64,000 nucleotides of DNA, from assembly GCA_015655585.1 (NCBI GenBank), contig JAATEV010000115.1, positions 1 through 64,000 of the forward strand, read 5' to 3'. Position 1 is the stretch's first letter. Each line of letters starts with the position of its first letter. The position numbers were made by a program, and so were the translations under genes. The DNA comes from Terriglobales bacterium (GTDB lineage: Bacteria > Acidobacteriota > Terriglobia > Terriglobales > Acidobacteriaceae). The notes under the pieces are model-generated. The model had not been told where the DNA came from, did not search any database, and saw only the letters and a program-made list of their open reading frames with translations. This document shows positions 1-64,000 of this stretch, one piece after another.

Positions 1-100
1 ATGCATATCGGTACAGCGTGTCGCCGCTGATGCCCAGATACTCCGACGCCTGCCGGATATCCATCACCTCGCGCACCATCGTCTGCACCGCACTAGCCAT
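1..100 (-). CDS. Partial HTH (excisionase/MerR-like) DNA-binding protein
   Basis: Only the first 33 codons lie in the window; the gene runs off the left edge. The start ATG at 98-100 has a GGAG ribosome site nine bases upstream. After a short leader the peptide reads MDIRQASEYLGISGDTLYRY, the typical opening of the helix-turn-helix found in excisionase-like and small MerR-like proteins (DIRQA..YLGIS..TLYRY). DNA binding is therefore likely. Whether this is an excisionase, a plasmid-type regulator or the N-terminus of a larger enzyme cannot be decided from the visible part. Confidence 0.6.
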   Translation of the reverse strand, partial: MASAVQTMVREVMDIRQASEYLGISGDTLYRYA

Positions 101-204
101 CACACATCTCCGCAAAAACGCATCAGGATCGTGCCGGGCAGCAACACCCCCGGCACCCTCTTTGTACCCCCTTTTCCTCCCCGGCACAACAAAAATCTCC
201 TGCA

Positions 205-1245
205 TTAACTAGAAGCTAACGGCTGTAACCCCTTCATTACCGCCAGTAAGGCCTCTCCCACCGTCCTCGTCTTCGCAATCGCATCGGCCAGCGGAATATC
301 CGTGATCTCCGTCCCCTTCAACACCACCAGCCGCCCAAACTTCCCCGCATGGGCCAGATCAATCGCCGCCACGCCATACCGCGTCGCCAGCATCCGGTCA
401 TAGGCCGTGGGAGTCCCTCCCCGCTGCGTATGCCCCAGGTTCACGCTCCGCGTCTCGTACCCCGTCCGCTTCTCGATCTCCTCCGCCAGCACCTGCCCAA
501 TCCCGCTCAACCGCACATGCCCAAACGAGTCCAGCTTCGTCCCATGCGACACCTGCTCCGTCTCCGGCAGCACCGCTCCCTCCGCCGCCACCACAATCGC
601 AAACTTCTTCCCATGCTCCCACCGATACCGCAGCAGCCTGCAAACCTCGTCCATATCAATCGGAATCTCCGGAACCAGGATCACGTCCGCCCCACCCGCA
701 ATCCCCGCCGTAATCGCGATCCACCCCGCATTCCGCCCCATCACCTCGCACACCAGCACCCGGTTATGCGCCTCCGCGGTCGAGTGCAGCCGATCCACCG
801 CCTCCGTAGCAACCGTCACGGCAGTATCAAATCCAAAACATACATCCGTCCCGTTCAAATCGTTATCAATCGTCTTCGGCACTCCCACGCACTTCACGCC
901 CATCTCGCTCAACGCCAGATTCACCGACTGCGTATCGTCCCCACCCAGCGCAATCAGCGCATCGATCCCATGCTTCACCAACACCTCCACGCACTTCTCC
1001 ACCCCACCCGGAATCTTCTTCACATTCGTCCGCGAAGATCGCAGAATCGTCCCGCCCCTATGCAGAATCCCCGAGGTCGTCTCCAGATTCAGCGGCATCG
1101 TCACATCGTCCAGCACGCCGCGCCAACCCTCCATAAACCCCACGAACTCGTCCCCATAGTGCAGAACCCCCTTCCGCACCACCGCCCGAATCACCGCATT
1201 CAGACCAGGACAATCTCCGCCGCCCGTCAACATTCCAATCCTCAT
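205..1245 (-). CDS. pfp: 6-phosphofructokinase, probably pyrophosphate-dependent
   Basis: 346 residues, the usual length of a bacterial PfkA-type enzyme, which phosphorylates fructose 6-phosphate at C1 in glycolysis. The N-terminus has the GGDCPGLN nucleotide/phosphate loop. The two positions that separate phosphoryl donors are visible: GGDDT (Asp where ATP enzymes have Gly) and PKTIDND (Lys where ATP enzymes have Gly). Both are the residues known from PPi-dependent members, so reversible PPi-dependent activity is the better prediction, although automated annotation often calls such proteins ATP-dependent. The start ATG is preceded by GGGAGG. No operon partner is obvious; the downstream gene is the partial HTH gene on the same strand. 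Confidence 0.88.
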   Translation of the reverse strand: MRIGMLTGGGDCPGLNAVIRAVVRKGVLHYGDEFVGFMEGWRGVLDDVTMPLNLETTSGILHRGGTILRSSRTNVKKIPGGVEKCVEVLVKHGIDALIALGGDDTQSVNLALSEMGVKCVGVPKTIDNDLNGTDVCFGFDTAVTVATEAVDRLHSTAEAHNRVLVCEVMGRNAGWIAITAGIAGGADVILVPEIPIDMDEVCRLLRYRWEHGKKFAIVVAAEGAVLPETEQVSHGTKLDSFGHVRLSGIGQVLAEEIEKRTGYETRSVNLGHTQRGGTPTAYDRMLATRYGVAAIDLAHAGKFGRLVVLKGTEITDIPLADAIAKTRTVGEALLAVMKGLQPLASS

Positions 1246-1320
1246 TCCAGCCTCCCGTGAACGCCAGAATCAACGACAGCGGAATCATACGCCGCCCCCG
1301 TCAATTCCTCACCACCCCAT

Positions 1321-2721
1321 TCAGCGAGTAGCCGCCAGAGCCTTCAACCTCCCGCGAAGCGCCGTCAAATCTGCATCCGAGAGATACCGCCCATCCGCCA
1401 CCACCCCCGCAATCGTCCGCGTGTTCCGAATATCCACCAGCGGATTCTCCTTCAGCAGCACCAGATCAGCCACCTTCCCCGCTTCTATCGTCCCAAAGTC
1501 CTTCGTCTTATTCAGGAACTTCGCCGGATTCAGCGTAGCCGTCTGCAAAGCCTCCAGCGGCGTGAACCCCGCGGCCACAAACCGCTCCAGCTCATGATGC
1601 AAACTGACCCCCGGAATCACATCCACCCCCGCCGGAGTATCCGTGCCCGCCAAAAACGGAACCCCCGCCTCATGCAGCTTCTTCACAATCGCCAACTCAT
1701 GCTCCACAAACTGCCGCCGCACCGCCACCGGGTCCTTATCCAGTGAACTCAAGATGCTCTTCCGAGCCGCCGGCCACTGCGTCACCACCCAGCTCTTCGC
1801 CGCATAACCAAGGTCCGGGTCTTTCGAGGTATCGATCACGTCCACCAGCCACTGTCCCCGCTCCCAATACAGCGTCGGACACTGCCAAACATGGTTCTTA
1901 GCCAGCAGATCAATAATCTTCTTCTCCCGCGCCGGATCATAAGTCTTCAGAAACATCCCAATCGCCTTAGTCCCGACAAAGTAATCCCCCTTCAGATACC
2001 TGTCCTCGTCCGGCGAACTGGCCTCAAAGATTCCAATCAAATGCTCGAACGACTTCTGCCCCGCCGCCACCGCCTCCGAGGCCCGAATCGCATCCGGCAC
2101 ATGCCCCTCAAACTCGATCCCGTCCTTCTTAGCCTCGGCCGCCACTCCAAAGTAAGCCTCTCTCGGCACACCCGATTGCACCTTCACAAAGTCCGCTCCA
2201 CCCCGCTTCAACAGGTCAACAGCCTTGCGCCCATCCTCCGCAGTAGTCAGCGCAATCGCAGCCTTATACGGAGTCTTAGGCCCATCCAGCATAGGCCCGG
2301 AGACCACCATCCGAGGCCCCAGCAGCCGATGCGCCGCAATCTCCTGCCGCCCACGAACAGCCGCCTCCAGCCCGCTCCCCATATCGCGAATCCCGGTAAT
2401 CCCATTCGCTATAAACAGAGGAATCGTAAGCTCGCTCCGCTCCACGTCCGTCTGGTCATAGACATGCGTATGCATGTCCCAAAGCCCCGGAATCAAATAC
2501 TCCCCCCGAGCATCCACCACCCGCCCTGCCGCGTGCGAATCCGTCGCCGAGCCACGAGAAACATGAACAATCCGGTTCCCCGAAATCACCACCGTAGTGT
2601 CCGGCTGAACCGAGCCATTCACAACATCAATCAACCGGGCATGAACAATCGTGATCGTCTGCGCCAAAACCACCGGCGCCCAAAAAGAAAGAGCAAGAAC
2701 CAACCCAGCAAGGATTTTCAC
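1321..2721 (-). CDS. Secreted amidohydrolase family protein (imidazolonepropionase-like)
   Basis: 466 residues. The N-terminus is a Sec-type signal peptide (Lys, hydrophobic stretch, cleavage near VLAQT), so the enzyme should be exported. Metal-site motifs of the amidohydrolase superfamily are in order: HTH in DMHTHVY, a Lys in DFVKVQ that could be carboxylated, His in EGHVPDA and KSFEHL, and Asp in LAGTDTPAG near the C-terminus. The family includes imidazolonepropionases, prolidase-like peptidases and other C-N hydrolases; the substrate cannot be named. The start is a GTG without a clear ribosome site, chosen because the signal peptide begins there. Confidence 0.8.
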   Translation of the reverse strand: MKILAGLVLALSFWAPVVLAQTITIVHARLIDVVNGSVQPDTTVVISGNRIVHVSRGSATDSHAAGRVVDARGEYLIPGLWDMHTHVYDQTDVERSELTIPLFIANGITGIRDMGSGLEAAVRGRQEIAAHRLLGPRMVVSGPMLDGPKTPYKAAIALTTAEDGRKAVDLLKRGGADFVKVQSGVPREAYFGVAAEAKKDGIEFEGHVPDAIRASEAVAAGQKSFEHLIGIFEASSPDEDRYLKGDYFVGTKAIGMFLKTYDPAREKKIIDLLAKNHVWQCPTLYWERGQWLVDVIDTSKDPDLGYAAKSWVVTQWPAARKSILSSLDKDPVAVRRQFVEHELAIVKKLHEAGVPFLAGTDTPAGVDVIPGVSLHHELERFVAAGFTPLEALQTATLNPAKFLNKTKDFGTIEAGKVADLVLLKENPLVDIRNTRTIAGVVADGRYLSDADLTALRGRLKALAATR

Positions 2722-2739
2722 ACGCTAATACTACCCAAA

Positions 2740-3119
2740 CTCCCGCCTTTGTCCTTGTTTGTTCTTTTGGTTTGTCATTCCCGAAGGGAATCTGCGTTTG
2801 CAGTTGTAGTTGCTGTTGTCTTCCAATCCTTGCCCACAAAAGGGGTGCCCCATCTTCGCGACGGCTTCATCGTCGCTAAGGTGGGAATGTAAACCTCTTC
2901 CAAGCCATCTCAAGCTTTTGCTGTTGTTCTTGTTGTTGCTGCTGTTCTTGCTGTTGCTTCTAGGTACCCCAAGGCTTCAGCCTTGGGTCTCACAAAACCC
3001 GTCGCGAAGCGACTACCGCTCTGCCGAAGGCCGGAGCAAAGCTCCGAAGGGCGAAGCGACCTGAATCATCGCCTTTGTTTTTTGCCGTTGCTGTTGTCTG
3101 TTCTTGCTTTTCCTGAACC
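2740..3119. repeat. Intergenic repeat island 1: stem-loops between TTGTTG-rich tags
   Basis: A 398-base gap without a credible gene. It holds pyrimidine/TTG-rich tags (about 2744-2820, 2925-2960, 3070-3110) and short perfect hairpins: CCCAAGGC-TTCA-GCCTTGGG near 2970-2990, GTCGC-GAA-GCGAC near 3000, CGGAGC-AAA-GCTCCG near 3030-3045 and TTCCC-GAA-GGGAA near 2780. The 25 bases at 3082-3106 recur identically at 61878-61902. Similar hairpin clusters occur at 29.8 kb. This looks like a dispersed intergenic repeat family, not a gene. Confidence 0.7.
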
Positions 3120-4136
3120 CTAAGCCCGCCACCAATCCGACCGCAACTCCACCCCATCCACCACCTCCGCAGGCTCTCCCGGAGCAGGCGACCACAGCCG
3201 AATCCCCTTCTCCGCCGCCAACTCCAACAGCCGCTCCATAGGCTGCCTCCACCCATGCAGAGCCAGATCAAACAACCCCCAATGAATCGGCATCATCAAC
3301 CCCTGCCCACCCAAAGCCTCAAACGCCCGCACCGCCCCATCCGGCCCAAGGTGAATCCCATCCCAAAGCGCATCGAACGCCCCGATCTCCAGCATCGTCA
3401 GGTCGAACGGCCCATACTCCGAGCCAATCTCCGCAAACCCCTCCCACCACCCCGAGTCCGCGCCAAAGTACACCTTATGCCGAGCCCCCTTCAGCACAAA
3501 AGCCGACCACAACGTTTCGAACCGGTTGAACAAACTACGCCCGGAGAAATGCCGCGTAGGCACCGCCGTAATCTCCAGACGCCCACCGGCAATCGACACC
3601 GACTGCGTCCAGTCCAGTTCCACAATCCGCCGCGAAGAGACCCCAAACTCCCGCAGAATCTCCCCCACCCCCAGCGAAGTCACCCACTGCGTCTCCCGCA
3701 TCGACTCCATCTTCGCCAGACGCCGGATCGTCTCCTCGCCCAGATGGTCATAGTGGTCGTGCGACACCACCACCGCATCCACCACCGGCAGGTCCTCCAG
3801 CCGCAGCGGAGGCGCAAAGAACCTCTTCGGCCCGGCCCACCGCATCGGCGAGGCCCGTTCGTCCCACACCGGGTCCATCAGCAGCCGCACGCCATCCACC
3901 TCCAACACCGCGGAAGAATGGCCCATCCACGTCACCCGCAGCCCGCTCTGCGGCTCCACGGCATACCGCGAAACATCCGTAACGAACGGCCCCGGAGCCT
4001 GCCGCGGCACCGTCTCTTCTTTATTGGTCAGGTAACGCGGCAGAGCCTCAAAGACCGTGCTGAAACCGCCAATCTGCGTAGGAATCGGATTCAAAAATCG
4101 CCGTCCCGCCCTCTTAGCCCGCCCCAGCAAACTCAT
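3120..4136 (-). CDS. MBL-fold metal-dependent hydrolase (NAPE-PLD/UlaG-like)
   Basis: About 338 residues. A metallo-beta-lactamase fold is indicated by TWMGHSSAVLEVDG (first strands), the metal motif HDHYDH, a following His in PTRHFSG, an Asp in YFGADSGW and a late His in MPIHWGLF. This arrangement matches the MBL subgroup containing N-acylphosphatidylethanolamine phospholipase D and related phosphodiesterases. No signal peptide is evident, so it is probably cytoplasmic. The ATG at 4134-4136 is chosen because GGGAGAG lies just upstream; an in-frame TTG six codons earlier is less likely. It shares strand and spacing with the GNAT and acyl-CoA synthetase genes upstream and may be co-transcribed. 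Substrate unknown. Confidence 0.8.
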   Translation of the reverse strand: MSLLGRAKRAGRRFLNPIPTQIGGFSTVFEALPRYLTNKEETVPRQAPGPFVTDVSRYAVEPQSGLRVTWMGHSSAVLEVDGVRLLMDPVWDERASPMRWAGPKRFFAPPLRLEDLPVVDAVVVSHDHYDHLGEETIRRLAKMESMRETQWVTSLGVGEILREFGVSSRRIVELDWTQSVSIAGGRLEITAVPTRHFSGRSLFNRFETLWSAFVLKGARHKVYFGADSGWWEGFAEIGSEYGPFDLTMLEIGAFDALWDGIHLGPDGAVRAFEALGGQGLMMPIHWGLFDLALHGWRQPMERLLELAAEKGIRLWSPAPGEPAEVVDGVELRSDWWRA

Positions 4137-4170
4137 CGTCTCTCCCACATCCAACTCATCTCAGAATCCA

Positions 4171-4659
4171 CTAAGAAGCCAGCATCAGCTCCATATAAAC
4201 GTTCGCCCGCGCATAGGGCGAAGGCACCACCCGCTCCGGAGGAAGATGCGTAAACCCTGCCGATTCATACAAATGCACAGCGTCCTTCAACCCGGTGTTC
4301 GTCTCCAGATACAACGACACTGCTCCCAGGGCCCGCCCCTGCTCAATCACATACTCCAGCATCCTGCGGCCAATCCCCAGCCCGCGGCACCGCTCCGCCA
4401 CCGTCATCTTCCCCACCTCAAAGACGCCCGGCCGCATCACCAGCAAAGCGCAGCATCCCACCACATCTCCATCCATCTCCACCAGGTAAATCTGCCCGCC
4501 TTTCCGCAGAATATACCCCTCAGGATCAGCCAGAGACTTCACATCCTGCGGCTCCAGAACAAAATTTTTCCTGATCCAATCCTCATTCAATTCACGAAAT
4601 GCCGCCGCATCTCCCGGCCGAAAACTCCGCATCTCGATCACCGGCTTCAACCCAGACAT
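4171..4659 (-). CDS. GNAT family N-acetyltransferase
   Basis: About 162 residues. The acetyl-CoA-binding signature is clear in the second half (KMTVAERCRGLGIGRRMLEY), followed by the typical LYLETNTGLKDAVHLYESAGF beta-strand/helix, here split at LETN and YESAGF. It resembles small-molecule GNAT enzymes, but the acceptor is unknown. The ATG at 4657-4659 has GAGG upstream; an upstream in-frame TTG is less convincing. It sits between the acyl-CoA synthetase and the MBL hydrolase on the same strand. Confidence 0.85.
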   Translation of the reverse strand: MSGLKPVIEMRSFRPGDAAAFRELNEDWIRKNFVLEPQDVKSLADPEGYILRKGGQIYLVEMDGDVVGCCALLVMRPGVFEVGKMTVAERCRGLGIGRRMLEYVIEQGRALGAVSLYLETNTGLKDAVHLYESAGFTHLPPERVVPSPYARANVYMELMLAS

Positions 4660-4722
4660 CCCAACCTCTTCCAATGCAATACCTTCCAATCCATCCTCTT
4701 TTTTAATTTTAAATCACCGAAC

Positions 4723-6510
4723 CTACTTCGAAGCAGTAGCCTCATCGCGATACAACGCCCCAATCTCCTTCGCATATCTCGACACCACCACGCGCCGCTT
4801 CAGCTTCATGCTCGGCGTCAGCGTACCGTCCTCCACGCTCCACTCCTCCGGAACAATGTGGATGCGCTTCATACTCTCGAAGTTCGCCAACCCCGCATTC
4901 ACCTTACCCACAATCTCCTTGTAAATCTTCACCACCTTAGCGTCTTTCACCAGCGCCGCACGGTCCTCCGTAGCGATCCCCTGCCCCTTCGCCCACTCTT
5001 CCAGAGCCGCAAAGTTCGGCGAAATCAATACGCTGACGAACTTATGTTTGTCCCCCACCATCGCCGCCTGCGCCACCAGCACATTCGCCTTCAACCGATT
5101 CTCAATCGGCTGCGGAGCAATAAACTTCCCACCGCTCGTCTTCAGCAACTCCTTCTTCCTGTCCGTAATCGACAGAAACCCATCGCCATCGATCTTCCCG
5201 ATGTCCCCGGTCCTGAACCATCCATCCGCCGTAAATGCCTCAGCCGTCTCCTTCTCGTTTTTCCAGTAGCCTTTGAAGATCGAAGGCCCCTTCAGCTCCA
5301 GCTCTCCGTCTTCCGCAAACCTGCACTGCACATTTTCAAGCGCCTTGCCCACCGTACCAATTCGGTTCGCCCTCGGATAATTCAACGCAACGACAGGCGA
5401 AGTCTCGGTCAGTCCATACCCTTCGAAGATGCAGATCCCCACATCCGCAAACCATCCAGCCGTATCCATCCCCAGCGGCGCACCACCCGAGATAAACACC
5501 TCCGCGCATCCACCAAAGGCCTCGCGAATCTTCGAGTACACCAGCTTATTCGCCAGCTTCCACGCCAGCCCACCCGGCGTTCTTCCCTCTACAATCTCGG
5601 CCCTGTGCGCCTTCCCCGTGCGAACCGCCCACGCCAGAATCCGTGATTTCACCGGAGAATGCGCCGACTTCCCCTCCACTGCCTGACGAATCTTCTCGTA
5701 CACCCTCGGCACAGCAACAAAGACCGTAGGTTGAATCGCCTTCATCGCATGGGGCAGATGGTCGAACTTCGGGCAATAAGCCAGTTGCACCTCATTGCAT
5801 AGCATCGCCAGATCAAGATGCCGCGCCGTCACATGCGACAGCGGCAGAAATGAGATGCAGCGGTCCTTCTCCGAAAATTGAAATGCCCCCGTCGAAAGAT
5901 TGACATTGCTTGCCAGATTCCCATGCGTCAGCATCACACCCTTCGGCTCGCCCGTCGTTCCCGACGTATAAATAATGGTCGCAAGATCCTCCGGCCCCAC
6001 CTGCTTCAGCATCGCGTCAAACTCTGCGTCCCGCGCCTGCTTCGACGCTGCTCCTTCCATCAGCGTTGAAAAGTTCTCCGCGCCATCAAAGGAACCCGCG
6101 TCCATCACCACCACATGCTCCAGCTCCGGAAGTTCGCCCGCACCCACAACCTTTTCGTACATCTCCTTCGACGACACAACCGCCACCTTCGCTCCCGAGT
6201 TCCGCAACATGAACCCGATCTGCTCCGGAGTCAACGTCGGATACAGCGGCACATCCACTCCGCCAATCGCCAGAACCGCAAAGTCCGTTACCTGCCACTC
6301 CCACCGGTTCTCCGCGAGGATCGCCACCCGGTCCCCCTTCCCCACACCCCATCCGCGCAGTACGTCCGCCAACGCGCGGACTCGCCCATACAAATCCTTC
6401 GAAGTGATCGGCGCCCACTCCCCACCCGTCTCCTGCCGGAGCATGACAGCCCTGTCTCCGCGCGCCGTAGTCAACGCCAGAACGTCATTTACCGTGACTA
6501 AATTGAACAT
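4723..6510 (-). CDS. fadD: Long-chain fatty acid-CoA ligase (AMP-forming)
   Basis: 595 residues, normal for FadD15-type ligases. It should activate fatty acids to acyl-CoA through an acyl-adenylate. The AMP-binding P-loop IIYTSGTTGEPKGVMLTHG, the GYGLTETSP adenine-site motif, the hinge motif FRTGDIG and the C-terminal DRKKELLKTSGGKFIAPQ segment with the conserved Lys are all present. The start ATG is preceded by GGAGAG. Downstream on the same strand lie the GNAT and MBL genes; upstream is the divergent manganese regulator gene. A housekeeping lipid role is most likely. Confidence 0.9.
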   Translation of the reverse strand: MFNLVTVNDVLALTTARGDRAVMLRQETGGEWAPITSKDLYGRVRALADVLRGWGVGKGDRVAILAENRWEWQVTDFAVLAIGGVDVPLYPTLTPEQIGFMLRNSGAKVAVVSSKEMYEKVVGAGELPELEHVVVMDAGSFDGAENFSTLMEGAASKQARDAEFDAMLKQVGPEDLATIIYTSGTTGEPKGVMLTHGNLASNVNLSTGAFQFSEKDRCISFLPLSHVTARHLDLAMLCNEVQLAYCPKFDHLPHAMKAIQPTVFVAVPRVYEKIRQAVEGKSAHSPVKSRILAWAVRTGKAHRAEIVEGRTPGGLAWKLANKLVYSKIREAFGGCAEVFISGGAPLGMDTAGWFADVGICIFEGYGLTETSPVVALNYPRANRIGTVGKALENVQCRFAEDGELELKGPSIFKGYWKNEKETAEAFTADGWFRTGDIGKIDGDGFLSITDRKKELLKTSGGKFIAPQPIENRLKANVLVAQAAMVGDKHKFVSVLISPNFAALEEWAKGQGIATEDRAALVKDAKVVKIYKEIVGKVNAGLANFESMKRIHIVPEEWSVEDGTLTPSMKLKRRVVVSRYAKEIGALYRDEATASK

Positions 6511-6637
6511 GCACTCTCCAGGCAGCTACCACCGCCAGAGGCATTATTGCAGCAATTTGCGACACTCTCCACCCGACTATGAAAGAAACAAGATCGTCAG
6601 CAAAGGAACCAATCCGCATACCTGCCGAATCCCTGGG

Positions 6638-6672
6638 ATGACAACTCCAGTAAACCGTGGTTAACTATCTAC
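6638..6672 (+). promoter_or_regulatory. Promoter and candidate metal-responsive operator of the mntR-like gene
   Basis: A -35-like ATGACA (6638-6643) and a -10-like TAACTA (6662-6667) are separated by 18 bases. A near-palindrome TAAACC-GT-GGTTAA overlaps the -10, ending in GGTTAAC (6659-6665). The same GGTTAAC core recurs before the mntH gene. The start ATG at 6674 has no ribosome site and lies close to the predicted transcript start, so the message may be leaderless. The promoter assignment is inference. Confidence 0.5.
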
Positions 6673-6673
6673 G

Positions 6674-7354
6674 ATGCAAGCCGAACTTTCAGTCTCCCGC
6701 GAAGATTACCTCAAGGCCATCATCGAAGCCGAGAGCGAAGGACACAACGTCGTCCCGGTGCTGCTCTCCCAGTGGCTCGACGTTTCTCCTCCCGCCGTCA
6801 CCAAGGCGATCCGGCGGCTTCGTGAAGATGGTTTTGTTGAATCCAAAGGAGAAAGTTCTCTCGCGCTGACGGCCAAAGGAAGGCAGGTCGCGCATCGCAC
6901 CGCATTTCGCCATCATCTCGTCGAGCGCATGTTGTCAGAGATCTTCGGAATGGAGTGGCACCAGATCCACGCCGAAGCGGAGCGCCTGGAGCACGTCATC
7001 TCCCCCGAGTTCGAGCAGAAGCTCGTTGAAAAACTAGGGGCAGAGGGCGATTGTCCCCATGGAAACGGCGTATTGCCGGAGACCCCGGCCCAGATAAAGC
7101 GTCGTGGCCTGATTCCGCTCTCTGAAGCAGAAGAGGGCTCCCTTTATACCATCGCGCGGCTCTACGAACGAGACACAAAGCTTCTGGAGTTCTTTCACAA
7201 ACTCGGTCTCGGACCCGATGTGACCCTGCGCTTCGTCGAAAGAAACTACGACGAAACCCTCAAGCTCGATCTAGGAAAAGAACAGGTCATCCTAGGCCAA
7301 TCCGCGGCACAGAGGATCTGGGTCAAACCAGCCTCTCCTAAGAAAAGAAACTAG
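6674..7354 (+). CDS. mntR: DtxR/MntR-family metal-dependent transcriptional repressor
   Basis: 226 residues. The N-terminal winged helix (about 8-70, LSQWLDVSPPAVTKAIRRL) is followed by the dimerisation/metal domain (about 75-140) and a C-terminal FeoA/SH3-like domain (about 165-220). In the metal site AERLEHV, a Glu occupies the position that is Cys in iron-sensing DtxR (ACRWEHV), as in manganese-sensing MntR. With the Nramp transporter immediately downstream, a manganese repressor is the best reading. It probably represses itself and the transporter through the GGTTAAC elements in both upstream regions. Iron sensing cannot be excluded from sequence alone. Confidence 0.85.
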   Translation: MQAELSVSREDYLKAIIEAESEGHNVVPVLLSQWLDVSPPAVTKAIRRLREDGFVESKGESSLALTAKGRQVAHRTAFRHHLVERMLSEIFGMEWHQIHAEAERLEHVISPEFEQKLVEKLGAEGDCPHGNGVLPETPAQIKRRGLIPLSEAEEGSLYTIARLYERDTKLLEFFHKLGLGPDVTLRFVERNYDETLKLDLGKEQVILGQSAAQRIWVKPASPKKRN

Positions 7355-7370
7355 GATTACATATTTTTTA

Positions 7371-7400
7371 TTATCCTCGGTTAACCTGACATGGCATAAT
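7371..7400 (+). promoter_or_regulatory. Candidate operator/promoter before mntH
   Basis: GGTTAACC, an 8-base perfect palindrome, lies at 7379-7386, followed by a -10-like CATAAT at 7395-7400. The core matches the element in front of the mntR-like gene 28 bases upstream of which this short gap begins. Position between -35 and -10 fits repression by a metal-bound DtxR-type protein. If CATAAT is the -10, translation must begin at the ATG at 7432 and not at the in-frame ATG at 7399. Confidence 0.5.
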
Positions 7401-7431
7401 GTACGAAACCTGGAAAGGTGTATGTGCGTTC

Positions 7432-8760
7432 ATGCCCCTATTGCGCGAAACAGAGCTAACTGAGCTGGCAGCGTCAGATCCGCCTCTCTCCCGAGTGCGT
7501 CTTTCTGATTCGCGCAATTTCTGGCGCCGCCTGCTCGGCTTCCTTGGCCCCGGATTTCTGATCTCTGTCGGCTACATGGATCCCGGCAACTGGGCCACCG
7601 ACATCGCTGGCGGCTCAAAATACGGCTATACGCTTCTCTTCGTCATCATGCTGTCGAACCTGATGGCAATCCTCCTCCAGAGCCTCTCGCTGAAGCTCGG
7701 CATCACGACCGAGCGAGACCTCGCGCAGACATGTCGCGAATCCTACAGCCGCACCACCACAATCTTTCTATGGATCTTCGCAGAGATTGCCATCGCGGCC
7801 TGCGATCTCGCCGAAGTCCTCGGATCCGCGATTGCGTTGCAACTCCTCTTCCACATCCCTCTTGTTCTGGGAGTGATGCTTACAAGCGCCGATGTCCTGC
7901 TTCTCCTCCTTTTGCAGAATCGAGGCTTTCGTCGGCTTGAAGCATTGGTGATTACCTTGATTGCAACGATCTCCGTCCTCTTTGGCATCGAAATCGTTCT
8001 CTCTCGTCCAGAGTGGGGCATGATCCTCAGCAATCTGCTCATTCCTCGATCCGCCATCGTCACCAACAGCGACATGCTCTATATCGCGATCGGCATTCTC
8101 GGAGCCACCGTGATGCCGCACAACCTCTACCTTCACTCCGCCATCGTGCAGACACGCGACTACGAACGCACCTCCGAGGGCAAGAGAGAGGCAATTCGTT
8201 TTGCGAACATCGACTCGGCGACTGCGCTCATGCTGGCTCTCTTCGTCAATGCAGCCATCCTTATCGTGTCGGCTGCGGTCTTTCATCGCGGCGGCCACTT
8301 TGAAGTAGCGGAGATTGGAGACGCTTACAAACTGCTCTCTCCCATGCTTGGAGTCGGCGCTGCCAGCACCATGTTCGCGATCGCGCTGCTGGCATCCGGA
8401 CAAAACTCCACGATCACTGGAACGCTGGCCGGACAAGTCATCATGGAAGGCTTTCTACAGATCCGGCTCAAGCCGTGGCTGCGGCGACTGATTACAAGGC
8501 TACTGGCAGTCATTCCAGCGGTGATCGTTACGATTCTCTACGGCGAGCGCGGGACGGCGAGCCTGCTCCTCCTGAGTCAGGTCGTCCTCAGTATGCAGCT
8601 CAGTTTCGCCGTATTCCCGCTCGTCAAATTCACCAGCGACCGCACTCTCATGGGAGAGTTCACAAACCGGACATCGCTCAAATACCTGAGCTATGCCGTG
8701 GCCTGCCTCATCGCCGTTCTGAATCTCTGGCTACTTGCACAGACCTTCCGTAGTCACTAA
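7432..8760 (+). CDS. mntH: Nramp-family divalent metal (Mn2+/Fe2+) transporter
   Basis: About 442 residues with eleven or so hydrophobic helices. The hallmark first-helix motif MDPGNWATD and the sixth-helix [10 protein letters not shown] motif, which coordinate the metal, are intact, so it should be a functional proton-coupled Mn2+ importer in the inner membrane. The ATG at 7432 has GGAAAGG 13 bases upstream; an in-frame ATG at 7399 overlaps the predicted -10 and lacks a ribosome site. The gene follows the MntR-like repressor by about 75 bases and carries the shared GGTTAAC element, which supports manganese-controlled expression. Confidence 0.93.
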
Positions 8761-8804
8761 TCTTCCACTGCAAGCCTGCCGTCGTAGCCATCTCCGTTCT
8801 TCGC

Positions 8805-9140
8805 CTAGACGGTTTCATCTTCTACCGTTGCAGTCGGAGCATTCTTCTTCACGGATTCGATCCCGTTTTCCCGTGCCGATTCGCTGCTGTAGCTCTCGCT
8901 GGAGCCAATCACTTCGCCATTGCCCGCCTTCCGATTGAAGCGCGGATGTCCCGATTTATCAGTCTTCCTCTCGTATCTTCCATCCAGAGGAGCGTTCTTT
9001 TTCACTGACTCAATCCCATTCAAAGCCGAAGCCTTGGCTTTATACAACTCACTTGTAAGAATCGTCTCTCCATTCCCTGCCTTCAGGTTGAAGCGAAACT
9101 GTCCGTCGGAAGACTTCTTAATTACGAACTTAGCGGCCAT
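8805..9140 (-). CDS. YegP/DUF1508 family protein (two repeats)
   Basis: 111 residues built of two DUF1508 units: residues about 4-50 (FVIKKSSDGQFRFNLKAGNG) and about 58-100 (a second unit with RFNRKAGNGEVIGSSE). Each unit ends with a similar NGIESVKKNAP. This duplicated beta-rich fold is that of YegP, a small widespread cytoplasmic protein of unknown function that is often stress-linked. The ATG at 9138-9140 has a GAGGG ribosome site. It shows no operon with neighbours. Confidence 0.88.
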   Translation of the reverse strand: MAAKFVIKKSSDGQFRFNLKAGNGETILTSELYKAKASALNGIESVKKNAPLDGRYERKTDKSGHPRFNRKAGNGEVIGSSESYSSESARENGIESVKKNAPTATVEDETV

Positions 9141-9167
9141 GGCGCACCCTCGTTTCTATAGTTAGTT

Positions 9168-9407
9168 TCATTGCTGCTCATTACGAAAACATGCTGTAAA
9201 ACCACACGCCTGTTTTTCATTCATCTCCACTGACGACCGGCTTAAATGCTCTCGCGACGACGCAGCCGTTCGAGATATGGCCGTCCGTGCAGCATCGCGG
9301 CGATTGCATTCTGCGCAACGCTGGCTGCTGCCGAAGAAGTATCCGTGAATGCTAAGATCATGTCCTCTCGAACAGTGAGTACGCGCTTTCAGAACGACCG
9401 ATTTCAT
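9168..9407 (-). CDS. Possible small zinc-ribbon protein
   Basis: A tentative 79-residue product starting at the ATG at 9405-9407. It contains THCSRGHDLS followed about 15 residues later by RCAECNRRDA, a CxxGH...CxxC arrangement seen in small zinc-ribbon proteins associated with HNH-type and phage-like genes. The remainder is Ser/Arg-rich without a recognised domain. The frame stays open upstream to 9530, but the predicted promoter at 9512-9542 would place the transcript start near 9505, hence the internal ATG. The ribosome site is weak (GGTTGGA). It could be a small gene, a remnant or chance. Confidence 0.35.
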   Translation of the reverse strand: MKSVVLKARTHCSRGHDLSIHGYFFGSSQRCAECNRRDAARTAISRTAASSREHLSRSSVEMNEKQACGFTACFRNEQQ

Positions 9408-9511
9408 GATTCCAACCAATTCAAAAAATTGACTCGCATTGTCTCTCGAAACAAAATCGTGGAATCCATTGAAAACAGAAATTTCCTGTCCTCCTGTTTT
9501 CCCTTCATTGG

Positions 9512-9542
9512 TCAAGACAACGGATAGCAACAGAAAGTCACA
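9512..9542 (-). promoter_or_regulatory. Candidate ECF-sigma promoter, site A
   Basis: On the minus strand: TGTGACTTTC (9533-9542), a 14-base spacer, then GTCTTGA (9512-9518). The same two boxes with exactly the same spacing are found at 27926-27956 and, with one change in each box, at 28000-28029 directly in front of the ECF sigma gene. The first and second sites also share flanking sequence. Recognition by that sigma factor is inference. Confidence 0.55.
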
Positions 9543-9571
9543 TCAGTCGAATCAGGATCAGCCTTCACGGA

Positions 9572-9598
9572 AGCGGACGAGTTGCAAACTCGTCCGCT
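9572..9598. terminator. Perfect 12-bp hairpin after the hydrogenase operon
   Basis: AGCGGACGAGTT (9572-9583), a 3-base loop, and AACTCGTCCGCT (9587-9598) form a perfect 12-bp stem 25 bases beyond the hypE stop codon. There is no T-tract on the minus strand, so it may be a terminator of non-canonical type or a stabilising 3' end of the long hydrogenase transcript. Confidence 0.55.
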
Positions 9599-9623
9599 GG
9601 ATATAGATAGAGAGAACGCTCTG

Positions 9624-10688
9624 CTAGCAGATACGAGGAATCTGCTCCCCGATCTGCAATGGAATAATCCTCGTACCGCCGATGGCCGTCTTCGCCGCAA
9701 GCATCCCCACATGTTGTTCCGTAACCGTGCCTATGATGGCCGCACGGTGGCCATGCTCATGCTCTCTCATCCGAGCCAACACGCTCTCGGCTACGAGCGG
9801 ATCGACGATAGCCACGAGCTTCCCTTCATTCGGCACATACAGCGGGTCCATCCCGAGCAGATCACATGCAGCCTGAACGTCCGGCAGCACGGGCACGCTG
9901 CATTCGTTCAGGACAATGCCGACCCGCGATTGCCCTGCAATCTCAAGCAGAGAGCTTGCCAGCCCGCCACGCGTCGGATCGCGCAGAACATGCAGATGCG
10001 GCGCAAAGGGCAGCAGCGAAGCGACCAGACTATTCAATGCCGCGGTATCGCTTTGAATCACAGTCTCAAACTCCAGCCCCTCGCGAACGCTCATGATGGC
10101 CATGCCGTGGTCTCCGATCGTGCCGCTAACAATGACGACATCTCCGGGACGAGCCAGCGCAGGACCGATATGAAGCCCATCAGGAACAACACCAATCCCG
10201 GCAGTGTTGATGTAGCAGCCATCTCCGTGCCCTTTTTCGACAACCTTCGTGTCGCCCGTCACGATCTGCACTCCCGCAGCGCGAGCCGCAACCGCCATGC
10301 GGTCTACAATGGCAGCAAGGTGCGACAAGGGAAAGCCTTCTTCGAGGATGAAGCCCGCGCTCAGATAGAGAGGCGTCGCGCCACTCATCGCAAGATCGTT
10401 CACCGTTCCATAGACAGCGAGATCGCCAATCGAGCCACCGGGAAAGAACAGCGGCTGCACCACATAAGAGTCCGTAGAGAAGGCAAGCCTTCCAGCAGGA
10501 GCAGGCAGTACCGACGAGTCGGCCATCGTCTCCAGCGTCGTGTTGCGGAAGGCGGGGACGAAGATGTGCTCAATCAACTCGCTGGTCAACTGACCGCCAC
10601 CGCCGTGGCCAAGGACGATCGAGGGATAATCACGCAGAGGAAGCGGGCAGCTCCACAGGGAGAGGTCGGGCTTGGTCATAGCACTCAT
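9624..10688 (-). CDS. hypE: Hydrogenase maturation protein HypE
   Basis: 354 residues. HypE dehydrates the carbamoyl group that HypF loads on its C-terminal Cys to a thiocyanate, which becomes the CN ligand of the NiFe site. The AIR-synthase/ThiL-like ATP-binding fold opens with [10 protein letters not shown] and FSTDSYVV, and the protein ends with the diagnostic PRIC tail carrying the acceptor Cys. The ATG at 10686-10688 overlaps the hypD stop (ATGA), indicating translational coupling. It is the last gene of the hydrogenase operon and is followed by a strong hairpin. Confidence 0.96.
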
Positions 10689-11791
10689 CGGATAGAATCC
10701 ACCGCCACAAATCGGCCGTAATTGTAGTAAGCGGCGCAAGCGCCTTCCGTTGAAACCATCGTAGCTCCCAGAGGATGCCTCGGCGTGCATTCGTGACCGA
10801 ACCCGGCGCACTCGTTCGGCTTCAGATTGCCTTGCAGCACCTCCCCGCTCCGGCAGAAGCTCGACTCCTGGGTGCGAATGTCCGACACCGAAAACCTGTG
10901 TTCGGCATCGAAGTCGCGGTACGCGTCTCGAAGCTTCCATCCGCTCCGGGGAATCTCCCCAATGCCTCGCCAATTGCGGTCCTCCACCTCAAAGACCTCG
11001 GACAAAAGCTTCTGCGCGGCCTGATTACCCTCAAACGACACCGCCCGCTCGTAGGCATTCTCCACCTGTGGAGTACCCGCCTCCAGCAGTTGCACCGTGC
11101 GGCGAATCCCTTCCAGAAGATCCAGCGGCTCGAAGCCGGTAATCACAATCGGCACACGGTAACGCTCCACCAGCGGATAGTATTGCCAATACCCCATCAC
11201 GCTGCACACATGCCCGGCAGCAAGAAATGCCTGCACCCGGCAGGAAGGCGAGTTCATAATGGCCTCAATCGCGGGCGGCACAAGAACATGCGAGACCAGC
11301 ATCGAGAAGTTCGATACCTGTTGCAACTTCGCCTGATGCACAGCCATCGCATTGGCAGGAGCAGTCGTCTCAAAGCCGATGCCGAAAAACACCACCTGCC
11401 GATCAGGATTCTGCCGAGCAATTTGTAACGCATCCAGTGGCGAATAAACAACTCGCACATCACCGCCCTCAGCCTTGATGCGAAACAGGTCTTTTGTGCT
11501 GCCGGGCACGCGCAGCATGTCCCCAAAGGAGCAGAAGATGACACCCGGCTGCGAGGCTATCGCCAACGCCTTGTCGATCAGCTCCAGCGGAGTCACGCAG
11601 ACCGGGCATCCGGGGCCGTGGATCATCTCCACCGCATCTTCCAGCAATTGGTCCAGCCCGTTGCGAACGATCGAGTGCGTCTGACCGCCGCACACCTCCA
11701 TGATCGCCCACCGCCGAGTCGCAGTCTGCTGGATCTCCCGCGCCAGGCGGCGAGCCAGTTCTCCATCGCGAAACTCATCGAGATACTTCAT
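10685..11791 (-). CDS. hypD: Hydrogenase maturation protein HypD
   Basis: 368 residues. HypD is the Fe-S scaffold on which, with HypC, the Fe(CN)2CO unit of the hydrogenase is assembled. Family motifs are intact: [31 protein letters not shown], and the C-terminal cluster region [12 protein letters not shown]...GAC with four conserved Cys. The start ATG at 11789-11791 is preceded by a strong GGAGGAGG. It sits 34 bases after hypC and overlaps hypE by four bases, matching the usual hypCDE order. Confidence 0.97.
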
Positions 11792-11825
11792 GGCTTCCTC
11801 CTCCGGCCATTGCCCAGTATCGAAT

Positions 11826-12077
11826 TCATACGGCCTCTCCAAACTCTTCATCAAGCAGACCCATCTCGCGGAAGGTCTCAAGCGTCCGCTGTGCCGACTC
11901 CTCATCCACCTTCGTAATCGCAAAGCCAACGTGAACGATGGTGTAGTCCCCTACCGCGAGGTCGGGCAAGTAAGCGAGGCAGACCTCCTTCACAACGCCA
12001 CCGAAGTTGACCCGCCCCATGCGCGTCCCCATCGATTCATAAATCTCTTTCACCTGTCCTGGAACTGCGAGGCACAT
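11826..12077 (-). CDS. hypC: Hydrogenase assembly chaperone HypC
   Basis: 83 residues. It begins MCLAVPGQV; the Cys right after the initiator Met is the residue that holds the iron during cofactor assembly and transfer to the large subunit. The family body, with [18 protein letters not shown] and [12 protein letters not shown], is complete. The ATG has AGGAGA upstream. It lies directly after the NHL protein gene and before hypD in the same operon. Confidence 0.96.
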
Positions 12078-13241
12078 TTAGATTTCTCCTGCTCCATGAG
12101 ATACCAGTGCTTCTTCTTCAGACTTCACATACCGGGCCTCGTCAATCTCCCACAGCATAACGCGGTTGTTGCCCGAGTCCGCCACGACGAGCGTCCGTTG
12201 AAAGAACGCCAGCCCATAAGGCCAGCAGAGAGTGTCTGGCAGCACGGCCTTCCAGCGATTCTCGCCGTTGCCTGCAAAGTCCACCTGCCCAATCACCGCA
12301 TCGGCCGGTACTCCCGCTCCGCTGCGGGGCAGATCATGCCAGAACAAAACACGATTGTTGGCTGTATCGGCCACGACGAGCGTTCCCCCCTGAAGCACCA
12401 CGCTGTACGGAAAGCGCAGCGCCGCCGGGCCTTGCGCCGCGTAGGGCCACTCCTTTGCCGAAACGAAGTCCTTCTGGCCAAGCACCAGATCGGCATCACG
12501 ATCGAACGTAGGCACCCCATTCCAGCCGAGAACGCGATGATTCCCCGCATCTGCAACATAGAGCGCCTCATCATTCCCCGCAATAGCATGGGGCCAACGA
12601 AATGACCTCGCCGACACCGGTCCTCCCCGGTTTTCATCCTTGCTGTTCGCGTCCGGCTGACCGAGAACAATATCCGGCAACTGGCCGGGAAACGGAAACC
12701 CGTGCCAGCCCAGAACACGGCGATTGCCCGTATCCGCAATGTAGAACCACTCCCCGGCAAAACCGAAGGCATACGGCCAATAAAGAGTATCTCCCTTGGC
12801 GCTGCCGCCTTGATTCGGAGCCACGGAAATAAGGTCCGGCTGACCAAGAGCGTAATCAGGAGGAGTATCACTTACCTTCGGAACCGTCTCCCACACGAGA
12901 ACGCGATGGTGCCAGGGATCTGCAACCAGCAGGCGTCCCTGATGAATCTCCACGCCCGTAGGCAGATGCAGACCATTCTCCGGGCCTCGTCCATTTGCGC
13001 CCGGCCCCTCTGAGAAAAAATCCTTCTGCCCCAGCACGACATCCGCTGGCTGGCCGTCCTGCGACGGCAACCCATGCCACAAAAGAATGCGATGGTTTCC
13101 GGAGTCAGCGACCACAAGCCACTCCTCGTTGAGGAAGACTCCACGCGGAGCATAGAGCTGGCGCGGCGTCGGCGCGGCGTCGGGAAGCGCAAGTCCTCCC
13201 GGCGAATCGGCCCCAAGCCTGCACTTTGCAATAGCTTTCAT
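12078..13241 (-). CDS. NHL-repeat beta-propeller protein of the group 1h hydrogenase cluster
   Basis: 387 residues made of repeated NHL-type blades: units such as LVVADSGNHRILLWHG, LLVADPWHHRVLVWE, YIADTGNRRVLGWHG, YVADAGNHRVLGWNG and VVADTANNRVLFWH recur every 50-60 residues, giving roughly six blades. Each is linked by a VLGQ(K/P)D segment. There is no signal peptide, so it is probably cytoplasmic or membrane-peripheral. NHL proteins are known as conserved companions of group 1h hydrogenases, but their role is unsettled (assembly platform or electron-partner docking are guesses). The ATG at 13239-13241 overlaps the preceding stop (ATGA). Confidence 0.88.
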   Translation of the reverse strand: MKAIAKCRLGADSPGGLALPDAAPTPRQLYAPRGVFLNEEWLVVADSGNHRILLWHGLPSQDGQPADVVLGQKDFFSEGPGANGRGPENGLHLPTGVEIHQGRLLVADPWHHRVLVWETVPKVSDTPPDYALGQPDLISVAPNQGGSAKGDTLYWPYAFGFAGEWFYIADTGNRRVLGWHGFPFPGQLPDIVLGQPDANSKDENRGGPVSARSFRWPHAIAGNDEALYVADAGNHRVLGWNGVPTFDRDADLVLGQKDFVSAKEWPYAAQGPAALRFPYSVVLQGGTLVVADTANNRVLFWHDLPRSGAGVPADAVIGQVDFAGNGENRWKAVLPDTLCWPYGLAFFQRTLVVADSGNNRVMLWEIDEARYVKSEEEALVSHGAGEI

Positions 13242-14095
13242 GCAGTCCTCACCCATGCGTGCCCGCTCTTGATACGCACCGGGAGCGTCTCCAACTGCGC
13301 CTGCGGAGCGGTAAGGCATTCGCCCGTCTGGCAATCGAAGCGGAAGCCATGCCACGGACACGAGATAGTGCGTGCTTCAATATCGACCATTCCTCCGTCA
13401 AGCGGCAGCCCTTGATGCGCACACGCATTCCGAAACGCCTGCAGGCGTCCATCGAAGCGGATCAAGAGCACACTCGAATCATCGCTTATGTCCCAGCGGA
13501 AGGGCTTCGCATCATGCAGCTCGCTCGTCTCCGGCCCTTTCAGCCATCCTTGGTCTTCGTTCGCAGTAGCGATCTGCACAAGCACCGGCTCCGGCTCTTC
13601 CGCCATCACCTCTACACGTTCCAGCTCTGGAACATGCTGCCGGAGTGCCTCTTCGATCTCGCTCTTCAGCCTCGGCGTCGTCGAGTTGCATCCATGCCCC
13701 GTGCCGCGGATACGCACAAAGGCTACGTTATCCTCGACGGAATCAAGCTCAACCTCGCCGCCCTGCGACTGTATATGAGGGCGCACCATATCGATCACGC
13801 GGACGACGCGAGTCGCAAGGTCGGCGCGAATCAGTCCATGCATCGAGAAGAGCGCATACACCGCAGGCTCGGCGGCCATCTCCAGCAGAAGCTCGCGGCC
13901 ACGCGCATCGGCCTTCAGAAGCTGAATCACCTTCGTAAGACCGGCCTTATGGAAGGCCTCTATCGCGCTCTTCAGCGCATCCGCCTTGGCCTGAGCACCG
14001 GCATCGAGCGTCTTCAACGCAGCAACAGCCTCATCCACGCGACCTGCAAGAAGCTCCAGTTCGTCTGCAACGATTGCCTGTGTACCTGTAGCCAT
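13238..14095 (-). CDS. NifU-like/Rieske [2Fe-2S] fusion protein of the hydrogenase cluster
   Basis: 285 residues. An N-terminal helical part (1-90) is followed by a NifU C-terminal-like domain (about 92-165) and a Rieske domain (about 195-283). The Rieske ligands are complete: C225-x-H227 in ACAHQG and C246-x-x-H249 in CPWHG, so a [2Fe-2S] cluster is expected. The NifU domain normally has a CxxC pair, but only one Cys (C136, in GHGCNS) remains, so scaffold activity there is doubtful. Given its place in the operon, electron transfer from the hydrogenase towards the respiratory chain is a reasonable inference. The start has AGGAGTAGGAG upstream. Confidence 0.88.
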   Translation of the reverse strand: MATGTQAIVADELELLAGRVDEAVAALKTLDAGAQAKADALKSAIEAFHKAGLTKVIQLLKADARGRELLLEMAAEPAVYALFSMHGLIRADLATRVVRVIDMVRPHIQSQGGEVELDSVEDNVAFVRIRGTGHGCNSTTPRLKSEIEEALRQHVPELERVEVMAEEPEPVLVQIATANEDQGWLKGPETSELHDAKPFRWDISDDSSVLLIRFDGRLQAFRNACAHQGLPLDGGMVDIEARTISCPWHGFRFDCQTGECLTAPQAQLETLPVRIKSGHAWVRTA

Positions 14096-14098
14096 CTC

Positions 14099-14488
14099 CT
14101 ACTCCTGTCCCACGGACGCAGGCACAACCGCCTGATAGCCGATCCTGCGTTCGAGTTCCTCTTCGGTCTTCCGCCGCAGCAGATCTCCGAAGGCGTTCAT
14201 GGACATCGCCCGAAGCATCGCTTCCACCGTCCCAGCGGCAGGCGCAGCAATCTTGTGCGTAGGCAGAGCGCGCAGCACAAAGGCCGCGCCGTCCGGCGTG
14301 TTCAGAATAAAATCCTGAAAAACCGCATCGACAAACCGGCCAAGCCAGACTCCTTCTCCCTCAGGGTTCGTGCGGAGACGCAGAAGCGCATTCTCGGCCC
14401 CTTCGTTCCGTTGCTCCAGACGTTCGACATAACGCTCGACCGCAAGTTGCAGTAGAAGATCAAACTGCTGACGCTCATGCAGATCCAT
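14099..14488 (-). CDS. Hydrogenase-cluster conserved small protein
   Basis: 129 residues, acidic and helical, without a signal peptide, membrane segment or Cys motif. I do not recognise a named domain. The ATG at 14486-14488 has GGGGAGG seven bases upstream and overlaps the end of the TPR-like gene by 14 bases, so it is translated within the hydrogenase operon, four bases before the NifU-Rieske gene. Position alone suggests an accessory role for the uptake hydrogenase. Confidence 0.75.
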   Translation of the reverse strand: MDLHERQQFDLLLQLAVERYVERLEQRNEGAENALLRLRTNPEGEGVWLGRFVDAVFQDFILNTPDGAAFVLRALPTHKIAAPAAGTVEAMLRAMSMNAFGDLLRRKTEEELERRIGYQAVVPASVGQE

Positions 14489-15740
14489 TCGCAGACCTCC
14501 CCGCAGAGAATCCGACTCGCTGATGAATCTGGCTGGCAAGTTCCATCGCGCTGGCGGCAAGCTCCGGCTCATTATGCCACTCAAAGAGCTTGCGTGCCTC
14601 CTGCAACTTTTCCAGCGCAGGAGAGAAGATGCCGAGATGCGCCAATGCGTTGGCCTGGTTGGACAGAAGCCGTCCATACCCAACAGGATCAAATGCCTTC
14701 TTGCCCTCCGTGGCCAGTTCCTCGTAAAGCTCCACAGCTTGCATCAGGTTCTCTTCAGTATGCCCGGACGGCATATATTGCAGGGCATTGGCCAGGTTGA
14801 GCTGGATGCTGGCGTAAAGATCAGGGTTTGCCTCACGGTCGCACACGCGCAGTCCCTCGCGAAACGATTGCAACGCAATCCCCAGCCTCAGTTGCTCTCC
14901 GGCGCTGCTCATGGGCATGGCGACATAGAGCAACCCAAGGTTATTGTGCGCCAGCGCGAAGAGCTCCCGATGCCGAGCTTCATCAAGCCCGCTGCGCAAC
15001 ACCTCCTGATACGCTCCCACCGCCTCCGTTACCCGGTCATGTCGACCCTCCGCACTCTCCTGGCACGTCGTCCCAAGCTGCATCCAGAGATCGCAGCGAA
15101 GCTCCGGCATCGGCGCATCACCGATAAGAGTTATCGCATCCCGATAACAGGCCAGCGCCCGCGCAGGCCCCGGCTCCGCACGACCGCGGTAAAGACCGGC
15201 CTGTTGCACCAGAAGCTGCACGGCAAACAACGGCGAGATCACCCGCGTCTCGGCAATCGCCCGCTCCAGCAGAGTAATTGCGGACGGCAAGGACTCTCGT
15301 TCGATCTCCGCCGCTGCCTGCGCCATCAACGCCAGGGCCAGAAGCTCTCCATCAAGCTCTCCGGCGTCAGGAGCCTCATCCGCAAGACCAAAGGCATACG
15401 CCGCAACCTCCACAAGACTGCGAAGCTCTACGCCGAGCGAGGCCCGCAACGCACGCAACTCCTCGACATCCGGATTCAGAACAAAGCGGTTGTAGCGGGC
15501 AATCGGATCGTCCAGGCCGCGAAGCTGTTCGAGCGCGGATGCCCATTCACTCCGCGACGCGTGGCGATAGAAGACCCACGAAGCCGGAAGTCCTTCCACC
15601 GGCGACTCCCCCTTCAGGCACCGTGCAAGCAGTTCAGGCTCTATCGGGCCGGGAAGCACCAGCAGGCCTGCGGGAATAGGGAGAATCCCCACAGGCTGCG
15701 GTCGAGAAAGTTTCGTAGAATCGCTCATCAATAAACTCAT
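14475..15740 (-). CDS. TPR-like helical protein of the hydrogenase operon
   Basis: 421 residues, rich in Ala/Leu helix pairs typical of tetratricopeptide-like solenoids, for example around ALACYRDAITLIGD, AVGAYQEVLRSGLDEARH and LFALAHNNLGLLYVAMP in the middle and NLMQAVELYEEL later. A short N-terminal part includes GILPIPAGLLVLPGPIEPEL. No catalytic motif is seen. TPR-like proteins are known companions of group 1h hydrogenases and may be assembly or docking factors. The start ATG overlaps the stop of the preceding small gene (ATGA), giving translational coupling. Confidence 0.78.
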   Translation of the reverse strand: MSLLMSDSTKLSRPQPVGILPIPAGLLVLPGPIEPELLARCLKGESPVEGLPASWVFYRHASRSEWASALEQLRGLDDPIARYNRFVLNPDVEELRALRASLGVELRSLVEVAAYAFGLADEAPDAGELDGELLALALMAQAAAEIERESLPSAITLLERAIAETRVISPLFAVQLLVQQAGLYRGRAEPGPARALACYRDAITLIGDAPMPELRCDLWMQLGTTCQESAEGRHDRVTEAVGAYQEVLRSGLDEARHRELFALAHNNLGLLYVAMPMSSAGEQLRLGIALQSFREGLRVCDREANPDLYASIQLNLANALQYMPSGHTEENLMQAVELYEELATEGKKAFDPVGYGRLLSNQANALAHLGIFSPALEKLQEARKLFEWHNEPELAASAMELASQIHQRVGFSAGRSANGSA

Positions 15741-15982
15741 AGCCCCAAAGGTGGATGCGGCAGATCGCGTGCCGCCGCTCTTACCATCAAATTTGCCGCA
15801 ACCTCAGCGCGCCCGCGCGTCGGATAGGTAGCGATACGTCTTCTCACGGTCTCGATAGGCATCTCCTGCGAATCCTCTTTCCAGAAGGAAACATCGAGAA
15901 AAACGGTCCACTGCCCACCCTCCGGCTGGATCGTCGCAACCACCCCGATCGACCTGTCGACAAAGCCCTCTGGGTTAGTCAT
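15737..15982 (-). CDS. Hydrogenase-cluster small conserved protein
   Basis: About 81 residues starting MTNPEGFVDRSIGVVATI. The ATG at 15980-15982 overlaps the stop of the preceding gene by eight bases; an earlier in-frame start at 16024 would overlap more deeply and is less likely. The product is a compact alpha/beta protein with no recognised motif. It is embedded between two other small or repeat proteins of the hydrogenase operon with overlapping reading frames on both sides, so its expression is tied to them. Function unknown. Confidence 0.72.
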   Translation of the reverse strand: MTNPEGFVDRSIGVVATIQPEGGQWTVFLDVSFWKEDSQEMPIETVRRRIATYPTRGRAEVAANLMVRAAARDLPHPPLGL

Positions 15983-16274
15983 GCGATGCCTCAAGCGCGA
16001 CACGTAGCGCTCCATGCGCTTCATCCCAGAAAGCGAGACGCGGCCCGGTTACGTTGCGTTTATGCAGTGCCTCCCACACCAGGACAGCCCTGTCGCCGCG
16101 GCCATTGCGCTGCTTTAGTAAAAGTCCACCCGAGGCGCTGTTGTGTGTGGGCATCAGCCACATCTCCGGCCCACGAACCAGGGCAACGGCTCCATCCGCC
16201 GGAAAGTATCGGCCTGCAATCTCCCCGGAAAGATGCAGGTAACCATTCGCCGTAAATTCAACCTGAATGGGCAT
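15975..16274 (-). CDS. Hydrogenase-cluster small conserved protein
   Basis: 99 residues, beta-rich, beginning MPIQVEFTANGYLHLSGEIA. It contains a LVRGPEMWLMPTHNSASGG segment and no Cys, so it is not an iron-sulphur protein. It starts within the end of the maturation protease gene (17-base overlap) and its stop overlaps the next gene, so it belongs to the hydrogenase operon. Small proteins at this place are common in group 1h operons, but I cannot give a function. Confidence 0.75.
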   Translation of the reverse strand: MPIQVEFTANGYLHLSGEIAGRYFPADGAVALVRGPEMWLMPTHNSASGGLLLKQRNGRGDRAVLVWEALHKRNVTGPRLAFWDEAHGALRVALEASHD

Positions 16275-16791
16275 GAGCAGATCCCGCCTCGTCGAATTGC
16301 AATCCTACTCTCCGATGCGAGAGATCGGCCAGCAGCTTCGCTGCCAATGTACGCATCGCCGCTTCGACAGGCTCCGAAAGAGGCTCTCCGATGGTGAGGT
16401 TCTTCGCCTCGATTAGATAAACCGAGATCTGGCTGGGATAGTCGTCCTTCAGAAGCCAGTGTGCAAAGCTCAAAGCATGGTCCCAACGGAAGGCATGAAG
16501 ATTGATGCCAGCAAGAGGAGGAAGATGCTCCACCTCCTCCCCCGGCAGACAAAAGAGCGCCCCCGGCTCCGAGCCGCTGACACACGCATCCACGAGAATC
16601 ACATGCCGGACCCCGCGCATCTGGAACGCGACATCCATGCCGCCGGTCCCGCCATCGGCACAGCGAACACCCTCCGGTAGCCCCAGTTCCCAGAGATGGC
16701 GAACCAGCACCGGCCCCACCGCATCATCGCCACGCAGCAGGTTGCCGCATCCAATGATGAGCGTATCGACCGGGCCCGTAGTACTCGCCAT
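16258..16791 (-). CDS. [NiFe] hydrogenase maturation endopeptidase (HyaD/HoxM type)
   Basis: 177 residues. This protease family removes the C-terminal tail of the large subunit after nickel insertion. The N-terminus has the characteristic IIGCGNLLRGDDAVGP motif with the metal-binding Asp/Glu region, then DGGTGGMDV and VILVDAC, where the second acidic ligand lies, and a His in LHAFRWDHALS. The ATG at 16789-16791 has GGAGAAG close upstream; a GTG six codons earlier is possible. It follows the large-subunit gene directly, its expected substrate. Confidence 0.92.
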   Translation of the reverse strand: MASTTGPVDTLIIGCGNLLRGDDAVGPVLVRHLWELGLPEGVRCADGGTGGMDVAFQMRGVRHVILVDACVSGSEPGALFCLPGEEVEHLPPLAGINLHAFRWDHALSFAHWLLKDDYPSQISVYLIEAKNLTIGEPLSEPVEAAMRTLAAKLLADLSHRRVGLQFDEAGSAHAHSG

Positions 16792-16811
16792 CTTCTCCAC
16801 TCCGTCCACGC

Positions 16812-18434
16812 CTACGAGCCTTCTCCTATCCTGAAGCGGGACAGTTCCCTTCCGGTCTTCTCGTCATACGCATGTACCGTGCAGACCAGGCAGGAGTCGA
16901 ACGAGCGGGCAACATGCCCCATCTCCACCGGATCGGTCGGATCAACGATCTGTGCGCCGATAAAAGCCTTCTCCATCGGTCCAATAGCGCCTGAGTTATC
17001 TCGCGGCCCAATGTTCCACGCCGTCGGAGTGACAACCTGATAGTTCTCGATCTTGTTGTCCTTCAGGACGATCCAGTCCGAGAGCGATCCCCGCGCCGCT
17101 TCGGTCGAGCCGAATCCCCTGCCCTCGGCAAGCTCCACCGGCTTTGTGTAGAAATTCTCGTGGAGCTTCACTGCATCGAGCCATCCCCGTGTCAGCTTGT
17201 AATACTTGCAGGCCTCGTGCATCCGAGCCATCACACGCACCAGCACGCTCGGCCCAACCGTCTTGATCGCATCCAGAAACAGCGGATCGTAGTCCTGATG
17301 AGCCGCCGTAGCAGCACGCCCGGCGATCACCTGCCGCGACAGCGGCCCCGTCTCCAGAGGAACAGAGCTGCCCTTGCCCGGAACCAGATAGCGCGGAGAC
17401 TTCGCCCAGCTATACTTGCCCTGCTTATGTCCCTCCAGAGGATCGATCGGCTCCGTCCTGCCCTCCCACGGATGCAGCGAGGTCTCGCCACGATAGAAGG
17501 AGTGCGCCGTGTCCTCACGCACGTTCATGTGATCGAAGTCGTGGAACTGACTCCCGTCATAGACGCCTGAGCGGCCTATGAGCGCGGCGTTGCGGCCATC
17601 GACTGTGGGATTCTCATATAGTTCCGGCTGGAAGTAAGTTCCCGTGGCAAGGTACGAGCCATAGCCCTGCCCGAACTTGTCCAGTCCCGCCCTCAGCGCG
17701 AAGCGAACGAAGAGTCCGCAGTCGGAGTTGTGCTGGGCTTCGTTCTCGTCGCACCAGGTCAGAACATCCGCCCAGGTCTTGTTCTCCAGCCAACGCTCAA
17801 TCGAACATCCCAGCCAGGTCGTCTCCAGCCATTCGCGCTTCCAGTAATCCAGAATGGCGATGGCACGCGTCACTTCCGACAGAGTCGGAGCGCACATGAC
17901 TCCGCCGGGAATCATGAAGCTCGAATGAGGCCACTGGCCTCCGAACATGGCGTACACCTCCACCGGCTTCCCAGAGAGCGTCACGCCTTTCTCGTAGCTG
18001 GTGCCCACAAACGGAGCGAACCGACGCACACATTCGTCGTACTCCGGCAGCTTGGCGTAGTTCTTGTTCGTCAGATCTATGGCAAACAGCGCATAGAACC
18101 ACCGCGGAATCGACTGCAACGTCTCGCAGGCCTGCGCGATATTGCGGATGAGCGTTGCATTCTGCGGCACATGGGTCTTCCAGGCCGTATCCAGCGCATA
18201 CGCAGCTTTATAAAGATGGCTTCCGCCGCAGATGCCACAGATGCGCGGCGTCACGATAAGCCCCGCCTGCGGGTCCTTCCCCTTCAGAATGATCTCGAAG
18301 CCGCGGAACATGCTGGCTTCCGTCCATGCGTCCGTAACCACCCCGTCCCGTATCGATACCCGAAGATCCAGGTCGCCTTCTACGCGGCCCAACGGGCTGA
18401 TCCTCATGTCCTGCCCTTCCATCACTGTTGCCAT
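16812..18434 (-). CDS. hhyL: Group 1h [NiFe] hydrogenase large subunit
   Basis: 540 residues. Nickel-iron ligands are visible as RICGICGGSHL near the N-terminus (C66, C69) and DSCLVCTVH near the C-terminus (C515, C518), followed after H521 by a 19-residue tail that the neighbouring protease should remove. The CGICGGSH and SFDSCLVCTVHAY forms are those of the group 1h enzymes (Huc/Hhy; formerly group 5), which are oxygen-tolerant and oxidise H2 down to atmospheric levels. The ATG at 18432-18434 has AAGGAG upstream. It is 58 bases after the small subunit gene. Confidence 0.96.
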   Translation of the reverse strand: MATVMEGQDMRISPLGRVEGDLDLRVSIRDGVVTDAWTEASMFRGFEIILKGKDPQAGLIVTPRICGICGGSHLYKAAYALDTAWKTHVPQNATLIRNIAQACETLQSIPRWFYALFAIDLTNKNYAKLPEYDECVRRFAPFVGTSYEKGVTLSGKPVEVYAMFGGQWPHSSFMIPGGVMCAPTLSEVTRAIAILDYWKREWLETTWLGCSIERWLENKTWADVLTWCDENEAQHNSDCGLFVRFALRAGLDKFGQGYGSYLATGTYFQPELYENPTVDGRNAALIGRSGVYDGSQFHDFDHMNVREDTAHSFYRGETSLHPWEGRTEPIDPLEGHKQGKYSWAKSPRYLVPGKGSSVPLETGPLSRQVIAGRAATAAHQDYDPLFLDAIKTVGPSVLVRVMARMHEACKYYKLTRGWLDAVKLHENFYTKPVELAEGRGFGSTEAARGSLSDWIVLKDNKIENYQVVTPTAWNIGPRDNSGAIGPMEKAFIGAQIVDPTDPVEMGHVARSFDSCLVCTVHAYDEKTGRELSRFRIGEGS

Positions 18435-18492
18435 TCCACCACTCCTTTTTCTATCCGGTATCGAGCTGGGTTGAAGATGCGTTTTTCGCGTG

Positions 18493-19464
18493 CTACACCA
18501 CGAACATGTCTTCTTTAGCCCACTTGGGAGCCGCAATACGAGCCGCCGCAGCCTGAGCCATGTAGGTCACGTGGTCGGTTCCGTTCGGAATCTCCTTCGG
18601 AATCACCCCGCTGATCTTCTGTGTCTTGAAGACGGTGCCCGGCTTCAGATCATGGAACGGGAACTCCGGCTCCGTGCATCCCGTGCACGGCATACCCGCG
18701 CGCGTCTTGGACGATTGCCGATTCCACAGAATGCGGTTGCAAGGCGAGTGCGTCATAGGCCCACGGCAGCCGAACTCATAGAACAGGCAGCCCGTGCGCG
18801 TCCCCTGTCCGAACTCCACCGGCGATTGTTTGTACTCGAAGAACTGAACGCGTGTGCATCCGGTCTGGGTAAAGGTCTTGAAGAAGGTCTGCGGCCGCTG
18901 CAACTCATCGAGAGCAATATCTCCAGCGCGTCCCGAGGCTATGGCAACCAGAATCTGCGTCACCCAGTCAGGATGCGCCGGGCAGCCGGGAATGTTGATT
19001 ACCGGAAGTCCCCACTTCGAACGGAAGTCCTCCCCCAGAAATCCGCCGTGCTTCCGCTTGAGATATTGCAGTCCGACGTTATCGACCGGATTCGGCTCCG
19101 TCGCGGGAATGCCGCCCCAGCACGCGCAATCCCCAAGAGCGACCACGGCTCCCGCCTGCGCGCACATCTCCTTCACCCAGTCCTTCATCGGACGATCCGC
19201 GAACATGTTGAATCTGCCCGTTCCGCTCGGACCCTGGATGACGGTTCCCTCAAAGACGAAGATGTCCAGGGGCGTCTTGCCGCTGGCGCAATCGTTGAAG
19301 ACTCGTTTGGCGTTATCTCCCATCTCCAGACCCAGCGAGGGATGCCAGAGAACGTTGATGCCGAAATCTGTCACCAGATCGCACGCACTGGGCTCTTCGG
19401 CATTGAGAAAGGACATCGTATTGCCGCTACAGGCACCACCTTGAAACCAAAGCAACGAGGCCAT
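18493..19464 (-). CDS. hhyS: Group 1h [NiFe] hydrogenase small subunit
   Basis: 323 residues carrying the electron-relay iron-sulphur clusters. It opens MASLLWFQGGACSGNT: where most small subunits have CxxC, this has C12-S-G-N15, the form typical of group 1h, in which an Asp is thought to supply the fourth ligand of the proximal cluster. Further cluster Cys appear in GDCACWGG, NIPGCPAHPDW, GCLFYEFGCRGPMTHSPC and PCTGCTEPEFP. There is no Tat signal, consistent with the cytoplasm-facing or untargeted group 1h enzymes. The ATG has AAGGAG eight bases upstream. Confidence 0.96.
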   Translation of the reverse strand: MASLLWFQGGACSGNTMSFLNAEEPSACDLVTDFGINVLWHPSLGLEMGDNAKRVFNDCASGKTPLDIFVFEGTVIQGPSGTGRFNMFADRPMKDWVKEMCAQAGAVVALGDCACWGGIPATEPNPVDNVGLQYLKRKHGGFLGEDFRSKWGLPVINIPGCPAHPDWVTQILVAIASGRAGDIALDELQRPQTFFKTFTQTGCTRVQFFEYKQSPVEFGQGTRTGCLFYEFGCRGPMTHSPCNRILWNRQSSKTRAGMPCTGCTEPEFPFHDLKPGTVFKTQKISGVIPKEIPNGTDHVTYMAQAAAARIAAPKWAKEDMFVV

Positions 19465-19503
19465 GGGTCGGAGCTCCTTATCGAGTCGTTTAGCTTTAGC
19501 CAA

Positions 19504-19522
19504 ACAGGACGATTTGACCTGT
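19504..19522. promoter_or_regulatory. Inverted repeat before the hydrogenase small subunit gene
   Basis: ACAGG-N9-CCTGT (19504-19508 and 19518-19522) lies in the 86-base gap between the response-regulator gene and hhyS. It could be an operator for the adjacent regulator, but five-base arms are short and the spacing is not that of a known NarL-type site. Kept as a low-confidence candidate. Confidence 0.25.
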
Positions 19523-19550
19523 CGCACGCTGGGAGTGGCAATAGCAAGAA

Positions 19551-20225
19551 CTAGCTAATTTTTATCGACTCGCTCCCGGATGCAACCACCAGCCCCCGCG
19601 ACATCGCAATCCGCAGCAACTCCACCTGATTATGAACATGCAGTTTTTCCATCAGGTTCGCACGATGGCGGGTGACGGTATGCGGGCTGACGTTCAGAAT
19701 GTCCGCCACGGCCTGCGTGGTATGCCCATCCGCAACCAGTTGCAGAACCTCCCGCTCCCGCGGCGTCAGCTCGGTCCTCTCCCTGTCCTGGGCCTTCACG
19801 CGAGCCATATCGATCGTGGGAGTAACGTAACGCTCCCCTTTCAGGACCATCCCCAATGCTTCGAACAATTCATCGTCCATCGCGTGCTTCAGCAGATACC
19901 CGCGTGCTCCAGCGCGCAGCGTCTGCGCCACAAATTGCTCGTCGTTATGCATCGACAGCACCACCACCGCAAGCCGCGGCCATTGCTTATGAATGCGGCG
20001 CATCGTCTCCAGCCCGTCGAGCCGAGGCATCGCCAGATCCAGCAGAACAAGGTCCGGCAGGTCCATCGCAAACTGCTCCGAGAGCTGTCGCAGGGCCTCT
20101 TCTCCGTTATCGGCTTCGCTCACCACCTCGTACCGCCCATCCATACGCAGCAGGGCCGCCACGCCTCGTCGCACCAGCGCATGATCGTCAACCAGCAGAA
20201 CTCTAGGCGGCTTCGTGTAGCTCAT
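19551..20225 (-). CDS. NarL/FixJ-family response regulator
   Basis: 224 residues. The receiver domain (about 7-125) has the acidic pair in LLVDDH, the phosphorylation site D63 in VLLDLAMP and the conserved Lys in YLLKHA. The C-terminal LuxR-type helix-turn-helix (about 155-220) reads LTPREREVLQLVADG...VSPHTVTRHRANLMEKL. It should bind DNA when phosphorylated by the histidine kinase whose gene overlaps its start (ATGA). Being inside the hydrogenase operon, immediately upstream of the structural genes, it is a strong candidate for controlling hydrogenase expression. Confidence 0.92.
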   Translation of the reverse strand: MSYTKPPRVLLVDDHALVRRGVAALLRMDGRYEVVSEADNGEEALRQLSEQFAMDLPDLVLLDLAMPRLDGLETMRRIHKQWPRLAVVVLSMHNDEQFVAQTLRAGARGYLLKHAMDDELFEALGMVLKGERYVTPTIDMARVKAQDRERTELTPREREVLQLVADGHTTQAVADILNVSPHTVTRHRANLMEKLHVHNQVELLRIAMSRGLVVASGSESIKIS

Positions 20226-22048
20226 GGAAATGGCACCCTTACGAGAATCTCAGTCCCTTGTCCCGGTCTGGAGCGGATCGAAAGACGAGCGGGAAGCATA
20301 TCGGCGCGTTCCTTCATGCCTCGCAAACCGAGGCCGGTGTGCTGCGCCGAATCGTCGAAGCCTTTTCCGTCGTCGTGTATCGAAAAGAATATCTCATCTT
20401 CGTCGCGCGCCAGCGTCACATCAATGCGCGTCGCCCCGGCGTACTTTGCCGTATTGGTCAACGCCTCCTGCGCAATGCGATACAGAGCCAGCTCCACCTG
20501 TTCCGGCAGACGATCGCACGCGCTCGAAAGATCGAGAACGATCTGGATATCGAGCCTCTGCTTGTAGTCGAGCGCAAGCTGCCGTAACGCTCCATGCAGG
20601 CCCAGTCGATCCAGCGTCGGCGGCCTCAGATGTCGCGCCAGATTGCCCAGCAGCTCCGTCGAGTTGCCAACCTGCACTCCAAGCTGCGCGACCTCCTCGC
20701 GAAGCTCCGGAGGAACCTGCCGCGAAAGCACCTTGAGCCCCAGTTGGATGGCAATCAGCGCCTGCCCTGCCTCATCATGCAGTTCGCGGGCGATATGCTT
20801 CCGCTCGTCTTCCAGTTGCAGCAGGTTGTGCGCGGACAACGCCTTGATCTGCTGCGTCTTGATCTCAAGCGCCTTCATCAACTGCGCATTGCGGATCGCC
20901 ACCGCCGTCGTATTGGCCAGCGATTCGACAAACGCCGCGTCCTGCCATGTAAACGCGGTCTGATTGGCCCCCTTATGCAGCTCAAAAAATCCAATCACCT
21001 TCTCTTCCACGTCCTTGATAGGCACGCAGATCGCACGCTGAACATCGAACAACGTAATCAGCTCCGGATCGGCAAGCCTGTCGTCGGGGTATTCGTTCGA
21101 AAGATAGGGAAACTCATTCTCCAGCACATAGCCCGGAAGCCCTTCCATCGGCACCCACGTGCGTGACCACTCATGCCACAGGCCACGATGCCAGTAGGCC
21201 TCGGAAGCCATACTGCTCGCCCCGGAGGGAGAAGCCGGCAGCACCAGTCCCGCAAGTCCTCCATCCGCCTTCAGGAAGCGCGTCGCATGTTCCACCAGCC
21301 TGCGCACAAGCTCCGAAGGGTTCAGATGCTGATTCACCGCCGCATTGAACGCCAGCAGAATCTCCAGCGCCTGCGTCCACTCCTGCATCCGGTCGAAGAG
21401 CCGTGTCCTCTCCAGACCAATCGTTCCCTGCACCGCCAGCGTCTCGGCAATTGCCAGATCATGCGGAGCAAAAGGCAGCCCCGTCCGATGATTCTGCACC
21501 TGCAATATCCCTACAACTAGCCCCTGATGGTTCAGCATCGGTACACAAACGGCGTTGCTCACTCCCGCTTCCACAAGGTCATCTCCGGGCACGCGTGCCC
21601 CCGGATGCGCAGCATCAAAAAGCGAAGACTGACGATGACTCAAAACCCACCGCGAGAGCGAGTTCACCTCACCCATCTCCGCCACCAGGTCCTGCGTCTT
21701 CTCAATCTTGCGATGGATATGCGAGGTCCGAAAGTAAGGAAGGTCCTGATCGTAAAGCTCCACCATCGCGAACTCCGCGTTCAGCAGATGCGTCGCCTGC
21801 CGCGCAATTGCCCGCGCAAGCATCCCCGTATCCAGCTCATGCAGAACCGCCTCAGCGCCGCTTCGCAAGGCCACAACCTGGGTGGCCAGATGCCGCGTCT
21901 CCGCCTTCAGCTCGGCGATCTGGCTCTTCAGCTCAAGATTCTCCTCGGCAGCCGAAACACTCTGGCGATCGGGCATCTTCTCACTCGCGCCCTGCGACTC
22001 AGGGCGATCAAAATCCGTCCGGCCTCGGAGAGCCTGCATCGCTCTCAC
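20222..22048 (-). CDS. GAF-domain sensor histidine kinase (HisKA_3 type)
   Basis: 608 residues. A coiled coil (about 32-65) precedes two GAF-like sensory domains (about 70-215 and 230-390). The HisKA_3 dimerisation segment carries H424 in IARELHDEAGQAL, and the HATPase_c domain has the N box (ALTNTAKYA), DDGKGFDD and GLGLRGMKERA. There is no membrane segment, so sensing is cytoplasmic; the ligand (redox, gas, small molecule) is unknown. The start is a GTG whose bases overlap the hypB stop (GTGA), and its end overlaps the response regulator gene, so the pair is translationally coupled inside the hydrogenase operon. Confidence 0.9.
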   Translation of the reverse strand: MRAMQALRGRTDFDRPESQGASEKMPDRQSVSAAEENLELKSQIAELKAETRHLATQVVALRSGAEAVLHELDTGMLARAIARQATHLLNAEFAMVELYDQDLPYFRTSHIHRKIEKTQDLVAEMGEVNSLSRWVLSHRQSSLFDAAHPGARVPGDDLVEAGVSNAVCVPMLNHQGLVVGILQVQNHRTGLPFAPHDLAIAETLAVQGTIGLERTRLFDRMQEWTQALEILLAFNAAVNQHLNPSELVRRLVEHATRFLKADGGLAGLVLPASPSGASSMASEAYWHRGLWHEWSRTWVPMEGLPGYVLENEFPYLSNEYPDDRLADPELITLFDVQRAICVPIKDVEEKVIGFFELHKGANQTAFTWQDAAFVESLANTTAVAIRNAQLMKALEIKTQQIKALSAHNLLQLEDERKHIARELHDEAGQALIAIQLGLKVLSRQVPPELREEVAQLGVQVGNSTELLGNLARHLRPPTLDRLGLHGALRQLALDYKQRLDIQIVLDLSSACDRLPEQVELALYRIAQEALTNTAKYAGATRIDVTLARDEDEIFFSIHDDGKGFDDSAQHTGLGLRGMKERADMLPARLSIRSRPGQGTEILVRVPFP

Positions 22049-22719
22049 ACCCCCACAAGCCGCGACTGCTTCTCCTCAGCAAGGCAGGAAAGCCACTCTT
22101 GAACACCCACTCCGCTCTTTGCCGAGGTCGAAACAATCCTCATGCCGGGACGAACAGCCGCAATATTAGCCCGTGCAGCTTCAATATCGAACTCGCACGC
22201 CTCCGCCAGGTCCATCTTCGTAAGAACCGCAACATCGGCCGAATTAAAAATATTCGGATACTTCAAAGGCTTGTCCTCCCCCTCCGTAACCGAGAGCAGA
22301 ACCACCCGCAGGTCTTCCCCCAGGTCATAGCTTGAAGGACACACCAGATTGCCGACATTTTCAATAAATAAATAATCCAGACGATCCAGATCCCAATCCG
22401 ACAGATGATCCGAAACCATCTGCGCCTCCAGATGGCACCGCCCATCCGTATTGATCTGCTTCACCGGAACACCAGCCTCGGCCAACCTGCGCGCATCATT
22501 ATCCGTAGCCAGGTCTCCCACCAGCGCGGCCACCGAACTCCCCTGCTCCCGCAGCTCTCGCAGCGTCCGCTGCAAAAGTGCGGTCTTCCCCGTCCCCGGA
22601 CTCGATACCAGATTGATCGTCAGCACCCCAGCGGCATGAAGCCGCTCTCTCAGGCCGCGAGCGATCTCGTCATTTTTATTCAAAACCCCTTTGCGAATCT
22701 CCAGAACCCGAGCCTTCAT
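22045..22719 (-). CDS. hypB: Hydrogenase nickel incorporation GTPase HypB
   Basis: 224 residues. HypB is a SIMIBI-class GTPase that delivers nickel with HypA. The P-loop SSPGTGKT, the Mg-binding INTDGRCHLEA with the interface Cys-His, IENVGNLVCP and the guanine-specificity LTKMDL are intact. The N-terminus lacks both the His-rich stretch and the CxxCGC nickel site of some homologues, so it has no separate nickel store. The ATG is preceded by AAAGGG. It lies between hypA and the kinase gene. Confidence 0.96.
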   Translation of the reverse strand: MKARVLEIRKGVLNKNDEIARGLRERLHAAGVLTINLVSSPGTGKTALLQRTLRELREQGSSVAALVGDLATDNDARRLAEAGVPVKQINTDGRCHLEAQMVSDHLSDWDLDRLDYLFIENVGNLVCPSSYDLGEDLRVVLLSVTEGEDKPLKYPNIFNSADVAVLTKMDLAEACEFDIEAARANIAAVRPGMRIVSTSAKSGVGVQEWLSCLAEEKQSRLVGV

Positions 22720-22731
22720 CCCTTTGTCCTC

Positions 22732-23085
22732 TTACTCTGGCATCTCAATCTCAATCGACTCAATCTCCAGCTCGCGCCCCTGCCGGATATCTCCGCTTGG
22801 CGTATCGCACTCCGGACATCGAAACCGCTGCACGCTCTTCAACTCCACCTCTTTCCTGCAAACCCCGCAGTACACCCGCACCGGAAGCTCCTTCACATGC
22901 AGCCGCGACTCCGCCAGCAGCGTGTCCGCCGTAGCAATCTCATAGCCGAACTCCAGCGCCCCGCGAACCACCCCGGAAAGCGCCCCCAACCGCAGATGCA
23001 CCGCGCGAACACGAACAGCTCCCGCCTCACGCGCACTCTCTCCAGCCATCTCCACGAGACTGTACGCTATGGAAAGCTCATGCAT
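22732..23085 (-). CDS. hypA: Hydrogenase nickel chaperone HypA
   Basis: 117 residues starting MHELSIAYSLVEM; the N-terminal Met-His-Glu is the nickel-binding site of HypA. The zinc site has the two pairs CGVC and CPEC. It acts with HypB, encoded next, to insert nickel into the hydrogenase large subunit. It is the second gene of the long operon, six bases after the DUF1641 gene. Confidence 0.96.
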   Translation of the reverse strand: MHELSIAYSLVEMAGESAREAGAVRVRAVHLRLGALSGVVRGALEFGYEIATADTLLAESRLHVKELPVRVYCGVCRKEVELKSVQRFRCPECDTPSGDIRQGRELEIESIEIEMPE

Positions 23086-23091
23086 AAGGGT

Positions 23092-23937
23092 TCACTTCGA
23101 ATCGCCCCTGAGCTTTCGCCCATAGTTACGCGCAAACGCAATCCCAAATCCCAGCGACGCCCGCACATCCGGATCGCGCAACGCACCCAGCAATCCGAAG
23201 ATCCCCTTGGGAGCCGCCGCAGCATACTCCCCCTTCTTGCGAGTCTCCGTCACCGCAGCTCCTACATCGCCCACGGTCCGAATACTCTCCGGCGCCAGAA
23301 CCCCAGCCTTGTGCAGCTCTGCCGCCGTGTCCAGAAGCCCTTGCACCTCCGTCAGCACCCCGGACTTCGCCACCTGCACTGCCGTATCGATCAACGCCGG
23401 AAGCGCCGCGATCAACTCCTTCAAATGGTTGAGGTCCAACCCTGCCCCAAGCTTTTTCGCGTCGCCCACCGACTCCGCCACCGACTCAACAATCCCATCG
23501 CTCCTCTTCAGAAAGCCATCCGCCGAAGACAAAGCAAACGAGGCAAGGTCAAGATGGTCCAGCAGACCATGCAACGAGGCAATCGTCTCAGGATCGCCAA
23601 GACGCTCCAGCAGTCCGGACGAGAGCACACGCCCAAAGGCCGGACTGCTCGCAAGGTCCGCAGCCTGCAAACCCGTCTGCGTCAGTTGCGGCAGCTTCTC
23701 CACCAGCTTCTTCGCATCAGGAGCGATCCCGATCTGTCGCAGCTCTGCCACATTTTCAGCCATCGAGTTGGTCAACTCATCCCCACGGCGAAGCAAGCCA
23801 TCCGCCGCATCTGCCGCAAAGACGATAATATCGAGCCGATCCAGCAGCCGATGCAGCAGCTCGGCCGTCTCCGGACGGTCCAACCGCTCTATCAATTCCT
23901 GAGTCCCCGGTCTCTCAGCCACCGCAAACGTATCCAT
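23092..23937 (-). CDS. DUF1641 protein, first gene of the hydrogenase operon
   Basis: About 281 residues, entirely helical. It contains two copies of the same unit: residues about 14-95 (ELIERLDRPETAELLHRLLD...) and about 109-190 (LLERLGDPETIASLHGLLD...), each continuing with an AADGLLRR / SADGFLKR stretch and a (M/V)AENV / VAESV helix. A C-terminal segment reads FGLLGALRDPDVRASLGFGIAFA, typical of DUF1641. DUF1641 proteins also accompany formate dehydrogenases and other hydrogenases; function is undefined. The ATG at 23935-23937 is chosen because the family signature starts soon after. Its upstream 123 bases to hypF must hold the divergent promoters; I could not assign them. Confidence 0.82.
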   Translation of the reverse strand: MDTFAVAERPGTQELIERLDRPETAELLHRLLDRLDIIVFAADAADGLLRRGDELTNSMAENVAELRQIGIAPDAKKLVEKLPQLTQTGLQAADLASSPAFGRVLSSGLLERLGDPETIASLHGLLDHLDLASFALSSADGFLKRSDGIVESVAESVGDAKKLGAGLDLNHLKELIAALPALIDTAVQVAKSGVLTEVQGLLDTAAELHKAGVLAPESIRTVGDVGAAVTETRKKGEYAAAAPKGIFGLLGALRDPDVRASLGFGIAFARNYGRKLRGDSK

Positions 23938-24060
23938 CGCGCACCCCCTCAGACGTCGATACCCGGCGATTTTATAACTCTGTGGGCAACGCTGGTTATG
24001 GCATGAACTAGCCATTTTTCCGGCTGCCTCTTCTACCCCACTTTTCTGAGTAACAATCAG

Positions 24061-26427
24061 ATGGATTATTCTACTCGCGATACTCTCCCCACCATGGCGG
24101 ACATCCCCCTCACCTCGGCAACACGCAAACGCATCCAGGTCAAAGGCGTCGTTCAGGGAGTCGGATTCCGTCCCTTCGTCTACAAACTGGCCCGATCGCT
24201 CGATCTCTCAGGACACGTCTTCAACTCCTCCTCTGGCGTCACAATTGAAATCGAAGGCCCCGAAGACTCCACAGAAAAATTTATTCAGCAACTCAGGCAG
24301 AATCCTCCGCAATTAGCGACAGTCTCAGAAATCAACATCTTCATCCTCGAAAACCGAGGAGACAAAGATTTTTCCATCCTGCCCAGCCGTGAAGAAGCAA
24401 ACGAGTTCGCCCTGGTCCCCCCGGACACCGGCACCTGCGAAGCCTGCTGGCGCGACTTCGGCGACCCTCTCAACCGCCGCTACGGCTATCCCTTCACCAA
24501 CTGCACTCACTGCGGCCCACGCTACACCATCATCCACGAAGTCCCCTACGACCGTGCAACGACGACCATGTCGGAGTTCACCATGTGCAGCGCCTGCCAG
24601 GCCGAATACGAAGACCCCGAGAGCCGCCGCTTCCACGCCCAGCCCAACGCCTGCGCAAGCTGCGGCCCCGCACTGGCCCTGCTCCCGCGCGGCTCCTCCC
24701 TTGCAGATGCATCCTTCACCAGCACGGACTCCCCCGCAATCATCCAACAAGCCCGGCAACTACTGCGCGAAGGAAAAATCCTAGCCATCAAAGGTCTAGG
24801 CGGCTTCCTCCTAGCCTGCGACGCCACCAACGACACCGCCGTATCCGAGCTGCGAAGGCGCAAACGCCGTCCCAACAAACCCTTCGCCCTCATGTACAGA
24901 GACATAGCCGCAGTAAAAAAACTCTGCGTCGTCTCCAACGAAGACGCCGCCGCGCTCCTCTCTCCAAGACGGCCCATCGTAGTCCTGCCCCGCAAAACAA
25001 AGACTCCACTCTCCCCCCACATCTCCCCCGGAGACAACACCGTAGGCGTAATGCTGCCCTACACGCCCCTGCATTACCTCTTATTCAGCGACTCCCCCGA
25101 AACCGACTCCGACTTCCTCGCACTCATCATGACCAGCGGCAACCTAAGCGAAGAGCCCATCGTCATCTCCAACGACGAGGCCCTCACTCACCTCGACAAC
25201 ATCGCCGACTGGTTTCTCCTCCACAATCGCAACATCGCCACCCGCGTAGACGACTCCGTAGTCCGCACCTACGCAGGCCGAGAACGCGTCTTGCGCCGCT
25301 CCCGAGGCTTCGTCCCCCAGGCCATCGATCTCGGAATCACCATGCAAGAGGTCATGGCCTTCGGAGGCGAACTGAAGAACACCTTCTGCCTCACAAAGAG
25401 CCGTTACGCCATCCTGAGCCAGCACATCGGAGACCTCGAAAACATCGAGACGATGCAGTTCTTTGAAGAGACCGCATTCAAAATGCAGCGCCTCTTCAAA
25501 ACCTCGCCCCGAATCGCCGCCTACGATCTTCACCCCGGCTACATGAGCACCCGCATGGCGCTGGCCTCCGGTTACGAGCACAAGATCGGCGTCCAGCATC
25601 ACCACGCTCACATCGCAAGCTGCATGGCGGAGAACCACCTGCAAGGCAAAGTCCTAGGCGTGGCCTTCGACGGCACCGGCTACGGCACCGACGGAGCCAT
25701 CTGGGGAGGCGAGTTTCTCGTAGCCGATTTCGCCGCATTCACACGCCGCGCCCACCTCCGCTACGTCCCTCTTCCCGGCGGAGACGCGGCAACACGGCAT
25801 CCCTGGCGCATGGCCCTGGCCTACCTGCGCGATACCTTCGGCCAGCATCTTCCACAAACTCTTCCCTGCTTTCAAAACATCCCCGAGAAGCAGTTCGATC
25901 TGGTAAACACCATGATCTCCCGCAAAATTAAAACCACGGAGACCTCCTCAAGCGGTCGTCTCTTCGATGCCGTCTCCGCCCTGCTCGGACTCGCCACAGA
26001 AGTCACCTTCGAAGGCCAAGCCGCCATCGCGCTCGAAGCAAACATCGCACAAGGAGTAACCCGGCGCTACGGCTTCCATATCGAAGAAGCCGAGCCAATG
26101 ATCCTCGATCTTCGACCAACGATAGAAGCTATCGTCCACGATCTCTCTTCAGGCAAGCCAAAGGAAGAAATAGCCGCCTGCTTCCACAACACCCTAAGCG
26201 CAGCCATCGTGGAGGTCTGCTGCCGCATCCGCACCACCGACAGCCTGAACCGCGTATGTCTCAGCGGAGGAACCTTCCAGAATCTCTACCTCCTCCATCA
26301 AACGACAACGGAGCTGCAACGCCGCAACTTTGAAGTCTTCCTCCACGCCGCAGTCCCGCCAAACGACGGCGGCCTGTCCCTCGGACAAGCCGTCATCGCA
26401 AGCGAGCGTTGGAAACAAGGCATGTAA
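24061..26427 (+). CDS. hypF: Carbamoyltransferase HypF
   Basis: 788 residues. HypF makes the carbamoyl-adenylate and transfers the carbamoyl group to HypE for synthesis of the cyanide ligands. The domains are in order: acylphosphatase (about 20-105, VKGVVQGVGFRPFVY), two zinc-finger pairs (CEACW...CTHCGP and CSACQ...CASCGP), YrdC-like (about 220-410, with LAIKGLGGFLLACDA and KRRPNKPFALMY), and the Kae1-like carbamoyltransferase part with HHHAHIASCMAEN and VAFDGTGYGTDG. It is complete. It is divergent from the main operon and so may be separately controlled. An in-frame ATG at 24094 is an alternative start. Confidence 0.97.
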   Translation: MDYSTRDTLPTMADIPLTSATRKRIQVKGVVQGVGFRPFVYKLARSLDLSGHVFNSSSGVTIEIEGPEDSTEKFIQQLRQNPPQLATVSEINIFILENRGDKDFSILPSREEANEFALVPPDTGTCEACWRDFGDPLNRRYGYPFTNCTHCGPRYTIIHEVPYDRATTTMSEFTMCSACQAEYEDPESRRFHAQPNACASCGPALALLPRGSSLADASFTSTDSPAIIQQARQLLREGKILAIKGLGGFLLACDATNDTAVSELRRRKRRPNKPFALMYRDIAAVKKLCVVSNEDAAALLSPRRPIVVLPRKTKTPLSPHISPGDNTVGVMLPYTPLHYLLFSDSPETDSDFLALIMTSGNLSEEPIVISNDEALTHLDNIADWFLLHNRNIATRVDDSVVRTYAGRERVLRRSRGFVPQAIDLGITMQEVMAFGGELKNTFCLTKSRYAILSQHIGDLENIETMQFFEETAFKMQRLFKTSPRIAAYDLHPGYMSTRMALASGYEHKIGVQHHHAHIASCMAENHLQGKVLGVAFDGTGYGTDGAIWGGEFLVADFAAFTRRAHLRYVPLPGGDAATRHPWRMALAYLRDTFGQHLPQTLPCFQNIPEKQFDLVNTMISRKIKTTETSSSGRLFDAVSALLGLATEVTFEGQAAIALEANIAQGVTRRYGFHIEEAEPMILDLRPTIEAIVHDLSSGKPKEEIAACFHNTLSAAIVEVCCRIRTTDSLNRVCLSGGTFQNLYLLHQTTTELQRRNFEVFLHAAVPPNDGGLSLGQAVIASERWKQGM

Positions 26428-26522
26428 AGAGCCGGTGCCGCAACTCACCGGCCCACACTATCAGAAGCCATACGATGACCGTACACAGTGGGAGAGGGCA
26501 AATCGGCCACCGCATGGACTCC

Positions 26523-27722
26523 CTATTTCGCCGTAACTAACAGCGAAACCCTTCGATTCTTCTCGCGTCCTGCTTCGGTCGCATTGTCCGCAACAGGATG
26601 CGCGTCTCCATAACCCTTTGCGTCGAGCCTCGCCTCATCAATCCCCCGCCCCCGCAGTTCGCGCATCACATCGTCCGCGCGGTTCTCCGACAGCTTCAGA
26701 TTGGCTTCCTCATCGCCGCTGTTATCCGTATAGCCGCCAATCCTGGCCCTGACCTTCGGATAAGCCTTCAGAACAGCCGCAATGTTCCGCAACTGCTCCA
26801 GCGACGACGCCTTCAGCGTAGCCAGCCCCGCATCGAAGGTAAGCCGGTCGAAGTCGAACCACGTAGCTCTATCCACCGGCTTCGTCCTGTCCTCGATGAA
26901 ATCAATCAGCCTGTTCTCGATCCCCAACCGCGGGATATGCAGCGTCGTCCCATTCGGAAGCCGACGCTCAACAAACTCTCCCGGCGACCACGGAGCCGGC
27001 GTTGCGGCCTGCACCACGGAAGACGTCACAAGCTGTTGCCGCGGATTGTAACCACGAAAGATCGACCACCCCAGCAGCGCCAGTGCCAGCAGTCCAATCA
27101 ACGGGATCGACGCCCTCACCCTGCCGTAGTCGTTCTCCTTCGATATCGGCTTGCCATCAATCGAGGAGACAGACGAACCGGAAAGCAGGCTGCCCAAACC
27201 AGGGGGAAGCGCCCTCTGAATCCTGGCCGCTTCCAGATAAATCATGCTCGAAAAGGACGCTACATCCAGATTCCGGTCCTCTATCTGCTGCCCCAGGAAG
27301 CCCGCCGTCAGCGGCGCGGCCAGCGCCATCAACTCGTCTCCGGCAAACGCCCCAAGCCCGGCGTGGTTCTCCACCAGGTATTCAATCGACTTCTGCCGAT
27401 CGCCAAACGCCATCGACGCCAGTCTCGTCCCTTGCTCAGAAGTAAAAGAAGGACTCGCGCCCGTGGCCAGATAAGGAAGATGGCTCAGGACGCAGCTCAT
27501 ATTCGATCTACGCACCACGTTGAAGAGCTGCATCATAAAGCCGGGCTCGCCCACATGGTGCGCGATTCCGCCAATCAGCGTCGCAACGCTCATATCGATT
27601 CCGTCTTGGACCGCGAACGAGGACTCCCCAAGCCTCAATGCCAGAGAGCTTATGACCTGCGAAGGCACCAGACGCGTGATCGAGTCGACGATTGAGTTCA
27701 TCCTGACCGCTTCCCTTGGCAT
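26523..27722 (-). CDS. DUF937-OmpA fusion envelope protein
   Basis: About 399 residues. The N-terminal half (MNSIVDSITRLVPSQVISSLAL..., to about residue 180) resembles DUF937. A transmembrane helix follows (IPLIGLLALALLGWSIF), then an OmpA-like peptidoglycan-binding domain with FDRLTFDAGLATL, the GYTDNSGDEEANLKLSENRADDV motif (split here as GYTDNSGDEE and NLKLSENRADDV) and GYGDAHPVADN. It should anchor the cell wall to the inner membrane. The ATG at 27720-27722 has a strong AAGGAGG; in-frame alternatives at 27854 and 27701 exist. It is divergent from the ECF sigma gene and has a matching promoter, so it is likely a target of that sigma factor. Confidence 0.82.
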   Translation of the reverse strand: MPREAVRMNSIVDSITRLVPSQVISSLALRLGESSFAVQDGIDMSVATLIGGIAHHVGEPGFMMQLFNVVRRSNMSCVLSHLPYLATGASPSFTSEQGTRLASMAFGDRQKSIEYLVENHAGLGAFAGDELMALAAPLTAGFLGQQIEDRNLDVASFSSMIYLEAARIQRALPPGLGSLLSGSSVSSIDGKPISKENDYGRVRASIPLIGLLALALLGWSIFRGYNPRQQLVTSSVVQAATPAPWSPGEFVERRLPNGTTLHIPRLGIENRLIDFIEDRTKPVDRATWFDFDRLTFDAGLATLKASSLEQLRNIAAVLKAYPKVRARIGGYTDNSGDEEANLKLSENRADDVMRELRGRGIDEARLDAKGYGDAHPVADNATEAGREKNRRVSLLVTAK

Positions 27723-27925
27723 TTCCAACCTCCTTAGCAGCGCTGCAACCACGAAAACCTGCATCAGCCGGAGATACCCTGTCCCGGCCAGGCTCGCAGG
27801 CAACCACGTCGGTTGCGGCGCCGATGGCTGCTCCTGCGGCCGGACCGGAGACATTGCTCCCCGAGAACAAAATCACGGGCCCCTTCTACTGGAGGGATTT
27901 TTCTCCTGATTTTGCCCTTCACTCA

Positions 27926-27956
27926 TCAAGACAACCGTCCCGGACGGAAAGTCACA
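27926..27956 (-). promoter_or_regulatory. Candidate ECF-sigma promoter, site B (for the DUF937-OmpA gene)
   Basis: On the minus strand: TGTGACTTTC (27947-27956), 14 bases, GTCTTGA (27926-27932). It has the same boxes and spacer length as site A at 9512-9542 and lies upstream of the ompA-like gene, leaving a leader of about 200 bases to the preferred start codon. Confidence 0.6.
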
Positions 27957-27999
27957 TCGGGATCACTTTTTTCGAGGGAATAAGAAAAATACCGCGCAC

Positions 28000-28029
28000 G
28001 TGACATTCTCACCGCCGGAAATGTCTTTA
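28000..28029 (+). promoter_or_regulatory. Candidate ECF-sigma promoter, site C (sigma autoregulation)
   Basis: GTGACATTC (28000-28008), a 14-base spacer, GTCTTTA (28023-28029), on the plus strand 22 bases before the sigma gene. Compared with sites A and B each box has one change while the spacing is identical. This is the expected arrangement for an autoregulated ECF sigma factor; the assignment is inference. Confidence 0.6.
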
Positions 28030-28051
28030 AAAGAGTGGGGAAAGTTATGAG

Positions 28052-28693
28052 ATGCTAAGACTGATTATGAACAGCTCTTCCGCCGGCTGGGCCAGCCCGA
28101 CTTCCGATTCAGATGAAGAACTCCTGATGCAGGCGCTGAATGCGCCGGAAGGCGATCTTCGTGCCTTCGAGAAACTGGTCCTGCGCTACCAGAAGCGAGT
28201 CGTCGCCAACTGCCGCAGTATCACCCGCGACTCCAGCATCGCCGAGGACCTGGCCCAGGAAGTCCTCGTAAAAGTCTTCTTCGGCCTCAAGGGATTCGAA
28301 AGAAAATCCTCCTTCGGACGCTGGCTGCAACGGATTAAAATCAACCACTGCCTGAACCACATCAAGAAACAGGGCGGACGCTCCTTCGTCGAAGTAGGAG
28401 ACCCCGAGGTAGACGAATACGATGAGCTTAAAGTCAAGGTAACGGCGGAGCAGATGGCAGGAACCATCAGCGAACGGAAGATCATCAGCACCGTGCTGGA
28501 GTCGATGCCGAGCACCCTCAGGATTCCGCTGGTCCTCTGCGACATGGATGAGCTGTCGTATGAAGAGGTATCGCAGTCTTTAGGAATCGGCCTCTCAGCA
28601 ACCAAGATGCGAATCAAGCGGGCTCGCGAAGAGTTCAGGACCCGCTACGAAAAAGCGCAGGCTTTTGGCACGGCAGCAGCGGGGGGACGATGA
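28052..28693 (+). CDS. ECF-family RNA polymerase sigma factor
   Basis: 213 residues. Sigma region 2 (about 35-100) includes FEKLVLRYQKRVVANCRS and AEDLAQEVLVKVFFGLKGF; region 4 (about 150-200) includes LRIPLVLCDMDELSYEEVSQSLGI and ATKMRIKRAREEFR. There is no region 3, so it is an extracytoplasmic-function sigma. Its own upstream promoter and that of the divergent ompA-like gene share the same two-box motif. The next gene overlaps its stop codon (ATGA). No zinc-finger anti-sigma is adjacent; the short overlapping gene lacks the His-Cys motif, so control may be unusual. Confidence 0.92.
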   Translation: MLRLIMNSSSAGWASPTSDSDEELLMQALNAPEGDLRAFEKLVLRYQKRVVANCRSITRDSSIAEDLAQEVLVKVFFGLKGFERKSSFGRWLQRIKINHCLNHIKKQGGRSFVEVGDPEVDEYDELKVKVTAEQMAGTISERKIISTVLESMPSTLRIPLVLCDMDELSYEEVSQSLGIGLSATKMRIKRAREEFRTRYEKAQAFGTAAAGGR

Positions 28694-28953
28694 GCGACGA
28701 CCCCATGGATTCAGGAAGCAACAACGCCGAAGAGATCGATCCCGGAGAGCCCATCGCCGTATTGGCCGGGTTCGAGCACGATGTCTCCACCGGCCTCGTC
28801 GCCCGCATTCGCCGTACCATCGGCCGCCGCACCACCGCGGCACAGGTCACCAACTTTGCCTTCGACATGCCCTTCGCCATCTTCAAGGAATTCTGGCTTG
28901 TCGTCATGGAATTGCTCAACACGCAGAAAACGGGAAAGGATGCCGGGAGATGA
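28690..28953 (+). CDS. Small protein between the ECF sigma and MscS-like genes
   Basis: 87 residues, acidic at the N-terminus (EEIDPGEPIAVLAGFEHD), basic in the middle (GLVARIRRTIGRRTTA), and hydrophobic at the end (FAIFKEFWLVVMELL). It is coupled on both sides by ATGA overlaps, to the sigma gene and to the channel gene. Its position is that of an anti-sigma factor, but it lacks the HxxxCxxC zinc motif and a clear membrane helix. It could be a non-zinc regulator of the sigma factor; this is a guess from position. Confidence 0.72.
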   Translation: MSDDPMDSGSNNAEEIDPGEPIAVLAGFEHDVSTGLVARIRRTIGRRTTAAQVTNFAFDMPFAIFKEFWLVVMELLNTQKTGKDAGR

Positions 28954-29762
28954 AAGAAAAGCTTTTTGCAGCATTTGCCAACCTGGGAAACTCGGTTGTC
29001 TCTGCTCTGCCCAAGGTAGTCGTAGGAATTCTGATGGTGATCGCAGGTCTGGTCTTCGCCAAGATCATCGAGATCGTATTGCGCACCATGCTTGTTCGTC
29101 TGCGCTTCGACAATCTCATGGAGAAGGCTGGCATCGACAAGGCCCTGCAAAGAATCGGCCTGCGGCAACAGCTCAACCTCTTCCTCCCCAAGCTCGCTTA
29201 TTTTCTGGTCCTGTTCCTGCTCGCTAAAACGGTCAGTGATGCACTCGGCCTGGGAGCCATCTCCAACGCCATCGGGGCCTTCTTCTCCTACCTGCCGAAC
29301 ATCGTCGCGGCCCTCCTCCTTCTTATCCTCGGAACGACCGTAGGCCAGTTCGCCGGACAGATGGTAACGCAGGCGGCGGAAAGCTCCGGCATCGACTCCG
29401 CCCCCACCCTGGGGAAATTGGTGTCATCCCTGATCGTCTTCATCGTAGCCATGATGGCGATAGCCCAGTTGAAGATCGATACGGAGATGATCCGAATCGT
29501 AACCAGCTTCTTCCTCGGAGCAGGAGCTCTCGCCTTCGGACTCTCATTCGGACTGGGCACGCGAGACATAGTACGCAACATCATCACCGGCTTTTACGCC
29601 CGCAAGATTCTGGCCGTAGGCAAGCCCCTTGAGATCGCAGGACAGAGCGGCACCCTCACCGCAATCACCGCAACCCACACCATCCTCGACCACAACGGCC
29701 ACGACATCCTCGTAGCAAACTCCAACCTTCTGGAACAAACAAGCAAACAGAACAGAGAATAG
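28950..29762 (+). CDS. MscS-like small conductance channel/conserved TM-helix protein
   Basis: 270 residues. A first transmembrane helix (VVVGILMVIAGLVFAKII) is followed by pairs of helices (LPKLAYFLVLFLLAKTV; NIVAALLLLILGTTVGQFA; LVSSLIVFIVAMMAIAQL; FFLGAGALAFGLSFGLG). The last helix with its Gly/Ala pattern followed by GTRDIVRNIITGFYARK is the pore-to-beta-domain region of MscS-type channels (family with conserved TM-helix repeats). The short C-terminal beta domain ends soon after. A role in osmotic or envelope-stress release is inferred, in line with control by the adjacent sigma factor. Confidence 0.82.
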   Translation: MKEKLFAAFANLGNSVVSALPKVVVGILMVIAGLVFAKIIEIVLRTMLVRLRFDNLMEKAGIDKALQRIGLRQQLNLFLPKLAYFLVLFLLAKTVSDALGLGAISNAIGAFFSYLPNIVAALLLLILGTTVGQFAGQMVTQAAESSGIDSAPTLGKLVSSLIVFIVAMMAIAQLKIDTEMIRIVTSFFLGAGALAFGLSFGLGTRDIVRNIITGFYARKILAVGKPLEIAGQSGTLTAITATHTILDHNGHDILVANSNLLEQTSKQNRE

Positions 29763-30092
29763 AAACCTCTGCTCCTGCCATCGCTGTTGTCATGCCACCC
29801 TCAACCAGCTCAAATGGGGTCCGGCTTCATCGTTGTGAAGCCGCCCCCGGCTTTGCTGGCGGGGGCGGTGGGCATTCGCGCAAAGCGCGAACCGCTTTCT
29901 CTCACCCCGCCCCAACTCCGTCGTTTCGACCGGAGCAGCGCAGCTTCATCGCGCTGCGAAGCGGAGAAATCCGCTTCTCCACCCATACCCCACCCAAGCC
30001 CATAAGCTCCTACAGGCATCGAACCTGCTCGACCGCATCCAGCACGCAGCCACAAAAAAGCCTGTTCCAGCCACAATTTACCAGCCCTCTGA
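29763..30092. repeat. Intergenic repeat island 2: clustered stem-loops
   Basis: This stretch has no credible gene. It contains perfect short hairpins such as TTCGCGC-AAA-GCGCGAA (near 29876-29893) and AAGCGGA-GAAA-TCCGCTT (near 29960-29978), and a GCAGC...GCTGC pair near 29940-29960, preceded by a TTG-rich tag CGCTGTTGTC near 29782. The organisation (tag then hairpins) is that of the islands at 2.7-3.1 kb and 61.8-61.9 kb. Confidence 0.6.
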
Positions 30093-30383
30093 CCACGCAC
30101 TTTTCCGTATCGGGTAAGATACAAAACTCTCCAATATCTCCGACTGCTCAACCCCACCTGGATAGCGGACGACCGCCGCGACGACACCGTTCCCGGCACA
30201 GTCTTCGTCTTCGAACGATGGAAAAACCGCGCCAATCGCGACTATTTCGTCCATACCTGGCTGACCGTCCAGCCCCTCGAACAGATGCGCAACGCCACCC
30301 CCGCTCACCACCGGCAACCCATCCATCCGCATCCCACTCTTCCAGCGCGGATACAGCCAAAAAGATTTTCCCTGCCCGCCTGA
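30093..30383 (+). pseudogene. Possible gene remnant without start codon
   Basis: An open frame of 97 codons with strongly C-ending codon use like the real genes here but without a usable start: it is bounded by a stop at 30090-30092 and ends at TGA 30381-30383. The translation around 30160-30280 looks protein-like (DDTVPGTVFVFERW, then NRDYFVHTWLTVQPLEQM). No family is recognised. It may be the 3' remnant of a decayed gene, or chance. Confidence 0.3.
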
Positions 30384-30465
30384 AGACTTATCACGCACAC
30401 TAACCAACGCAATATCAACCAGATAAACCTAAAACCTAAAGATCCGTCTCCATAATCCCACCCAC

Positions 30466-30504
30466 AAAAAAGCCCGCTCCCCCAAATTCCAGGAACGGGC
30501 TTTT
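30466..30504 (-). terminator. Rho-independent-type terminator of the secreted propeller gene
   Basis: AAAAGCCCGCTCC (ending 30480) and GGAACGGGCTTTT (30492-30504) form a 13-bp stem with one G-T pair and an 11-base loop. On the minus strand it ends in a run of T, 19 bases beyond the stop codon of the gene at 30523-31413. Confidence 0.8.
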
Positions 30505-30522
30505 CCAGTCATATTCTTCCAA

Positions 30523-31413
30523 CTACTTAGGCATAGGAACCGACTCCGCCTTACCAACCCCACGCTCAGTAAACCAAAGCGTATCGCCTGCAGGCTCCAC
30601 GCCGGTAGGCGTCTTAAGTCCATCTTTAACAACAGTTACGCTCCCCTTGTCCCCATTGATGGTGATAGCAGTGATCTTCCCGCTACCATTCTCCGCAACA
30701 AAAAGCTTTCCATTCGCCGCCCGCATTCCATCCGGCCCCTTCACCGGCTGGTCCATCCAGATATCCACGGGCTGCCCCGGCTTACCGGACGCATCCACGG
30801 GGATGCGGTAAAGCTTATTAAAAATCACATTATTCACGTAAAGCGTTCCATTCAGGAAGGTTATGCCGTCAATGCCCATAAGCACCCGGCTCTCCAGAAA
30901 GAGCTCGGCCGTGGAGGCCCCAGCCGCCAGCCTGTAGATCCTGCTGGTGGCTGTATCGCTGATATACAAGGCTTTATCCGGCCCAATCGCAAAATCATTG
31001 CAAGTAGTGTTGTCCCCCGGCAGGTTCCAGCGGACCTTCGGCGCACCGGTGGTAAGGTCAAATCCTCTCAGCGAGGTATGCCGCTGCGCCGGAGTCGTGT
31101 TGGGCACAGGCGTCAACTGACACGTCCACAGCGTATTGCTGGAGCCATCCGCCAGCATCCCAAAGAAAAACGTCCCGGCCCCTTCCGCACTGGCATCAAT
31201 AAATTTCTCCGCAGTAGACGACCCCGGACGCACCTTATAGACGAACGGCGAGCTGGCGCTGCCAACGATCAGCACGCCGCCCGGCGCCACAGTCAGACTT
31301 TCCGGCTGCGATTTCGCATCGCCGATCAGGATGTCGGCTGCTGCCGCAACCTGCGTAAAACTCACGACCAGGGCAAGTCCGGTTGCGAAACGCCGAGCAT
31401 TCGAAATAAACAT
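30523..31413 (-). CDS. Secreted SMP-30/NHL-like beta-propeller protein
   Basis: 296 residues. A signal peptide (ARRFATGLALVVSFTQVAAAAD) directs export. The body shows repeated propeller strands such as ESLTVAPGGVLIVGS, DFAIGPDKALYISDTATSRIYRL, LYVNNVIFNKLYRIPVD and ANGKLFVAENGSGKITAI. It resembles the SMP-30/gluconolactonase-like group of secreted proteins; the calcium/lactonase residues cannot be confirmed from this reading. The ATG at 31411-31413 has GAGGAG upstream. A clear terminator follows, so it is monocistronic. Confidence 0.75.
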   Translation of the reverse strand: MFISNARRFATGLALVVSFTQVAAAADILIGDAKSQPESLTVAPGGVLIVGSASSPFVYKVRPGSSTAEKFIDASAEGAGTFFFGMLADGSSNTLWTCQLTPVPNTTPAQRHTSLRGFDLTTGAPKVRWNLPGDNTTCNDFAIGPDKALYISDTATSRIYRLAAGASTAELFLESRVLMGIDGITFLNGTLYVNNVIFNKLYRIPVDASGKPGQPVDIWMDQPVKGPDGMRAANGKLFVAENGSGKITAITINGDKGSVTVVKDGLKTPTGVEPAGDTLWFTERGVGKAESVPMPK

Positions 31414-31609
31414 CGTCAAGTCTCCTCAGATAGAAATCGGGTGGAAATAAACAACTGAAGTCAGGTTTGATTGGCCGGTTCAGTATACGGAATAAGAAGC
31501 CAGCCTCTCATGAAGAAGTCCGCTCAATCGCAGGAAAGTTCCGGACAAATGCACAAGTTTGGCCGCCACCTGAAACGAAATTATATGATTTGAATCGAGA
31601 TAGATACGC

Positions 31610-32533
31610 ATGATCCTCCGGCATCTCGAATTTCTTACAGTCCTGGCACGAGAAAAGCATTTTGCGCGAGCGGCTGTCTGCTGTCACGTAACCCAATCCA
31701 CGCTCTCCGCAGGGATCAAGCAGATGGAAGAGAGCCTCGGTGTCCTTCTGGTCGACCGTGGACAACGCTTCATAGGCTTGACCCCGGAAGGAGAAAAGGT
31801 CCTTGAATGGGCGAAGCACGTCATTGTGGACTACGAGAGCCTGCAACAGAACCTCTCCGAGATGCGGCGAGGACTGGCAGGATATTTGAAGATCGGAGCG
31901 ATACCAGTCACGCTACCGGTGATCTCCATGCTCACAACACCGTTTGCCAAGCGTCATCCCCATACCCACACCGTCATCCGCAGCCTGACCTCCATTGAGA
32001 TTCAAAGAGGCATCGACGAACTCACACTCGACATCGGAATGACGTACCTCGACAACGAGCCTCTAGCCAGAGTCCGCCGACTCCAGTTGTACTCCGAACA
32101 CTATATCTTTCTGACTCGCCAAAATCCGAGTCTGGGAGACCGCAAAACGATTCCATGGGCAGAAGCAGCGAACTATCCTCTTTGTCTGCTGACCTCCGAC
32201 ATGCAGAATCGCAGGATCATCGATACGCACTTCCACGAGGCCGGAGCGGAAGTCAATGCTGCCATCGAAACAAATTCCCTCATTACCCTGTGGTCTCATC
32301 TGAAGTTTGGCCAGTGGTCCACCGTTGTGCCGAATTCTTTTCTTTCACTCATCGGCAACGTCGATGGACTCGTTGCGCTCACACTCGTCGAACCCGAAGC
32401 ATCGCACGTCGTCGGCCTCGTCGCTTCGGATCGTGATCCTCTGCCTCCCGTAGCCCGCGCCTTTCTCGACCTGGCCAAACAAGCGAATCTTCACGAAGAG
32501 ATCACCCGGCAACTCGCACATCTGCACCTGTGA
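31610..32533 (+). CDS. LysR-family transcriptional regulator (CynR-like)
   Basis: 307 residues. The N-terminal winged helix reads LRHLEFLTVLAREKHFARAAVCCHVTQ then STLSAGIKQMEESLGVLLVDR, here split; the effector-binding domain follows from about residue 90. It is upstream of, and in the same direction as, formate dehydrogenase and cyanase genes, so it probably activates them in response to a small C1/N1 compound such as cyanate or formate. That is inference from position, as LysR regulators named CynR do so for cyanase in other bacteria. Confidence 0.88.
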   Translation: MILRHLEFLTVLAREKHFARAAVCCHVTQSTLSAGIKQMEESLGVLLVDRGQRFIGLTPEGEKVLEWAKHVIVDYESLQQNLSEMRRGLAGYLKIGAIPVTLPVISMLTTPFAKRHPHTHTVIRSLTSIEIQRGIDELTLDIGMTYLDNEPLARVRRLQLYSEHYIFLTRQNPSLGDRKTIPWAEAANYPLCLLTSDMQNRRIIDTHFHEAGAEVNAAIETNSLITLWSHLKFGQWSTVVPNSFLSLIGNVDGLVALTLVEPEASHVVGLVASDRDPLPPVARAFLDLAKQANLHEEITRQLAHLHL

Positions 32534-32642
32534 TTCACCAAGCCGTAATGATGATCGATAACTTCGATTACCCCATTGAAGACCTTTGTTTGACCATCGT
32601 TGTTCCCATTTGAGAGTGTTGTTTCCGTAATTGGAGGAAACA

Positions 32643-33803
32643 ATGGCAAAGATACTTTGTGTGTTGTACGACGATCCAGTCACCGGATATCCCAAGAGCT
32701 ATGCTCGCAACAACGTTCCCAAGATCGACCACTATCCCGGCGGCCAAACAGCTCCCACTCCGAAGGCAATCGACTTCACACCTGGTGAGCTGCTCGGCAG
32801 CGTCTCCGGCGAGCTTGGCCTACGCAAATACCTCGAAGGTCTCGGCCACACCCTCGTCGTTACGTCGGATAAGGAAGGCCCGGACTCGGTCTTCGACCGC
32901 GAATTGCCGGATGCCGATATCGTCATCTCGCAGCCCTTCTGGCCTGCTTACCTGACGCCGGAGCGCATCGAAAAGGCAAAGAAGCTGAAGCTGGCGATCA
33001 CGGCCGGCATTGGTTCGGATCACGTCAACCTCGAATCCGCCATCAAGCACGGCGTCACTGTTGCCGAAGTGACGTACTCCAACAGCATCAGCGTCTCCGA
33101 ACACGTCCTGATGATGATCCTCTCCCTGGTGCGCAACTATCTTCCGTCCTACGAGTGGGTCCTCAAAGGTGGCTGGAACATCGCAGACTGCGTGGAACGC
33201 TCTTACGATCTCGAAGGGATGCATGTAGGAACGGTTGCCGCAGGCCGCATTGGACTCGCTGTATTGAAGCGTCTTAAGCCCTTCGACGTAAAGCTGCACT
33301 ACTTCGATCAGCACCGCCTGCCGCAGAACATCGAGCAGGAGCTTGGGCTCACCTATCATCCCAGCGTTGAGGACATGGTCAAAGTATGCGACGTCGTGAC
33401 GATCAACGCGCCGCTGCACCCCGGCACGCTCGACCTCTTCAATGATGAACTGATCGGAAAGATGAAGCGAGGCGCCTACCTGGTGAACACAGCTCGCGGC
33501 CTCATCTGCAATCGTGATGCCGTGGTTCGCGCACTGGAGAGCGGCCAGCTCGCCGGATACGCCGGTGACGTCTGGTATCCGCAGCCAGCGCCGAAGGATC
33601 ATCCGTGGAGAACGATGCCGCATCATGGCATGACGCCTCACATCTCAGGCACGTCGCTTTCTGCCCAGACCCGCTATGCCGCAGGCACACGTGAGATATT
33701 GGAGTGCTTCTTCGAAAACCGGCCCATCCGCGACGAATATCTGATCGTGGACGGAGGCAAGCTCGCCGGAACCGGAGCGCACTCCTATACGGTAAAGAAA
33801 TAA
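32643..33803 (+). CDS. fdh: NAD-dependent formate dehydrogenase
   Basis: 386 residues, the length of the metal-free D-hydroxyacid-dehydrogenase-type FDH (as in methylotrophs and plants), oxidising formate to CO2 with NAD+. Features are the formate-specific N-terminus (KILCVLYDDPVTGYP), SQPFWPAYLTPERI, the nucleotide loop VGTVAAGRIG, catalytic Arg in NTARG and the catalytic His in MTPHISGTSLSAQTRYA. The ATG at 32643 is preceded by GGAGG. It is followed 69 bases later by cyanase, suggesting joint expression under the LysR regulator. Confidence 0.95.
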   Translation: MAKILCVLYDDPVTGYPKSYARNNVPKIDHYPGGQTAPTPKAIDFTPGELLGSVSGELGLRKYLEGLGHTLVVTSDKEGPDSVFDRELPDADIVISQPFWPAYLTPERIEKAKKLKLAITAGIGSDHVNLESAIKHGVTVAEVTYSNSISVSEHVLMMILSLVRNYLPSYEWVLKGGWNIADCVERSYDLEGMHVGTVAAGRIGLAVLKRLKPFDVKLHYFDQHRLPQNIEQELGLTYHPSVEDMVKVCDVVTINAPLHPGTLDLFNDELIGKMKRGAYLVNTARGLICNRDAVVRALESGQLAGYAGDVWYPQPAPKDHPWRTMPHHGMTPHISGTSLSAQTRYAAGTREILECFFENRPIRDEYLIVDGGKLAGTGAHSYTVKK

Positions 33804-33872
33804 AAATATCGTTCAACCAGGATGAGACGGGCGAAGCCATTCTTCGCTCGTCCATTCTTTTAGGAGTCACGA

Positions 33873-34319
33873 ATGACGCGCGAAGAACTCTCCGCAAAGA
33901 TACTGGATGCAAAACGAAGGAAGGGACTTTCATGGAAGCAGATCGCAGAAGCCATCGGCCCTAGCTCACCGATCCTATACACTGCCGCGCTGCTCGGTCA
34001 GATGACGCTCACCAAAGAAGAGTCCGTCAACCTTGCAACACTGCTGGGATTGGATGAATTCGAAGCAACCCTCCTGACAGAGCCGCCCTATAGAGGTTCC
34101 CTGCCCACAGCTCCGCCGAGTGATCCATTAATCTACCGCTTCTACGAGCTCGTGCAAACCTACGGCACAACCTGGAAGGCTCTCATCGAGGAAGAGTTCG
34201 GCGATGGCATCATGAGCGCGATCGACTTCGATATGGAGATCCAGCGCGAAGAGAATCCGAAAGGGGATCGTGTACGCATTACGATGTCCGGGAAATTCCT
34301 TCCCTACAAGCGCTACTAG
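33873..34319 (+). CDS. cynS: Cyanate hydratase (cyanase)
   Basis: 148 residues, complete. Cyanase converts cyanate and bicarbonate to CO2 and carbamate, which decays to ammonia. The N-terminal helical DNA-binding-like domain (SAKILDAKRRKGLSWKQIAEA) is followed by the catalytic domain with Arg and Glu in LIYRFYELVQ and Ser in GIMSAIDFDM, the active-site triad of the family. It follows formate dehydrogenase. Its stop overlaps the convergent msrB stop region by four bases. Confidence 0.96.
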   Translation: MTREELSAKILDAKRRKGLSWKQIAEAIGPSSPILYTAALLGQMTLTKEESVNLATLLGLDEFEATLLTEPPYRGSLPTAPPSDPLIYRFYELVQTYGTTWKALIEEEFGDGIMSAIDFDMEIQREENPKGDRVRITMSGKFLPYKRY

Positions 34320-34906
34320 GCAAGCTTGACGAACTTCAGCGCCACTGAATTCATACAGTAGCGCAGACCTGTCGGCTTGGGCCCGTCATCGAAAACATGT
34401 CCCAAGTGAGCCTCACACCGTCGGCACGAGACCGCAGTGCGCTGCATACCTAGCGACACATCGGTACTTTCACGAATATTCTCTTTGGCGATTGGCTGCC
34501 AGAAGCTGGGCCATCCCGTACCCGATTCAAATTTTGTAGCGGAGTTGAAAAGTACCGTATCGCAGCAGATACAGTGATACAGTCCCTTATCATGCAGATT
34601 CCAATTCTTGCCGGAATAAGGCTGTTCCGTTCCCGCACGCCGCGTTACCTCGAACGCAAGGGGAGATAGCTGCTGCTTCCACTCTTCATCGGTTTTAATG
34701 ACCACAGGCAGAGTAACGATATCGCCCCGCTTCCCCGAATCAGAAAACTCCACGATTCTGACCTCCTTCGGAGAATCAACCTTCGCCTGAACGATCTCAG
34801 TTCCACGCCAAGACCTGACTGCGATCGCAGCCATAGCGCCACTCCCAACGAAAAGGAATGTCCGTCGAGTTATGCAGCTTCGGCTACTATCCTGTCTTGA
34901 AAGCAT
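34316..34906 (-). CDS. msrB: Exported peptide-methionine (R)-S-oxide reductase
   Basis: 196 residues. A twin-arginine-like leader (TRRTFLFVGSGAMAAIAV) precedes an extra region, then the MsrB domain (about 75-195) with zinc pairs CICC and CRRC, the GTGWPSFWQPI loop, HLGHVFDDGP and the resolving/catalytic Cys in RYCMNSVALKF. It should repair oxidised methionine in exported proteins. Electrons would come from the thioredoxin-like protein encoded just upstream (19 bases). The start has AGGAGG. Confidence 0.93.
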   Translation of the reverse strand: MLSRQDSSRSCITRRTFLFVGSGAMAAIAVRSWRGTEIVQAKVDSPKEVRIVEFSDSGKRGDIVTLPVVIKTDEEWKQQLSPLAFEVTRRAGTEQPYSGKNWNLHDKGLYHCICCDTVLFNSATKFESGTGWPSFWQPIAKENIRESTDVSLGMQRTAVSCRRCEAHLGHVFDDGPKPTGLRYCMNSVALKFVKLA

Positions 34907-34924
34907 GACGCCCTCCTATTCATC

Positions 34925-36001
34925 TCATCCAAACGTGAAGGAAAAGGCCTGTAATCCAGGCTCCAGAAACTCAATAGTGAAGGTGTGGTCCGCAACGGTT
35001 CCCTTCTGTCTCACCAATTGATACAAGCGGTGATCTGTCACCACGCCATTGCCTTGAGCATCCGTATCGACTCCATGATTCTCACCAGGAACCCGTCCGT
35101 CAATTGTTACCCGAAAGCGAACAGGCTTTCCATCAGCAGTCGAACCAAGTACAAGATGGAGGTCCCGGGCATGGAAACGGAAGATAATCTTTCCACCAGC
35201 AGATCTGAGCACTGCAACCTGCTGACGATCCATCCATTTACCCCCAAGCCCCCACTCATTTAGCTGAAGGTGATTCGGCTCAGCGTAAAGCTTTTCTACA
35301 TCTCGCTTGATTCCTCCTGAAGATGCAAAGCGTTCCGCGCGTTCATATCCGATGTATGTCTCAGGAGAGCGAGCATCGTTCGTATCCGCGGCAGCCTGAA
35401 CCCCCTGCCCATGAACACTCACGGTACTTGTTGCCATCGGTTTCGCGTTAGCTTCCTGAAGTAACTGCTGTATCCAGCGTTCGGACTGGTCGTACTCCCC
35501 TTCGCCGAAGTGCTCGTAACGCACCTTGCCTTTCGCATCGATGAAGTAGTGGGCAGGCCAATACTGATTGTGAAACGCATCCCAGATCGCATCATTGTTA
35601 TCGAGCGCAACAGGATAGCCAATGCCAAATTTATTCACTGTCTTCTGAACATTTGGCATCTGCTTCTCGATATCAAACTCAGGAGTATGAACTCCTATCA
35701 CGACTAGGCCGCTATTCTTATATTTCTCCGCCCAGGCGCGAACATAGGGTATCTCGCGAATGCAGTTAATGCAGGAATAATCCCAGAAATCGACAAGAAC
35801 AACCTTGCCTTTAAGCTGCTTTGCTGTCAGAGGAGTGGAATTGATCCATCCGGTCGCACCAGACAGACCAGATAACGGGAAGTTTCCTACAGCACTTGAT
35901 TGCTGCTGCGCCTCAACCAGAGGTGTGCTGGCAGTCATACACGCTAGAGCCGCAACAAGCGCAACCGACTTCATATTTTTCCAAAAGGAAACAACGGACA
36001 T
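34925..36001 (-). CDS. Exported thioredoxin-fold protein with DipZ-type C-terminal domain
   Basis: 358 residues. A signal peptide (SVALVAALACMTAS region) leads to a thioredoxin/TlpA-like domain (about 40-190) with the active site CINC in WDYSCINC, a long insert, and PAHYFIDAKGK with the cis-Pro region. The C-terminal part (about 215-358) matches the carbohydrate-module-like domain found in DipZ-like thioredoxins (IIFRFHARDLHLVLG, PVRFRVTIDG). It lies directly upstream of exported msrB, which makes it the likely reductant or partner in periplasmic repair. The start ATG has AGAGG. Confidence 0.88.
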   Translation of the reverse strand: MSVVSFWKNMKSVALVAALACMTASTPLVEAQQQSSAVGNFPLSGLSGATGWINSTPLTAKQLKGKVVLVDFWDYSCINCIREIPYVRAWAEKYKNSGLVVIGVHTPEFDIEKQMPNVQKTVNKFGIGYPVALDNNDAIWDAFHNQYWPAHYFIDAKGKVRYEHFGEGEYDQSERWIQQLLQEANAKPMATSTVSVHGQGVQAAADTNDARSPETYIGYERAERFASSGGIKRDVEKLYAEPNHLQLNEWGLGGKWMDRQQVAVLRSAGGKIIFRFHARDLHLVLGSTADGKPVRFRVTIDGRVPGENHGVDTDAQGNGVVTDHRLYQLVRQKGTVADHTFTIEFLEPGLQAFSFTFG

Positions 36002-36131
36002 CGAATTCCAAACCTCTCCGTGGGCGGTACAAATACATTAGAAGTGCAGTCCCGCTCAAAAGCAGATCGATTGCTTAGACAATCAACATGAAAAAAGGTT
36101 ACAGGACTCAACACCGCACAGGGCAAGCAGG

Positions 36132-37079
36132 TCAAACCTTAAACGATTTCAGCACCTGCTCCACATCAGCGAGTTGCAACAGAAGTTGCCTTTCATGCTC
36201 CTGAAAAAATGCCCGCAGCATATCGAGCTGAGATGTTGCCGAGCTGTTGCCAATGTCATCGCGAAGCTGTTCCGTTTTCCGTCGACAAACGCTGTAGAGG
36301 ATTGGTCTAATCATGGGATGCACTGCCTGACGATCAACATCCATAACATTGGACGCATTAAAAAAGTTCTCAGTGATCGCCCAGCTAGGCGTGAGATTGC
36401 GTACCTGGTGCCGCCATCCGGAGGGCGTAAACATGGTCTCTCCCGCTTTCAATATCGCTCTGAAACAGCGTACTGTTCGGAACGCCGGAAACTTGTCGAA
36501 ATCTGGATTAAAAGCATCAGCCACACCGCAATACGACTCAGGCAAATCATCCGGTGGAAATAAGACCCATTCTTTTTCACCGAAGATCTGGGTCAGCCAA
36601 GCGTGTGTTCCGCTTGTGTCAACGTGCAATGGAGAACCTGTCGATCGAGGCCCAATAAAAAACCATCGAAATGACGGTCTACTATGAACTGGAAAATCTG
36701 CAAACCAATCATCGACAAAAGCGGGAGTCTTGTAGTCATCACATAACTCGTCGCCGAAGTGAAGATCTTTGAGATATAGCGGACCATTCTTGACTGGATA
36801 TTCATCCGGATTAAAGATGTATGCGATGTACTCGGAGAGGCGAGCTTGCTGCTTCTCATTGAGGGAGTCGGTCAACTCGACCTGAACCTCTCCATATTGT
36901 GTAACAAGCCACTCCCATGTCCATTTCTCAAGAGCCTGCCAGTTAGCAGAGGCATCCGTAATAATAAGCGGGATGCGAGGAATTAGATAATGGCTATAGA
37001 ATTCCTCTGCGGTGATAGAAGATACAGAAGCAAGTTCTACTTCATTCGAAAAAATAGAATTGCCAGTCATGATATCCAT
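36132..37079 (-). CDS. JmjC/cupin_8-type Fe(II)/2-oxoglutarate oxygenase
   Basis: 315 residues, last gene of the biosynthetic operon. The iron ligands are clear: H152-x-D154 in SPLHVDTSG and H224 in SGWRHQVRN; the intervening GEKEWVLFPP and KAGETMFTP segments are those of cupin-like JmjC hydroxylases. Such enzymes hydroxylate protein or peptide side chains or small molecules. It is lower in GC than the flanking core genes. A 74-base gap separates it from the oxidoreductase gene, so it may also have its own promoter. The ATG has GAGGACC upstream. A tailoring role is inferred. Confidence 0.85.
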   Translation of the reverse strand: MDIMTGNSIFSNEVELASVSSITAEEFYSHYLIPRIPLIITDASANWQALEKWTWEWLVTQYGEVQVELTDSLNEKQQARLSEYIAYIFNPDEYPVKNGPLYLKDLHFGDELCDDYKTPAFVDDWFADFPVHSRPSFRWFFIGPRSTGSPLHVDTSGTHAWLTQIFGEKEWVLFPPDDLPESYCGVADAFNPDFDKFPAFRTVRCFRAILKAGETMFTPSGWRHQVRNLTPSWAITENFFNASNVMDVDRQAVHPMIRPILYSVCRRKTEQLRDDIGNSSATSQLDMLRAFFQEHERQLLLQLADVEQVLKSFKV

Positions 37080-37153
37080 TAGGTCCTCGACCTTTCAACA
37101 TCCTATTGAGTTGCGCAAATGTCTCCCTACAGGGGCTACCCCTATTACTTCGC

Positions 37154-38146
37154 TCAAGGCACGAGTACAATTTTCCCGCACTGCTGATTTGACTCCATGT
37201 ATCGATGTGCCTCGACAACGCTTGTGAGAGGAAAAACCCGGTCGACAGAAGGATTGATAACTCCCTCCTCTAAGCGGTCTAGGATAAACTTTTCGGCCTT
37301 CTTCCTCTGCTCAGGAAAACGAACCATGGAGAGATTTCTATACGCATGGACCACAACACACTTCTGCAGAGCCAACAGCAATGGAAACACGGTTAACTCG
37401 GTACTCAGTGTTCCGTACAGAACTATGCGGCCTCCAAATGAAGCTGCCTGTACTAATTTAGAGACCATGCTGCCTCCGACAGCATCGAACATGACATCGG
37501 CGCCTGCGCCTGAAGTAATTTCCGCAACGCGTGCAAGCATATCCTCCTCTGTCGTAACGAGAACATCGTACGCGCCGGAATCCATAAGATACATTTTCTT
37601 CAAGGGATTCCGTGTAGTAGCTATTACTTTTGCATTCACAGATCTCGCCATCTGCATAGCAATTGCTCCAACGCCACTGCTGGCTGCAGAAATAATTACA
37701 TACTCTCCAGATGTAAGTCCCCCTGTATAAATTAATCCCCCATAGGCAGTTAATGCCGCCATCCAAATGGAAGCAGCATCTACCGCTGGCAAATACTCAG
37801 GACAAAGAGTAAGCGAATATTCAGGCATGACAACAAGTTCGCCATAGCTACCATATTCGTGCATGGAAAATATGGGAAGAGTGGCAACACGCTGTCCTTT
37901 TCTAAAATAAGTTACCTCTGAGCCGATCTGTTGAATAATGCCTACAGCCTCAAAACCGAGGCCGGAAGGATATTTATTAGGCACTTCAAGATATTTTCCT
38001 AACCGAAATGCCAGTTCAGCACGATTCAATCCAATCGCTTCAACAGACAGCAATACTTCATTCGCTCGCAGCTCAGGAATTGGCCGCTCCTCAACCTTGA
38101 GTACATCTGCAGAACCTGGTTCATAAAAAACAACAACACGTGGCAT
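37154..38146 (-). CDS. Medium-chain dehydrogenase/reductase, quinone oxidoreductase-like
   Basis: About 330 residues of the zinc-independent MDR family. The GroES-like half has VGLNRAELAFRLG-type catalytic-site residues (IGLNRAELAFR here) and GFEAVGIIQQIG; the Rossmann half has IISAASSGVGAIAMQMA and the AITSGAGADVMFDAVGGS motif of quinone oxidoreductases/enoyl reductases. The Cys and His ligands of zinc alcohol dehydrogenases are absent. In the cluster it could act as enoyl reductase or reduce an intermediate. ATG at 38146 with AGGTGA upstream; a GTG three codons earlier overlaps the preceding stop. Confidence 0.88.
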   Translation of the reverse strand: MPRVVVFYEPGSADVLKVEERPIPELRANEVLLSVEAIGLNRAELAFRLGKYLEVPNKYPSGLGFEAVGIIQQIGSEVTYFRKGQRVATLPIFSMHEYGSYGELVVMPEYSLTLCPEYLPAVDAASIWMAALTAYGGLIYTGGLTSGEYVIISAASSGVGAIAMQMARSVNAKVIATTRNPLKKMYLMDSGAYDVLVTTEEDMLARVAEITSGAGADVMFDAVGGSMVSKLVQAASFGGRIVLYGTLSTELTVFPLLLALQKCVVVHAYRNLSMVRFPEQRKKAEKFILDRLEEGVINPSVDRVFPLTSVVEAHRYMESNQQCGKIVLVP

Positions 38147-38151
38147 AACGA

Positions 38152-38829
38152 TCACCTAGGAACTGCGATACGAATCTCGCAGCCAAGACTAGCATAACCA
38201 CTGACAGGCGCAAGCACTACCACCTCACCTTTCAAATCAGCTTTTTGTACAAAGTGGCGGATCTCCTCGGTCGTGTATTTCTCTTCAGATCTGCTTTCCT
38301 CAACCCCAGCCTGACTTCGCAGTCTATTGAATATTTCAAGCGCTCTCGGATCTGCATCGCGACGTACTTCATGGATGAGAGCCACACCGCCAGGCGCAAG
38401 GCAACGACGAACCTCAATCAAAGCTGCGGATGGATCGGCCAGATGATGTAACGTTGACCGACTAGCGATAAAGTCCAGACTACCGTCGACAAAGGGAAGC
38501 TGATGCATATCGCCATGCACGACTCGGATGCGATGACAAAACATTTCCTTCTGGATGTTCTCCCGAGTCACATGCAGCATGTCCTCAAAGTAATCGAGTC
38601 CAATAAAATCCAGTTGATTAAATTCAGGCATTGATGCCAGTCGGAGCAAAAATCGGCCAGTGCCACAACCTGCATCCAGAAAGCGACGGCCACCAGGGTT
38701 ACTACGAACCTCCTGACGAACCCGCAGAAGAAGAAGGTCGTCGAATCTCCCCAAAAAACCATTTGTAAAGCGATCATAAATCTGAGCCGAGTAATGCACC
38801 GGCATGTTCTCGCGCTGTTCCACACTCAT
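38152..38829 (-). CDS. Class I SAM-dependent methyltransferase
   Basis: 225 residues. Motif I RRFLDAGCGTGRFLLRL, the acidic ribose-binding residue in IGLDYFEDML, the VHGDMHQLPF loop and SLDFIASRSTLHHLADP are typical of UbiE/BioC-like enzymes. The target (O-, C- or N-) is not indicated. The start overlaps the stop of the condensing-enzyme gene (ATGA) and the next gene follows closely, so it is part of the same operon. Tailoring of the product, or esterification to protect a carboxyl as BioC does, are both conceivable. Confidence 0.88.
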   Translation of the reverse strand: MSVEQRENMPVHYSAQIYDRFTNGFLGRFDDLLLLRVRQEVRSNPGGRRFLDAGCGTGRFLLRLASMPEFNQLDFIGLDYFEDMLHVTRENIQKEMFCHRIRVVHGDMHQLPFVDGSLDFIASRSTLHHLADPSAALIEVRRCLAPGGVALIHEVRRDADPRALEIFNRLRSQAGVEESRSEEKYTTEEIRHFVQKADLKGEVVVLAPVSGYASLGCEIRIAVPR

Positions 38830-40022
38830 GAGGGCGCTCCTACGTTATGTGCAGTCACATGTGCTACTGCATTGAGCAATAGAAATTCTCTATCTGATGG
38901 TTTTGATTCGGTGTCCTTTTGGACTTCCACAAGAATTCGATCAAGCATATCGGATGAAAAATAATATCCCCTTTTATTCAGATAGGCTTCTATGGCAGCA
39001 CGTCCGCTATGTTTGCCAATAACAAGCACGGCATCTTTGCCACCCACCAATGCAGGGCGAAATGGCAAATATGTATCGATGTCTTTCATAAGCCCATCCT
39101 GATGCACTCCAGCCTCTGTTGAAAACACATGCGAACCAACAACAGACTTATTCGGAGCAACAGGAATACCTGTCTCACGAGCGACAAGATGGCTAAGTGA
39201 AGTCAGGTGGTCAAGCTTTACAGAATGCCTGCATTTGTATTGCTCCGAATGCACCGATAACGTAAGAGCAACTTCTTCGAGAGAAGCATTCCCAGCACGT
39301 TCGCCAAGTCCGTTTATGGTGCATTGCACCACACGTACACCTTCTTCAATTGCAGCCAGAGTATTGGCCGTCGCTAAACCAAGATCATCATGGAAGTGTG
39401 CGGCCAATGGAATCTTGTCTAGCGCGGAAACATGTTCCCGTATATATCGAATCGATTTACGCACCTGTTCAGGCGTCATAATTCCAACGGTATCCGGAAA
39501 AGAAACGGACGTAGCTCCAGCATCTATTGCCTCCTTATAGGCTTCACATAGAAAGTCGGGCTCTGTCCGTGAAGCATCTTCGGGGCTGAACGAGACCAGA
39601 CGAAAGCTCTTACGCGCATAATGAATGCTGCTAGATATCATTTCCAGAATCTCAATCTTGCTTTTGCGCAATTTGACTTCCCGATGGAGCTTGCTTGTTG
39701 CCAGAAAGATATTAACCGAACTTCGAAATGGATTTGCATTTTCAAAAGCCACACGAGCAGCATCAATATCGCCGGGCAAAGCGCGGCAGAGCGCCATAAC
39801 TACCGGCCCACGCAGATTAGCCGCAATAATTTTTACGGCCTCAGTCTCCGATGATCCACATGCAGGAAAACCCGCTTCTATTGAGTTGATACCGGCTTCT
39901 GCTAGAGCTTGTGCAATCAGAAGCTTCTGCTCTGGACGCAGAGAGGCACCTATCATCTGCTCTCCATCACGCAGAGTCGTATCACTCAATAGAACCTGAC
40001 GTAAATGATTCGAATCAGTCAT
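38826..40022 (-). CDS. 2-isopropylmalate synthase-like condensing enzyme (short form)
   Basis: About 398 residues of the HMGL-like (DRE-TIM metallolyase) family, which condenses acetyl-CoA with a 2-oxo acid. Motifs: DTTLRDGEQ with the metal Asp, FSPEDASRTE, FPDTVGIMTP, HFHDDLGLATANTLAA and GERAGNASLEE; LeuA/homocitrate synthase-like PNKSVVGSHVFSTEAGVHQDG and GKHSGRAA follow. The C-terminal leucine-binding regulatory domain of LeuA is missing. It therefore probably supplies a dedicated 2-hydroxy-dicarboxylate building block without Leu feedback. The ATG at 40020-40022 overlaps the MaoC stop. The true substrate (isopropylmalate, citramalate, homocitrate type) cannot be told from sequence. Confidence 0.85.
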   Translation of the reverse strand: MTDSNHLRQVLLSDTTLRDGEQMIGASLRPEQKLLIAQALAEAGINSIEAGFPACGSSETEAVKIIAANLRGPVVMALCRALPGDIDAARVAFENANPFRSSVNIFLATSKLHREVKLRKSKIEILEMISSSIHYARKSFRLVSFSPEDASRTEPDFLCEAYKEAIDAGATSVSFPDTVGIMTPEQVRKSIRYIREHVSALDKIPLAAHFHDDLGLATANTLAAIEEGVRVVQCTINGLGERAGNASLEEVALTLSVHSEQYKCRHSVKLDHLTSLSHLVARETGIPVAPNKSVVGSHVFSTEAGVHQDGLMKDIDTYLPFRPALVGGKDAVLVIGKHSGRAAIEAYLNKRGYYFSSDMLDRILVEVQKDTESKPSDREFLLLNAVAHVTAHNVGAPS

Positions 40023-40485
40023 AATAGCGCACCATGAACTCCGCAACGCAGGCGGGAAGAACTCCGCCGTCACGTTCAACAGTCACCAGCCACACCGCTT
40101 GCGTTGAGCTCTTCAATCGCTCACATCGCATAAGACGGACACGTCCACGAATCAGAGAACCCACGGGAACAGCCGAGACAAATCGAACATAATTCACACC
40201 AGTAACCAGGCCGTACTGAACACCTTGCATCTTTACACCACCCATCAGAAAGTGAGCAGCCATGGCAAGACTAAATAAACCATGAGCGATCGTTCCCTTA
40301 AAAGGGGACTCCGTCTTCGCCCGCTCCGGATCGACATGAATCCACTGTTGATCCATACTAAGTTCAGCAAAAGTATCAATCTTCTCCTGCGTAATCTTGA
40401 GATAAGGAGTAAGAGCGACATCTTGATTCTGTAATTTCTGCAAATATTCAAATCCAGCAATAATATGCTGTTCCATTAAATCCAT
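40015..40485 (-). CDS. MaoC-like hot-dog dehydratase
   Basis: 156 residues. The hydratase motif FAELSMDQQWIHVDPERA with the catalytic Asp/His pair, then SPFKGTIAHGLFSLAM, places it among R-specific enoyl hydratases/dehydratases. With the ketosynthase pair, ketoreductase and ACP it should dehydrate beta-hydroxyacyl-ACP to enoyl-ACP and so introduce double bonds. The ATG shares bases with the ketosynthase stop (TAATG). Confidence 0.88.
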   Translation of the reverse strand: MDLMEQHIIAGFEYLQKLQNQDVALTPYLKITQEKIDTFAELSMDQQWIHVDPERAKTESPFKGTIAHGLFSLAMAAHFLMGGVKMQGVQYGLVTGVNYVRFVSAVPVGSLIRGRVRLMRCERLKSSTQAVWLVTVERDGGVLPACVAEFMVRYYD

Positions 40486-41705
40486 TAGCTAACCCTTTCC
40501 ACAGCGATGGCAGCCACATTTCCACCAAATGCAAATGAGTTGGAGAGCGCAACCCGAATCTGTTGCTTGCGAGAAGCAGTACAGACAAGATCGATATCTT
40601 CAAAACCAGGTTCTGGATTATCCAACCATAGTGTTGCCGGCACGCAGTCGTTTTGCATCGCCAACAGAGTAGCAATAAACTCAACACTCCCTGTGGCTCC
40701 CAGAGAGTGGCCATGATGACCTTTAGTAGAACTCACAGCAACAGGGCTACCCCCATGTCGCCTTGTAAGTAGTTCCCGAATTGCAATTAGCTCTGCTTTA
40801 TCATTCACTTCAGTTCCCGTACCATGGGCGTTGATATAGTCAAGACGACTCAAATTGTCCTCGCTCTGTCCCAACGCATTCCACATTACCCGAGCCCCTG
40901 TCTGCCCTGTCGGATCAGGAGAAGTAGGATGGTACGCCTCATTGACCGCGCTATAACCAATCATGCGCGCAAGTATATTTGCATTGCATCGCCTTGCCAT
41001 CTCCTCTTCTTCAAGCACCACCAGTGCAAATGCATCGCCCAGCATCATTCCATCGCGATCTGCATTGAACGGATGGCAACCATTCTTCCCAATCAATCGA
41101 AGAATGTTGAACCCTGTCAGGGAAATATCGCTGAAGTACCCATAACCACCAGCGAAAACACGGCGCGCACGTCCCTGACGTATCCAGTCATATCCCGTTC
41201 CAATGGAGCTTGTTCCCGAAGCACATGCAGTTGAGATCAGCGACGATGGCCCCTTTACCCCTAGTGTTTCTGTAAGCTCATGCAGAAACGCAGCCGAGCT
41301 CAAGCTAGTGTGCGATTCGACATAACTACCTAGAGCATTTACTTCCCCTCGCTGCACCTTTAGAAAGTCTAGATAGCGTGACGTGGCTCCTCCATTCGAA
41401 GACCCCATACACAGACCAATATCATAGGGGGATAAGCCTTCAGGAGAAGATCCCAGACTATCCAGCACATCGGAGATAACCTCTCCCATCAAGCGGCTTG
41501 AACACAACTCAGCGCTGCGTGGATCGCTCGGCACCTCTGGAATAACCGCGGCCTCCTTTGAGCGGAATACCCAATGACTTACATCGAAGCGGGTAATATC
41601 TTTCCTGCCTGGCTGCATAGCGACCAGACCTTCCCAGAAGAGATCGATGCCACGTCCATATGGACTCCAGATCGCCATACCGGTCACAACAACAGATCTG
41701 TTCAT
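40485..41705 (-). CDS. Beta-ketoacyl synthase, FabF-like, active
   Basis: 406 residues of the KAS II/type II polyketide synthase family. The catalytic triad is complete: C161 in STACASG, H294 in INAHGTGT and H333 in KGHHGHSLGATG, with the Lys (K328) just before. It should extend ACP-bound acyl chains with malonyl-ACP. A degenerate partner is encoded two genes upstream in the operon, as in KS-CLF pairs of aromatic and highly reducing type II systems, including aryl polyene pathways. Starts and stops overlap those of neighbouring genes. Confidence 0.92.
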   Translation of the reverse strand: MNRSVVVTGMAIWSPYGRGIDLFWEGLVAMQPGRKDITRFDVSHWVFRSKEAAVIPEVPSDPRSAELCSSRLMGEVISDVLDSLGSSPEGLSPYDIGLCMGSSNGGATSRYLDFLKVQRGEVNALGSYVESHTSLSSAAFLHELTETLGVKGPSSLISTACASGTSSIGTGYDWIRQGRARRVFAGGYGYFSDISLTGFNILRLIGKNGCHPFNADRDGMMLGDAFALVVLEEEEMARRCNANILARMIGYSAVNEAYHPTSPDPTGQTGARVMWNALGQSEDNLSRLDYINAHGTGTEVNDKAELIAIRELLTRRHGGSPVAVSSTKGHHGHSLGATGSVEFIATLLAMQNDCVPATLWLDNPEPGFEDIDLVCTASRKQQIRVALSNSFAFGGNVAAIAVERVS

Positions 41706-42451
41706 AAGCTGCCTCCTCCATCCAACTCAATGCACTGACCGACAACGTAAGTAAAGTCTGGACGAGCAAGCGCCGAGACAACCGCTGCGACCTCATTAGC
41801 CTGTGCAATGCGGCCAATAGGGATGCGCTGTCCCATGTGGGTTAATGCTTCCCGGTCATTCGTACCGAGCATCTCCGTTTCCGTGAATGCCGGAGCAACA
41901 GCATTCACACGAATTCCCTTGGAGATCAGTTCACGTGCCATCCCCCGGCTCAAATTTGTAAGCGCTGCCTTCGAGGCGCTATATGCCGTCAATCCAATCT
42001 GCGGCTGAGAACCGGAGCGGGAAGAGATATTGATAATGGCACCGGACTTTTGTGGCAACATCAGACGAATCGCTGCCTGAGAGCAAAGTACGGTGCCCTT
42101 AAGATTTGCCTCAAAAACTTCAAGAAACTTACTCCATGGCGTCAGAGCAAAGAGCGCCGAGTGCGTAACACCTGCATTGTTCACCAGTACATCGAGTCTC
42201 CCATGTCGACGACGTATCTCTTCAAACATCCCGCGAACCTCATCGGACTCACATGCATTCGCTCGATAAATCCACGCATGTCCTCCATCACCCTTAATGT
42301 TGGCGCAAACACACATCGCCGCATCATGACGACTGACATAATTGATAACAACGGTATAACCATCCTTTGCCAGCCGCTCACAGATAGCTCGTCCAATACC
42401 ACGAGAGCCACCTGTAACAAGCGCGACTTTTTCGGTAGAGTCACCACTCAT
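41702..42451 (-). CDS. 3-oxoacyl-ACP reductase (FabG-like ketoreductase)
   Basis: 249 residues, short-chain dehydrogenase family. NADPH-binding VTGGSRGIGRAI, structural NNAG in VLVNNAGVTHS, and the catalytic Ser in NISSRSG with YSASK are present, so the enzyme should be active on beta-ketoacyl-ACP. It overlaps the flanking ketosynthase genes at both ends (ATGA), which fixes its role in the same chain-building machinery. Confidence 0.93.
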   Translation of the reverse strand: MSGDSTEKVALVTGGSRGIGRAICERLAKDGYTVVINYVSRHDAAMCVCANIKGDGGHAWIYRANACESDEVRGMFEEIRRRHGRLDVLVNNAGVTHSALFALTPWSKFLEVFEANLKGTVLCSQAAIRLMLPQKSGAIINISSRSGSQPQIGLTAYSASKAALTNLSRGMARELISKGIRVNAVAPAFTETEMLGTNDREALTHMGQRIPIGRIAQANEVAAVVSALARPDFTYVVGQCIELDGGGSL

Positions 42452-43650
42452 GGCCTATCTCCTATGACGAAGGCTGAGTTTTGTCCGGACATTTCCAGGC
42501 TTATCACCACTCCAAATCCATTCGAAATTGAGACCGGAGCTTCCGTAACTATATTGGTGTCAAAGGTCTCTTCTGTCCGACAAGTGCCAACCGTCGGCGG
42601 TAGCACCTTATCGCGCATAGCAAGAACCGCAGCGAAAAACGATGCACTTCCTGAAGCGCCCCACATTTCTCCTATACCACCTTTGATAGAAAAAATCGCT
42701 GGCCGATGAGGAAACACGGCGGAGATAGCTGCAAGCTCGGAGCTGTCGATAGAAGAAACTCCATTTGCGGCTCCTGAAATAAATACAACCTCATCTGGAT
42801 CGACATTGGCCTCAACTAAACTACGACGAATTGCTTCAGCAATATCGTCTGTACTACGTTCCGCCGGATTCTTCCATGCAAGGCTATCTGTAACCGTACC
42901 GAAGCCTTTCAGATAAGCGAGCGGCTTGGCAGAGCGAGAAGATACGAAACCGGATCGTTCCAGTACAAAGAAGACACTTCCTTCACCGGGAATCAAACCA
43001 TGCGATGAAGAACTATAAGGCTGACCGGCACCGCCGCTCGATCCTGCACAGCAACTCAACCGAGCCCTGTAGCACAGCTCTGAAACATACTCTGAGAGCT
43101 CATCCATACCACCCGCCACCATAACATCGGCACTATCACTGCGAAGTTGGTCCAGTGCGGCCCCGATTGCAGGAGGACCAAAGTGCATTGAACTTGGTCC
43201 ACGAAGTTTGAGCTGTATTGCGAGCGAACCTAGAACACTATTCGCAATGGTCTGTACAAACTGCAAACCACTCGCACCGCTCGGTCCCTTCGTCCAAAGC
43301 GTCTCATAATACTGACCGATAATCTGATGCTGACCAAAGTTACGATTGATCAGCAGGCCAGCACGTTCTGGAGCAACACCTGTAAGCTCTCCAGCAGATC
43401 TCCAGGCCTCTTCCGCAGCCAGTCGTGCAAGCAATGTAGGACGTGTTGGACGCGATAGACCTGAAGATGGAACCTGCTCACTCAGCAGCTCGATCGACGG
43501 AGCAAGCATCGCAAGACTTGTACGTCCCAGGTGCGATCTCATAATCTCTGGCGCTCGTTCATTTCGCAAGAGTTTGTCCCACGCTGCTTCAACGCCAAGC
43601 CCATATGCAGAGACACACCCCATCCCCACGATTGCCGCGCTTGCATTCAT
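42448..43650 (-). CDS. Degenerate ketosynthase (chain-length-factor-like)
   Basis: 400 residues with the overall ketosynthase fold (AIVGMGCVSAYGLGVEAAW at the start; SIKGGIGEMWGASG near the end) but without the catalytic residues. Where the active partner has STACASG, this reads SSMHFGPPAIGAAL with about five residues fewer and no Cys. NAHGTGT is replaced by SGAANGV, and the second His by Glu in GEMWGA. It is thus expected to form a heterodimer with the active synthase and limit chain length, as a CLF does. Overlapping junctions link it to ketoreductase and ligase genes. Confidence 0.87.
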   Translation of the reverse strand: MNASAAIVGMGCVSAYGLGVEAAWDKLLRNERAPEIMRSHLGRTSLAMLAPSIELLSEQVPSSGLSRPTRPTLLARLAAEEAWRSAGELTGVAPERAGLLINRNFGQHQIIGQYYETLWTKGPSGASGLQFVQTIANSVLGSLAIQLKLRGPSSMHFGPPAIGAALDQLRSDSADVMVAGGMDELSEYVSELCYRARLSCCAGSSGGAGQPYSSSSHGLIPGEGSVFFVLERSGFVSSRSAKPLAYLKGFGTVTDSLAWKNPAERSTDDIAEAIRRSLVEANVDPDEVVFISGAANGVSSIDSSELAAISAVFPHRPAIFSIKGGIGEMWGASGSASFFAAVLAMRDKVLPPTVGTCRTEETFDTNIVTEAPVSISNGFGVVISLEMSGQNSAFVIGDRP

Positions 43651-45191
43651 CTAACCTCACTGCCTTTCTGTTGCTCTTCTGAAGAAGTAGATGCAGTAAT
43701 TCGCTCATCAAATATAGCTAGCATCTTCTGCTCCTTCGAAGAGAGAGCACCCATCCCCTGATTCAACACAAAGTGAGTCGGCATCTCCGTTGAAGTAAGC
43801 CATCGACTATAAAACCTTCGCAACTGTTCGATGGATTGCAGCGAGCCCTTCCGCACTGACAACGTTGCAACTGGAACCTGCCCCCAAAAAGGATGAGACT
43901 GTGCATGAACCACAGCATTCATCACGTCGGGATGACGAAGCAGAACCGATTCGATCATCTCCGCCGCAATCAGAACACCCCCCCTGTTGATAGAGCGGTC
44001 GAGTCTTCCGCGGATATAGAGTCGTCCCTCATCAAACTCGCCAAGATCCGTGGTTCGCAATACATGATCGCCTCCCTCCACCCACACCTCATCAACATAA
44101 GAGCGCATCAACGAGCTACTGCGAACCCGAATCTCAGATATCCCATCCTGAGTTGCATCAATGCGAACCTCAAAATTTGGCAACGGCTTGCCAACACAAG
44201 CAGGATCGATCGGGTCGCGGTCGACGAATAGAGTCGCCACACGCGGTCCTGCCTCTGTAAGCCCGTAAGTAATGGCGAACGTAGTAGCTGGCAGAAGATC
44301 CATCGCATCTGCCAGAAGCTCTTTCGAAACTCGTCCAGCTCCCACCGTAACAAGACGCAATTCCGGACATCTTCGACCTGTAGCACGCAAGCCTTCAACA
44401 AAAATCTTCAGCATTGCCGGAACCGTCGAAAGCGTTGTAATTTTCCCTTCTTCCAAATTGCGACAAAGTGAAGGAGCAAAAAGAGGCTGACGCGGGCAAA
44501 AGAGCGTCGCTCCTACTGCCAGATGACATAAGCATTGATGGATCAGAGCATACGCATGAGCAACCGGTAATACAACCAGAGTGCGGTCTTCATCCCTAAG
44601 GCCAAGCGAACTTATATTGGAACGGATATTGGAAAGCACGGAACGATGCTGAAGAACCACACCTCTAGGAGAGCGTGTCGATCCTGAACTCCAGATAATA
44701 AGTGCAGGATCAACATCAATCACCGGATGCGTATGACTCACTCTATCCAAAGTTTTAGCCGTAAAGATACGGATTCCAGTAGGCATAACAACCTCATGCC
44801 ATGACTCAGGAATGAGGTTCGCTCCGCTGAATTCAAAATCTGCCGGAGTAATTACACCTTCCAGATTTGAATCTACAGCCATCTGCTCCAGCCACTCCGT
44901 AGTGCGGCTTCTCTGCATTGGTGCAGCAACCGCACCCAGGCGAACAAGGGCAAAGAGTAAGATAAAAAAATCCGCCGAGTTATCGGCGATGAGCCCCCAA
45001 CGCTGAAATCGTTCAATCCCGAAATCAGACAACTCCTTCGAACGCGCAATCGAACGCTCTCGCAACTCCGCATACGTGACGGATGCATTATCTTCGATCG
45101 CGACGCGCGTTCCATAGAAGCGTGCAGGCCAATCCAGCAGATCACCAATGCAGAACGGCGCGCCGCCCATCGCCTCACTCAAATTCATCAT
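43647..45191 (-). CDS. AMP-dependent acyl/aryl ligase
   Basis: 514 residues of the ANL superfamily. P-loop LIIWSSGSTRSPRGVVLQH, the adenine motif ITYGLTEAGP, the TTDLGEFDEG hinge-region Asp and the SINRGGVLIAAEM C-terminal segment are present. The usual catalytic Lys near the C-terminus falls in MGALSSKEQK, which fits. It should adenylate a carboxylic acid and load it on the ACP encoded just upstream, providing the starter unit or activating the finished chain. Start and stop overlap the neighbouring genes. Confidence 0.88.
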   Translation of the reverse strand: MMNLSEAMGGAPFCIGDLLDWPARFYGTRVAIEDNASVTYAELRERSIARSKELSDFGIERFQRWGLIADNSADFFILLFALVRLGAVAAPMQRSRTTEWLEQMAVDSNLEGVITPADFEFSGANLIPESWHEVVMPTGIRIFTAKTLDRVSHTHPVIDVDPALIIWSSGSTRSPRGVVLQHRSVLSNIRSNISSLGLRDEDRTLVVLPVAHAYALIHQCLCHLAVGATLFCPRQPLFAPSLCRNLEEGKITTLSTVPAMLKIFVEGLRATGRRCPELRLVTVGAGRVSKELLADAMDLLPATTFAITYGLTEAGPRVATLFVDRDPIDPACVGKPLPNFEVRIDATQDGISEIRVRSSSLMRSYVDEVWVEGGDHVLRTTDLGEFDEGRLYIRGRLDRSINRGGVLIAAEMIESVLLRHPDVMNAVVHAQSHPFWGQVPVATLSVRKGSLQSIEQLRRFYSRWLTSTEMPTHFVLNQGMGALSSKEQKMLAIFDERITASTSSEEQQKGSEVR

Positions 45192-45475
45192 CAGCCCAGC
45201 CTTGGCGCTTCTGCTTTTTCATGAATCTCGCACCGCAGGTAATCTGCCAGTGTAGAGACGCTGAAAAAATCTGAGGCTTGAATGGTATCCAGAGGAGATT
45301 GAAATTTATCTGAAAGAGCCGCAAGAATCTCTAGACTATTCAGAGAGTCAAGCCCAATACCACCTGCAGCTTCAGCGCCAAAAAGCGGTGCGTCCTTCGC
45401 AATGCTATCTGGTGAAATAGAAAGCCCTAGCGCATCTACGATTGTTTGCTGAATAACTTCTTCTAAATGATCCAT
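45191..45475 (-). CDS. Acyl carrier protein
   Basis: About 94 residues, acidic and helical. The phosphopantetheine site is S44 in GIGLDSLNSLE. It should carry the growing chain for the synthase pair, reductase and dehydratase. The ATG at 45473-45475 has GGAGG eight bases upstream; 82 bases separate it from the preceding oxidoreductase gene, the largest gap before the last gene of the operon, so an internal promoter is possible. Confidence 0.9.
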   Translation of the reverse strand: MDHLEEVIQQTIVDALGLSISPDSIAKDAPLFGAEAAGGIGLDSLNSLEILAALSDKFQSPLDTIQASDFFSVSTLADYLRCEIHEKAEAPRLG

Positions 45476-45557
45476 CGCATATCCTCCGGAAAAAATAAGT
45501 ATTCTTACCTGCAAGATGTCACTCTTCAGACGATGGGAAAGGATTGCAAAGAAAACT

Positions 45558-46625
45558 TTATATCGTGTTTGGAATGTCTATCTGGTATTTCTCCGCCACA
45601 TGCATAAGATTTGTCCAGAGATGCGACGAGACAGGAATACCATCGCGAAGACGCTGCTTCTCAACTCTCCCTTCGCGTTCGCCGGCCATCAATATATCTT
45701 CAAAGCCGGGAGCGATCCTCGCCCCCTTAAGAATCTTCTTCAGTTCATCGACCCTCGCAACGAAATTATCCAGCGATAGAAACCGCTGCACATCTATCGC
45801 GAGAAAAGTGTGACTCACTCCCGCTGGACGATCTCGGACTCGCAACGAGCCGACCTGATGTGCCATAGCACCCCCGCTCAACACTCCACAGAGAATTTCA
45901 ATCGCAACGGCAAGGCCGCTGCCTTTAAACCCGGCGTCCTTCCCTCCGAGCGGCATCAGCGTGCCCTTCATCGCGGCGGTCGCACTCGTTGTCAGATCTC
46001 CCATAGCATCCAGCGCCCAGCCTTCAGGAATTGTCGCCCCTCCAGACAGTACGACATCGACAATCTTCCCCGCCGCTACTGTCGTTGTTGCCATATCAAG
46101 AACCCAACCTCCCGGAACAGTCACACAAATCGGATTCGTACCAAGCAACGGCTCGACGCCTTGCCATGGAGCGACCAGAGGCGATGCATTGGAGAAGACA
46201 ATTCCGATACAACCTTCCAGTGCCATCATCTCTCCCCAAAATGCAGCCCTGCCAAAATGGTTCGAATTTCTTGCGACTACTAACCCGGTTCCAAATCCAC
46301 GAGCAAGCCGAACCGCTTCCTCGCAACATTTTGCTGCAACAACTTGTCCTAATCCGTTCTCTCCGTCGTACAGGATGCAGCTAGAAGATTCTTCTATAAC
46401 TGATCCCACAGATTTGGGATCGATATTTTTCGCAGCCAGTTGCTCAACATAGGGAGGAACCAACTGGATGCCATGCGAATCGACACCACACAAATTCGCC
46501 TTGACCAGCGACGTTGCCACACATGCAGCATGATCTACAGGAACATGGAGCCTACAAAAAATATCACAAATGAATCTCTGAAGAGCTTCATGGCATACCA
46601 GATTTTTCTTAATCTCTACAGGCAT
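45558..46625 (-). CDS. Ldh/type 2 malate-lactate dehydrogenase family oxidoreductase
   Basis: 355 residues of the COG2055 family (malate/L-lactate/ureidoglycolate dehydrogenases and delta1-piperideine-2-carboxylate reductase). Typical segments are VKANLCGVDSHGIQLVPPYVE with the catalytic His, VARNSNHFGRAAFWGEMM, FSNASPLVAPW and MPLGGKDAGFKGSGLAVAIE. It uses NAD(P)H to reduce 2-oxo acids or cyclic imines. In the cluster it might reduce a 2-oxo precursor made with the LeuA-like enzyme, or an imine derived from an amino-acid side chain. It lies two bases after the LpxL-fold gene. Confidence 0.88.
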   Translation of the reverse strand: MPVEIKKNLVCHEALQRFICDIFCRLHVPVDHAACVATSLVKANLCGVDSHGIQLVPPYVEQLAAKNIDPKSVGSVIEESSSCILYDGENGLGQVVAAKCCEEAVRLARGFGTGLVVARNSNHFGRAAFWGEMMALEGCIGIVFSNASPLVAPWQGVEPLLGTNPICVTVPGGWVLDMATTTVAAGKIVDVVLSGGATIPEGWALDAMGDLTTSATAAMKGTLMPLGGKDAGFKGSGLAVAIEILCGVLSGGAMAHQVGSLRVRDRPAGVSHTFLAIDVQRFLSLDNFVARVDELKKILKGARIAPGFEDILMAGEREGRVEKQRLRDGIPVSSHLWTNLMHVAEKYQIDIPNTI

Positions 46626-46626
46626 A

Positions 46627-47772
46627 TCAGACTTTCAGTGAAACCTCGCGAGAGGATTTATCTTGGTTCTTCGAAGTCACTACCGGCAGAATAAAATGCG
46701 ATTCATAGAGAGTACGCAATGCCAGTTTCAACTCAGTCTCTGAAAACATATGCTTAAGCGCACTCACAATCTCGGTGCCTCTCCTCTCCTGGCTCAGGGC
46801 CTGACATAGGGAATTCATGAGTGGTGTCATTGCAAGTGCGGTTCCGCATCTGAGACTCACAAGAACTTCCCCCTCAGACATCTTCAGAACCTCAACATTT
46901 TCAGCATTCATCCTCCAGTTCTTTTCAAGAAATCCCTCATCATCAAGAATGGAAGAAGACGGAAGCATCGGCTCGAAACGATTCCGCAAATTGAAATGGC
47001 ACCATTCTTCCCAGCACGGCAGATCCGCGCGAACTTCACTTTCCAGAATGGAAACAAATGTCTGGGAAGCGCGTTGGCAGAACCCCGCAATCGTTTCAGA
47101 GGAGTGCCTGGTTAGCGGCGCTTCAAAACGGACAACCATGCCACCGATGCCATCATTATGTGTCACAGCGAGAATCAAGGGAGCGCCAGTCTTTGCGCTC
47201 ACAAAGGCAAGCCCCATTCGAACCAATATCTGTGTCTCGCAGAAATCAACACTGACAGCACTTTGAGGAGACTGGCTGGCAGTTGTTCCAGTCAGGCCAT
47301 CGAACCAGCCGATCAGCGTTCTTCGTTCACGAAGCGCACAAACCATCTTCCAGATCGCTGTAGGTTCTTCTGAGTTAATGTACTTTACCGGATCGATAAG
47401 AGTATCGGTGTAACTGGATTCACGTGCGTCCCAGCGTCGTTGCTCTTCTTGAAAGTTGGCCGCATCCATTAATAGAGTTGTCGGAAGGTCAGCCTTTTTA
47501 TTCAGAACCAGAGGAATCCAATTGTAAGGACCAACTTGAAACGACGTAACAACAGCTCCTCGACCAGCTTCGTGTGCCTTCCGTAAATACTCCAGCCCTA
47601 CAATCTTCACTCGCGATAACTCTTGATTGTTGATCCAGTACCGAAGATTATCGTTGCGCCTTCTGGCACAGCGAGCAGCGTGCGTCCACAACGTATCGCG
47701 TGCAATCGTCTTACGGAGTGCAAGCCGCATCCCTAAAAAACTAAGTTGCTCAATGTCGTTCAGAGTTGTCAT
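46627..47772 (-). CDS. LpxL/LABLAT-fold acyltransferase-like protein lacking the catalytic motif
   Basis: 381 residues. The fold is suggested by VKIVGLEYLRKAHEAGRG followed by AVVTSFQVGPYNWIP, the place where lipid A acyltransferases have HxGNWE/D. Here the His is replaced (Gln79/Val80) and no acid follows at the expected distance, so the ordinary HX4D/E chemistry is lost. Later segments such as GRGAVV, LIGWFDG, APLILAVTHNDG and GMVVRFEAPL also match the family. Aryl polyene-like pathways carry an intact acyltransferase of this type. Here it may use another mechanism or act as an acyl-binding partner. Its start overlaps the arginase-like gene stop (ATGA). Confidence 0.72.
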   Translation of the reverse strand: MTTLNDIEQLSFLGMRLALRKTIARDTLWTHAARCARRRNDNLRYWINNQELSRVKIVGLEYLRKAHEAGRGAVVTSFQVGPYNWIPLVLNKKADLPTTLLMDAANFQEEQRRWDARESSYTDTLIDPVKYINSEEPTAIWKMVCALRERRTLIGWFDGLTGTTASQSPQSAVSVDFCETQILVRMGLAFVSAKTGAPLILAVTHNDGIGGMVVRFEAPLTRHSSETIAGFCQRASQTFVSILESEVRADLPCWEEWCHFNLRNRFEPMLPSSSILDDEGFLEKNWRMNAENVEVLKMSEGEVLVSLRCGTALAMTPLMNSLCQALSQERRGTEIVSALKHMFSETELKLALRTLYESHFILPVVTSKNQDKSSREVSLKV

Positions 47773-48998
47773 AGAAGACAGCTTCCCTCCACGTCCCTGC
47801 TCGAAAAGACCGCTCCTAGCAATGTCATCAGAAGATGCAATCCACTCGATGCAGTTCTAAGATACTGATCCCGATCCGGATTGATCTCAACGATATCGAC
47901 ACCGACAACGCGACGACTCTTTCCAATCACAGAAAGAATCTCTTTCACTGCATCGAAAGATAGTCCACCCGGAATAGGAACATTGGTTGCAGGAGCAACC
48001 AAGGGATCCAGCACATCGATGTCGAACGATACATACACAGGCATACCTTCCGGAAAATTCGAGAGAACTCCTGCGGCTTTTTTCTGCAAGGCATCCGAAG
48101 CGCCCATAAGTACGTGATTCAAATTCAAAGAAGGCTGCTTCATCATTTGAAACCCTTTAAGACCAACGCTCACAAATGGCATCCCGGGATTTTCTTCAAT
48201 AAGACATCTTGCGAAATTTCCATTCGTCGGCACACTGTATCTCCCCCGCTCTGCCAGGTCAGAGTGGGCATCCAAATGCAAAACAGCAATGGGTTCATGG
48301 CTCGCACTCAGCACTCCCGAGATTGTCCAATACGATATCGAGTGATCCCCCCCTAGAACAACCGGAACGCTTTTTAAAGCAACACATCTCCGCACAAGTT
48401 GAGACAAACGAACTCCATATCTCTCGGCTGGCTCTCCCAACTGCGGCACAACATCACCAGCATCCACAAATGTCACACCCTCTAAAACGTGGTGCCCAGC
48501 AGCAACATCGAACCAACCACGCGGAGAAAGGTCCGCATCTACTGCGTACTCCAACTGGCTGGATGCAACACGAATTGCAGCCGGCGCTGCTCTCGCTCCA
48601 CTCCCAGTCTGACTTGAAAAATCCGATGGAGCCCCAAACACCGTGACCTGCGCTTCCCCTGCAGAGCCTTTTGGACAATTCAAAAATCTCGGAAAGAAAT
48701 CCGATATAAGCCCCTGACCGGGTAACTCCTCAGCCGCTTCGACCAGCAACCCAGCATTCAAAAGCTTTGCCAGTGTTGTCGATGTAAGATTCCACTGCGA
48801 ATACAGAGCCGCAATGTCTGTCGGCGAATCCAACGCCTTCAAACACTCCGCTACATCCTGCGAAATAACGAATTCAAGATTTGGTAAAGGTCCACGAGCC
48901 GTGTAAGACCCCGCAGCCTGCACCAGAAGTTCAATATGAGGAGAGCGCTGCAACAGAAACGGTCTCCTCATATTGTTTTGGTTAGCATAATCGTTCAC
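47769..48998 (-). CDS. Arginase/agmatinase-fold ureohydrolase with N-terminal winged-helix (RRE-like) region
   Basis: 409 residues, longer than usual for the family. The C-terminal part (about 115-405) has all dimanganese ligands: H219 in GGDHS, D243-A-H245-S-D247, and D326-I-D328 in SFDIDVLDP, so hydrolysis of a guanidino group to amine and urea is expected. Residues about 20-95 form an extra segment (EFVISQDVAECLKALDSP, then TTLAKLLNAGLLVEA) reminiscent of the PqqD/winged-helix peptide-recognition elements in RiPP enzymes. Peptide arginases that make ornithine in ribosomal peptides are known. It directly follows the small peptide gene by 46 bases. The alternative is deprotection of a guanidino polyketide. 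The start is a GTG. Confidence 0.8.
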   Translation of the reverse strand: MNDYANQNNMRRPFLLQRSPHIELLVQAAGSYTARGPLPNLEFVISQDVAECLKALDSPTDIAALYSQWNLTSTTLAKLLNAGLLVEAAEELPGQGLISDFFPRFLNCPKGSAGEAQVTVFGAPSDFSSQTGSGARAAPAAIRVASSQLEYAVDADLSPRGWFDVAAGHHVLEGVTFVDAGDVVPQLGEPAERYGVRLSQLVRRCVALKSVPVVLGGDHSISYWTISGVLSASHEPIAVLHLDAHSDLAERGRYSVPTNGNFARCLIEENPGMPFVSVGLKGFQMMKQPSLNLNHVLMGASDALQKKAAGVLSNFPEGMPVYVSFDIDVLDPLVAPATNVPIPGGLSFDAVKEILSVIGKSRRVVGVDIVEINPDRDQYLRTASSGLHLLMTLLGAVFSSRDVEGSCLL

Positions 48999-49044
48999 AA
49001 ATCACCGTTCGATACAGCATGAAACTTAGCTGTACGGCTATCAA

Positions 49045-49350
49045 TTAGCCATGGGTGATCGCAGTAACTGCGGTGAGGCCATGCGCCAGAGCAGCGACCT
49101 TGACGACCTCTTCAGCAGCCAGACCAGCAGCAGAACGGCTGGCAGCCTGCGCGCCCAGCCCGACGTGAAGGATGCCGTTTTGCAGAGAGGCGGATGCAGT
49201 TGCTTTGCTTACAGTGGAAAGAGATGCGCCGTGACCTGCGACAAACACGGTAGCCGTGTCTGCGCCCGCAGGCTTAGTGTAAACAGCGTCAAACTTTCCA
49301 CTCTTGGCAAAAGCGGCGGGAATGCTCTTGGGAATGACAAGATTAGCCAT
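49045..49350 (-). CDS. Ala-rich small peptide, candidate RiPP precursor or structural peptide
   Basis: 101 residues, 25 of them Ala, no Cys or Trp, and a single Arg (R72 in AASRSAAGLAAE). The first part (MANLVIPKSIPAAFAKSGKF) looks like a leader; the rest alternates Ala/Ser/Thr/Val and Gly. It is the first gene behind a strong promoter, followed after 46 bases by the arginase-like gene. This arrangement is usual for precursor peptides of ribosomal natural products. No known precursor family is recognised. Its base composition is higher in GC than the enzymes behind it. It might also be an unrelated small protein. The ATG has GAGG upstream. Confidence 0.65.
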   Translation of the reverse strand: MANLVIPKSIPAAFAKSGKFDAVYTKPAGADTATVFVAGHGASLSTVSKATASASLQNGILHVGLGAQAASRSAAGLAAEEVVKVAALAHGLTAVTAITHG

Positions 49351-49438
49351 AGAAACCTCGGATGATTTTTTGAGATTTGGCCCGGGAGGAAACTTGTTAT
49401 CCAGATATCAGTCTTTTGACTGAGAAATTACGTGGTTG

Positions 49439-49467
49439 ATCCTATAGAGCAGTCATACAAGTGTCAA
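49439..49467 (-). promoter_or_regulatory. Strong sigma70-type promoter of the biosynthetic operon
   Basis: On the minus strand TTGACA (49462-49467), exactly 17 bases, then TAGGAT (49439-49444). The -35 is a perfect consensus. The predicted transcript begins near 49432, giving an 80-base leader before the peptide gene at 49350. No similar promoter was noticed in the following 13 kb, apart from gaps at 45476-45557 and 37080-37153 that could hold secondary ones. Confidence 0.7.
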
Positions 49468-49540
49468 GTTTTAAAAGAATTTACCGAAAGCACTTCGACC
49501 TCTATCTAACTCTATCTCCCGGTAACCTTCGTACTATGCA

Positions 49541-50074
49541 TCAGAAGTCGCGCTCATCCCTTTGCAATCGTTTGCGTTCCCTCGCGAGATCTCCGATCTG
49601 CCTGATATGGTGAAATCCATGCGTTCGATGAAAACGACGCCATTCTGCAACACTCAGCGGACCGATGTCAGGATGATCAAGTATCTTCATCTTCGCCCCG
49701 AACAGGCTCTCCGCAGAAGAAAGCCGTTCGTTCATTGTGCCAAGTGCCTGGTGAAATTGTTTCAGCGAGCCAGCAGCGAGTCTCCCCTTGGGTTGCGCCT
49801 GTGGTGCCGCGGAGCGGCCGCTCGGAAAATAATTCAGCCTGGTCAGAATGAATGCGGCAATGTAGCTTCTCGGTGTTATGTCACTTACATTCGTTTTTTG
49901 GGAATGAATAATCTTGAGTAACCCCAGTGTCGTACTCATATACGAAAGAAGCAGATGCTCCACGATGAGCAGGCTGTTCCATTTATTATGCGGTGCCCAC
50001 GACCAGTCCTGCGCTGAAAACCCTATCGTAGCTCGCTCAAGCTCAGTTTGAATCTCTTCCAGTTCCGCGTGCAT
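49541..50074 (-). CDS. DinB/DUF1569-like protein
   Basis: About 177 residues, mostly helical. The early KWNSLLIVEHLLLSYMSTTLGLLK helix (read here in two parts, KWNSLLIVEHLLLSY and TTLGLLK) contains a candidate metal His, and the C-terminal EWRRFHRTHGFHHIRQIGDL has the HxxxH-type cluster of DinB-like four-helix bundles. Members bind metal and several act in thiol-dependent or damage-related chemistry, but the function here is unknown. The ATG at 50072-50074 is preferred to a GTG two codons earlier. It is transcribed towards the biosynthetic operon but separated by 70 bases from its promoter. Confidence 0.72.
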   Translation of the reverse strand: MHAELEEIQTELERATIGFSAQDWSWAPHNKWNSLLIVEHLLLSYMSTTLGLLKIIHSQKTNVSDITPRSYIAAFILTRLNYFPSGRSAAPQAQPKGRLAAGSLKQFHQALGTMNERLSSAESLFGAKMKILDHPDIGPLSVAEWRRFHRTHGFHHIRQIGDLARERKRLQRDERDF

Positions 50075-50081
50075 AGCCACC

Positions 50082-50110
50082 TTGATAGAAAACTTATCGA
50101 AATATAATAG
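50082..50110 (+). promoter_or_regulatory. Possible promoter of the phospholipase D-like gene
   Basis: TTGATA (50082-50087) and TAATAG (50105-50110) with a 17-base spacer; an overlapping perfect TATAAT (50103-50108) has a 15-base spacer. It lies in the 123-base divergent gap before the gene at 50198. Confidence 0.45.
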
Positions 50111-50197
50111 TCGGTTTTTACTGGAGGACTTACGATCAGTCTCACCCCTGCTTCACTCACGGCCTCGATTCTCAAACCCAACTACTAGGAGAGCGTT

Positions 50198-52639
50198 ATG
50201 GTAGCGAAACAAATCGGACTTACCTCAAAATCCGCCTCGGTAAGTCTCGCAGATCTGGCCAAGGTCGCAGAGGCCCTGGGAATTCAGGTCAACCGTGATC
50301 TTCGCGATATCTGGGGAGTCTCAGCTTCAGTCTCCGCACTGCCAAACCCCGACTCCATCAACCCCGGCGTCTGGCCCATCTTTATCATGGACTCGCTGCC
50401 CGATGAAGAGGCAGGCGTTCACCTCACCGATCATCTTCAACCCTACGCGCTGGTTGCGGCAGGAGAAACATGGTCTCTGTCGGCAAGTCATGAATGCCTG
50501 GAGATGCTCGTAGACCCAAGCGGAAACTGGTTGATATCCTCCTCTGCTGTTCAGGTAGTGAACGGTGAGATTCAGGATCTCGGTTCGGAAAAATACGAAT
50601 ACCTCGTTGAGGTATCCGATCCCTCTGAAGATCCCAGCAACGCCTACATGATCAACGATGTCCTGGTTTCGGACTTCTATACGCCACGTTTCTTCGATCC
50701 CGTCGTCGCTGGCGGAGGCGTGCGCTACAGCTTCTCCGGCAAGATCACGCGGCCGCGTCAGGTATTGCCCGGCGGATACTTGAGCTGGGTGAATCCCCAG
50801 ACCGGAAAGATGCAACAACTCCAGTACTTTGAGCAGCCAACCATCATTGATCTGCCGTCTCCAGCGCCAACCTCGAACCGCACTACCTTGCGTGGAAGAG
50901 TCGACTCCGTTAGCCCATCCGCGGCTCGCTTCTCTCGCCTGCCAAAGGATGAAGCTGTTGTGGAGCGCAGAGACGTTCGCGCGGCATGGCTGGCTAGTGC
51001 AGGCGGACGACGCTCATCAGCTTACCTTCTCGCTTCCGCGCCGCGGCCTGTTCCCGTATCGAAGACCTACGACGAAGTGCTCGACATAATCGGACGCCAC
51101 AAGACCGAGTTGCTGATCGATGGTGTCTCCTCGGTTCGTCCCGGATGGAGCTTTGAAAACGACTGGATCACAAGCGATCGCGCGATCATCGTGAAGGTCG
51201 ATCCCAATACGCAGGCTACAACCCTTCCCAAGCTCCCCCGACAGATAGAGGGCATCCCCGTCGAGGCACGGCCCGACAGTGCCATCGGAGTCCTGGCACG
51301 CACTAGCCCCACAGCGTTCATAGCAGTCACAACCGGAACGCGCGGCGAGTTCCATCAGCCAGAGTTCCGCGGAGAAATAGCAGGCCCCTCGGCTCCCTCC
51401 TCCGCCATATCGGACCTCCTGGCCGCTAAGGCTAAAAAGCAGCAGATCCCCTACGTCGGTCCCGCCAACGCCACACTCGACGACATCACCGAGGAGATGT
51501 CCATCATCCTGCACGCAAGTCCCGACGCGGGCTGGGCACAACTCCAAACCTTCCTCGGCGACATCAAACACGAACTCATCGTAGGCATGTACGACTTCAC
51601 CTCTGGCCATATCCTTGAAGCAGTCAACTCCGCTCTTGATAAGAAAAATCTGGTGCTCACTCTCGATCACCCTGCAAGAAACAAGACCGCGGACCAGTCC
51701 GACGACGAGACCTTTGCCGCGTTGAGTCAGACTCTGACCTCCGATCTGAAGTTCGCCTGGGCGCTCACAGATACAGACACGCACGCTCCTGTATGGATCT
51801 ATCCGCACGCCTACCACATCAAGGTAGCGGTCAAGGATAAAAAGTCCTTTTGGCTATCGAGCGGCAACTGGAACAACTCCAATCAGCCTGAGATCGATCT
51901 CACCGACACCACCAGTGCCAAGGCCATCGCAAAGAAGAGCGACCGCGACTGGCACGTAATCTGCGATAACGCGACGCTCGCAAAGACTTTCGCTGCATTC
52001 CTCAACAATGACTACACCGTGGCGTTCACGGAGGAATCAAAACCCAAGCAGATCACCGGGATGGCAGCCTCCATCTCTGTTCCTGTGCCGGATGCCATCC
52101 TGCCGACAGCGGCGGCTCGTGCTCCGATGAGCTTTTTCCCACCAAAGACCATCTCCGGAAAAATCCGCGTTCAACCTTTGCTTACACCTGACCCCGGCTC
52201 CTATCAGCCCAAAGTCCTCGAACTGATTAAGTCGGCGACGAAGACCTTCTACATGCAGACACAGTACATCCATACCAGCGATGCAGCCAACGATGCCGCA
52301 CACATGGAGTTGATTCAGGCCATCGTCGACCGCATCGAGGCAGGAGTCGATGTGCGACTGATTACAAGCCAATATCAGACCAAAGACTGGATCGAAAAGC
52401 TGAAGGACGCAGGCGTTCAAACAACTGACCATCTCCGCATCCAGGCCAACGTCCATAACAAGGGCATCACCGTCGATTCGAAGATAGTCATGGTAAGCAG
52501 TCAGAACTGGTCTGCGGAAGGCACCCTGCGCAATCGCGATGCGGGCGTCATCATCTATAACGAGGAGGCCGCCGCATACTTCGAGCAGATCTTCCTGCAC
52601 GATTGGGCCTACCTCGCCAGCGCAAAGTCAGTAGACTAA
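50198..52639 (+). CDS. Large phospholipase D-like (two-HKD) protein
   Basis: 813 residues without a signal peptide. The first 400 residues include an N-terminal part with MVAKQIGLTSKSASVSLADL and a region unlike known domains. Two PLD half-sites follow: HIKVAVKDKKSFWLSSGNWN (His-x-Lys, near residue 545) and HNKGITVDSKIVMVSSQNWS (near residue 752). Together they would form one phosphodiesterase/phosphatidyltransferase site. The Asp of the canonical HKD is present as D in KDKK and VDSK. Substrate may be phospholipid, nucleic acid or other phosphodiester. The ATG has AGGAGAG upstream. Confidence 0.82.
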   Translation: MVAKQIGLTSKSASVSLADLAKVAEALGIQVNRDLRDIWGVSASVSALPNPDSINPGVWPIFIMDSLPDEEAGVHLTDHLQPYALVAAGETWSLSASHECLEMLVDPSGNWLISSSAVQVVNGEIQDLGSEKYEYLVEVSDPSEDPSNAYMINDVLVSDFYTPRFFDPVVAGGGVRYSFSGKITRPRQVLPGGYLSWVNPQTGKMQQLQYFEQPTIIDLPSPAPTSNRTTLRGRVDSVSPSAARFSRLPKDEAVVERRDVRAAWLASAGGRRSSAYLLASAPRPVPVSKTYDEVLDIIGRHKTELLIDGVSSVRPGWSFENDWITSDRAIIVKVDPNTQATTLPKLPRQIEGIPVEARPDSAIGVLARTSPTAFIAVTTGTRGEFHQPEFRGEIAGPSAPSSAISDLLAAKAKKQQIPYVGPANATLDDITEEMSIILHASPDAGWAQLQTFLGDIKHELIVGMYDFTSGHILEAVNSALDKKNLVLTLDHPARNKTADQSDDETFAALSQTLTSDLKFAWALTDTDTHAPVWIYPHAYHIKVAVKDKKSFWLSSGNWNNSNQPEIDLTDTTSAKAIAKKSDRDWHVICDNATLAKTFAAFLNNDYTVAFTEESKPKQITGMAASISVPVPDAILPTAAARAPMSFFPPKTISGKIRVQPLLTPDPGSYQPKVLELIKSATKTFYMQTQYIHTSDAANDAAHMELIQAIVDRIEAGVDVRLITSQYQTKDWIEKLKDAGVQTTDHLRIQANVHNKGITVDSKIVMVSSQNWSAEGTLRNRDAGVIIYNEEAAAYFEQIFLHDWAYLASAKSVD

Positions 52640-52658
52640 CGAAGCATCTCCCTTGAAA

Positions 52659-52682
52659 GGGGCGTGGCACCAGCCGCGCCCC
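52659..52682. terminator. GC-rich hairpin between convergent genes
   Basis: GGGGCGTGGC (52659-52668), loop ACCA, GCCGCGCCCC (52673-52682) form a 10-bp stem with one T-G pair, 20 bases after the phospholipase D-like stop. No T-run follows, so it is only terminator-like. It stands between that gene and the convergent DUF2182 gene. Confidence 0.45.
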
Positions 52683-52738
52683 GAGTCCCCTGTTATCAAT
52701 ACAACTTTTCCATCCCCATCTTCAGCTAGCTCACCTTT

Positions 52739-53533
52739 TCAGGTGAAGCGGCCTCTCCACGCAGTAGACCATAGTCCATTTCCATGGATGCGAATCCGCA
52801 TCTGCGCGATCAGGATACGTGTCGCTTTCCCCAATCCCCTCACTCGCCACGACGGCAATTCCGGTTCTTCCAATTTTTCGCAGCAAAGAAGAACCGTAAC
52901 TGCTGCCATCGCCCCCAGGTGATACATCGGTGCCAGCATCGCCCAGAGCATCCAGGCCCAGCAGGAAGAAACGCACCAGATTCCATGTACCATGCCGAAA
53001 CGCAATGCAGAGATATCTGCCGCAACTCCAAACGCCGACAACTTCGCAGGTGCATGGCAACGATTGAGACTAACCTGCTTAGTCGGCGAGACCTGCCATA
53101 CAACTGCAACCAGAAACATGACGACGGACGGCAGATAGGAGTGAGCAAAAATCAGCCTGATCCACATCTCGATCAAAAGAAGTACAACTCCGGCCGCCAT
53201 CCAGACGACCCCATACCCACCCAGGAAGAATGCGATCGAACGCAATCGCCGATGCGCGAAGCTGCGCAGGTAGACATAGTAGATCGGCTGGGTCAGTACC
53301 GGCAGCATCATCGCAGCCAGCATCAGCATCCAGCCGGATACCACCGCTGTCAGAGTGTTCATAGCCAACAGCATAGAGAGCGACGCCGGAAACGATCCTG
53401 CGCTGATATCGATTGCTCCGCAATGAGCCAAGGCACCACCCCGGGGCTCTGCGATTAGCAGAACCCACGCGACAGCGGCAATCAGCAGCACAAGGTTGCG
53501 GACTCGTGCCGCCTCCCTTGGGTTATAGATCAC
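52739..53533 (-). CDS. DUF2182 multi-pass membrane protein
   Basis: 264 residues with six or seven transmembrane segments (NLVLLIAAVAWVLLIAEP; WMLMLAAMMLPVLTQP; IAFFLGGYGVVWMAAGVVLL; VVMFLVAVVWQVSPTKQ; WAWMLWAMLAPMYHLGAM). The AAMMLP segment with conserved Met, and the SPTKQVSLNRCHAP motif after the fourth helix, are characteristic of DUF2182, predicted metal-binding membrane proteins. Its start overlaps the tyrosinase stop (ATGA), so they form a two-gene operon; copper supply to the tyrosinase is a plausible but unproven role. Confidence 0.85.
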   Translation of the reverse strand: MIYNPREAARVRNLVLLIAAVAWVLLIAEPRGGALAHCGAIDISAGSFPASLSMLLAMNTLTAVVSGWMLMLAAMMLPVLTQPIYYVYLRSFAHRRLRSIAFFLGGYGVVWMAAGVVLLLIEMWIRLIFAHSYLPSVVMFLVAVVWQVSPTKQVSLNRCHAPAKLSAFGVAADISALRFGMVHGIWCVSSCWAWMLWAMLAPMYHLGAMAAVTVLLCCEKLEEPELPSWRVRGLGKATRILIAQMRIRIHGNGLWSTAWRGRFT

Positions 53534-55131
53534 TGCCCCTCCCGGTAGACGTTGACTCGTCCAACAGTAATCTCTGCGCCATCCGAGACCGGGCGGCTTG
53601 GAACAATCGTAACCCGCAAACTACCGGAATCCAACGCATTGTCGATATGCAGCCGATCGACGATGGCGCTGATATCGAGTAAGAAGTTCAACCCTCCGCC
53701 TAAGTGCTTTCCATCGGCAAGGCTGGCTCGCCGCAGGCCAAAGAGGCCGACCGTTCCGGCAAGTAACTCCGGATGATCAGACGGAGTCGCGCCTTCCGGA
53801 AGATCGATAAAGACACTCAGAGCGATTGCATCATGCGTTCCGCGAACATTCTCTAGGTTCAAATACACGCGGTCAGGGGTCGAAGTCTGCGCCACCATAG
53901 CCAGACTATGAACGACCTTCTGCTGCACATCCGTATCGAGTGCCACCGTCGTAGATGCACCCGAACCCGTAATAGACACGGCGCTATTGTTGGCGCCCAC
54001 AAGTTCCACGGTATTCCTTACCGGCCCGGCAGCAACAGCAGACATGGGAGCGGCGACTCCAAGAGTATTCAGCCGTTGTGCCAGCAGATCCACAGCCGGA
54101 GCCTGCGTCAAATTTTCATAAGTGTAGTTCATCTGGCTCAGGCTGTTGACGTCTTTCGGCGCATAACGCCACGATTTTTTTCCAGGCATCGGCATAACGA
54201 ACTCTCGTTCGCCACTGGCCGCAGGACCTTTCAGCCAGTTAGCATCGCTAGGATTCGTATGCGCCGGATTAGAATTCCAGACTGCCCACATACGGTCGAT
54301 ATTGGAATGGTGCAAATAAAAGATCGGATCAAGCCCCGCGAGTCCTGGGTCCGACATCAACCCATAAACCGTATCGGAAACCGAACCGCCCACAAACACG
54401 TGCGTCAGATTATGCGGGTCCTGCTCAAGATTTCCCGATGGATACAAATCACCATGCCAGAAGCCAGTCAACGGCCCGCCAAAACCCGGCAGTGGCGTAT
54501 TCCCGTTAGAACCCGTATAGACACTATTGGAAAGGCACTTCTCCGTAACGATTCCGTTGAAGCCCGGAGGGGGCGGATACTTCTTCAAAGCCGCTACCGT
54601 CGGATCGAAGACAATGTTATTCGCATAAGGACCGTAGCGGGCAGTGACGAAGAGAGGATTGGAGCTGCCGTCCGGCATACTCTGCTGAGTAAATGCAGGA
54701 GGGATCTCGAACTCATCAGCCGGTCCAAAATAATCCCAATAAGGAAGCGCCCACGTGTCAGGCCCTTTGGCCTGCACAATGTCCTCACGAAGCTGTGCTT
54801 CCAGTGCAACAAGATATCCGCGATGCCACGGCGCAAAAAACCAGCTCTGGTGCTGGCATTGGTTCCAGTAAGTTTTTACAGCATTGGGCTTCGGCAGAGG
54901 CGTCGTTGGAACCTTCGGCACACCGGGAATATATCCCCATCCAGGAAACTTTCCGGGGTCGTTATCGGCCGTCACATATTCGCCGTGGATAGCGGCGAAA
55001 AACCACCAGCTCGCAGGATCATCCAAAGATCGCGCCATCATCGTTCTAACGCCGATTGCATACCAGTACAGATCTTGATTATCGAAAGTTCCACCCTTAT
55101 TCCAGGCATTTGCACGCGTAAAATTGGCCAT
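53530..55131 (-). CDS. Tyrosinase-family type 3 copper oxidase
   Basis: 533 residues. CuA ligands are visible as H49 (AIHGEY), H94 (QCQHQSWFF) and H103 (APWHRGYL); CuB ligands lie in HNLTHVF and DPIFYLHHSNIDRMW. The catalytic domain covers about 10-330; the C-terminal part (about 370-530) is beta-rich and may cover the active site as in plant-type polyphenol oxidases. No signal peptide is seen. The ATG at 55129-55131 has GAGGAG upstream. It should oxidise phenols to quinones, with the natural substrate unknown. It is in operon with DUF2182. Confidence 0.9.
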   Translation of the reverse strand: MANFTRANAWNKGGTFDNQDLYWYAIGVRTMMARSLDDPASWWFFAAIHGEYVTADNDPGKFPGWGYIPGVPKVPTTPLPKPNAVKTYWNQCQHQSWFFAPWHRGYLVALEAQLREDIVQAKGPDTWALPYWDYFGPADEFEIPPAFTQQSMPDGSSNPLFVTARYGPYANNIVFDPTVAALKKYPPPPGFNGIVTEKCLSNSVYTGSNGNTPLPGFGGPLTGFWHGDLYPSGNLEQDPHNLTHVFVGGSVSDTVYGLMSDPGLAGLDPIFYLHHSNIDRMWAVWNSNPAHTNPSDANWLKGPAASGEREFVMPMPGKKSWRYAPKDVNSLSQMNYTYENLTQAPAVDLLAQRLNTLGVAAPMSAVAAGPVRNTVELVGANNSAVSITGSGASTTVALDTDVQQKVVHSLAMVAQTSTPDRVYLNLENVRGTHDAIALSVFIDLPEGATPSDHPELLAGTVGLFGLRRASLADGKHLGGGLNFLLDISAIVDRLHIDNALDSGSLRVTIVPSRPVSDGAEITVGRVNVYREGQ

Positions 55132-55763
55132 TTCCTTCTCCTCTTGCCAAGTGTGTTCTGGTCCGTTTCGTGTAAGCCCCGCGCTGCAATCCGCATGAAC
55201 GCTAGTCATTCAGACAGACGCCGGAGATATGCTGCCGCAAACCTAAGGCTAAGACCTTTCGGGCTGCGACTGGTAAATCTGACTGGTGAAATTGTTCATG
55301 TATCTACATGGCGCAACTCAGTGCGAACCATGCATCCTCTCCATCGATTCACTCTTCATCGGTGTAATCCCATCCTTGACCACTTCATATCAAGCGATAG
55401 GGACACGAACCCCGCGACTCCCTCTGCAGAACACTCAGGGAAGGAGCTTGGTATGCGCTCCCCGAAGAGGTAATTGCGCTGTTTGCTGATTTGTAGAATT
55501 GGTTTGCGCGAAAGCTAAAGGAGCAAGAGAAACCAGGCAGAAGCAACGAAAAACAAACATGAACGCCCCCGAAATGTGAAATTGAGCAACACATAAAACA
55601 GAGGTCTGGGAAAGGAAAAGAAGAACGAAGCAACTATAGGAAACTCCAAATAGGAACGCAAATGAATTTCCGAAATATACGTTTGCTTACCGTCTATCTA
55701 GTTAAGTAATGCAGATTGTTCAGAGACTACTGTACTCATCGCCCGAAGCTGAAATTCATCTGG
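55132..55763. other. Gene-free stretch upstream of the tyrosinase operon
   Basis: 632 bases between the tyrosinase start and the end of the TonB receptor gene, moderately AT-rich towards 55500-55720. It should hold the tyrosinase promoter and the receptor terminator. I found no convincing promoter, riboswitch, RNA gene or hairpin, and the open frames inside are short and not protein-like. Confidence 0.5.
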
Positions 55764-57662
55764 TCAGCGCGTATAAGACAGCCCCGAGCTTACGTAGATC
55801 CCCGGCGAAGGAAAGCCCACGAACTCCTGATAGTGCGAATTGAACGCGTTCTCGAACCGCATATGCCATACAAGCCGCGAGCTCAACTTACGCTCCACTG
55901 CAATCGTGGACATCGTATAGCGTGGCACCGTCATCTTCTCCGGCACAGGCACCTGATAATCAAACCGCCGCCCCACCCACGTAGTATCCATCCGCACAAC
56001 GAACTGCCGAGGCAGCACAAGCCGCAGATGCAGCGCCTCGCTCCAGCGTGGAACATCGCGAAGACGATCACTTGTGCCGATCAATCCAGCGTCAACATAC
56101 GTCACCGAGCCCCCAACGCGAATCCTGCGAAACTCCGCCAACACATCCAGATCGCTGCCCCGTGCAAATGCGCTGCTGCGATTCACTAGCTTGAACAGTG
56201 TCGGGCTGAAGTCGGTCAGATTGTCATAGCGGTTGTCGAAGTACGTCAGCGACGAGCGCACATGCGAATGAAAAAATGCGTGTGAGACTCCAGCATCGTA
56301 AGTACGGCCAGTCTCCGGCTTCAAATCAGGGTTGCCCACCAACGGGCTGCCTAGAGAATAGAACGACGGCAGCTTGAATCCCTGCCCATAGCTCAAGTGC
56401 AGTTGATACCCTCGAAAATTCCATGAGCCACCAGCACGCGACGACAACTTCACGCCATAGTCATTGGTCTGCTGCACGTTCAGCCCAGCGGTAAGCGAGC
56501 CAAAGCTTCGCGCAGCAATCACCGTTCCCGAAGCGTTGAACGTGTGCCGGTCAAGCTGATAGTTCGCAGGCAGATAGCCGCCAAGGTTGCCGCTCGAAGA
56601 CCCGCTCTCACGCAGCCACGAGACCGAAGAGTAAGTCGTACCCCACGGTCGGAATGCATACTGCTGCGAGCTCAGAGCATCGAAGCGCAGGAAGCGAGTA
56701 TCGCTGAGTGTGCTCGGAACATAAGAAGGGCCCGGCGGAATACTATCGAAGATAGCAGGGCTGTTATCGCTGCCAACACGTGAAAAAATCCCGGCGCGCG
56801 CATCGTAAGAAAATCGCGGCGTCAACGACTGCCGGAACGTGCCTCCAGTCGATACCTGGTCCGCGATGTTCACCTCAGGCGTGTTCACCAGTGCGTACAG
56901 CGGCCCTCCGCTGCTCACAGGCAGCTCCGAATCCGAAAGCCGATTCCATCGCGCAAAGCCATCGAGCGAGCTTCCACTCGAAAACCGATGGTTCGCCAGC
57001 ACATTCGCCGTACCCAGCATCGACCCATCGTTCAGAACCTGCTGGCCGATCCGCATAAAGCTCCCACCCGCCGCCACGCCGCTCGCGCCATGCACCCACG
57101 AGCCTCCTCCGTTGGCATACGCATAGCCATACTGCCCACCTTCCGCCGATACATGGAACCGAGGCATCTCCTCCGGCCTCCGCAGCACCACGTTCACCAC
57201 GCCGCTGATAGCCTCCGAGCCATAGACCGTCGAGAGTGGCCCGCGAAAGATATCAATGCGTTCAATGCTGTCGAGGTCCAGCGTCGCAAAGTTAAAAGCG
57301 CCGCCCAGTTGGTCCCCAATGTCATTGGCCGGGATGCCGTCAATCAGCACCAGCGTGAAGTTAGGCTTCCCTCCGCGAATCGTAAGCGTAGTCAGCGAGC
57401 CCTTGCTACCGGATTGCGAAAGATGAACATTCGCATCCGAGCGCAATAGCTCCGCAACATCGCGCGCTCCACTCGCAGCCAGATCTTCCCGAGTGAATGT
57501 AGACACCGAGCCCGTCAGCAGATCGAACGGCACCGGCTCCGCATTGACTTCAACGATTGTGGTGGTAGCAGGCAGAGTCGATGCACTCTGCGCGAAGACT
57601 CCCGGCACAAAAATAAGTGCGCAGAGAATCATTGATACAAGGAATGGGAAAAAGCTCAACAA
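55764..57662 (-). CDS. TonB-dependent outer-membrane receptor (BtuB-like)
   Basis: 632 residues. A signal peptide (LVSMILCALIFVPGVFAQ) and a possible TonB box near TTTIVEVNAEP precede the plug domain (about 45-155; LTIRGGKPNFTLVLIDGIPAN, IDIFRGPLSTVYGSEAISGV split here), and a 22-strand barrel ending SSGLSYTR with a terminal aromatic/Arg pattern. Size and plug resemble BtuB-like transporters. The ligand (cobalamin, metal chelate, other) is unknown; no cobalamin riboswitch was found upstream. It lies between the tyrosinase operon and the divergent VioB-like operon, so uptake linked to copper or to a pigment-like product is conceivable. Confidence 0.88.
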   Translation of the reverse strand: MLSFFPFLVSMILCALIFVPGVFAQSASTLPATTTIVEVNAEPVPFDLLTGSVSTFTREDLAASGARDVAELLRSDANVHLSQSGSKGSLTTLTIRGGKPNFTLVLIDGIPANDIGDQLGGAFNFATLDLDSIERIDIFRGPLSTVYGSEAISGVVNVVLRRPEEMPRFHVSAEGGQYGYAYANGGGSWVHGASGVAAGGSFMRIGQQVLNDGSMLGTANVLANHRFSSGSSLDGFARWNRLSDSELPVSSGGPLYALVNTPEVNIADQVSTGGTFRQSLTPRFSYDARAGIFSRVGSDNSPAIFDSIPPGPSYVPSTLSDTRFLRFDALSSQQYAFRPWGTTYSSVSWLRESGSSSGNLGGYLPANYQLDRHTFNASGTVIAARSFGSLTAGLNVQQTNDYGVKLSSRAGGSWNFRGYQLHLSYGQGFKLPSFYSLGSPLVGNPDLKPETGRTYDAGVSHAFFHSHVRSSLTYFDNRYDNLTDFSPTLFKLVNRSSAFARGSDLDVLAEFRRIRVGGSVTYVDAGLIGTSDRLRDVPRWSEALHLRLVLPRQFVVRMDTTWVGRRFDYQVPVPEKMTVPRYTMSTIAVERKLSSRLVWHMRFENAFNSHYQEFVGFPSPGIYVSSGLSYTR

Positions 57663-57820
57663 GTAGGTCCCAAAGACTTCTCAGCGAAAGATAAGTGCAG
57701 TGGAACTGATACTAGCACGCAGAAGAAATCTCGCAACTTTCACTTGACTCCATCCGAGCTCTTATGACAAAGTCCTCTTCAGCAATCTTTCCCATCCAGC
57801 AGAGCAGGTAGGATCTCCCC

Positions 57821-58750
57821 ATGCAAAGGCTTTCCGACGAAGCCACCGAGCAGTTGAAGAATGCGCCATCCGCGCCGCCTCCCACCCCACCCGTTTACCC
57901 CACATACGGCGTTCACAACCCTCCCGAGTACAGCCCCTGCGCCGCGCCCGACTGTCTTTACAGCCGCGGTCCCGGCGAGCCATCCGATCCAATCCTGCCG
58001 CTCTACTGGACGGCGAAGTGGAAGATGTATCGCGTGTACAACCAGTACGCCGAATATCCGCCGCCATACGATGGCGCTCCGCCACCGCCGTTGAAAGAGG
58101 GCGTAGACTACGAAGTCTCCAACGGAGCAAGCTACTACGACAGCACCTGGCGCGGCCCCAACGGCGAACAAGGCGCGATGATGGAATTCTACGAAGATCG
58201 CGCGCTGCCCATCTTCCCCGGACCGAACCACTACAGTTGCGCCTACATCTCGCTCGGCAACAACGCATACTTCCTCACCTTCAAGGACAACCGTCCCGCC
58301 AGCATGGCGCCCGTGTGCCTCTTCTCCGCGCTCAACCATCCACCCATGCGCGACTTCATCAAGCATCTCCCCTACAGCAAGGGAGACAGCGACCGCCTCG
58401 ACGGACGCGTGCAGGCATACTCCATCTGGACAAGCCCCTCCGGCAATCAGCCTCCCATTCAGGTAGGAGCAAGCCCCGACCGCACCAAGGAAGGCGCTGT
58501 GCTCTTCGGCTACGCCTTCAACAGTGAGTGGACAGAGGAGCGCAACGGCTCACTGCCCATGCTGTACCGTCTGCCGCAGTCCTTCTACTTCTCCGGATGG
58601 GCGGGTAATCCACCCAACGCGCCCATCGTAAGTCAGAACTTTTACGACTTCTCCATCACCAAGCCGGACCCCGCTAAAACGTGGGATCTGGTAGCAGAGT
58701 TCGCCGCAGGAAATCCCATCCCAGTCTGCAACTTCGGTTCTGGTTCCTAA
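57821..58750 (+). CDS. Unknown protein leading the VioB-like operon
   Basis: 309 residues, no signal peptide or membrane helix, rich in Pro, Tyr and aromatic residues. The N-terminus is Pro-rich (APPPTPPVYPTYG, EYPPPYDGAPPPP) followed by a globular region with WKMYRVYNQYAEY, YDSTWRGPNGEQGAMMEFYE and a C-terminal FYFSGWAGNPPNAPIVSQNF. I recognise no family. It is followed after 65 bases by the ferritin-like gene, so it is probably co-transcribed with the two VioB-like genes. The ATG has AGGTAGGA upstream. Confidence 0.75.
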   Translation: MQRLSDEATEQLKNAPSAPPPTPPVYPTYGVHNPPEYSPCAAPDCLYSRGPGEPSDPILPLYWTAKWKMYRVYNQYAEYPPPYDGAPPPPLKEGVDYEVSNGASYYDSTWRGPNGEQGAMMEFYEDRALPIFPGPNHYSCAYISLGNNAYFLTFKDNRPASMAPVCLFSALNHPPMRDFIKHLPYSKGDSDRLDGRVQAYSIWTSPSGNQPPIQVGASPDRTKEGAVLFGYAFNSEWTEERNGSLPMLYRLPQSFYFSGWAGNPPNAPIVSQNFYDFSITKPDPAKTWDLVAEFAAGNPIPVCNFGSGS

Positions 58751-58815
58751 GCCGGGTCTCACCGGCACGATCGTTCCTCATCTCCATCGAACCAACAACT
58801 CCTAAGGAGGGGCAT

Positions 58816-59859
58816 GTGATTCGCTTGTCCGTCAGTAAGCTCACGACCATTCAGGATGCGCAATCCCTGCTGCAAACAGCAGTGGGTGTGGAGTTCGGCA
58901 CTCTGCCGCCGTATCTCTACGCGCTCTATTCCATTCCGCCGAACACCAACTCCGCCTCCAGCCAGTTGATCCGCTCCGTCGCCTTGCAGGAGATGATCCA
59001 CATGTGCCTCGCCTGCAACATCCTCAACGCGCTCGGCGGCGATCCCATCGTCAAGGTGCAGAACTACCCCGGCCCCTTGCCCGGAGACATTGGCCCCAAC
59101 GGCACGCCGCTGACTCTCCATCTTCTTCCCTTCTCCAAAGACGCCATGGCGCAGGCCATGGCCATCGAAGAGCCGGAGAATCCACCCGACTATCCCGTCA
59201 AGACCGCGGCGCTCCTCGCACAGGCAACGCCCAAGGCCATGACCATCGGGCAGTTTTACGACGCGCTCGACAAGTTCCTCGCTACCTTGCCCGCAAGCGT
59301 ATGGCACCAGAATCGGAACCAGATCGTAGACAATCAGTTCTTTACCGGGCAGCTCTTCGCCGTCAACAGTTACGCGGATGCCCACAACGCAATCACGCAG
59401 ATCGTCTCCGAAGGCGAAGGCACCAGCGAAGGCAGCGAATACAACCCGCTCGACTTCCAGGACCAGCCCGCGCACTACTTCCGCTTCGGAGAAATCTTCA
59501 ACGAGCGCGTACTCACTCGCGACCCCGGCAGCAGCCTCGGCTATACATGGGGCCCGGAGAAGTTCGACGTATCCTGGCCCACCGCCGGCCACGTCATCTC
59601 CGACCCCAGCCAGCACAACTTCTCGCAGGAGCCACAGGCAGCGCAGGACGCGCAAGCCGCCTGCAACACGGCCTTCTCTTCCATGGTCGACGCACTCCAG
59701 CGCGCCGTCACCGGCACCGAAGGAGCCTTGGGAGAAGCCGCACGCTTCATGTTCGACCTCCGCATGGCCGCGCTCCACGCCTTCACCGTTCCGCTCAACA
59801 GCGGACAGGTCGCCGGCCCCGCCTTCCTTTACGTGACCGCAAGCACAGGAGATAAGTAA
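58816..59859 (+). CDS. Ferritin-like protein related to the C-terminal half of VioB
   Basis: 347 residues starting at a GTG five bases after AAGGAGG. The segment AVGVEFGTLPPYLYALYSIPP, then ALQEMIHMCLACNILNALGGDP, corresponds to the ferritin-like iminophenyl-pyruvate dimer synthase domain of VioB (first Glu in VEF, then E-x-x-H in QEMIH). The later PAHYFRFGEIFNER also fits. VioB couples two indolic imine units made by an amino-acid oxidase. Here the domain stands alone, and its stop overlaps the start of the gene for a VioB N-terminal-like protein (TAATG). The substrate need not be indolic. Confidence 0.75.
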   Translation: MIRLSVSKLTTIQDAQSLLQTAVGVEFGTLPPYLYALYSIPPNTNSASSQLIRSVALQEMIHMCLACNILNALGGDPIVKVQNYPGPLPGDIGPNGTPLTLHLLPFSKDAMAQAMAIEEPENPPDYPVKTAALLAQATPKAMTIGQFYDALDKFLATLPASVWHQNRNQIVDNQFFTGQLFAVNSYADAHNAITQIVSEGEGTSEGSEYNPLDFQDQPAHYFRFGEIFNERVLTRDPGSSLGYTWGPEKFDVSWPTAGHVISDPSQHNFSQEPQAAQDAQAACNTAFSSMVDALQRAVTGTEGALGEAARFMFDLRMAALHAFTVPLNSGQVAGPAFLYVTASTGDK

Positions 59860-61751
59860 TGAGTGTTCTGGAGACTCCCCGCATCTACTTCAAAGGCCAG
59901 GTGTCCTGGGACCCTGTCACCACCAACAACTACGCCCAAAACTACAACGAAACCAACTGCACCACCATCTTCCCCGAGAAGCTCCCCAGCATTCAGGACG
60001 AGGTGCAGAAGTACCGCGATGCCTCCGTGGCCCAGATCGGCAGCATGGGCAACTGGAACCCGCACGGCACCTACCGCTCCTCCTTCTACGATGCCGCCGT
60101 ATGCGGATTCGATCGCGGCCAGGGAACCAGCACCGACGATCCCTTCTCCGCCAGCGCGGTCAACTTCACCGGAATGCTAGTCGATCTCGAACCCTTCGGC
60201 TCCTACACCTCGCAGCTCTTTTTCGATTCCATGCTCTTCGGCGTTCAGGGCGGCTACTCCATCCAATTGCCGCGCACCTCGCGCCTCATAGACCGGCAGA
60301 TCAACTTCGCCCGCAATACCTCCAAACAAACCGCCATCGCAGGCGTCGCGTCCGTAATCTGGACCACCAGCTTCGCCAAAGCCGACGGCCTCCGCATCGA
60401 CGCCTTAGACTCCGGCATCCTCGCCGACCTCAACCAGGCCCTGCAAGCCGACGACGTCCTCGGCCTCACCGTCCGCTTCAACACCTACCGCACCATCTAC
60501 TACGACAACCCCACCCTCACCAACGGATCGGCCGCAATGAAGCAGGAGGCCGCGGAACTCATCAACAAGATCACCTCCGGCGGCGGCTTCCAGCCCAACC
60601 CTGCCCGCGCTCTCCTCGTGGGCGTGCTGGGTCTCTGGCGTAAGAACGAGCCCGTGCAGGAGCCCGGCGACCGCGCACTCGTCCCCGTCGGCAATCCGCC
60701 TTCCGTCGGAAGCGCAGCCGCCCTCTGCACCACAGACTCCATCGTCATCGATCTCGCCAATAGCATCCCCGAGGTCGATGCCGACCTGAACAAAGCCAAC
60801 CTCGGCACGCTCTCCGTAGTGGCCGTCGATCAGTCCGGCGTAGTCCAGCAGACTCTCGGCTCCATCCCCTACTCCGCCTACGACCGCACAGCCTACGAGG
60901 CCAGCGCCGGAATCGTCACCCTTCCCTTGGCCGCAGGCGTCTCCCAACAGATCGCCAACCTCAACATCCAGATCAACAGCACACAAGGCCCCATCCTCAG
61001 CGAAGAGGCTCTCCGCGCCATCCCGCTGTCGCCGAACCTGTACATTGATCAAGGCCAACTCACCGAAGCCATCTTCCAGGTCTACGAGCACGGTCTGCCA
61101 GTCACCAACGGCATTAACCTCCAGATGAACCTGATGTCGGCCGACGGATCAAGCATCGAAAGCAGCTCCCAGCTAACCACCGACGCCTCAGGCCGTGTGA
61201 GCGTTCTGTTGTCCGCCCCCAACCCAGGCATCACTGCCTACGTCCCTTCCTTCACCGCCACCGACGCACCCACCGGCGGCCTCAACACTCAACTCAATAC
61301 CTATATGTACGTCCGTGTCCTTCCTGCCGATCAGAACATAGCAGCCCTTCCGCCCACCTGGCCCAACGTGTACGCCTACGTCCTGTCCAACTGGAACGCG
61401 ATGGCGCCCTGCATGGACAACTGGCTGCGCCTCGACGACCCCGCGCAGATTCGTGCCTACACCGCCATCCTCAAACGCCTCACCGCCCCAACATCCTTCG
61501 AGCACTTCCGCTTCATGCCCATCACGCGCGACCTGAGCGCCGGAATGCGTACACTCCTCTACGCATGGCTGGACTCTCCGCAGGACGCAGCGGCAGAACT
61601 ACCCTCGCGCGTGCAACTGCTCAAGAAAGGACTCCGCCCGCAAGAGCCCGCAGCCACCCAACCCCAACCAGAGCAGCCAACTCTATCTATAGAGAACATG
61701 ACGCAAACGCAACTAAGCCAAAGCTTTCGCGGAGGCCCCAAAGGAAACTGA
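59859..61751 (+). CDS. Protein related to the N-terminal half of VioB
   Basis: 630 residues. It begins MSVLETPRIYFKGQVSWDP, like the VioB opening MSILDFPRIHFRG recalled from that family. LQADDVLGLTVRFNTY, LLVGVLGLWRKNEPVQ, VRVLPADQNI and the late MPITRDLSAGMRTLLYAWL also parallel VioB segments in the same order, up to the point where VioB's ferritin-like domain begins. Together with the 347-residue protein before it the total, about 977, is close to VioB. It is therefore probably the missing half of a split enzyme. No catalytic site can be assigned to this part alone. No signal peptide. Confidence 0.65.
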   Translation: MSVLETPRIYFKGQVSWDPVTTNNYAQNYNETNCTTIFPEKLPSIQDEVQKYRDASVAQIGSMGNWNPHGTYRSSFYDAAVCGFDRGQGTSTDDPFSASAVNFTGMLVDLEPFGSYTSQLFFDSMLFGVQGGYSIQLPRTSRLIDRQINFARNTSKQTAIAGVASVIWTTSFAKADGLRIDALDSGILADLNQALQADDVLGLTVRFNTYRTIYYDNPTLTNGSAAMKQEAAELINKITSGGGFQPNPARALLVGVLGLWRKNEPVQEPGDRALVPVGNPPSVGSAAALCTTDSIVIDLANSIPEVDADLNKANLGTLSVVAVDQSGVVQQTLGSIPYSAYDRTAYEASAGIVTLPLAAGVSQQIANLNIQINSTQGPILSEEALRAIPLSPNLYIDQGQLTEAIFQVYEHGLPVTNGINLQMNLMSADGSSIESSSQLTTDASGRVSVLLSAPNPGITAYVPSFTATDAPTGGLNTQLNTYMYVRVLPADQNIAALPPTWPNVYAYVLSNWNAMAPCMDNWLRLDDPAQIRAYTAILKRLTAPTSFEHFRFMPITRDLSAGMRTLLYAWLDSPQDAAAELPSRVQLLKKGLRPQEPAATQPQPEQPTLSIENMTQTQLSQSFRGGPKGN

Positions 61752-61824
61752 TAGCCGCACACCAGGCTTCCACCTCCAAAGTGCATAAGCTGTCGTTTCG
61801 AACTCTTCAAACGCTGCCATCCTC

Positions 61825-61865
61825 CGACTCCGCCTCGCGCAGCATCATTGTGAGAGGCGGAGTCG
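61825..61865 (+). terminator. 12-bp perfect hairpin after the VioB-like operon
   Basis: CGACTCCGCCTC (61825-61836) pairs perfectly with GAGGCGGAGTCG (61854-61865) around a 17-base loop, 75 bases after the last stop codon of the operon. There is no T-run; it leads into the repeat tag at 61878. It could be a transcript end or part of the repeat element. Confidence 0.5.
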
Positions 61866-62194
61866 AAGAACCTGCGATTGCCGTTGCTGTTGTCTGTTCT
61901 TGTTGCCGTTACCCCCGCCATCCGCGATCAGCTTTTAAAAATCCGCTCTTATCAGTCTTAAAAAATCCTTTCAATCACCGTTACGCCTTAAAACCCTGTC
62001 GAGCCCCCAAAACAGTAACCCAAACAGAACAAAAGCAAAACGGGGTGGCATAATCACCCCATCCAAACGCGTATCATGGAATCAGGGGGAAAAGGAAAAC
62101 ACGCAAGCCAATGCACCAGGGAGTTCGACAATAACTCCTTTACTTATAATGTTTTGACGCGAATCGGCACCGAAGGGGAGTCCAGCAGAAAACC
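61866..62194. repeat. Intergenic repeat island 3 and gap before holB
   Basis: Gene-free. The 25 bases at 61878-61902 (TTGCCGTTGCTG..., TTG-rich) are identical to 3082-3106. The remainder to 62194 is AT-richer and must contain the holB promoter; TTTACTTATAAT near 62140-62151 carries a TATAAT-like -10, but no matching -35 was clear. Confidence 0.55.
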
Positions 62195-63337
62195 ATGACA
62201 ATACCATCCACCTTCGGCGATTTTCTCGGCAACACCCAGCCCATCGAGCAGCTCCGCACCGCTATCGCCGCCGCCCGCCTCCCCCACTCCCTCATCCTCT
62301 CCGGCCCCGCCGGAGCCGGAAAGTACACCCTCGCTCTCATGCTAGCCATGACCGTCGAGTGCGAGCGCCAGCCCCGCGATCTCTGGTCCAACGGCCAGTC
62401 CCTCGCCAGCTTCTGCGGAGTCTGCCGCAACTGCACCCGCATCGCCGCAGCCTCCAGCCTCGACGAAGAGGTCGACAAAGCCGTAGCCGCCCGCGAGGAG
62501 CTCCGCGAGGCCGACAAGAAGGATACCCGCGTCCTCGTCCAGCCCCACCCCGACGTCCTCATCATCCCCCCCGACCCCCCGCAGCTATTAATTAAGCTCG
62601 GCCAGGTCCGCACCGTCATCCAGCGGGCCCACTACCTCCCCAGCGAGGCCCCCCGCAAGATCTTCATCTTCACCGCCGCCAGCTTCATGAAAGAAGCGGC
62701 CAATTCCCTCCTCAAGATCCTCGAAGAGCCCCCCGCCACCGTCCATATCTTCATCCTCGCGGAAAACCCCGGCGAGCTGCTTCCCACCATCCGCTCCCGC
62801 TGCGCCAATATCCGCCTCGGCGCTCTTCCCGTCGAAGAGATCGAGATGCTCCTGGCTGACCGCCGCCCCGACGTCCCGCCCCAGCAGCGCACCCTCATCG
62901 CCCGCCTCGCGCAGGGCGCAGCAGGCAAGGCCCTCGGCTTCGATCTCCCCGCCTACACCGCCGCCCGCGCCGATGCCCTCCTCTTCCTCCGCAACGCCGC
63001 TGCGTCCCAGACGGGTACAGCGGAGCCCGATCACTCCTCCCTCTTCAAAATGACCGAGACCTACCGCGCCGGAGCCGAAGGCCAGCAGAAGACCCTCTCC
63101 CTGCTCCGCAGCCTCTCTCTCCTCCTCGAAGACATCCTCCTCCTTCAGGCCGGAACCCCCGAACTTCTCCGCAACACCGACCTCCGTCAGGAGCTCGACC
63201 GCCTCAGCCAGACCCTCGGCTTCCACTGGGTCGAGTCCGCCTCCCGCGCCCTCGATCAGGTCCACTCCGGCCTCCGCCGCAACCTCCTCCGCAACCTCTC
63301 GCTGGACGCCTTCGCGGAGCAACTGGCAGCCCGATGA
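62195..63337 (+). CDS. holB: DNA polymerase III subunit delta'
   Basis: 380 residues. HolB is the clamp-loader subunit that helps open and load the sliding clamp. The AAA+ fold shows the P-loop-like GPAGAGKYT, a zinc module CGVCRNC with a further Cys upstream, FTAASFMKEAANSLLKILEEPP, which carries the sensor region, and the SRC motif in TIRSRCANI. Between the zinc module and VLIIPPD there is an acidic-basic insert (residues about 90-110). The stop overlaps the start of tsaC (ATGA). Confidence 0.93.
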   Translation: MTIPSTFGDFLGNTQPIEQLRTAIAAARLPHSLILSGPAGAGKYTLALMLAMTVECERQPRDLWSNGQSLASFCGVCRNCTRIAAASSLDEEVDKAVAAREELREADKKDTRVLVQPHPDVLIIPPDPPQLLIKLGQVRTVIQRAHYLPSEAPRKIFIFTAASFMKEAANSLLKILEEPPATVHIFILAENPGELLPTIRSRCANIRLGALPVEEIEMLLADRRPDVPPQQRTLIARLAQGAAGKALGFDLPAYTAARADALLFLRNAAASQTGTAEPDHSSLFKMTETYRAGAEGQQKTLSLLRSLSLLLEDILLLQAGTPELLRNTDLRQELDRLSQTLGFHWVESASRALDQVHSGLRRNLLRNLSLDAFAEQLAAR

Positions 63338-64000
63338 GTCAGACAACCGAGCGCCTGAACTCCTCGCCCAGCGACATAGCCCGAGCCGCCCAAATCCTCC
63401 GCAGCGGAGGTACCGTAGCCTTCCCTACCGAGACCGTCTACGGCCTCGGCGCCAACGCCCTCGACGGCGAAGCCGTCGCCCGCATCTTCGCCGCCAAAGA
63501 CCGCCCCCACTGGGATCCCCTCATCGTCCACGTGGCCGACCGCGCCATGCTCGACCAGGTGGCCACCGTCCCCCCGCAGGCCGAACCCCTCATCCAGACC
63601 TTCTGGCCCGGCCCCCTCACCCTCCTCCTGCCACGTAAACCGGCCATCCCCGATGCCGTAACCGCCAACCGCCCCCTCGTAGGCGTCCGCCTCCCTGCCC
63701 ACCCCATCGCCCGGGCCCTCATCGAAGCCGCCGGACTCCCCATCGCCGCTCCCAGCGCCAATCGCTTCGGCCGCACCAGCCCCACCACCGCCGCCCACGT
63801 CCTCGAAGACCTCGACGGCCGCATCGACGCTGTCCTCGACGGAGGCCCCACCAGTGTAGGCGTAGAGTCCACCGTCATAGGCCTGAATACAGGCCCCGGC
63901 CAGTCCCCCATCGTCCTCTACCGCCCCGGAGCCATCACCGCCGCCATGCTGGAGACCATCGCAGGCCCCGTAACCCTCTACCAACCCGCTCCAACCCCAA
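63334..64000 (+). CDS. tsaC: L-threonylcarbamoyladenylate synthase (Sua5/TsaC), 3'-truncated by window
   Basis: At least 222 residues are visible; the gene runs off the right edge. It makes threonylcarbamoyl-AMP for the t6A37 tRNA modification. Family motifs are PTETVYGLGANA, a KDRPHWDPLIVHV substrate loop (KxRPxxxPL), FWPGPLTLLL, VGVRLPAHPIA and APSANRFGRTSPT. More sequence after the YrdC domain (SIVLYRPGAIT here SPIVLYRPGAIT) suggests the longer Sua5 form. The start overlaps the holB stop, so the two are co-translated. Confidence 0.94.
   Translation, partial: MSQTTERLNSSPSDIARAAQILRSGGTVAFPTETVYGLGANALDGEAVARIFAAKDRPHWDPLIVHVADRAMLDQVATVPPQAEPLIQTFWPGPLTLLLPRKPAIPDAVTANRPLVGVRLPAHPIARALIEAAGLPIAAPSANRFGRTSPTTAAHVLEDLDGRIDAVLDGGPTSVGVESTVIGLNTGPGQSPIVLYRPGAITAAMLETIAGPVTLYQPAPTP

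What the first reader, a model, noticed from the sequence alone, without database searches (positions are those of the whole stretch)
36132..49467. Uncommon biosynthetic operon: small peptide + peptide-arginase-like enzyme + highly reducing type II synthase
A 13-kb, tightly coupled, lower-GC operon starts with a strong promoter and a 101-residue Ala-rich peptide. It then encodes an arginase-fold enzyme with a winged-helix/RRE-like N-terminus, an LpxL-fold protein, ACP, AMP ligase, KS and degenerate KS, ketoreductase, MaoC dehydratase, a LeuA-like enzyme, methyltransferase, MDR and JmjC oxygenase. KS/CLF/KR/DH/ACP/ligase sets are known from aryl polyene-like and other highly reducing type II pathways. 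Arginases that turn Arg to ornithine, and fatty acylation of ornithine or lysine, are known from ribosomal lipopeptides (selidamides, goadvionin-like). Their union in one operon would be a lipidated RiPP assembled with an iterative type II synthase. The joint function is inference.
Basis: partly seen in the sequence, partly recalled or inferred. Interest (0 to 1): 0.93.

Follow-up and report, generated by a model that had tools for sequence, protein, structure and literature searches.

The report
Gene cluster for lipid-tailed ribosomal peptide
A 13-kb bacterial gene cluster looks like a factory that takes a small gene-encoded peptide, turns an arginine in it into ornithine and hangs a custom-built fatty chain on it, but no product has been seen.

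Summary
Nine related clusters with an LpxL-like gene were read. Eight carry a tiny peptide gene with a shared LExR leader motif; the ninth has two other small Cys-rich peptides. One (G899) unites arginase, LpxL and the ketosynthase/CLF/ketoreductase/ACP/ligase set, as the window does; another (G204) has the set without arginase. Arg lies in the peptide core in 5 of 5 clusters with arginase and 0 of 4 without, which points to a peptide substrate. The arginase N-terminus and the LpxL tail resemble each other and, more weakly, PqqD (leader-recognition fold), above shuffled controls. Best reading: a lipidated RiPP whose chain comes from a dedicated type II synthase and is moved by an LpxL-like enzyme instead of a GNAT. 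Weak points: the window's 101-residue peptide is an orphan without Cys or leader motif and has a borderline coding score; its LpxL has Gln where the aligned relatives have His; acylation of ornithine cannot be the rule, because two of the relatives have neither Arg nor Lys in the core. New variant of a known kind.

The parts
49439..49467 (-). sigma-70-type promoter TTGACA-17-TAGGAT
   Evidence: consensus match only
49045..49350 (-). 101-aa Ala-rich peptide, candidate precursor; one Arg (residue 72), six Lys, no Cys
   Evidence: no relative
47769..48998 (-). PF00491 arginase/agmatinase-family enzyme with N-terminal extension; all six metal ligands present
48723..48962 (-). PqqD/RRE-like N-terminal domain of the arginase (residues 13-92)
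   Evidence: hhalign above 60 shuffles; low-confidence three-helix region in the model; no Pfam match
46627..47772 (-). LpxL-like acyltransferase homologue; Gln79 where the 8 other rows of A3 have His
46630..46899 (-). PqqD-like C-terminal tail of the LpxL-like protein (residues 292-381)
   Evidence: no PqqD match in Pfam
45558..46625 (-).
45191..45514 (-). acyl carrier protein with DSL site (likely ATG start at 45475)
43647..45191 (-). AMP-forming acyl ligase
42448..43650 (-). chain-length-factor-like degenerate KS (Cys and both His lost)
41702..42451 (-). SDR ketoreductase with S...Y...K motif
40485..41705 (-). ketosynthase with Cys-His-His
40015..40485 (-). MaoC-type dehydratase
38826..40079 (-). 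LeuA/homocitrate-synthase-like enzyme (likely ATG start at 40022)
38152..38829 (-). class I SAM methyltransferase
37154..38155 (-). MDR (zinc-type dehydrogenase/enoyl reductase) family
36132..37079 (-). Cupin_8/JmjC oxygenase
   Evidence: Cupin_8 genes also sit beside arginases in L020

Best explanation
A lipidated-RiPP pathway. The first gene makes a precursor peptide. The arginase docks on it through its PqqD-like N-terminal domain and hydrolyses Arg to ornithine (Arg72, if the 101-residue ORF is the precursor). A ligase loads a starter acid on the ACP; KS/CLF, ketoreductase, MaoC dehydratase and perhaps the MDR reductase build a reduced chain, with LeuA-like, Ldh_2 and methyltransferase shaping starter or chain. 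The LpxL-like enzyme, with its own PqqD-like tail, moves the chain from ACP to the peptide. The Cupin_8 oxygenase hydroxylates peptide or chain. Shown by computation: gene content, recurrence of the union in one other genome, peptide ORFs beside the relatives, Arg-arginase correlation, domain resemblance. Inferred: that the 101-residue ORF is the precursor, every enzyme activity, the acceptor atom (ornithine amine, N-terminal amine, Lys, Ser or Thr) and the product.
For: Of 80 arginase-family loci fetched, 3 hold an LpxL-like gene: L020 and L035 by tblastn with the window protein, L045 by a profile built from those three proteins. L020 and L035 also hold radical SAM genes (L020's best NCBIfam match is RiPP-maturase model TIGR04463, 203 bits, below its cut-off of 525). 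Searches with LpxL alone added L107-L111 and L134; of these six, two (L107, L110) also hold arginases, a figure free of the arginase-first bias. L110/L112: ligase, PPTase-like, CLF, KR, KS, ACP, two peptides, M50, arginase with N-terminal domain, hydrolase, LpxL. L133/L134: two peptides of 23 aa, M50 (daptide-protease model NF041824, E 2.8e-37, 129 bits, below its cut-off of 300), LpxL, CLF, KR, KS, ACP, ligase. CLF-KR-KS order is the same in all three. Arg in core: 5 of 5 clusters with arginase, 0 of 4 without; one-sided Fisher p 0.008, 0.014 with the two Myxococcus-class clusters merged. Leader motif in small ORFs: 8 of 9 clusters, against 6 such ORFs in 77 other loci, 1.45 Mb. LpxL tails vs arginase N-termini: hhalign probability 69; each vs PqqD 32 and 27; 0 of 60 shuffles as high in each. 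All six metal ligands kept.
Against: The window's peptide has no relative in 97 other genomes or plasmids, no LExR motif and no Cys, while all 12 peptides of the relatives have Cys in the core; no ORF of 20-130 aa in the 64 kb has the motif (one hit to a wider pattern lies in a longer frame). Its codon score is borderline. LpxL Gln79 replaces the His of the 8 aligned relatives, and the acidic partner of the HX4(D/E) motif (recalled) is not kept in the family. No protease or transporter among the 14 operon proteins. Pfam finds no PqqD in the window proteins. The uncurated LpxL-tail comparison gave no support (probability 1.3 vs PqqD), and even the curated tails do not match the M50 N-termini (1.8). 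Column shuffles destroy helix periodicity, so that control is lenient. Motif and core boundary were set after seeing the peptides.
Confidence: 0.6

Rival explanations
1. Small-molecule pathway: the arginase is an amidinohydrolase that unmasks an amine on an ACP-bound or free guanidino acid, and the operon makes a reduced polyketide or fatty amide without a peptide.
For: Best sequence and fold matches are agmatinase, guanidinobutyrase/guanidinopropionase and proclavaminate amidinohydrolase. LeuA-like, Ldh_2 and the ligase belong to small-molecule enzyme families. The peptide is an orphan with a borderline coding score.
Against: PqqD-like domains on arginase and LpxL; sister clusters have peptide ORFs; the core-Arg/arginase correlation.
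Confidence: 0.22
2. Lipidated RiPP as in the best explanation, but the true precursor lies elsewhere in the genome and the 101-aa ORF is a helper or not translated.
For: No LExR motif or Cys in the 101-aa ORF, borderline coding score; the genome is 75% complete.
Against: The ORF is first behind the operon promoter, the best of its six frames, where a precursor is often found, with an Arg in its second half. The rest of the genome was not scanned for the motif.
Confidence: 0.13
3. The clustering is accidental: a type II synthase operon that captured an arginase.
For: Such operons can be mosaic; no other same-genus genome listed has an LpxL-gene match at the thresholds used.
Against: The full union recurs in G899, a genome found in the family search of the Aquimarina genome; an arginase accompanies LpxL in 2 of the 6 clusters found by LpxL alone.
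Confidence: 0.05

Closest known systems
Selidamides (phaeornamide, kamptornamide; passages of PMC9505594 and PMC13060382)
   Same: Arg to ornithine by an arginase, then hydroxylation (PhaI) and fatty acylation on a ribosomal peptide; the window has arginase, Cupin_8 oxygenase and an acyltransferase-like gene
   Different: Selidamides use an OspR-like arginase (PF12640) and a GNAT; phaeornamide's fatty acid comes from primary metabolism; here PF00491, an LpxL-like protein and a dedicated synthase, and no lanthionine synthetase among the 14 proteins scanned
Enteropeptin arginase KgrD (PMC12703449, part 1 of 5 of the text)
   Same: A PF00491 arginase acting on a RiPP
   Different: KgrD needs a thiomorpholine and is followed by N-methylation; no acyl chain
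Goadvionin, lipolanthines, lipoavitides (named in passages of PMC13060382 and PMC9505594; Ren 2024 known here by title only)
   Same: RiPP joined to an acyl chain; goadvionins and lipolanthines hybridise with polyketides (PMC9505594); lipoavitides use non-modular fatty acid synthases by the title of Ren 2024
   Different: N-terminal acylation of class III lanthipeptides, with GNATs named for microvionin (PMC13060382); no arginase or LpxL in the passages seen
Highly reducing type II polyketide synthases (aryl polyene; PMC8358021, start of abstract in the listing)
   Same: KS/CLF pair; KR, DH, ACP and ligase by recall
   Different: Not known, to my recall, to feed a ribosomal peptide
Daptide-type M50 proteases (NCBIfam NF041824)
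   Same: The M50 protein of L134 matches the model
   Different: Below the model cut-off (128.7 vs 300 bits); no M50 protein in the window operon

Membership tests
RiPP pathway | gene-encoded precursor peptide in the cluster | tested here: inconclusive
   Small peptide ORFs in all nine relatives; in the window only an orphan 101-aa ORF
RiPP pathway | leader-recognition (PqqD/RRE) domain on a modifying enzyme | tested here: inconclusive
   hhalign probability 27 for arginase N-termini and 32 for curated LpxL tails vs PqqD, 0 of 60 shuffles each; uncurated LpxL tails 1.3; Pfam no PqqD match; N-terminus of the model pLDDT 33-66
RiPP pathway | peptide-derived product | not testable with these tools
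   needs expression and mass spectrometry
PF00491 ureohydrolase | family profile and six Mn ligands | tested here: met
   E 7.3e-54; GGDHS, DAHSD, DID
PF12640 peptide arginase (OspR family) | PF12640 match | tested here: not met
   only PF00491 matched at E up to 0.1
Selidamides | GNAT that acylates Orn/Lys side chains | tested here: not met
   no GNAT among the 14 operon proteins scanned with Pfam
Highly reducing type II PKS | KS with Cys-His-His plus CLF lacking them, KR, DH, ACP | tested here: met
LpxL/LpxM acyltransferase family | family profile | tested here: inconclusive
   window: NCBIfam 4e-5 at best, no Pfam match; L035 member PF03279 1.4e-8; L020 member none in Pfam, L110 member none in NCBIfam
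LpxL/LpxM acyltransferase family | catalytic HX4(D/E) motif (recalled) | tested here: not met
   Gln79 in the window (codon CAA); His without the acidic partner in the 8 other rows of A3

The most novel reading that the evidence does not exclude
A distinct class of lipidated RiPPs, found here in Myxococcota, Bacteroidota and the window's own (unnamed, probably different) phylum: short peptides with an LExR leader motif, modified by LpxL-family acyl-ACP:peptide acyltransferases some of which carry their own PqqD-like domains, with an RRE-linked PF00491 arginase present when the core holds Arg, and in some lineages (window, G204, G899) fed by a dedicated highly reducing type II synthase. The window is the most divergent member, with a new precursor type.
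Probability: 0.55. Interest if true: 0.88.

Novelty: new variant of a known kind. Interest (0 to 1): 0.78.

Why it matters
The side-chain lipidated RiPPs described in the passages I saw (PMC13060382, PMC9505594) rely on GNATs. An LpxL-type route with a co-encoded type II synthase would give genetically encoded lipopeptides with custom chains, a handle for genome mining (LpxL gene + LExR peptide + arginase), and a testable case of leader-docking domains grafted on two unrelated enzyme folds.

Tried and rejected
LpxL gene as single query: no relative in genome contigs (13 pattern matches, none confirmed) or plasmids; besides the window itself one family genome of the 200 searched (E 6e-4) and four phylum genomes of the 396 searched (E 2e-5 to 9e-5), five loci in whose short flanks a later look found no arginase, M50 or CLF neighbour. 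Peptide alone: no match (PHROGs). CLF and ligase in plasmids: the 15 listed hits each are at or under about 29% identity. Plasmid hits of the arginase: 20 of 573 records listed; H39 aligns from residue 40 (Mammaliicoccus), H32 from 53 but is a plain agmatinase; of the 5 records with 80% coverage, three were not identified. An Asn in place of the catalytic His of the arginase looked like inactivation, but Asn or Pro at that column also occurs in other aligned rows, so I dropped it. The uncurated LpxL-tail comparison (10 rows) failed, and one of its 40 shuffles gave a stray probability of 99.6; output files were not cleared between those runs, so the controls are less sure. I then trimmed by hand to 6 of 10 LpxL tails (left out: L020, L107, L045, L110, short or ill-fitting) and 6 of 8 arginase N-termini (left out: the two L107 near-duplicates), clearing outputs. 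This curation followed the first result. The motif pattern and the core boundary (after LExR; for L111 after LKAAK) were also set after viewing the peptides. An attempt to learn the window's taxon from a plasmid search with a flanking tyrosinase gave no clear answer.
Full report
Observation. The stretch 36132-49350 holds a 101-aa ORF and thirteen further ORFs on the minus strand, tightly packed, at G+C 0.46-0.52. KS2 keeps Cys-His-His; KS1 has lost the Cys and both His, as chain-length factors do; KR and ACP motifs are present. A good consensus promoter lies at 49467-49439.

The arginase. It is PF00491 (E 7.3e-54); nearest solved relatives are agmatinase and other amidinohydrolases. All six metal ligands are kept. 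An AlphaFold2 model from 37 sequences is confident over most of the core and poor over residues 1-110, where three short helices are drawn. PF12640, the peptide-arginase family of OspR, did not match; a PF00491 arginase, KgrD, acts on the RiPP enteropeptin (PMC12703449, part 1 of 5 read).

Hunting relatives. Single-gene searches with the LpxL gene found nothing useful. A plasmid tblastn with the arginase (573 records, 20 listed) showed one homologue that aligns from residue 40, on a Mammaliicoccus sciuri plasmid beside PLP enzymes, an ABC transporter and a GNAT. LpxL-like genes lie in 3 of those 80: L020 (Myxococcus vastator) and L035 (Marinifilum breve) by tblastn with the window protein, L045 (uncultured Aquimarina) by a profile of those three proteins. 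In L035 and L045 the LpxL gene directly follows the arginase; L020 has two arginase pairs, two Cupin_8 genes, a radical SAM gene and an LpxL gene.

Wider search. With LpxL alignment A2, 3 of 147 genomes of the Myxococcus class and 4 of 299 of the Aquimarina family matched at the set thresholds; each count includes a genome from which A2 was built. With A3, 47 of 396 genomes of the window's phylum passed 1e-8. Of these, loci of 20 were held: the window, G204 (53.8 bits) and 18 others (51.5 bits or less) whose flanks of up to about 1.5 kb show no arginase, M50 or CLF gene; 27 hits without a locus were not examined. In the genus of G899, 1 of 7 genomes, G899 itself. No call names the window's organism or phylum.

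The key relatives. L110/L112 (G899, found in the family search of the Aquimarina genome): ligase, PPTase-like protein, a 147-aa protein that looks like a hotdog dehydratase (by eye, not scanned), CLF, KR, KS, ACP, CAAX-type protease, two peptides of 42 and 45 aa, a DUF2306-like protein (just below cut-off), M50, arginase with N-terminal domain, alpha/beta hydrolase, LpxL, and a 735-aa protein that looks like a TonB-type receptor (by eye). L133/L134 (G204, same phylum as the window): two 23-aa peptides, M50, LpxL with tail, CLF, KR, KS, ACP, ligase, no arginase in the 30 kb read. KS identity to the window is 40.5% and 33.2%, KR 42.6% and 35.2%, CLF 30.7% and 25.7% (G204, G899); the order CLF-KR-KS is shared. 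A CLF profile from the three over 227 phylum genomes gives 651 and 673 bits for the window and G204 (they are in the profile) and at most 237 for all else, so I saw no third member there.

Peptides. Small ORFs (20-90 aa) carrying [EQM][LM]E[DETS]R sit in 8 of 9 LpxL clusters (L020, L107, L035, L045, L110, L109, L108, L134; not L111, which has two 73-aa Cys-rich peptides); the same scan of 77 other loci (1.45 Mb) gives 6. Beyond the motif, Arg is present in the cores of 5 of 5 clusters with an arginase (in both L110 peptides) and absent in 4 of 4 without one in the 20-30 kb read: one-sided Fisher p 0.008, or 0.014 counting the two Myxococcus-class clusters once. This supports a peptide Arg as the substrate. 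Each of the 12 cores has Cys. Because L108 and L134 cores have neither Arg nor Lys, LpxL cannot always acylate ornithine or lysine; an N-terminal amine or Cys/Ser/Thr is needed there. These peptides are ORFs that I picked, and motif and core boundary were set afterwards.

Bias. Three of the five arginase-bearing clusters were found through the arginase. Among the six found through LpxL alone, two have it (L107, L110).

Recognition domains. hhalign of curated alignments: LpxL tails against arginase N-termini probability 69.5 over 66 columns; LpxL tails against eleven PqqD sequences 32.5; arginase N-termini against PqqD 26.9 and against M50 N-termini 52.6; M50 N-termini against PqqD 69.1; but LpxL tails against M50 N-termini only 1.8. 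No shuffle reached the observed score in the five comparisons that had shuffles (59-60 each). For M50 vs PqqD the shuffles are those (40, highest probability 6.4). Before curation, LpxL tails gave 1.3 against PqqD. Pfam alone sees none of this in the window. In L020 the two domain-bearing proteins have lost metal ligands and are each paired with an intact arginase, as if one subunit delivered the peptide and the other cut it; in the window both are one chain.

The window's own weak points. The 101-aa ORF has no relative in 97 other genomes, no LExR motif (none in ORFs of 20-130 aa of the window), no Cys, one Arg at 72. Its codon score is the best of its six frames but inside the range of out-of-frame pieces. 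LpxL residue 79 is Gln (CAA) where the eight other A3 rows have His. There is no M50 protease or exporter among the 14 operon proteins.

Literature. No paper in the library held three or more of RiPP, 'lipid A acyltransferase', LpxL, 'precursor peptide'. Among the entries listed (8 to 20 of 16 to 106 each), I saw none whose title or abstract start joins a type II synthase, an LpxL enzyme and a RiPP. Only open-licence papers are held, and the closest precedent (Ren 2024, non-modular fatty acid synthases acylating ribosomal peptides) was seen by title only. Phaeornamide offers the same order of steps: arginase, hydroxylase, acylation (PMC9505594, passages).

Verdict. A lipidated RiPP made with a type II synthase is the best reading, now with independent support from related clusters, but for this operon precursor, acceptor and LpxL activity are unproven.

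Noticed in passing
L017:7617-15002 (Mammaliicoccus sciuri plasmid pWHA07): Arginase with a similar N-terminal domain beside two ornithine-decarboxylase-type proteins, a PLP enzyme, an ABC transporter and a GNAT; a 27-aa ORF ending SRPRLK lies just upstream and may be a precursor.
   Followed up: partly
L020:6407-12903; similar order in L107:2352-8851: Tandem pairs of a PqqD-like-domain pseudo-arginase (metal ligands lost, checked in L020 only) and an intact arginase, each pair followed by a Cupin_8 gene.
   Followed up: partly
L108:9324-12077, L109:6586-10527, L111:8609-10481: LpxL-type clusters without arginase in the stretch read (L109 with radical SAM, L108 and L109 with M50-like genes) and Cys-rich peptide ORFs; a wider LpxL-associated RiPP family.
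   Followed up: partly
window 34316-36001: MsrB and a thioredoxin-like (Thioredoxin_10) gene follow the operon on the same strand at intermediate G+C; may or may not belong to the island.
   Followed up: no
window 53530-55209: Tyrosinase with a DUF7868 domain, minus strand, largely overlapped by a 521-aa plus-strand ORF without Pfam match; listed plasmid relatives up to 49% identity.
   Followed up: partly
window 33873-34319: Cyanate lyase gene.
   Followed up: no
L112:8002-9408: The G899 ligase matches the 2-oxoglutaryl-ACP ligase model AmcH best (128 bits, next 68; model cut-off 370), a hint to the starter acid; in the window ligase the same model ranks sixth (142 bits against 201 for the best).
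   Followed up: no
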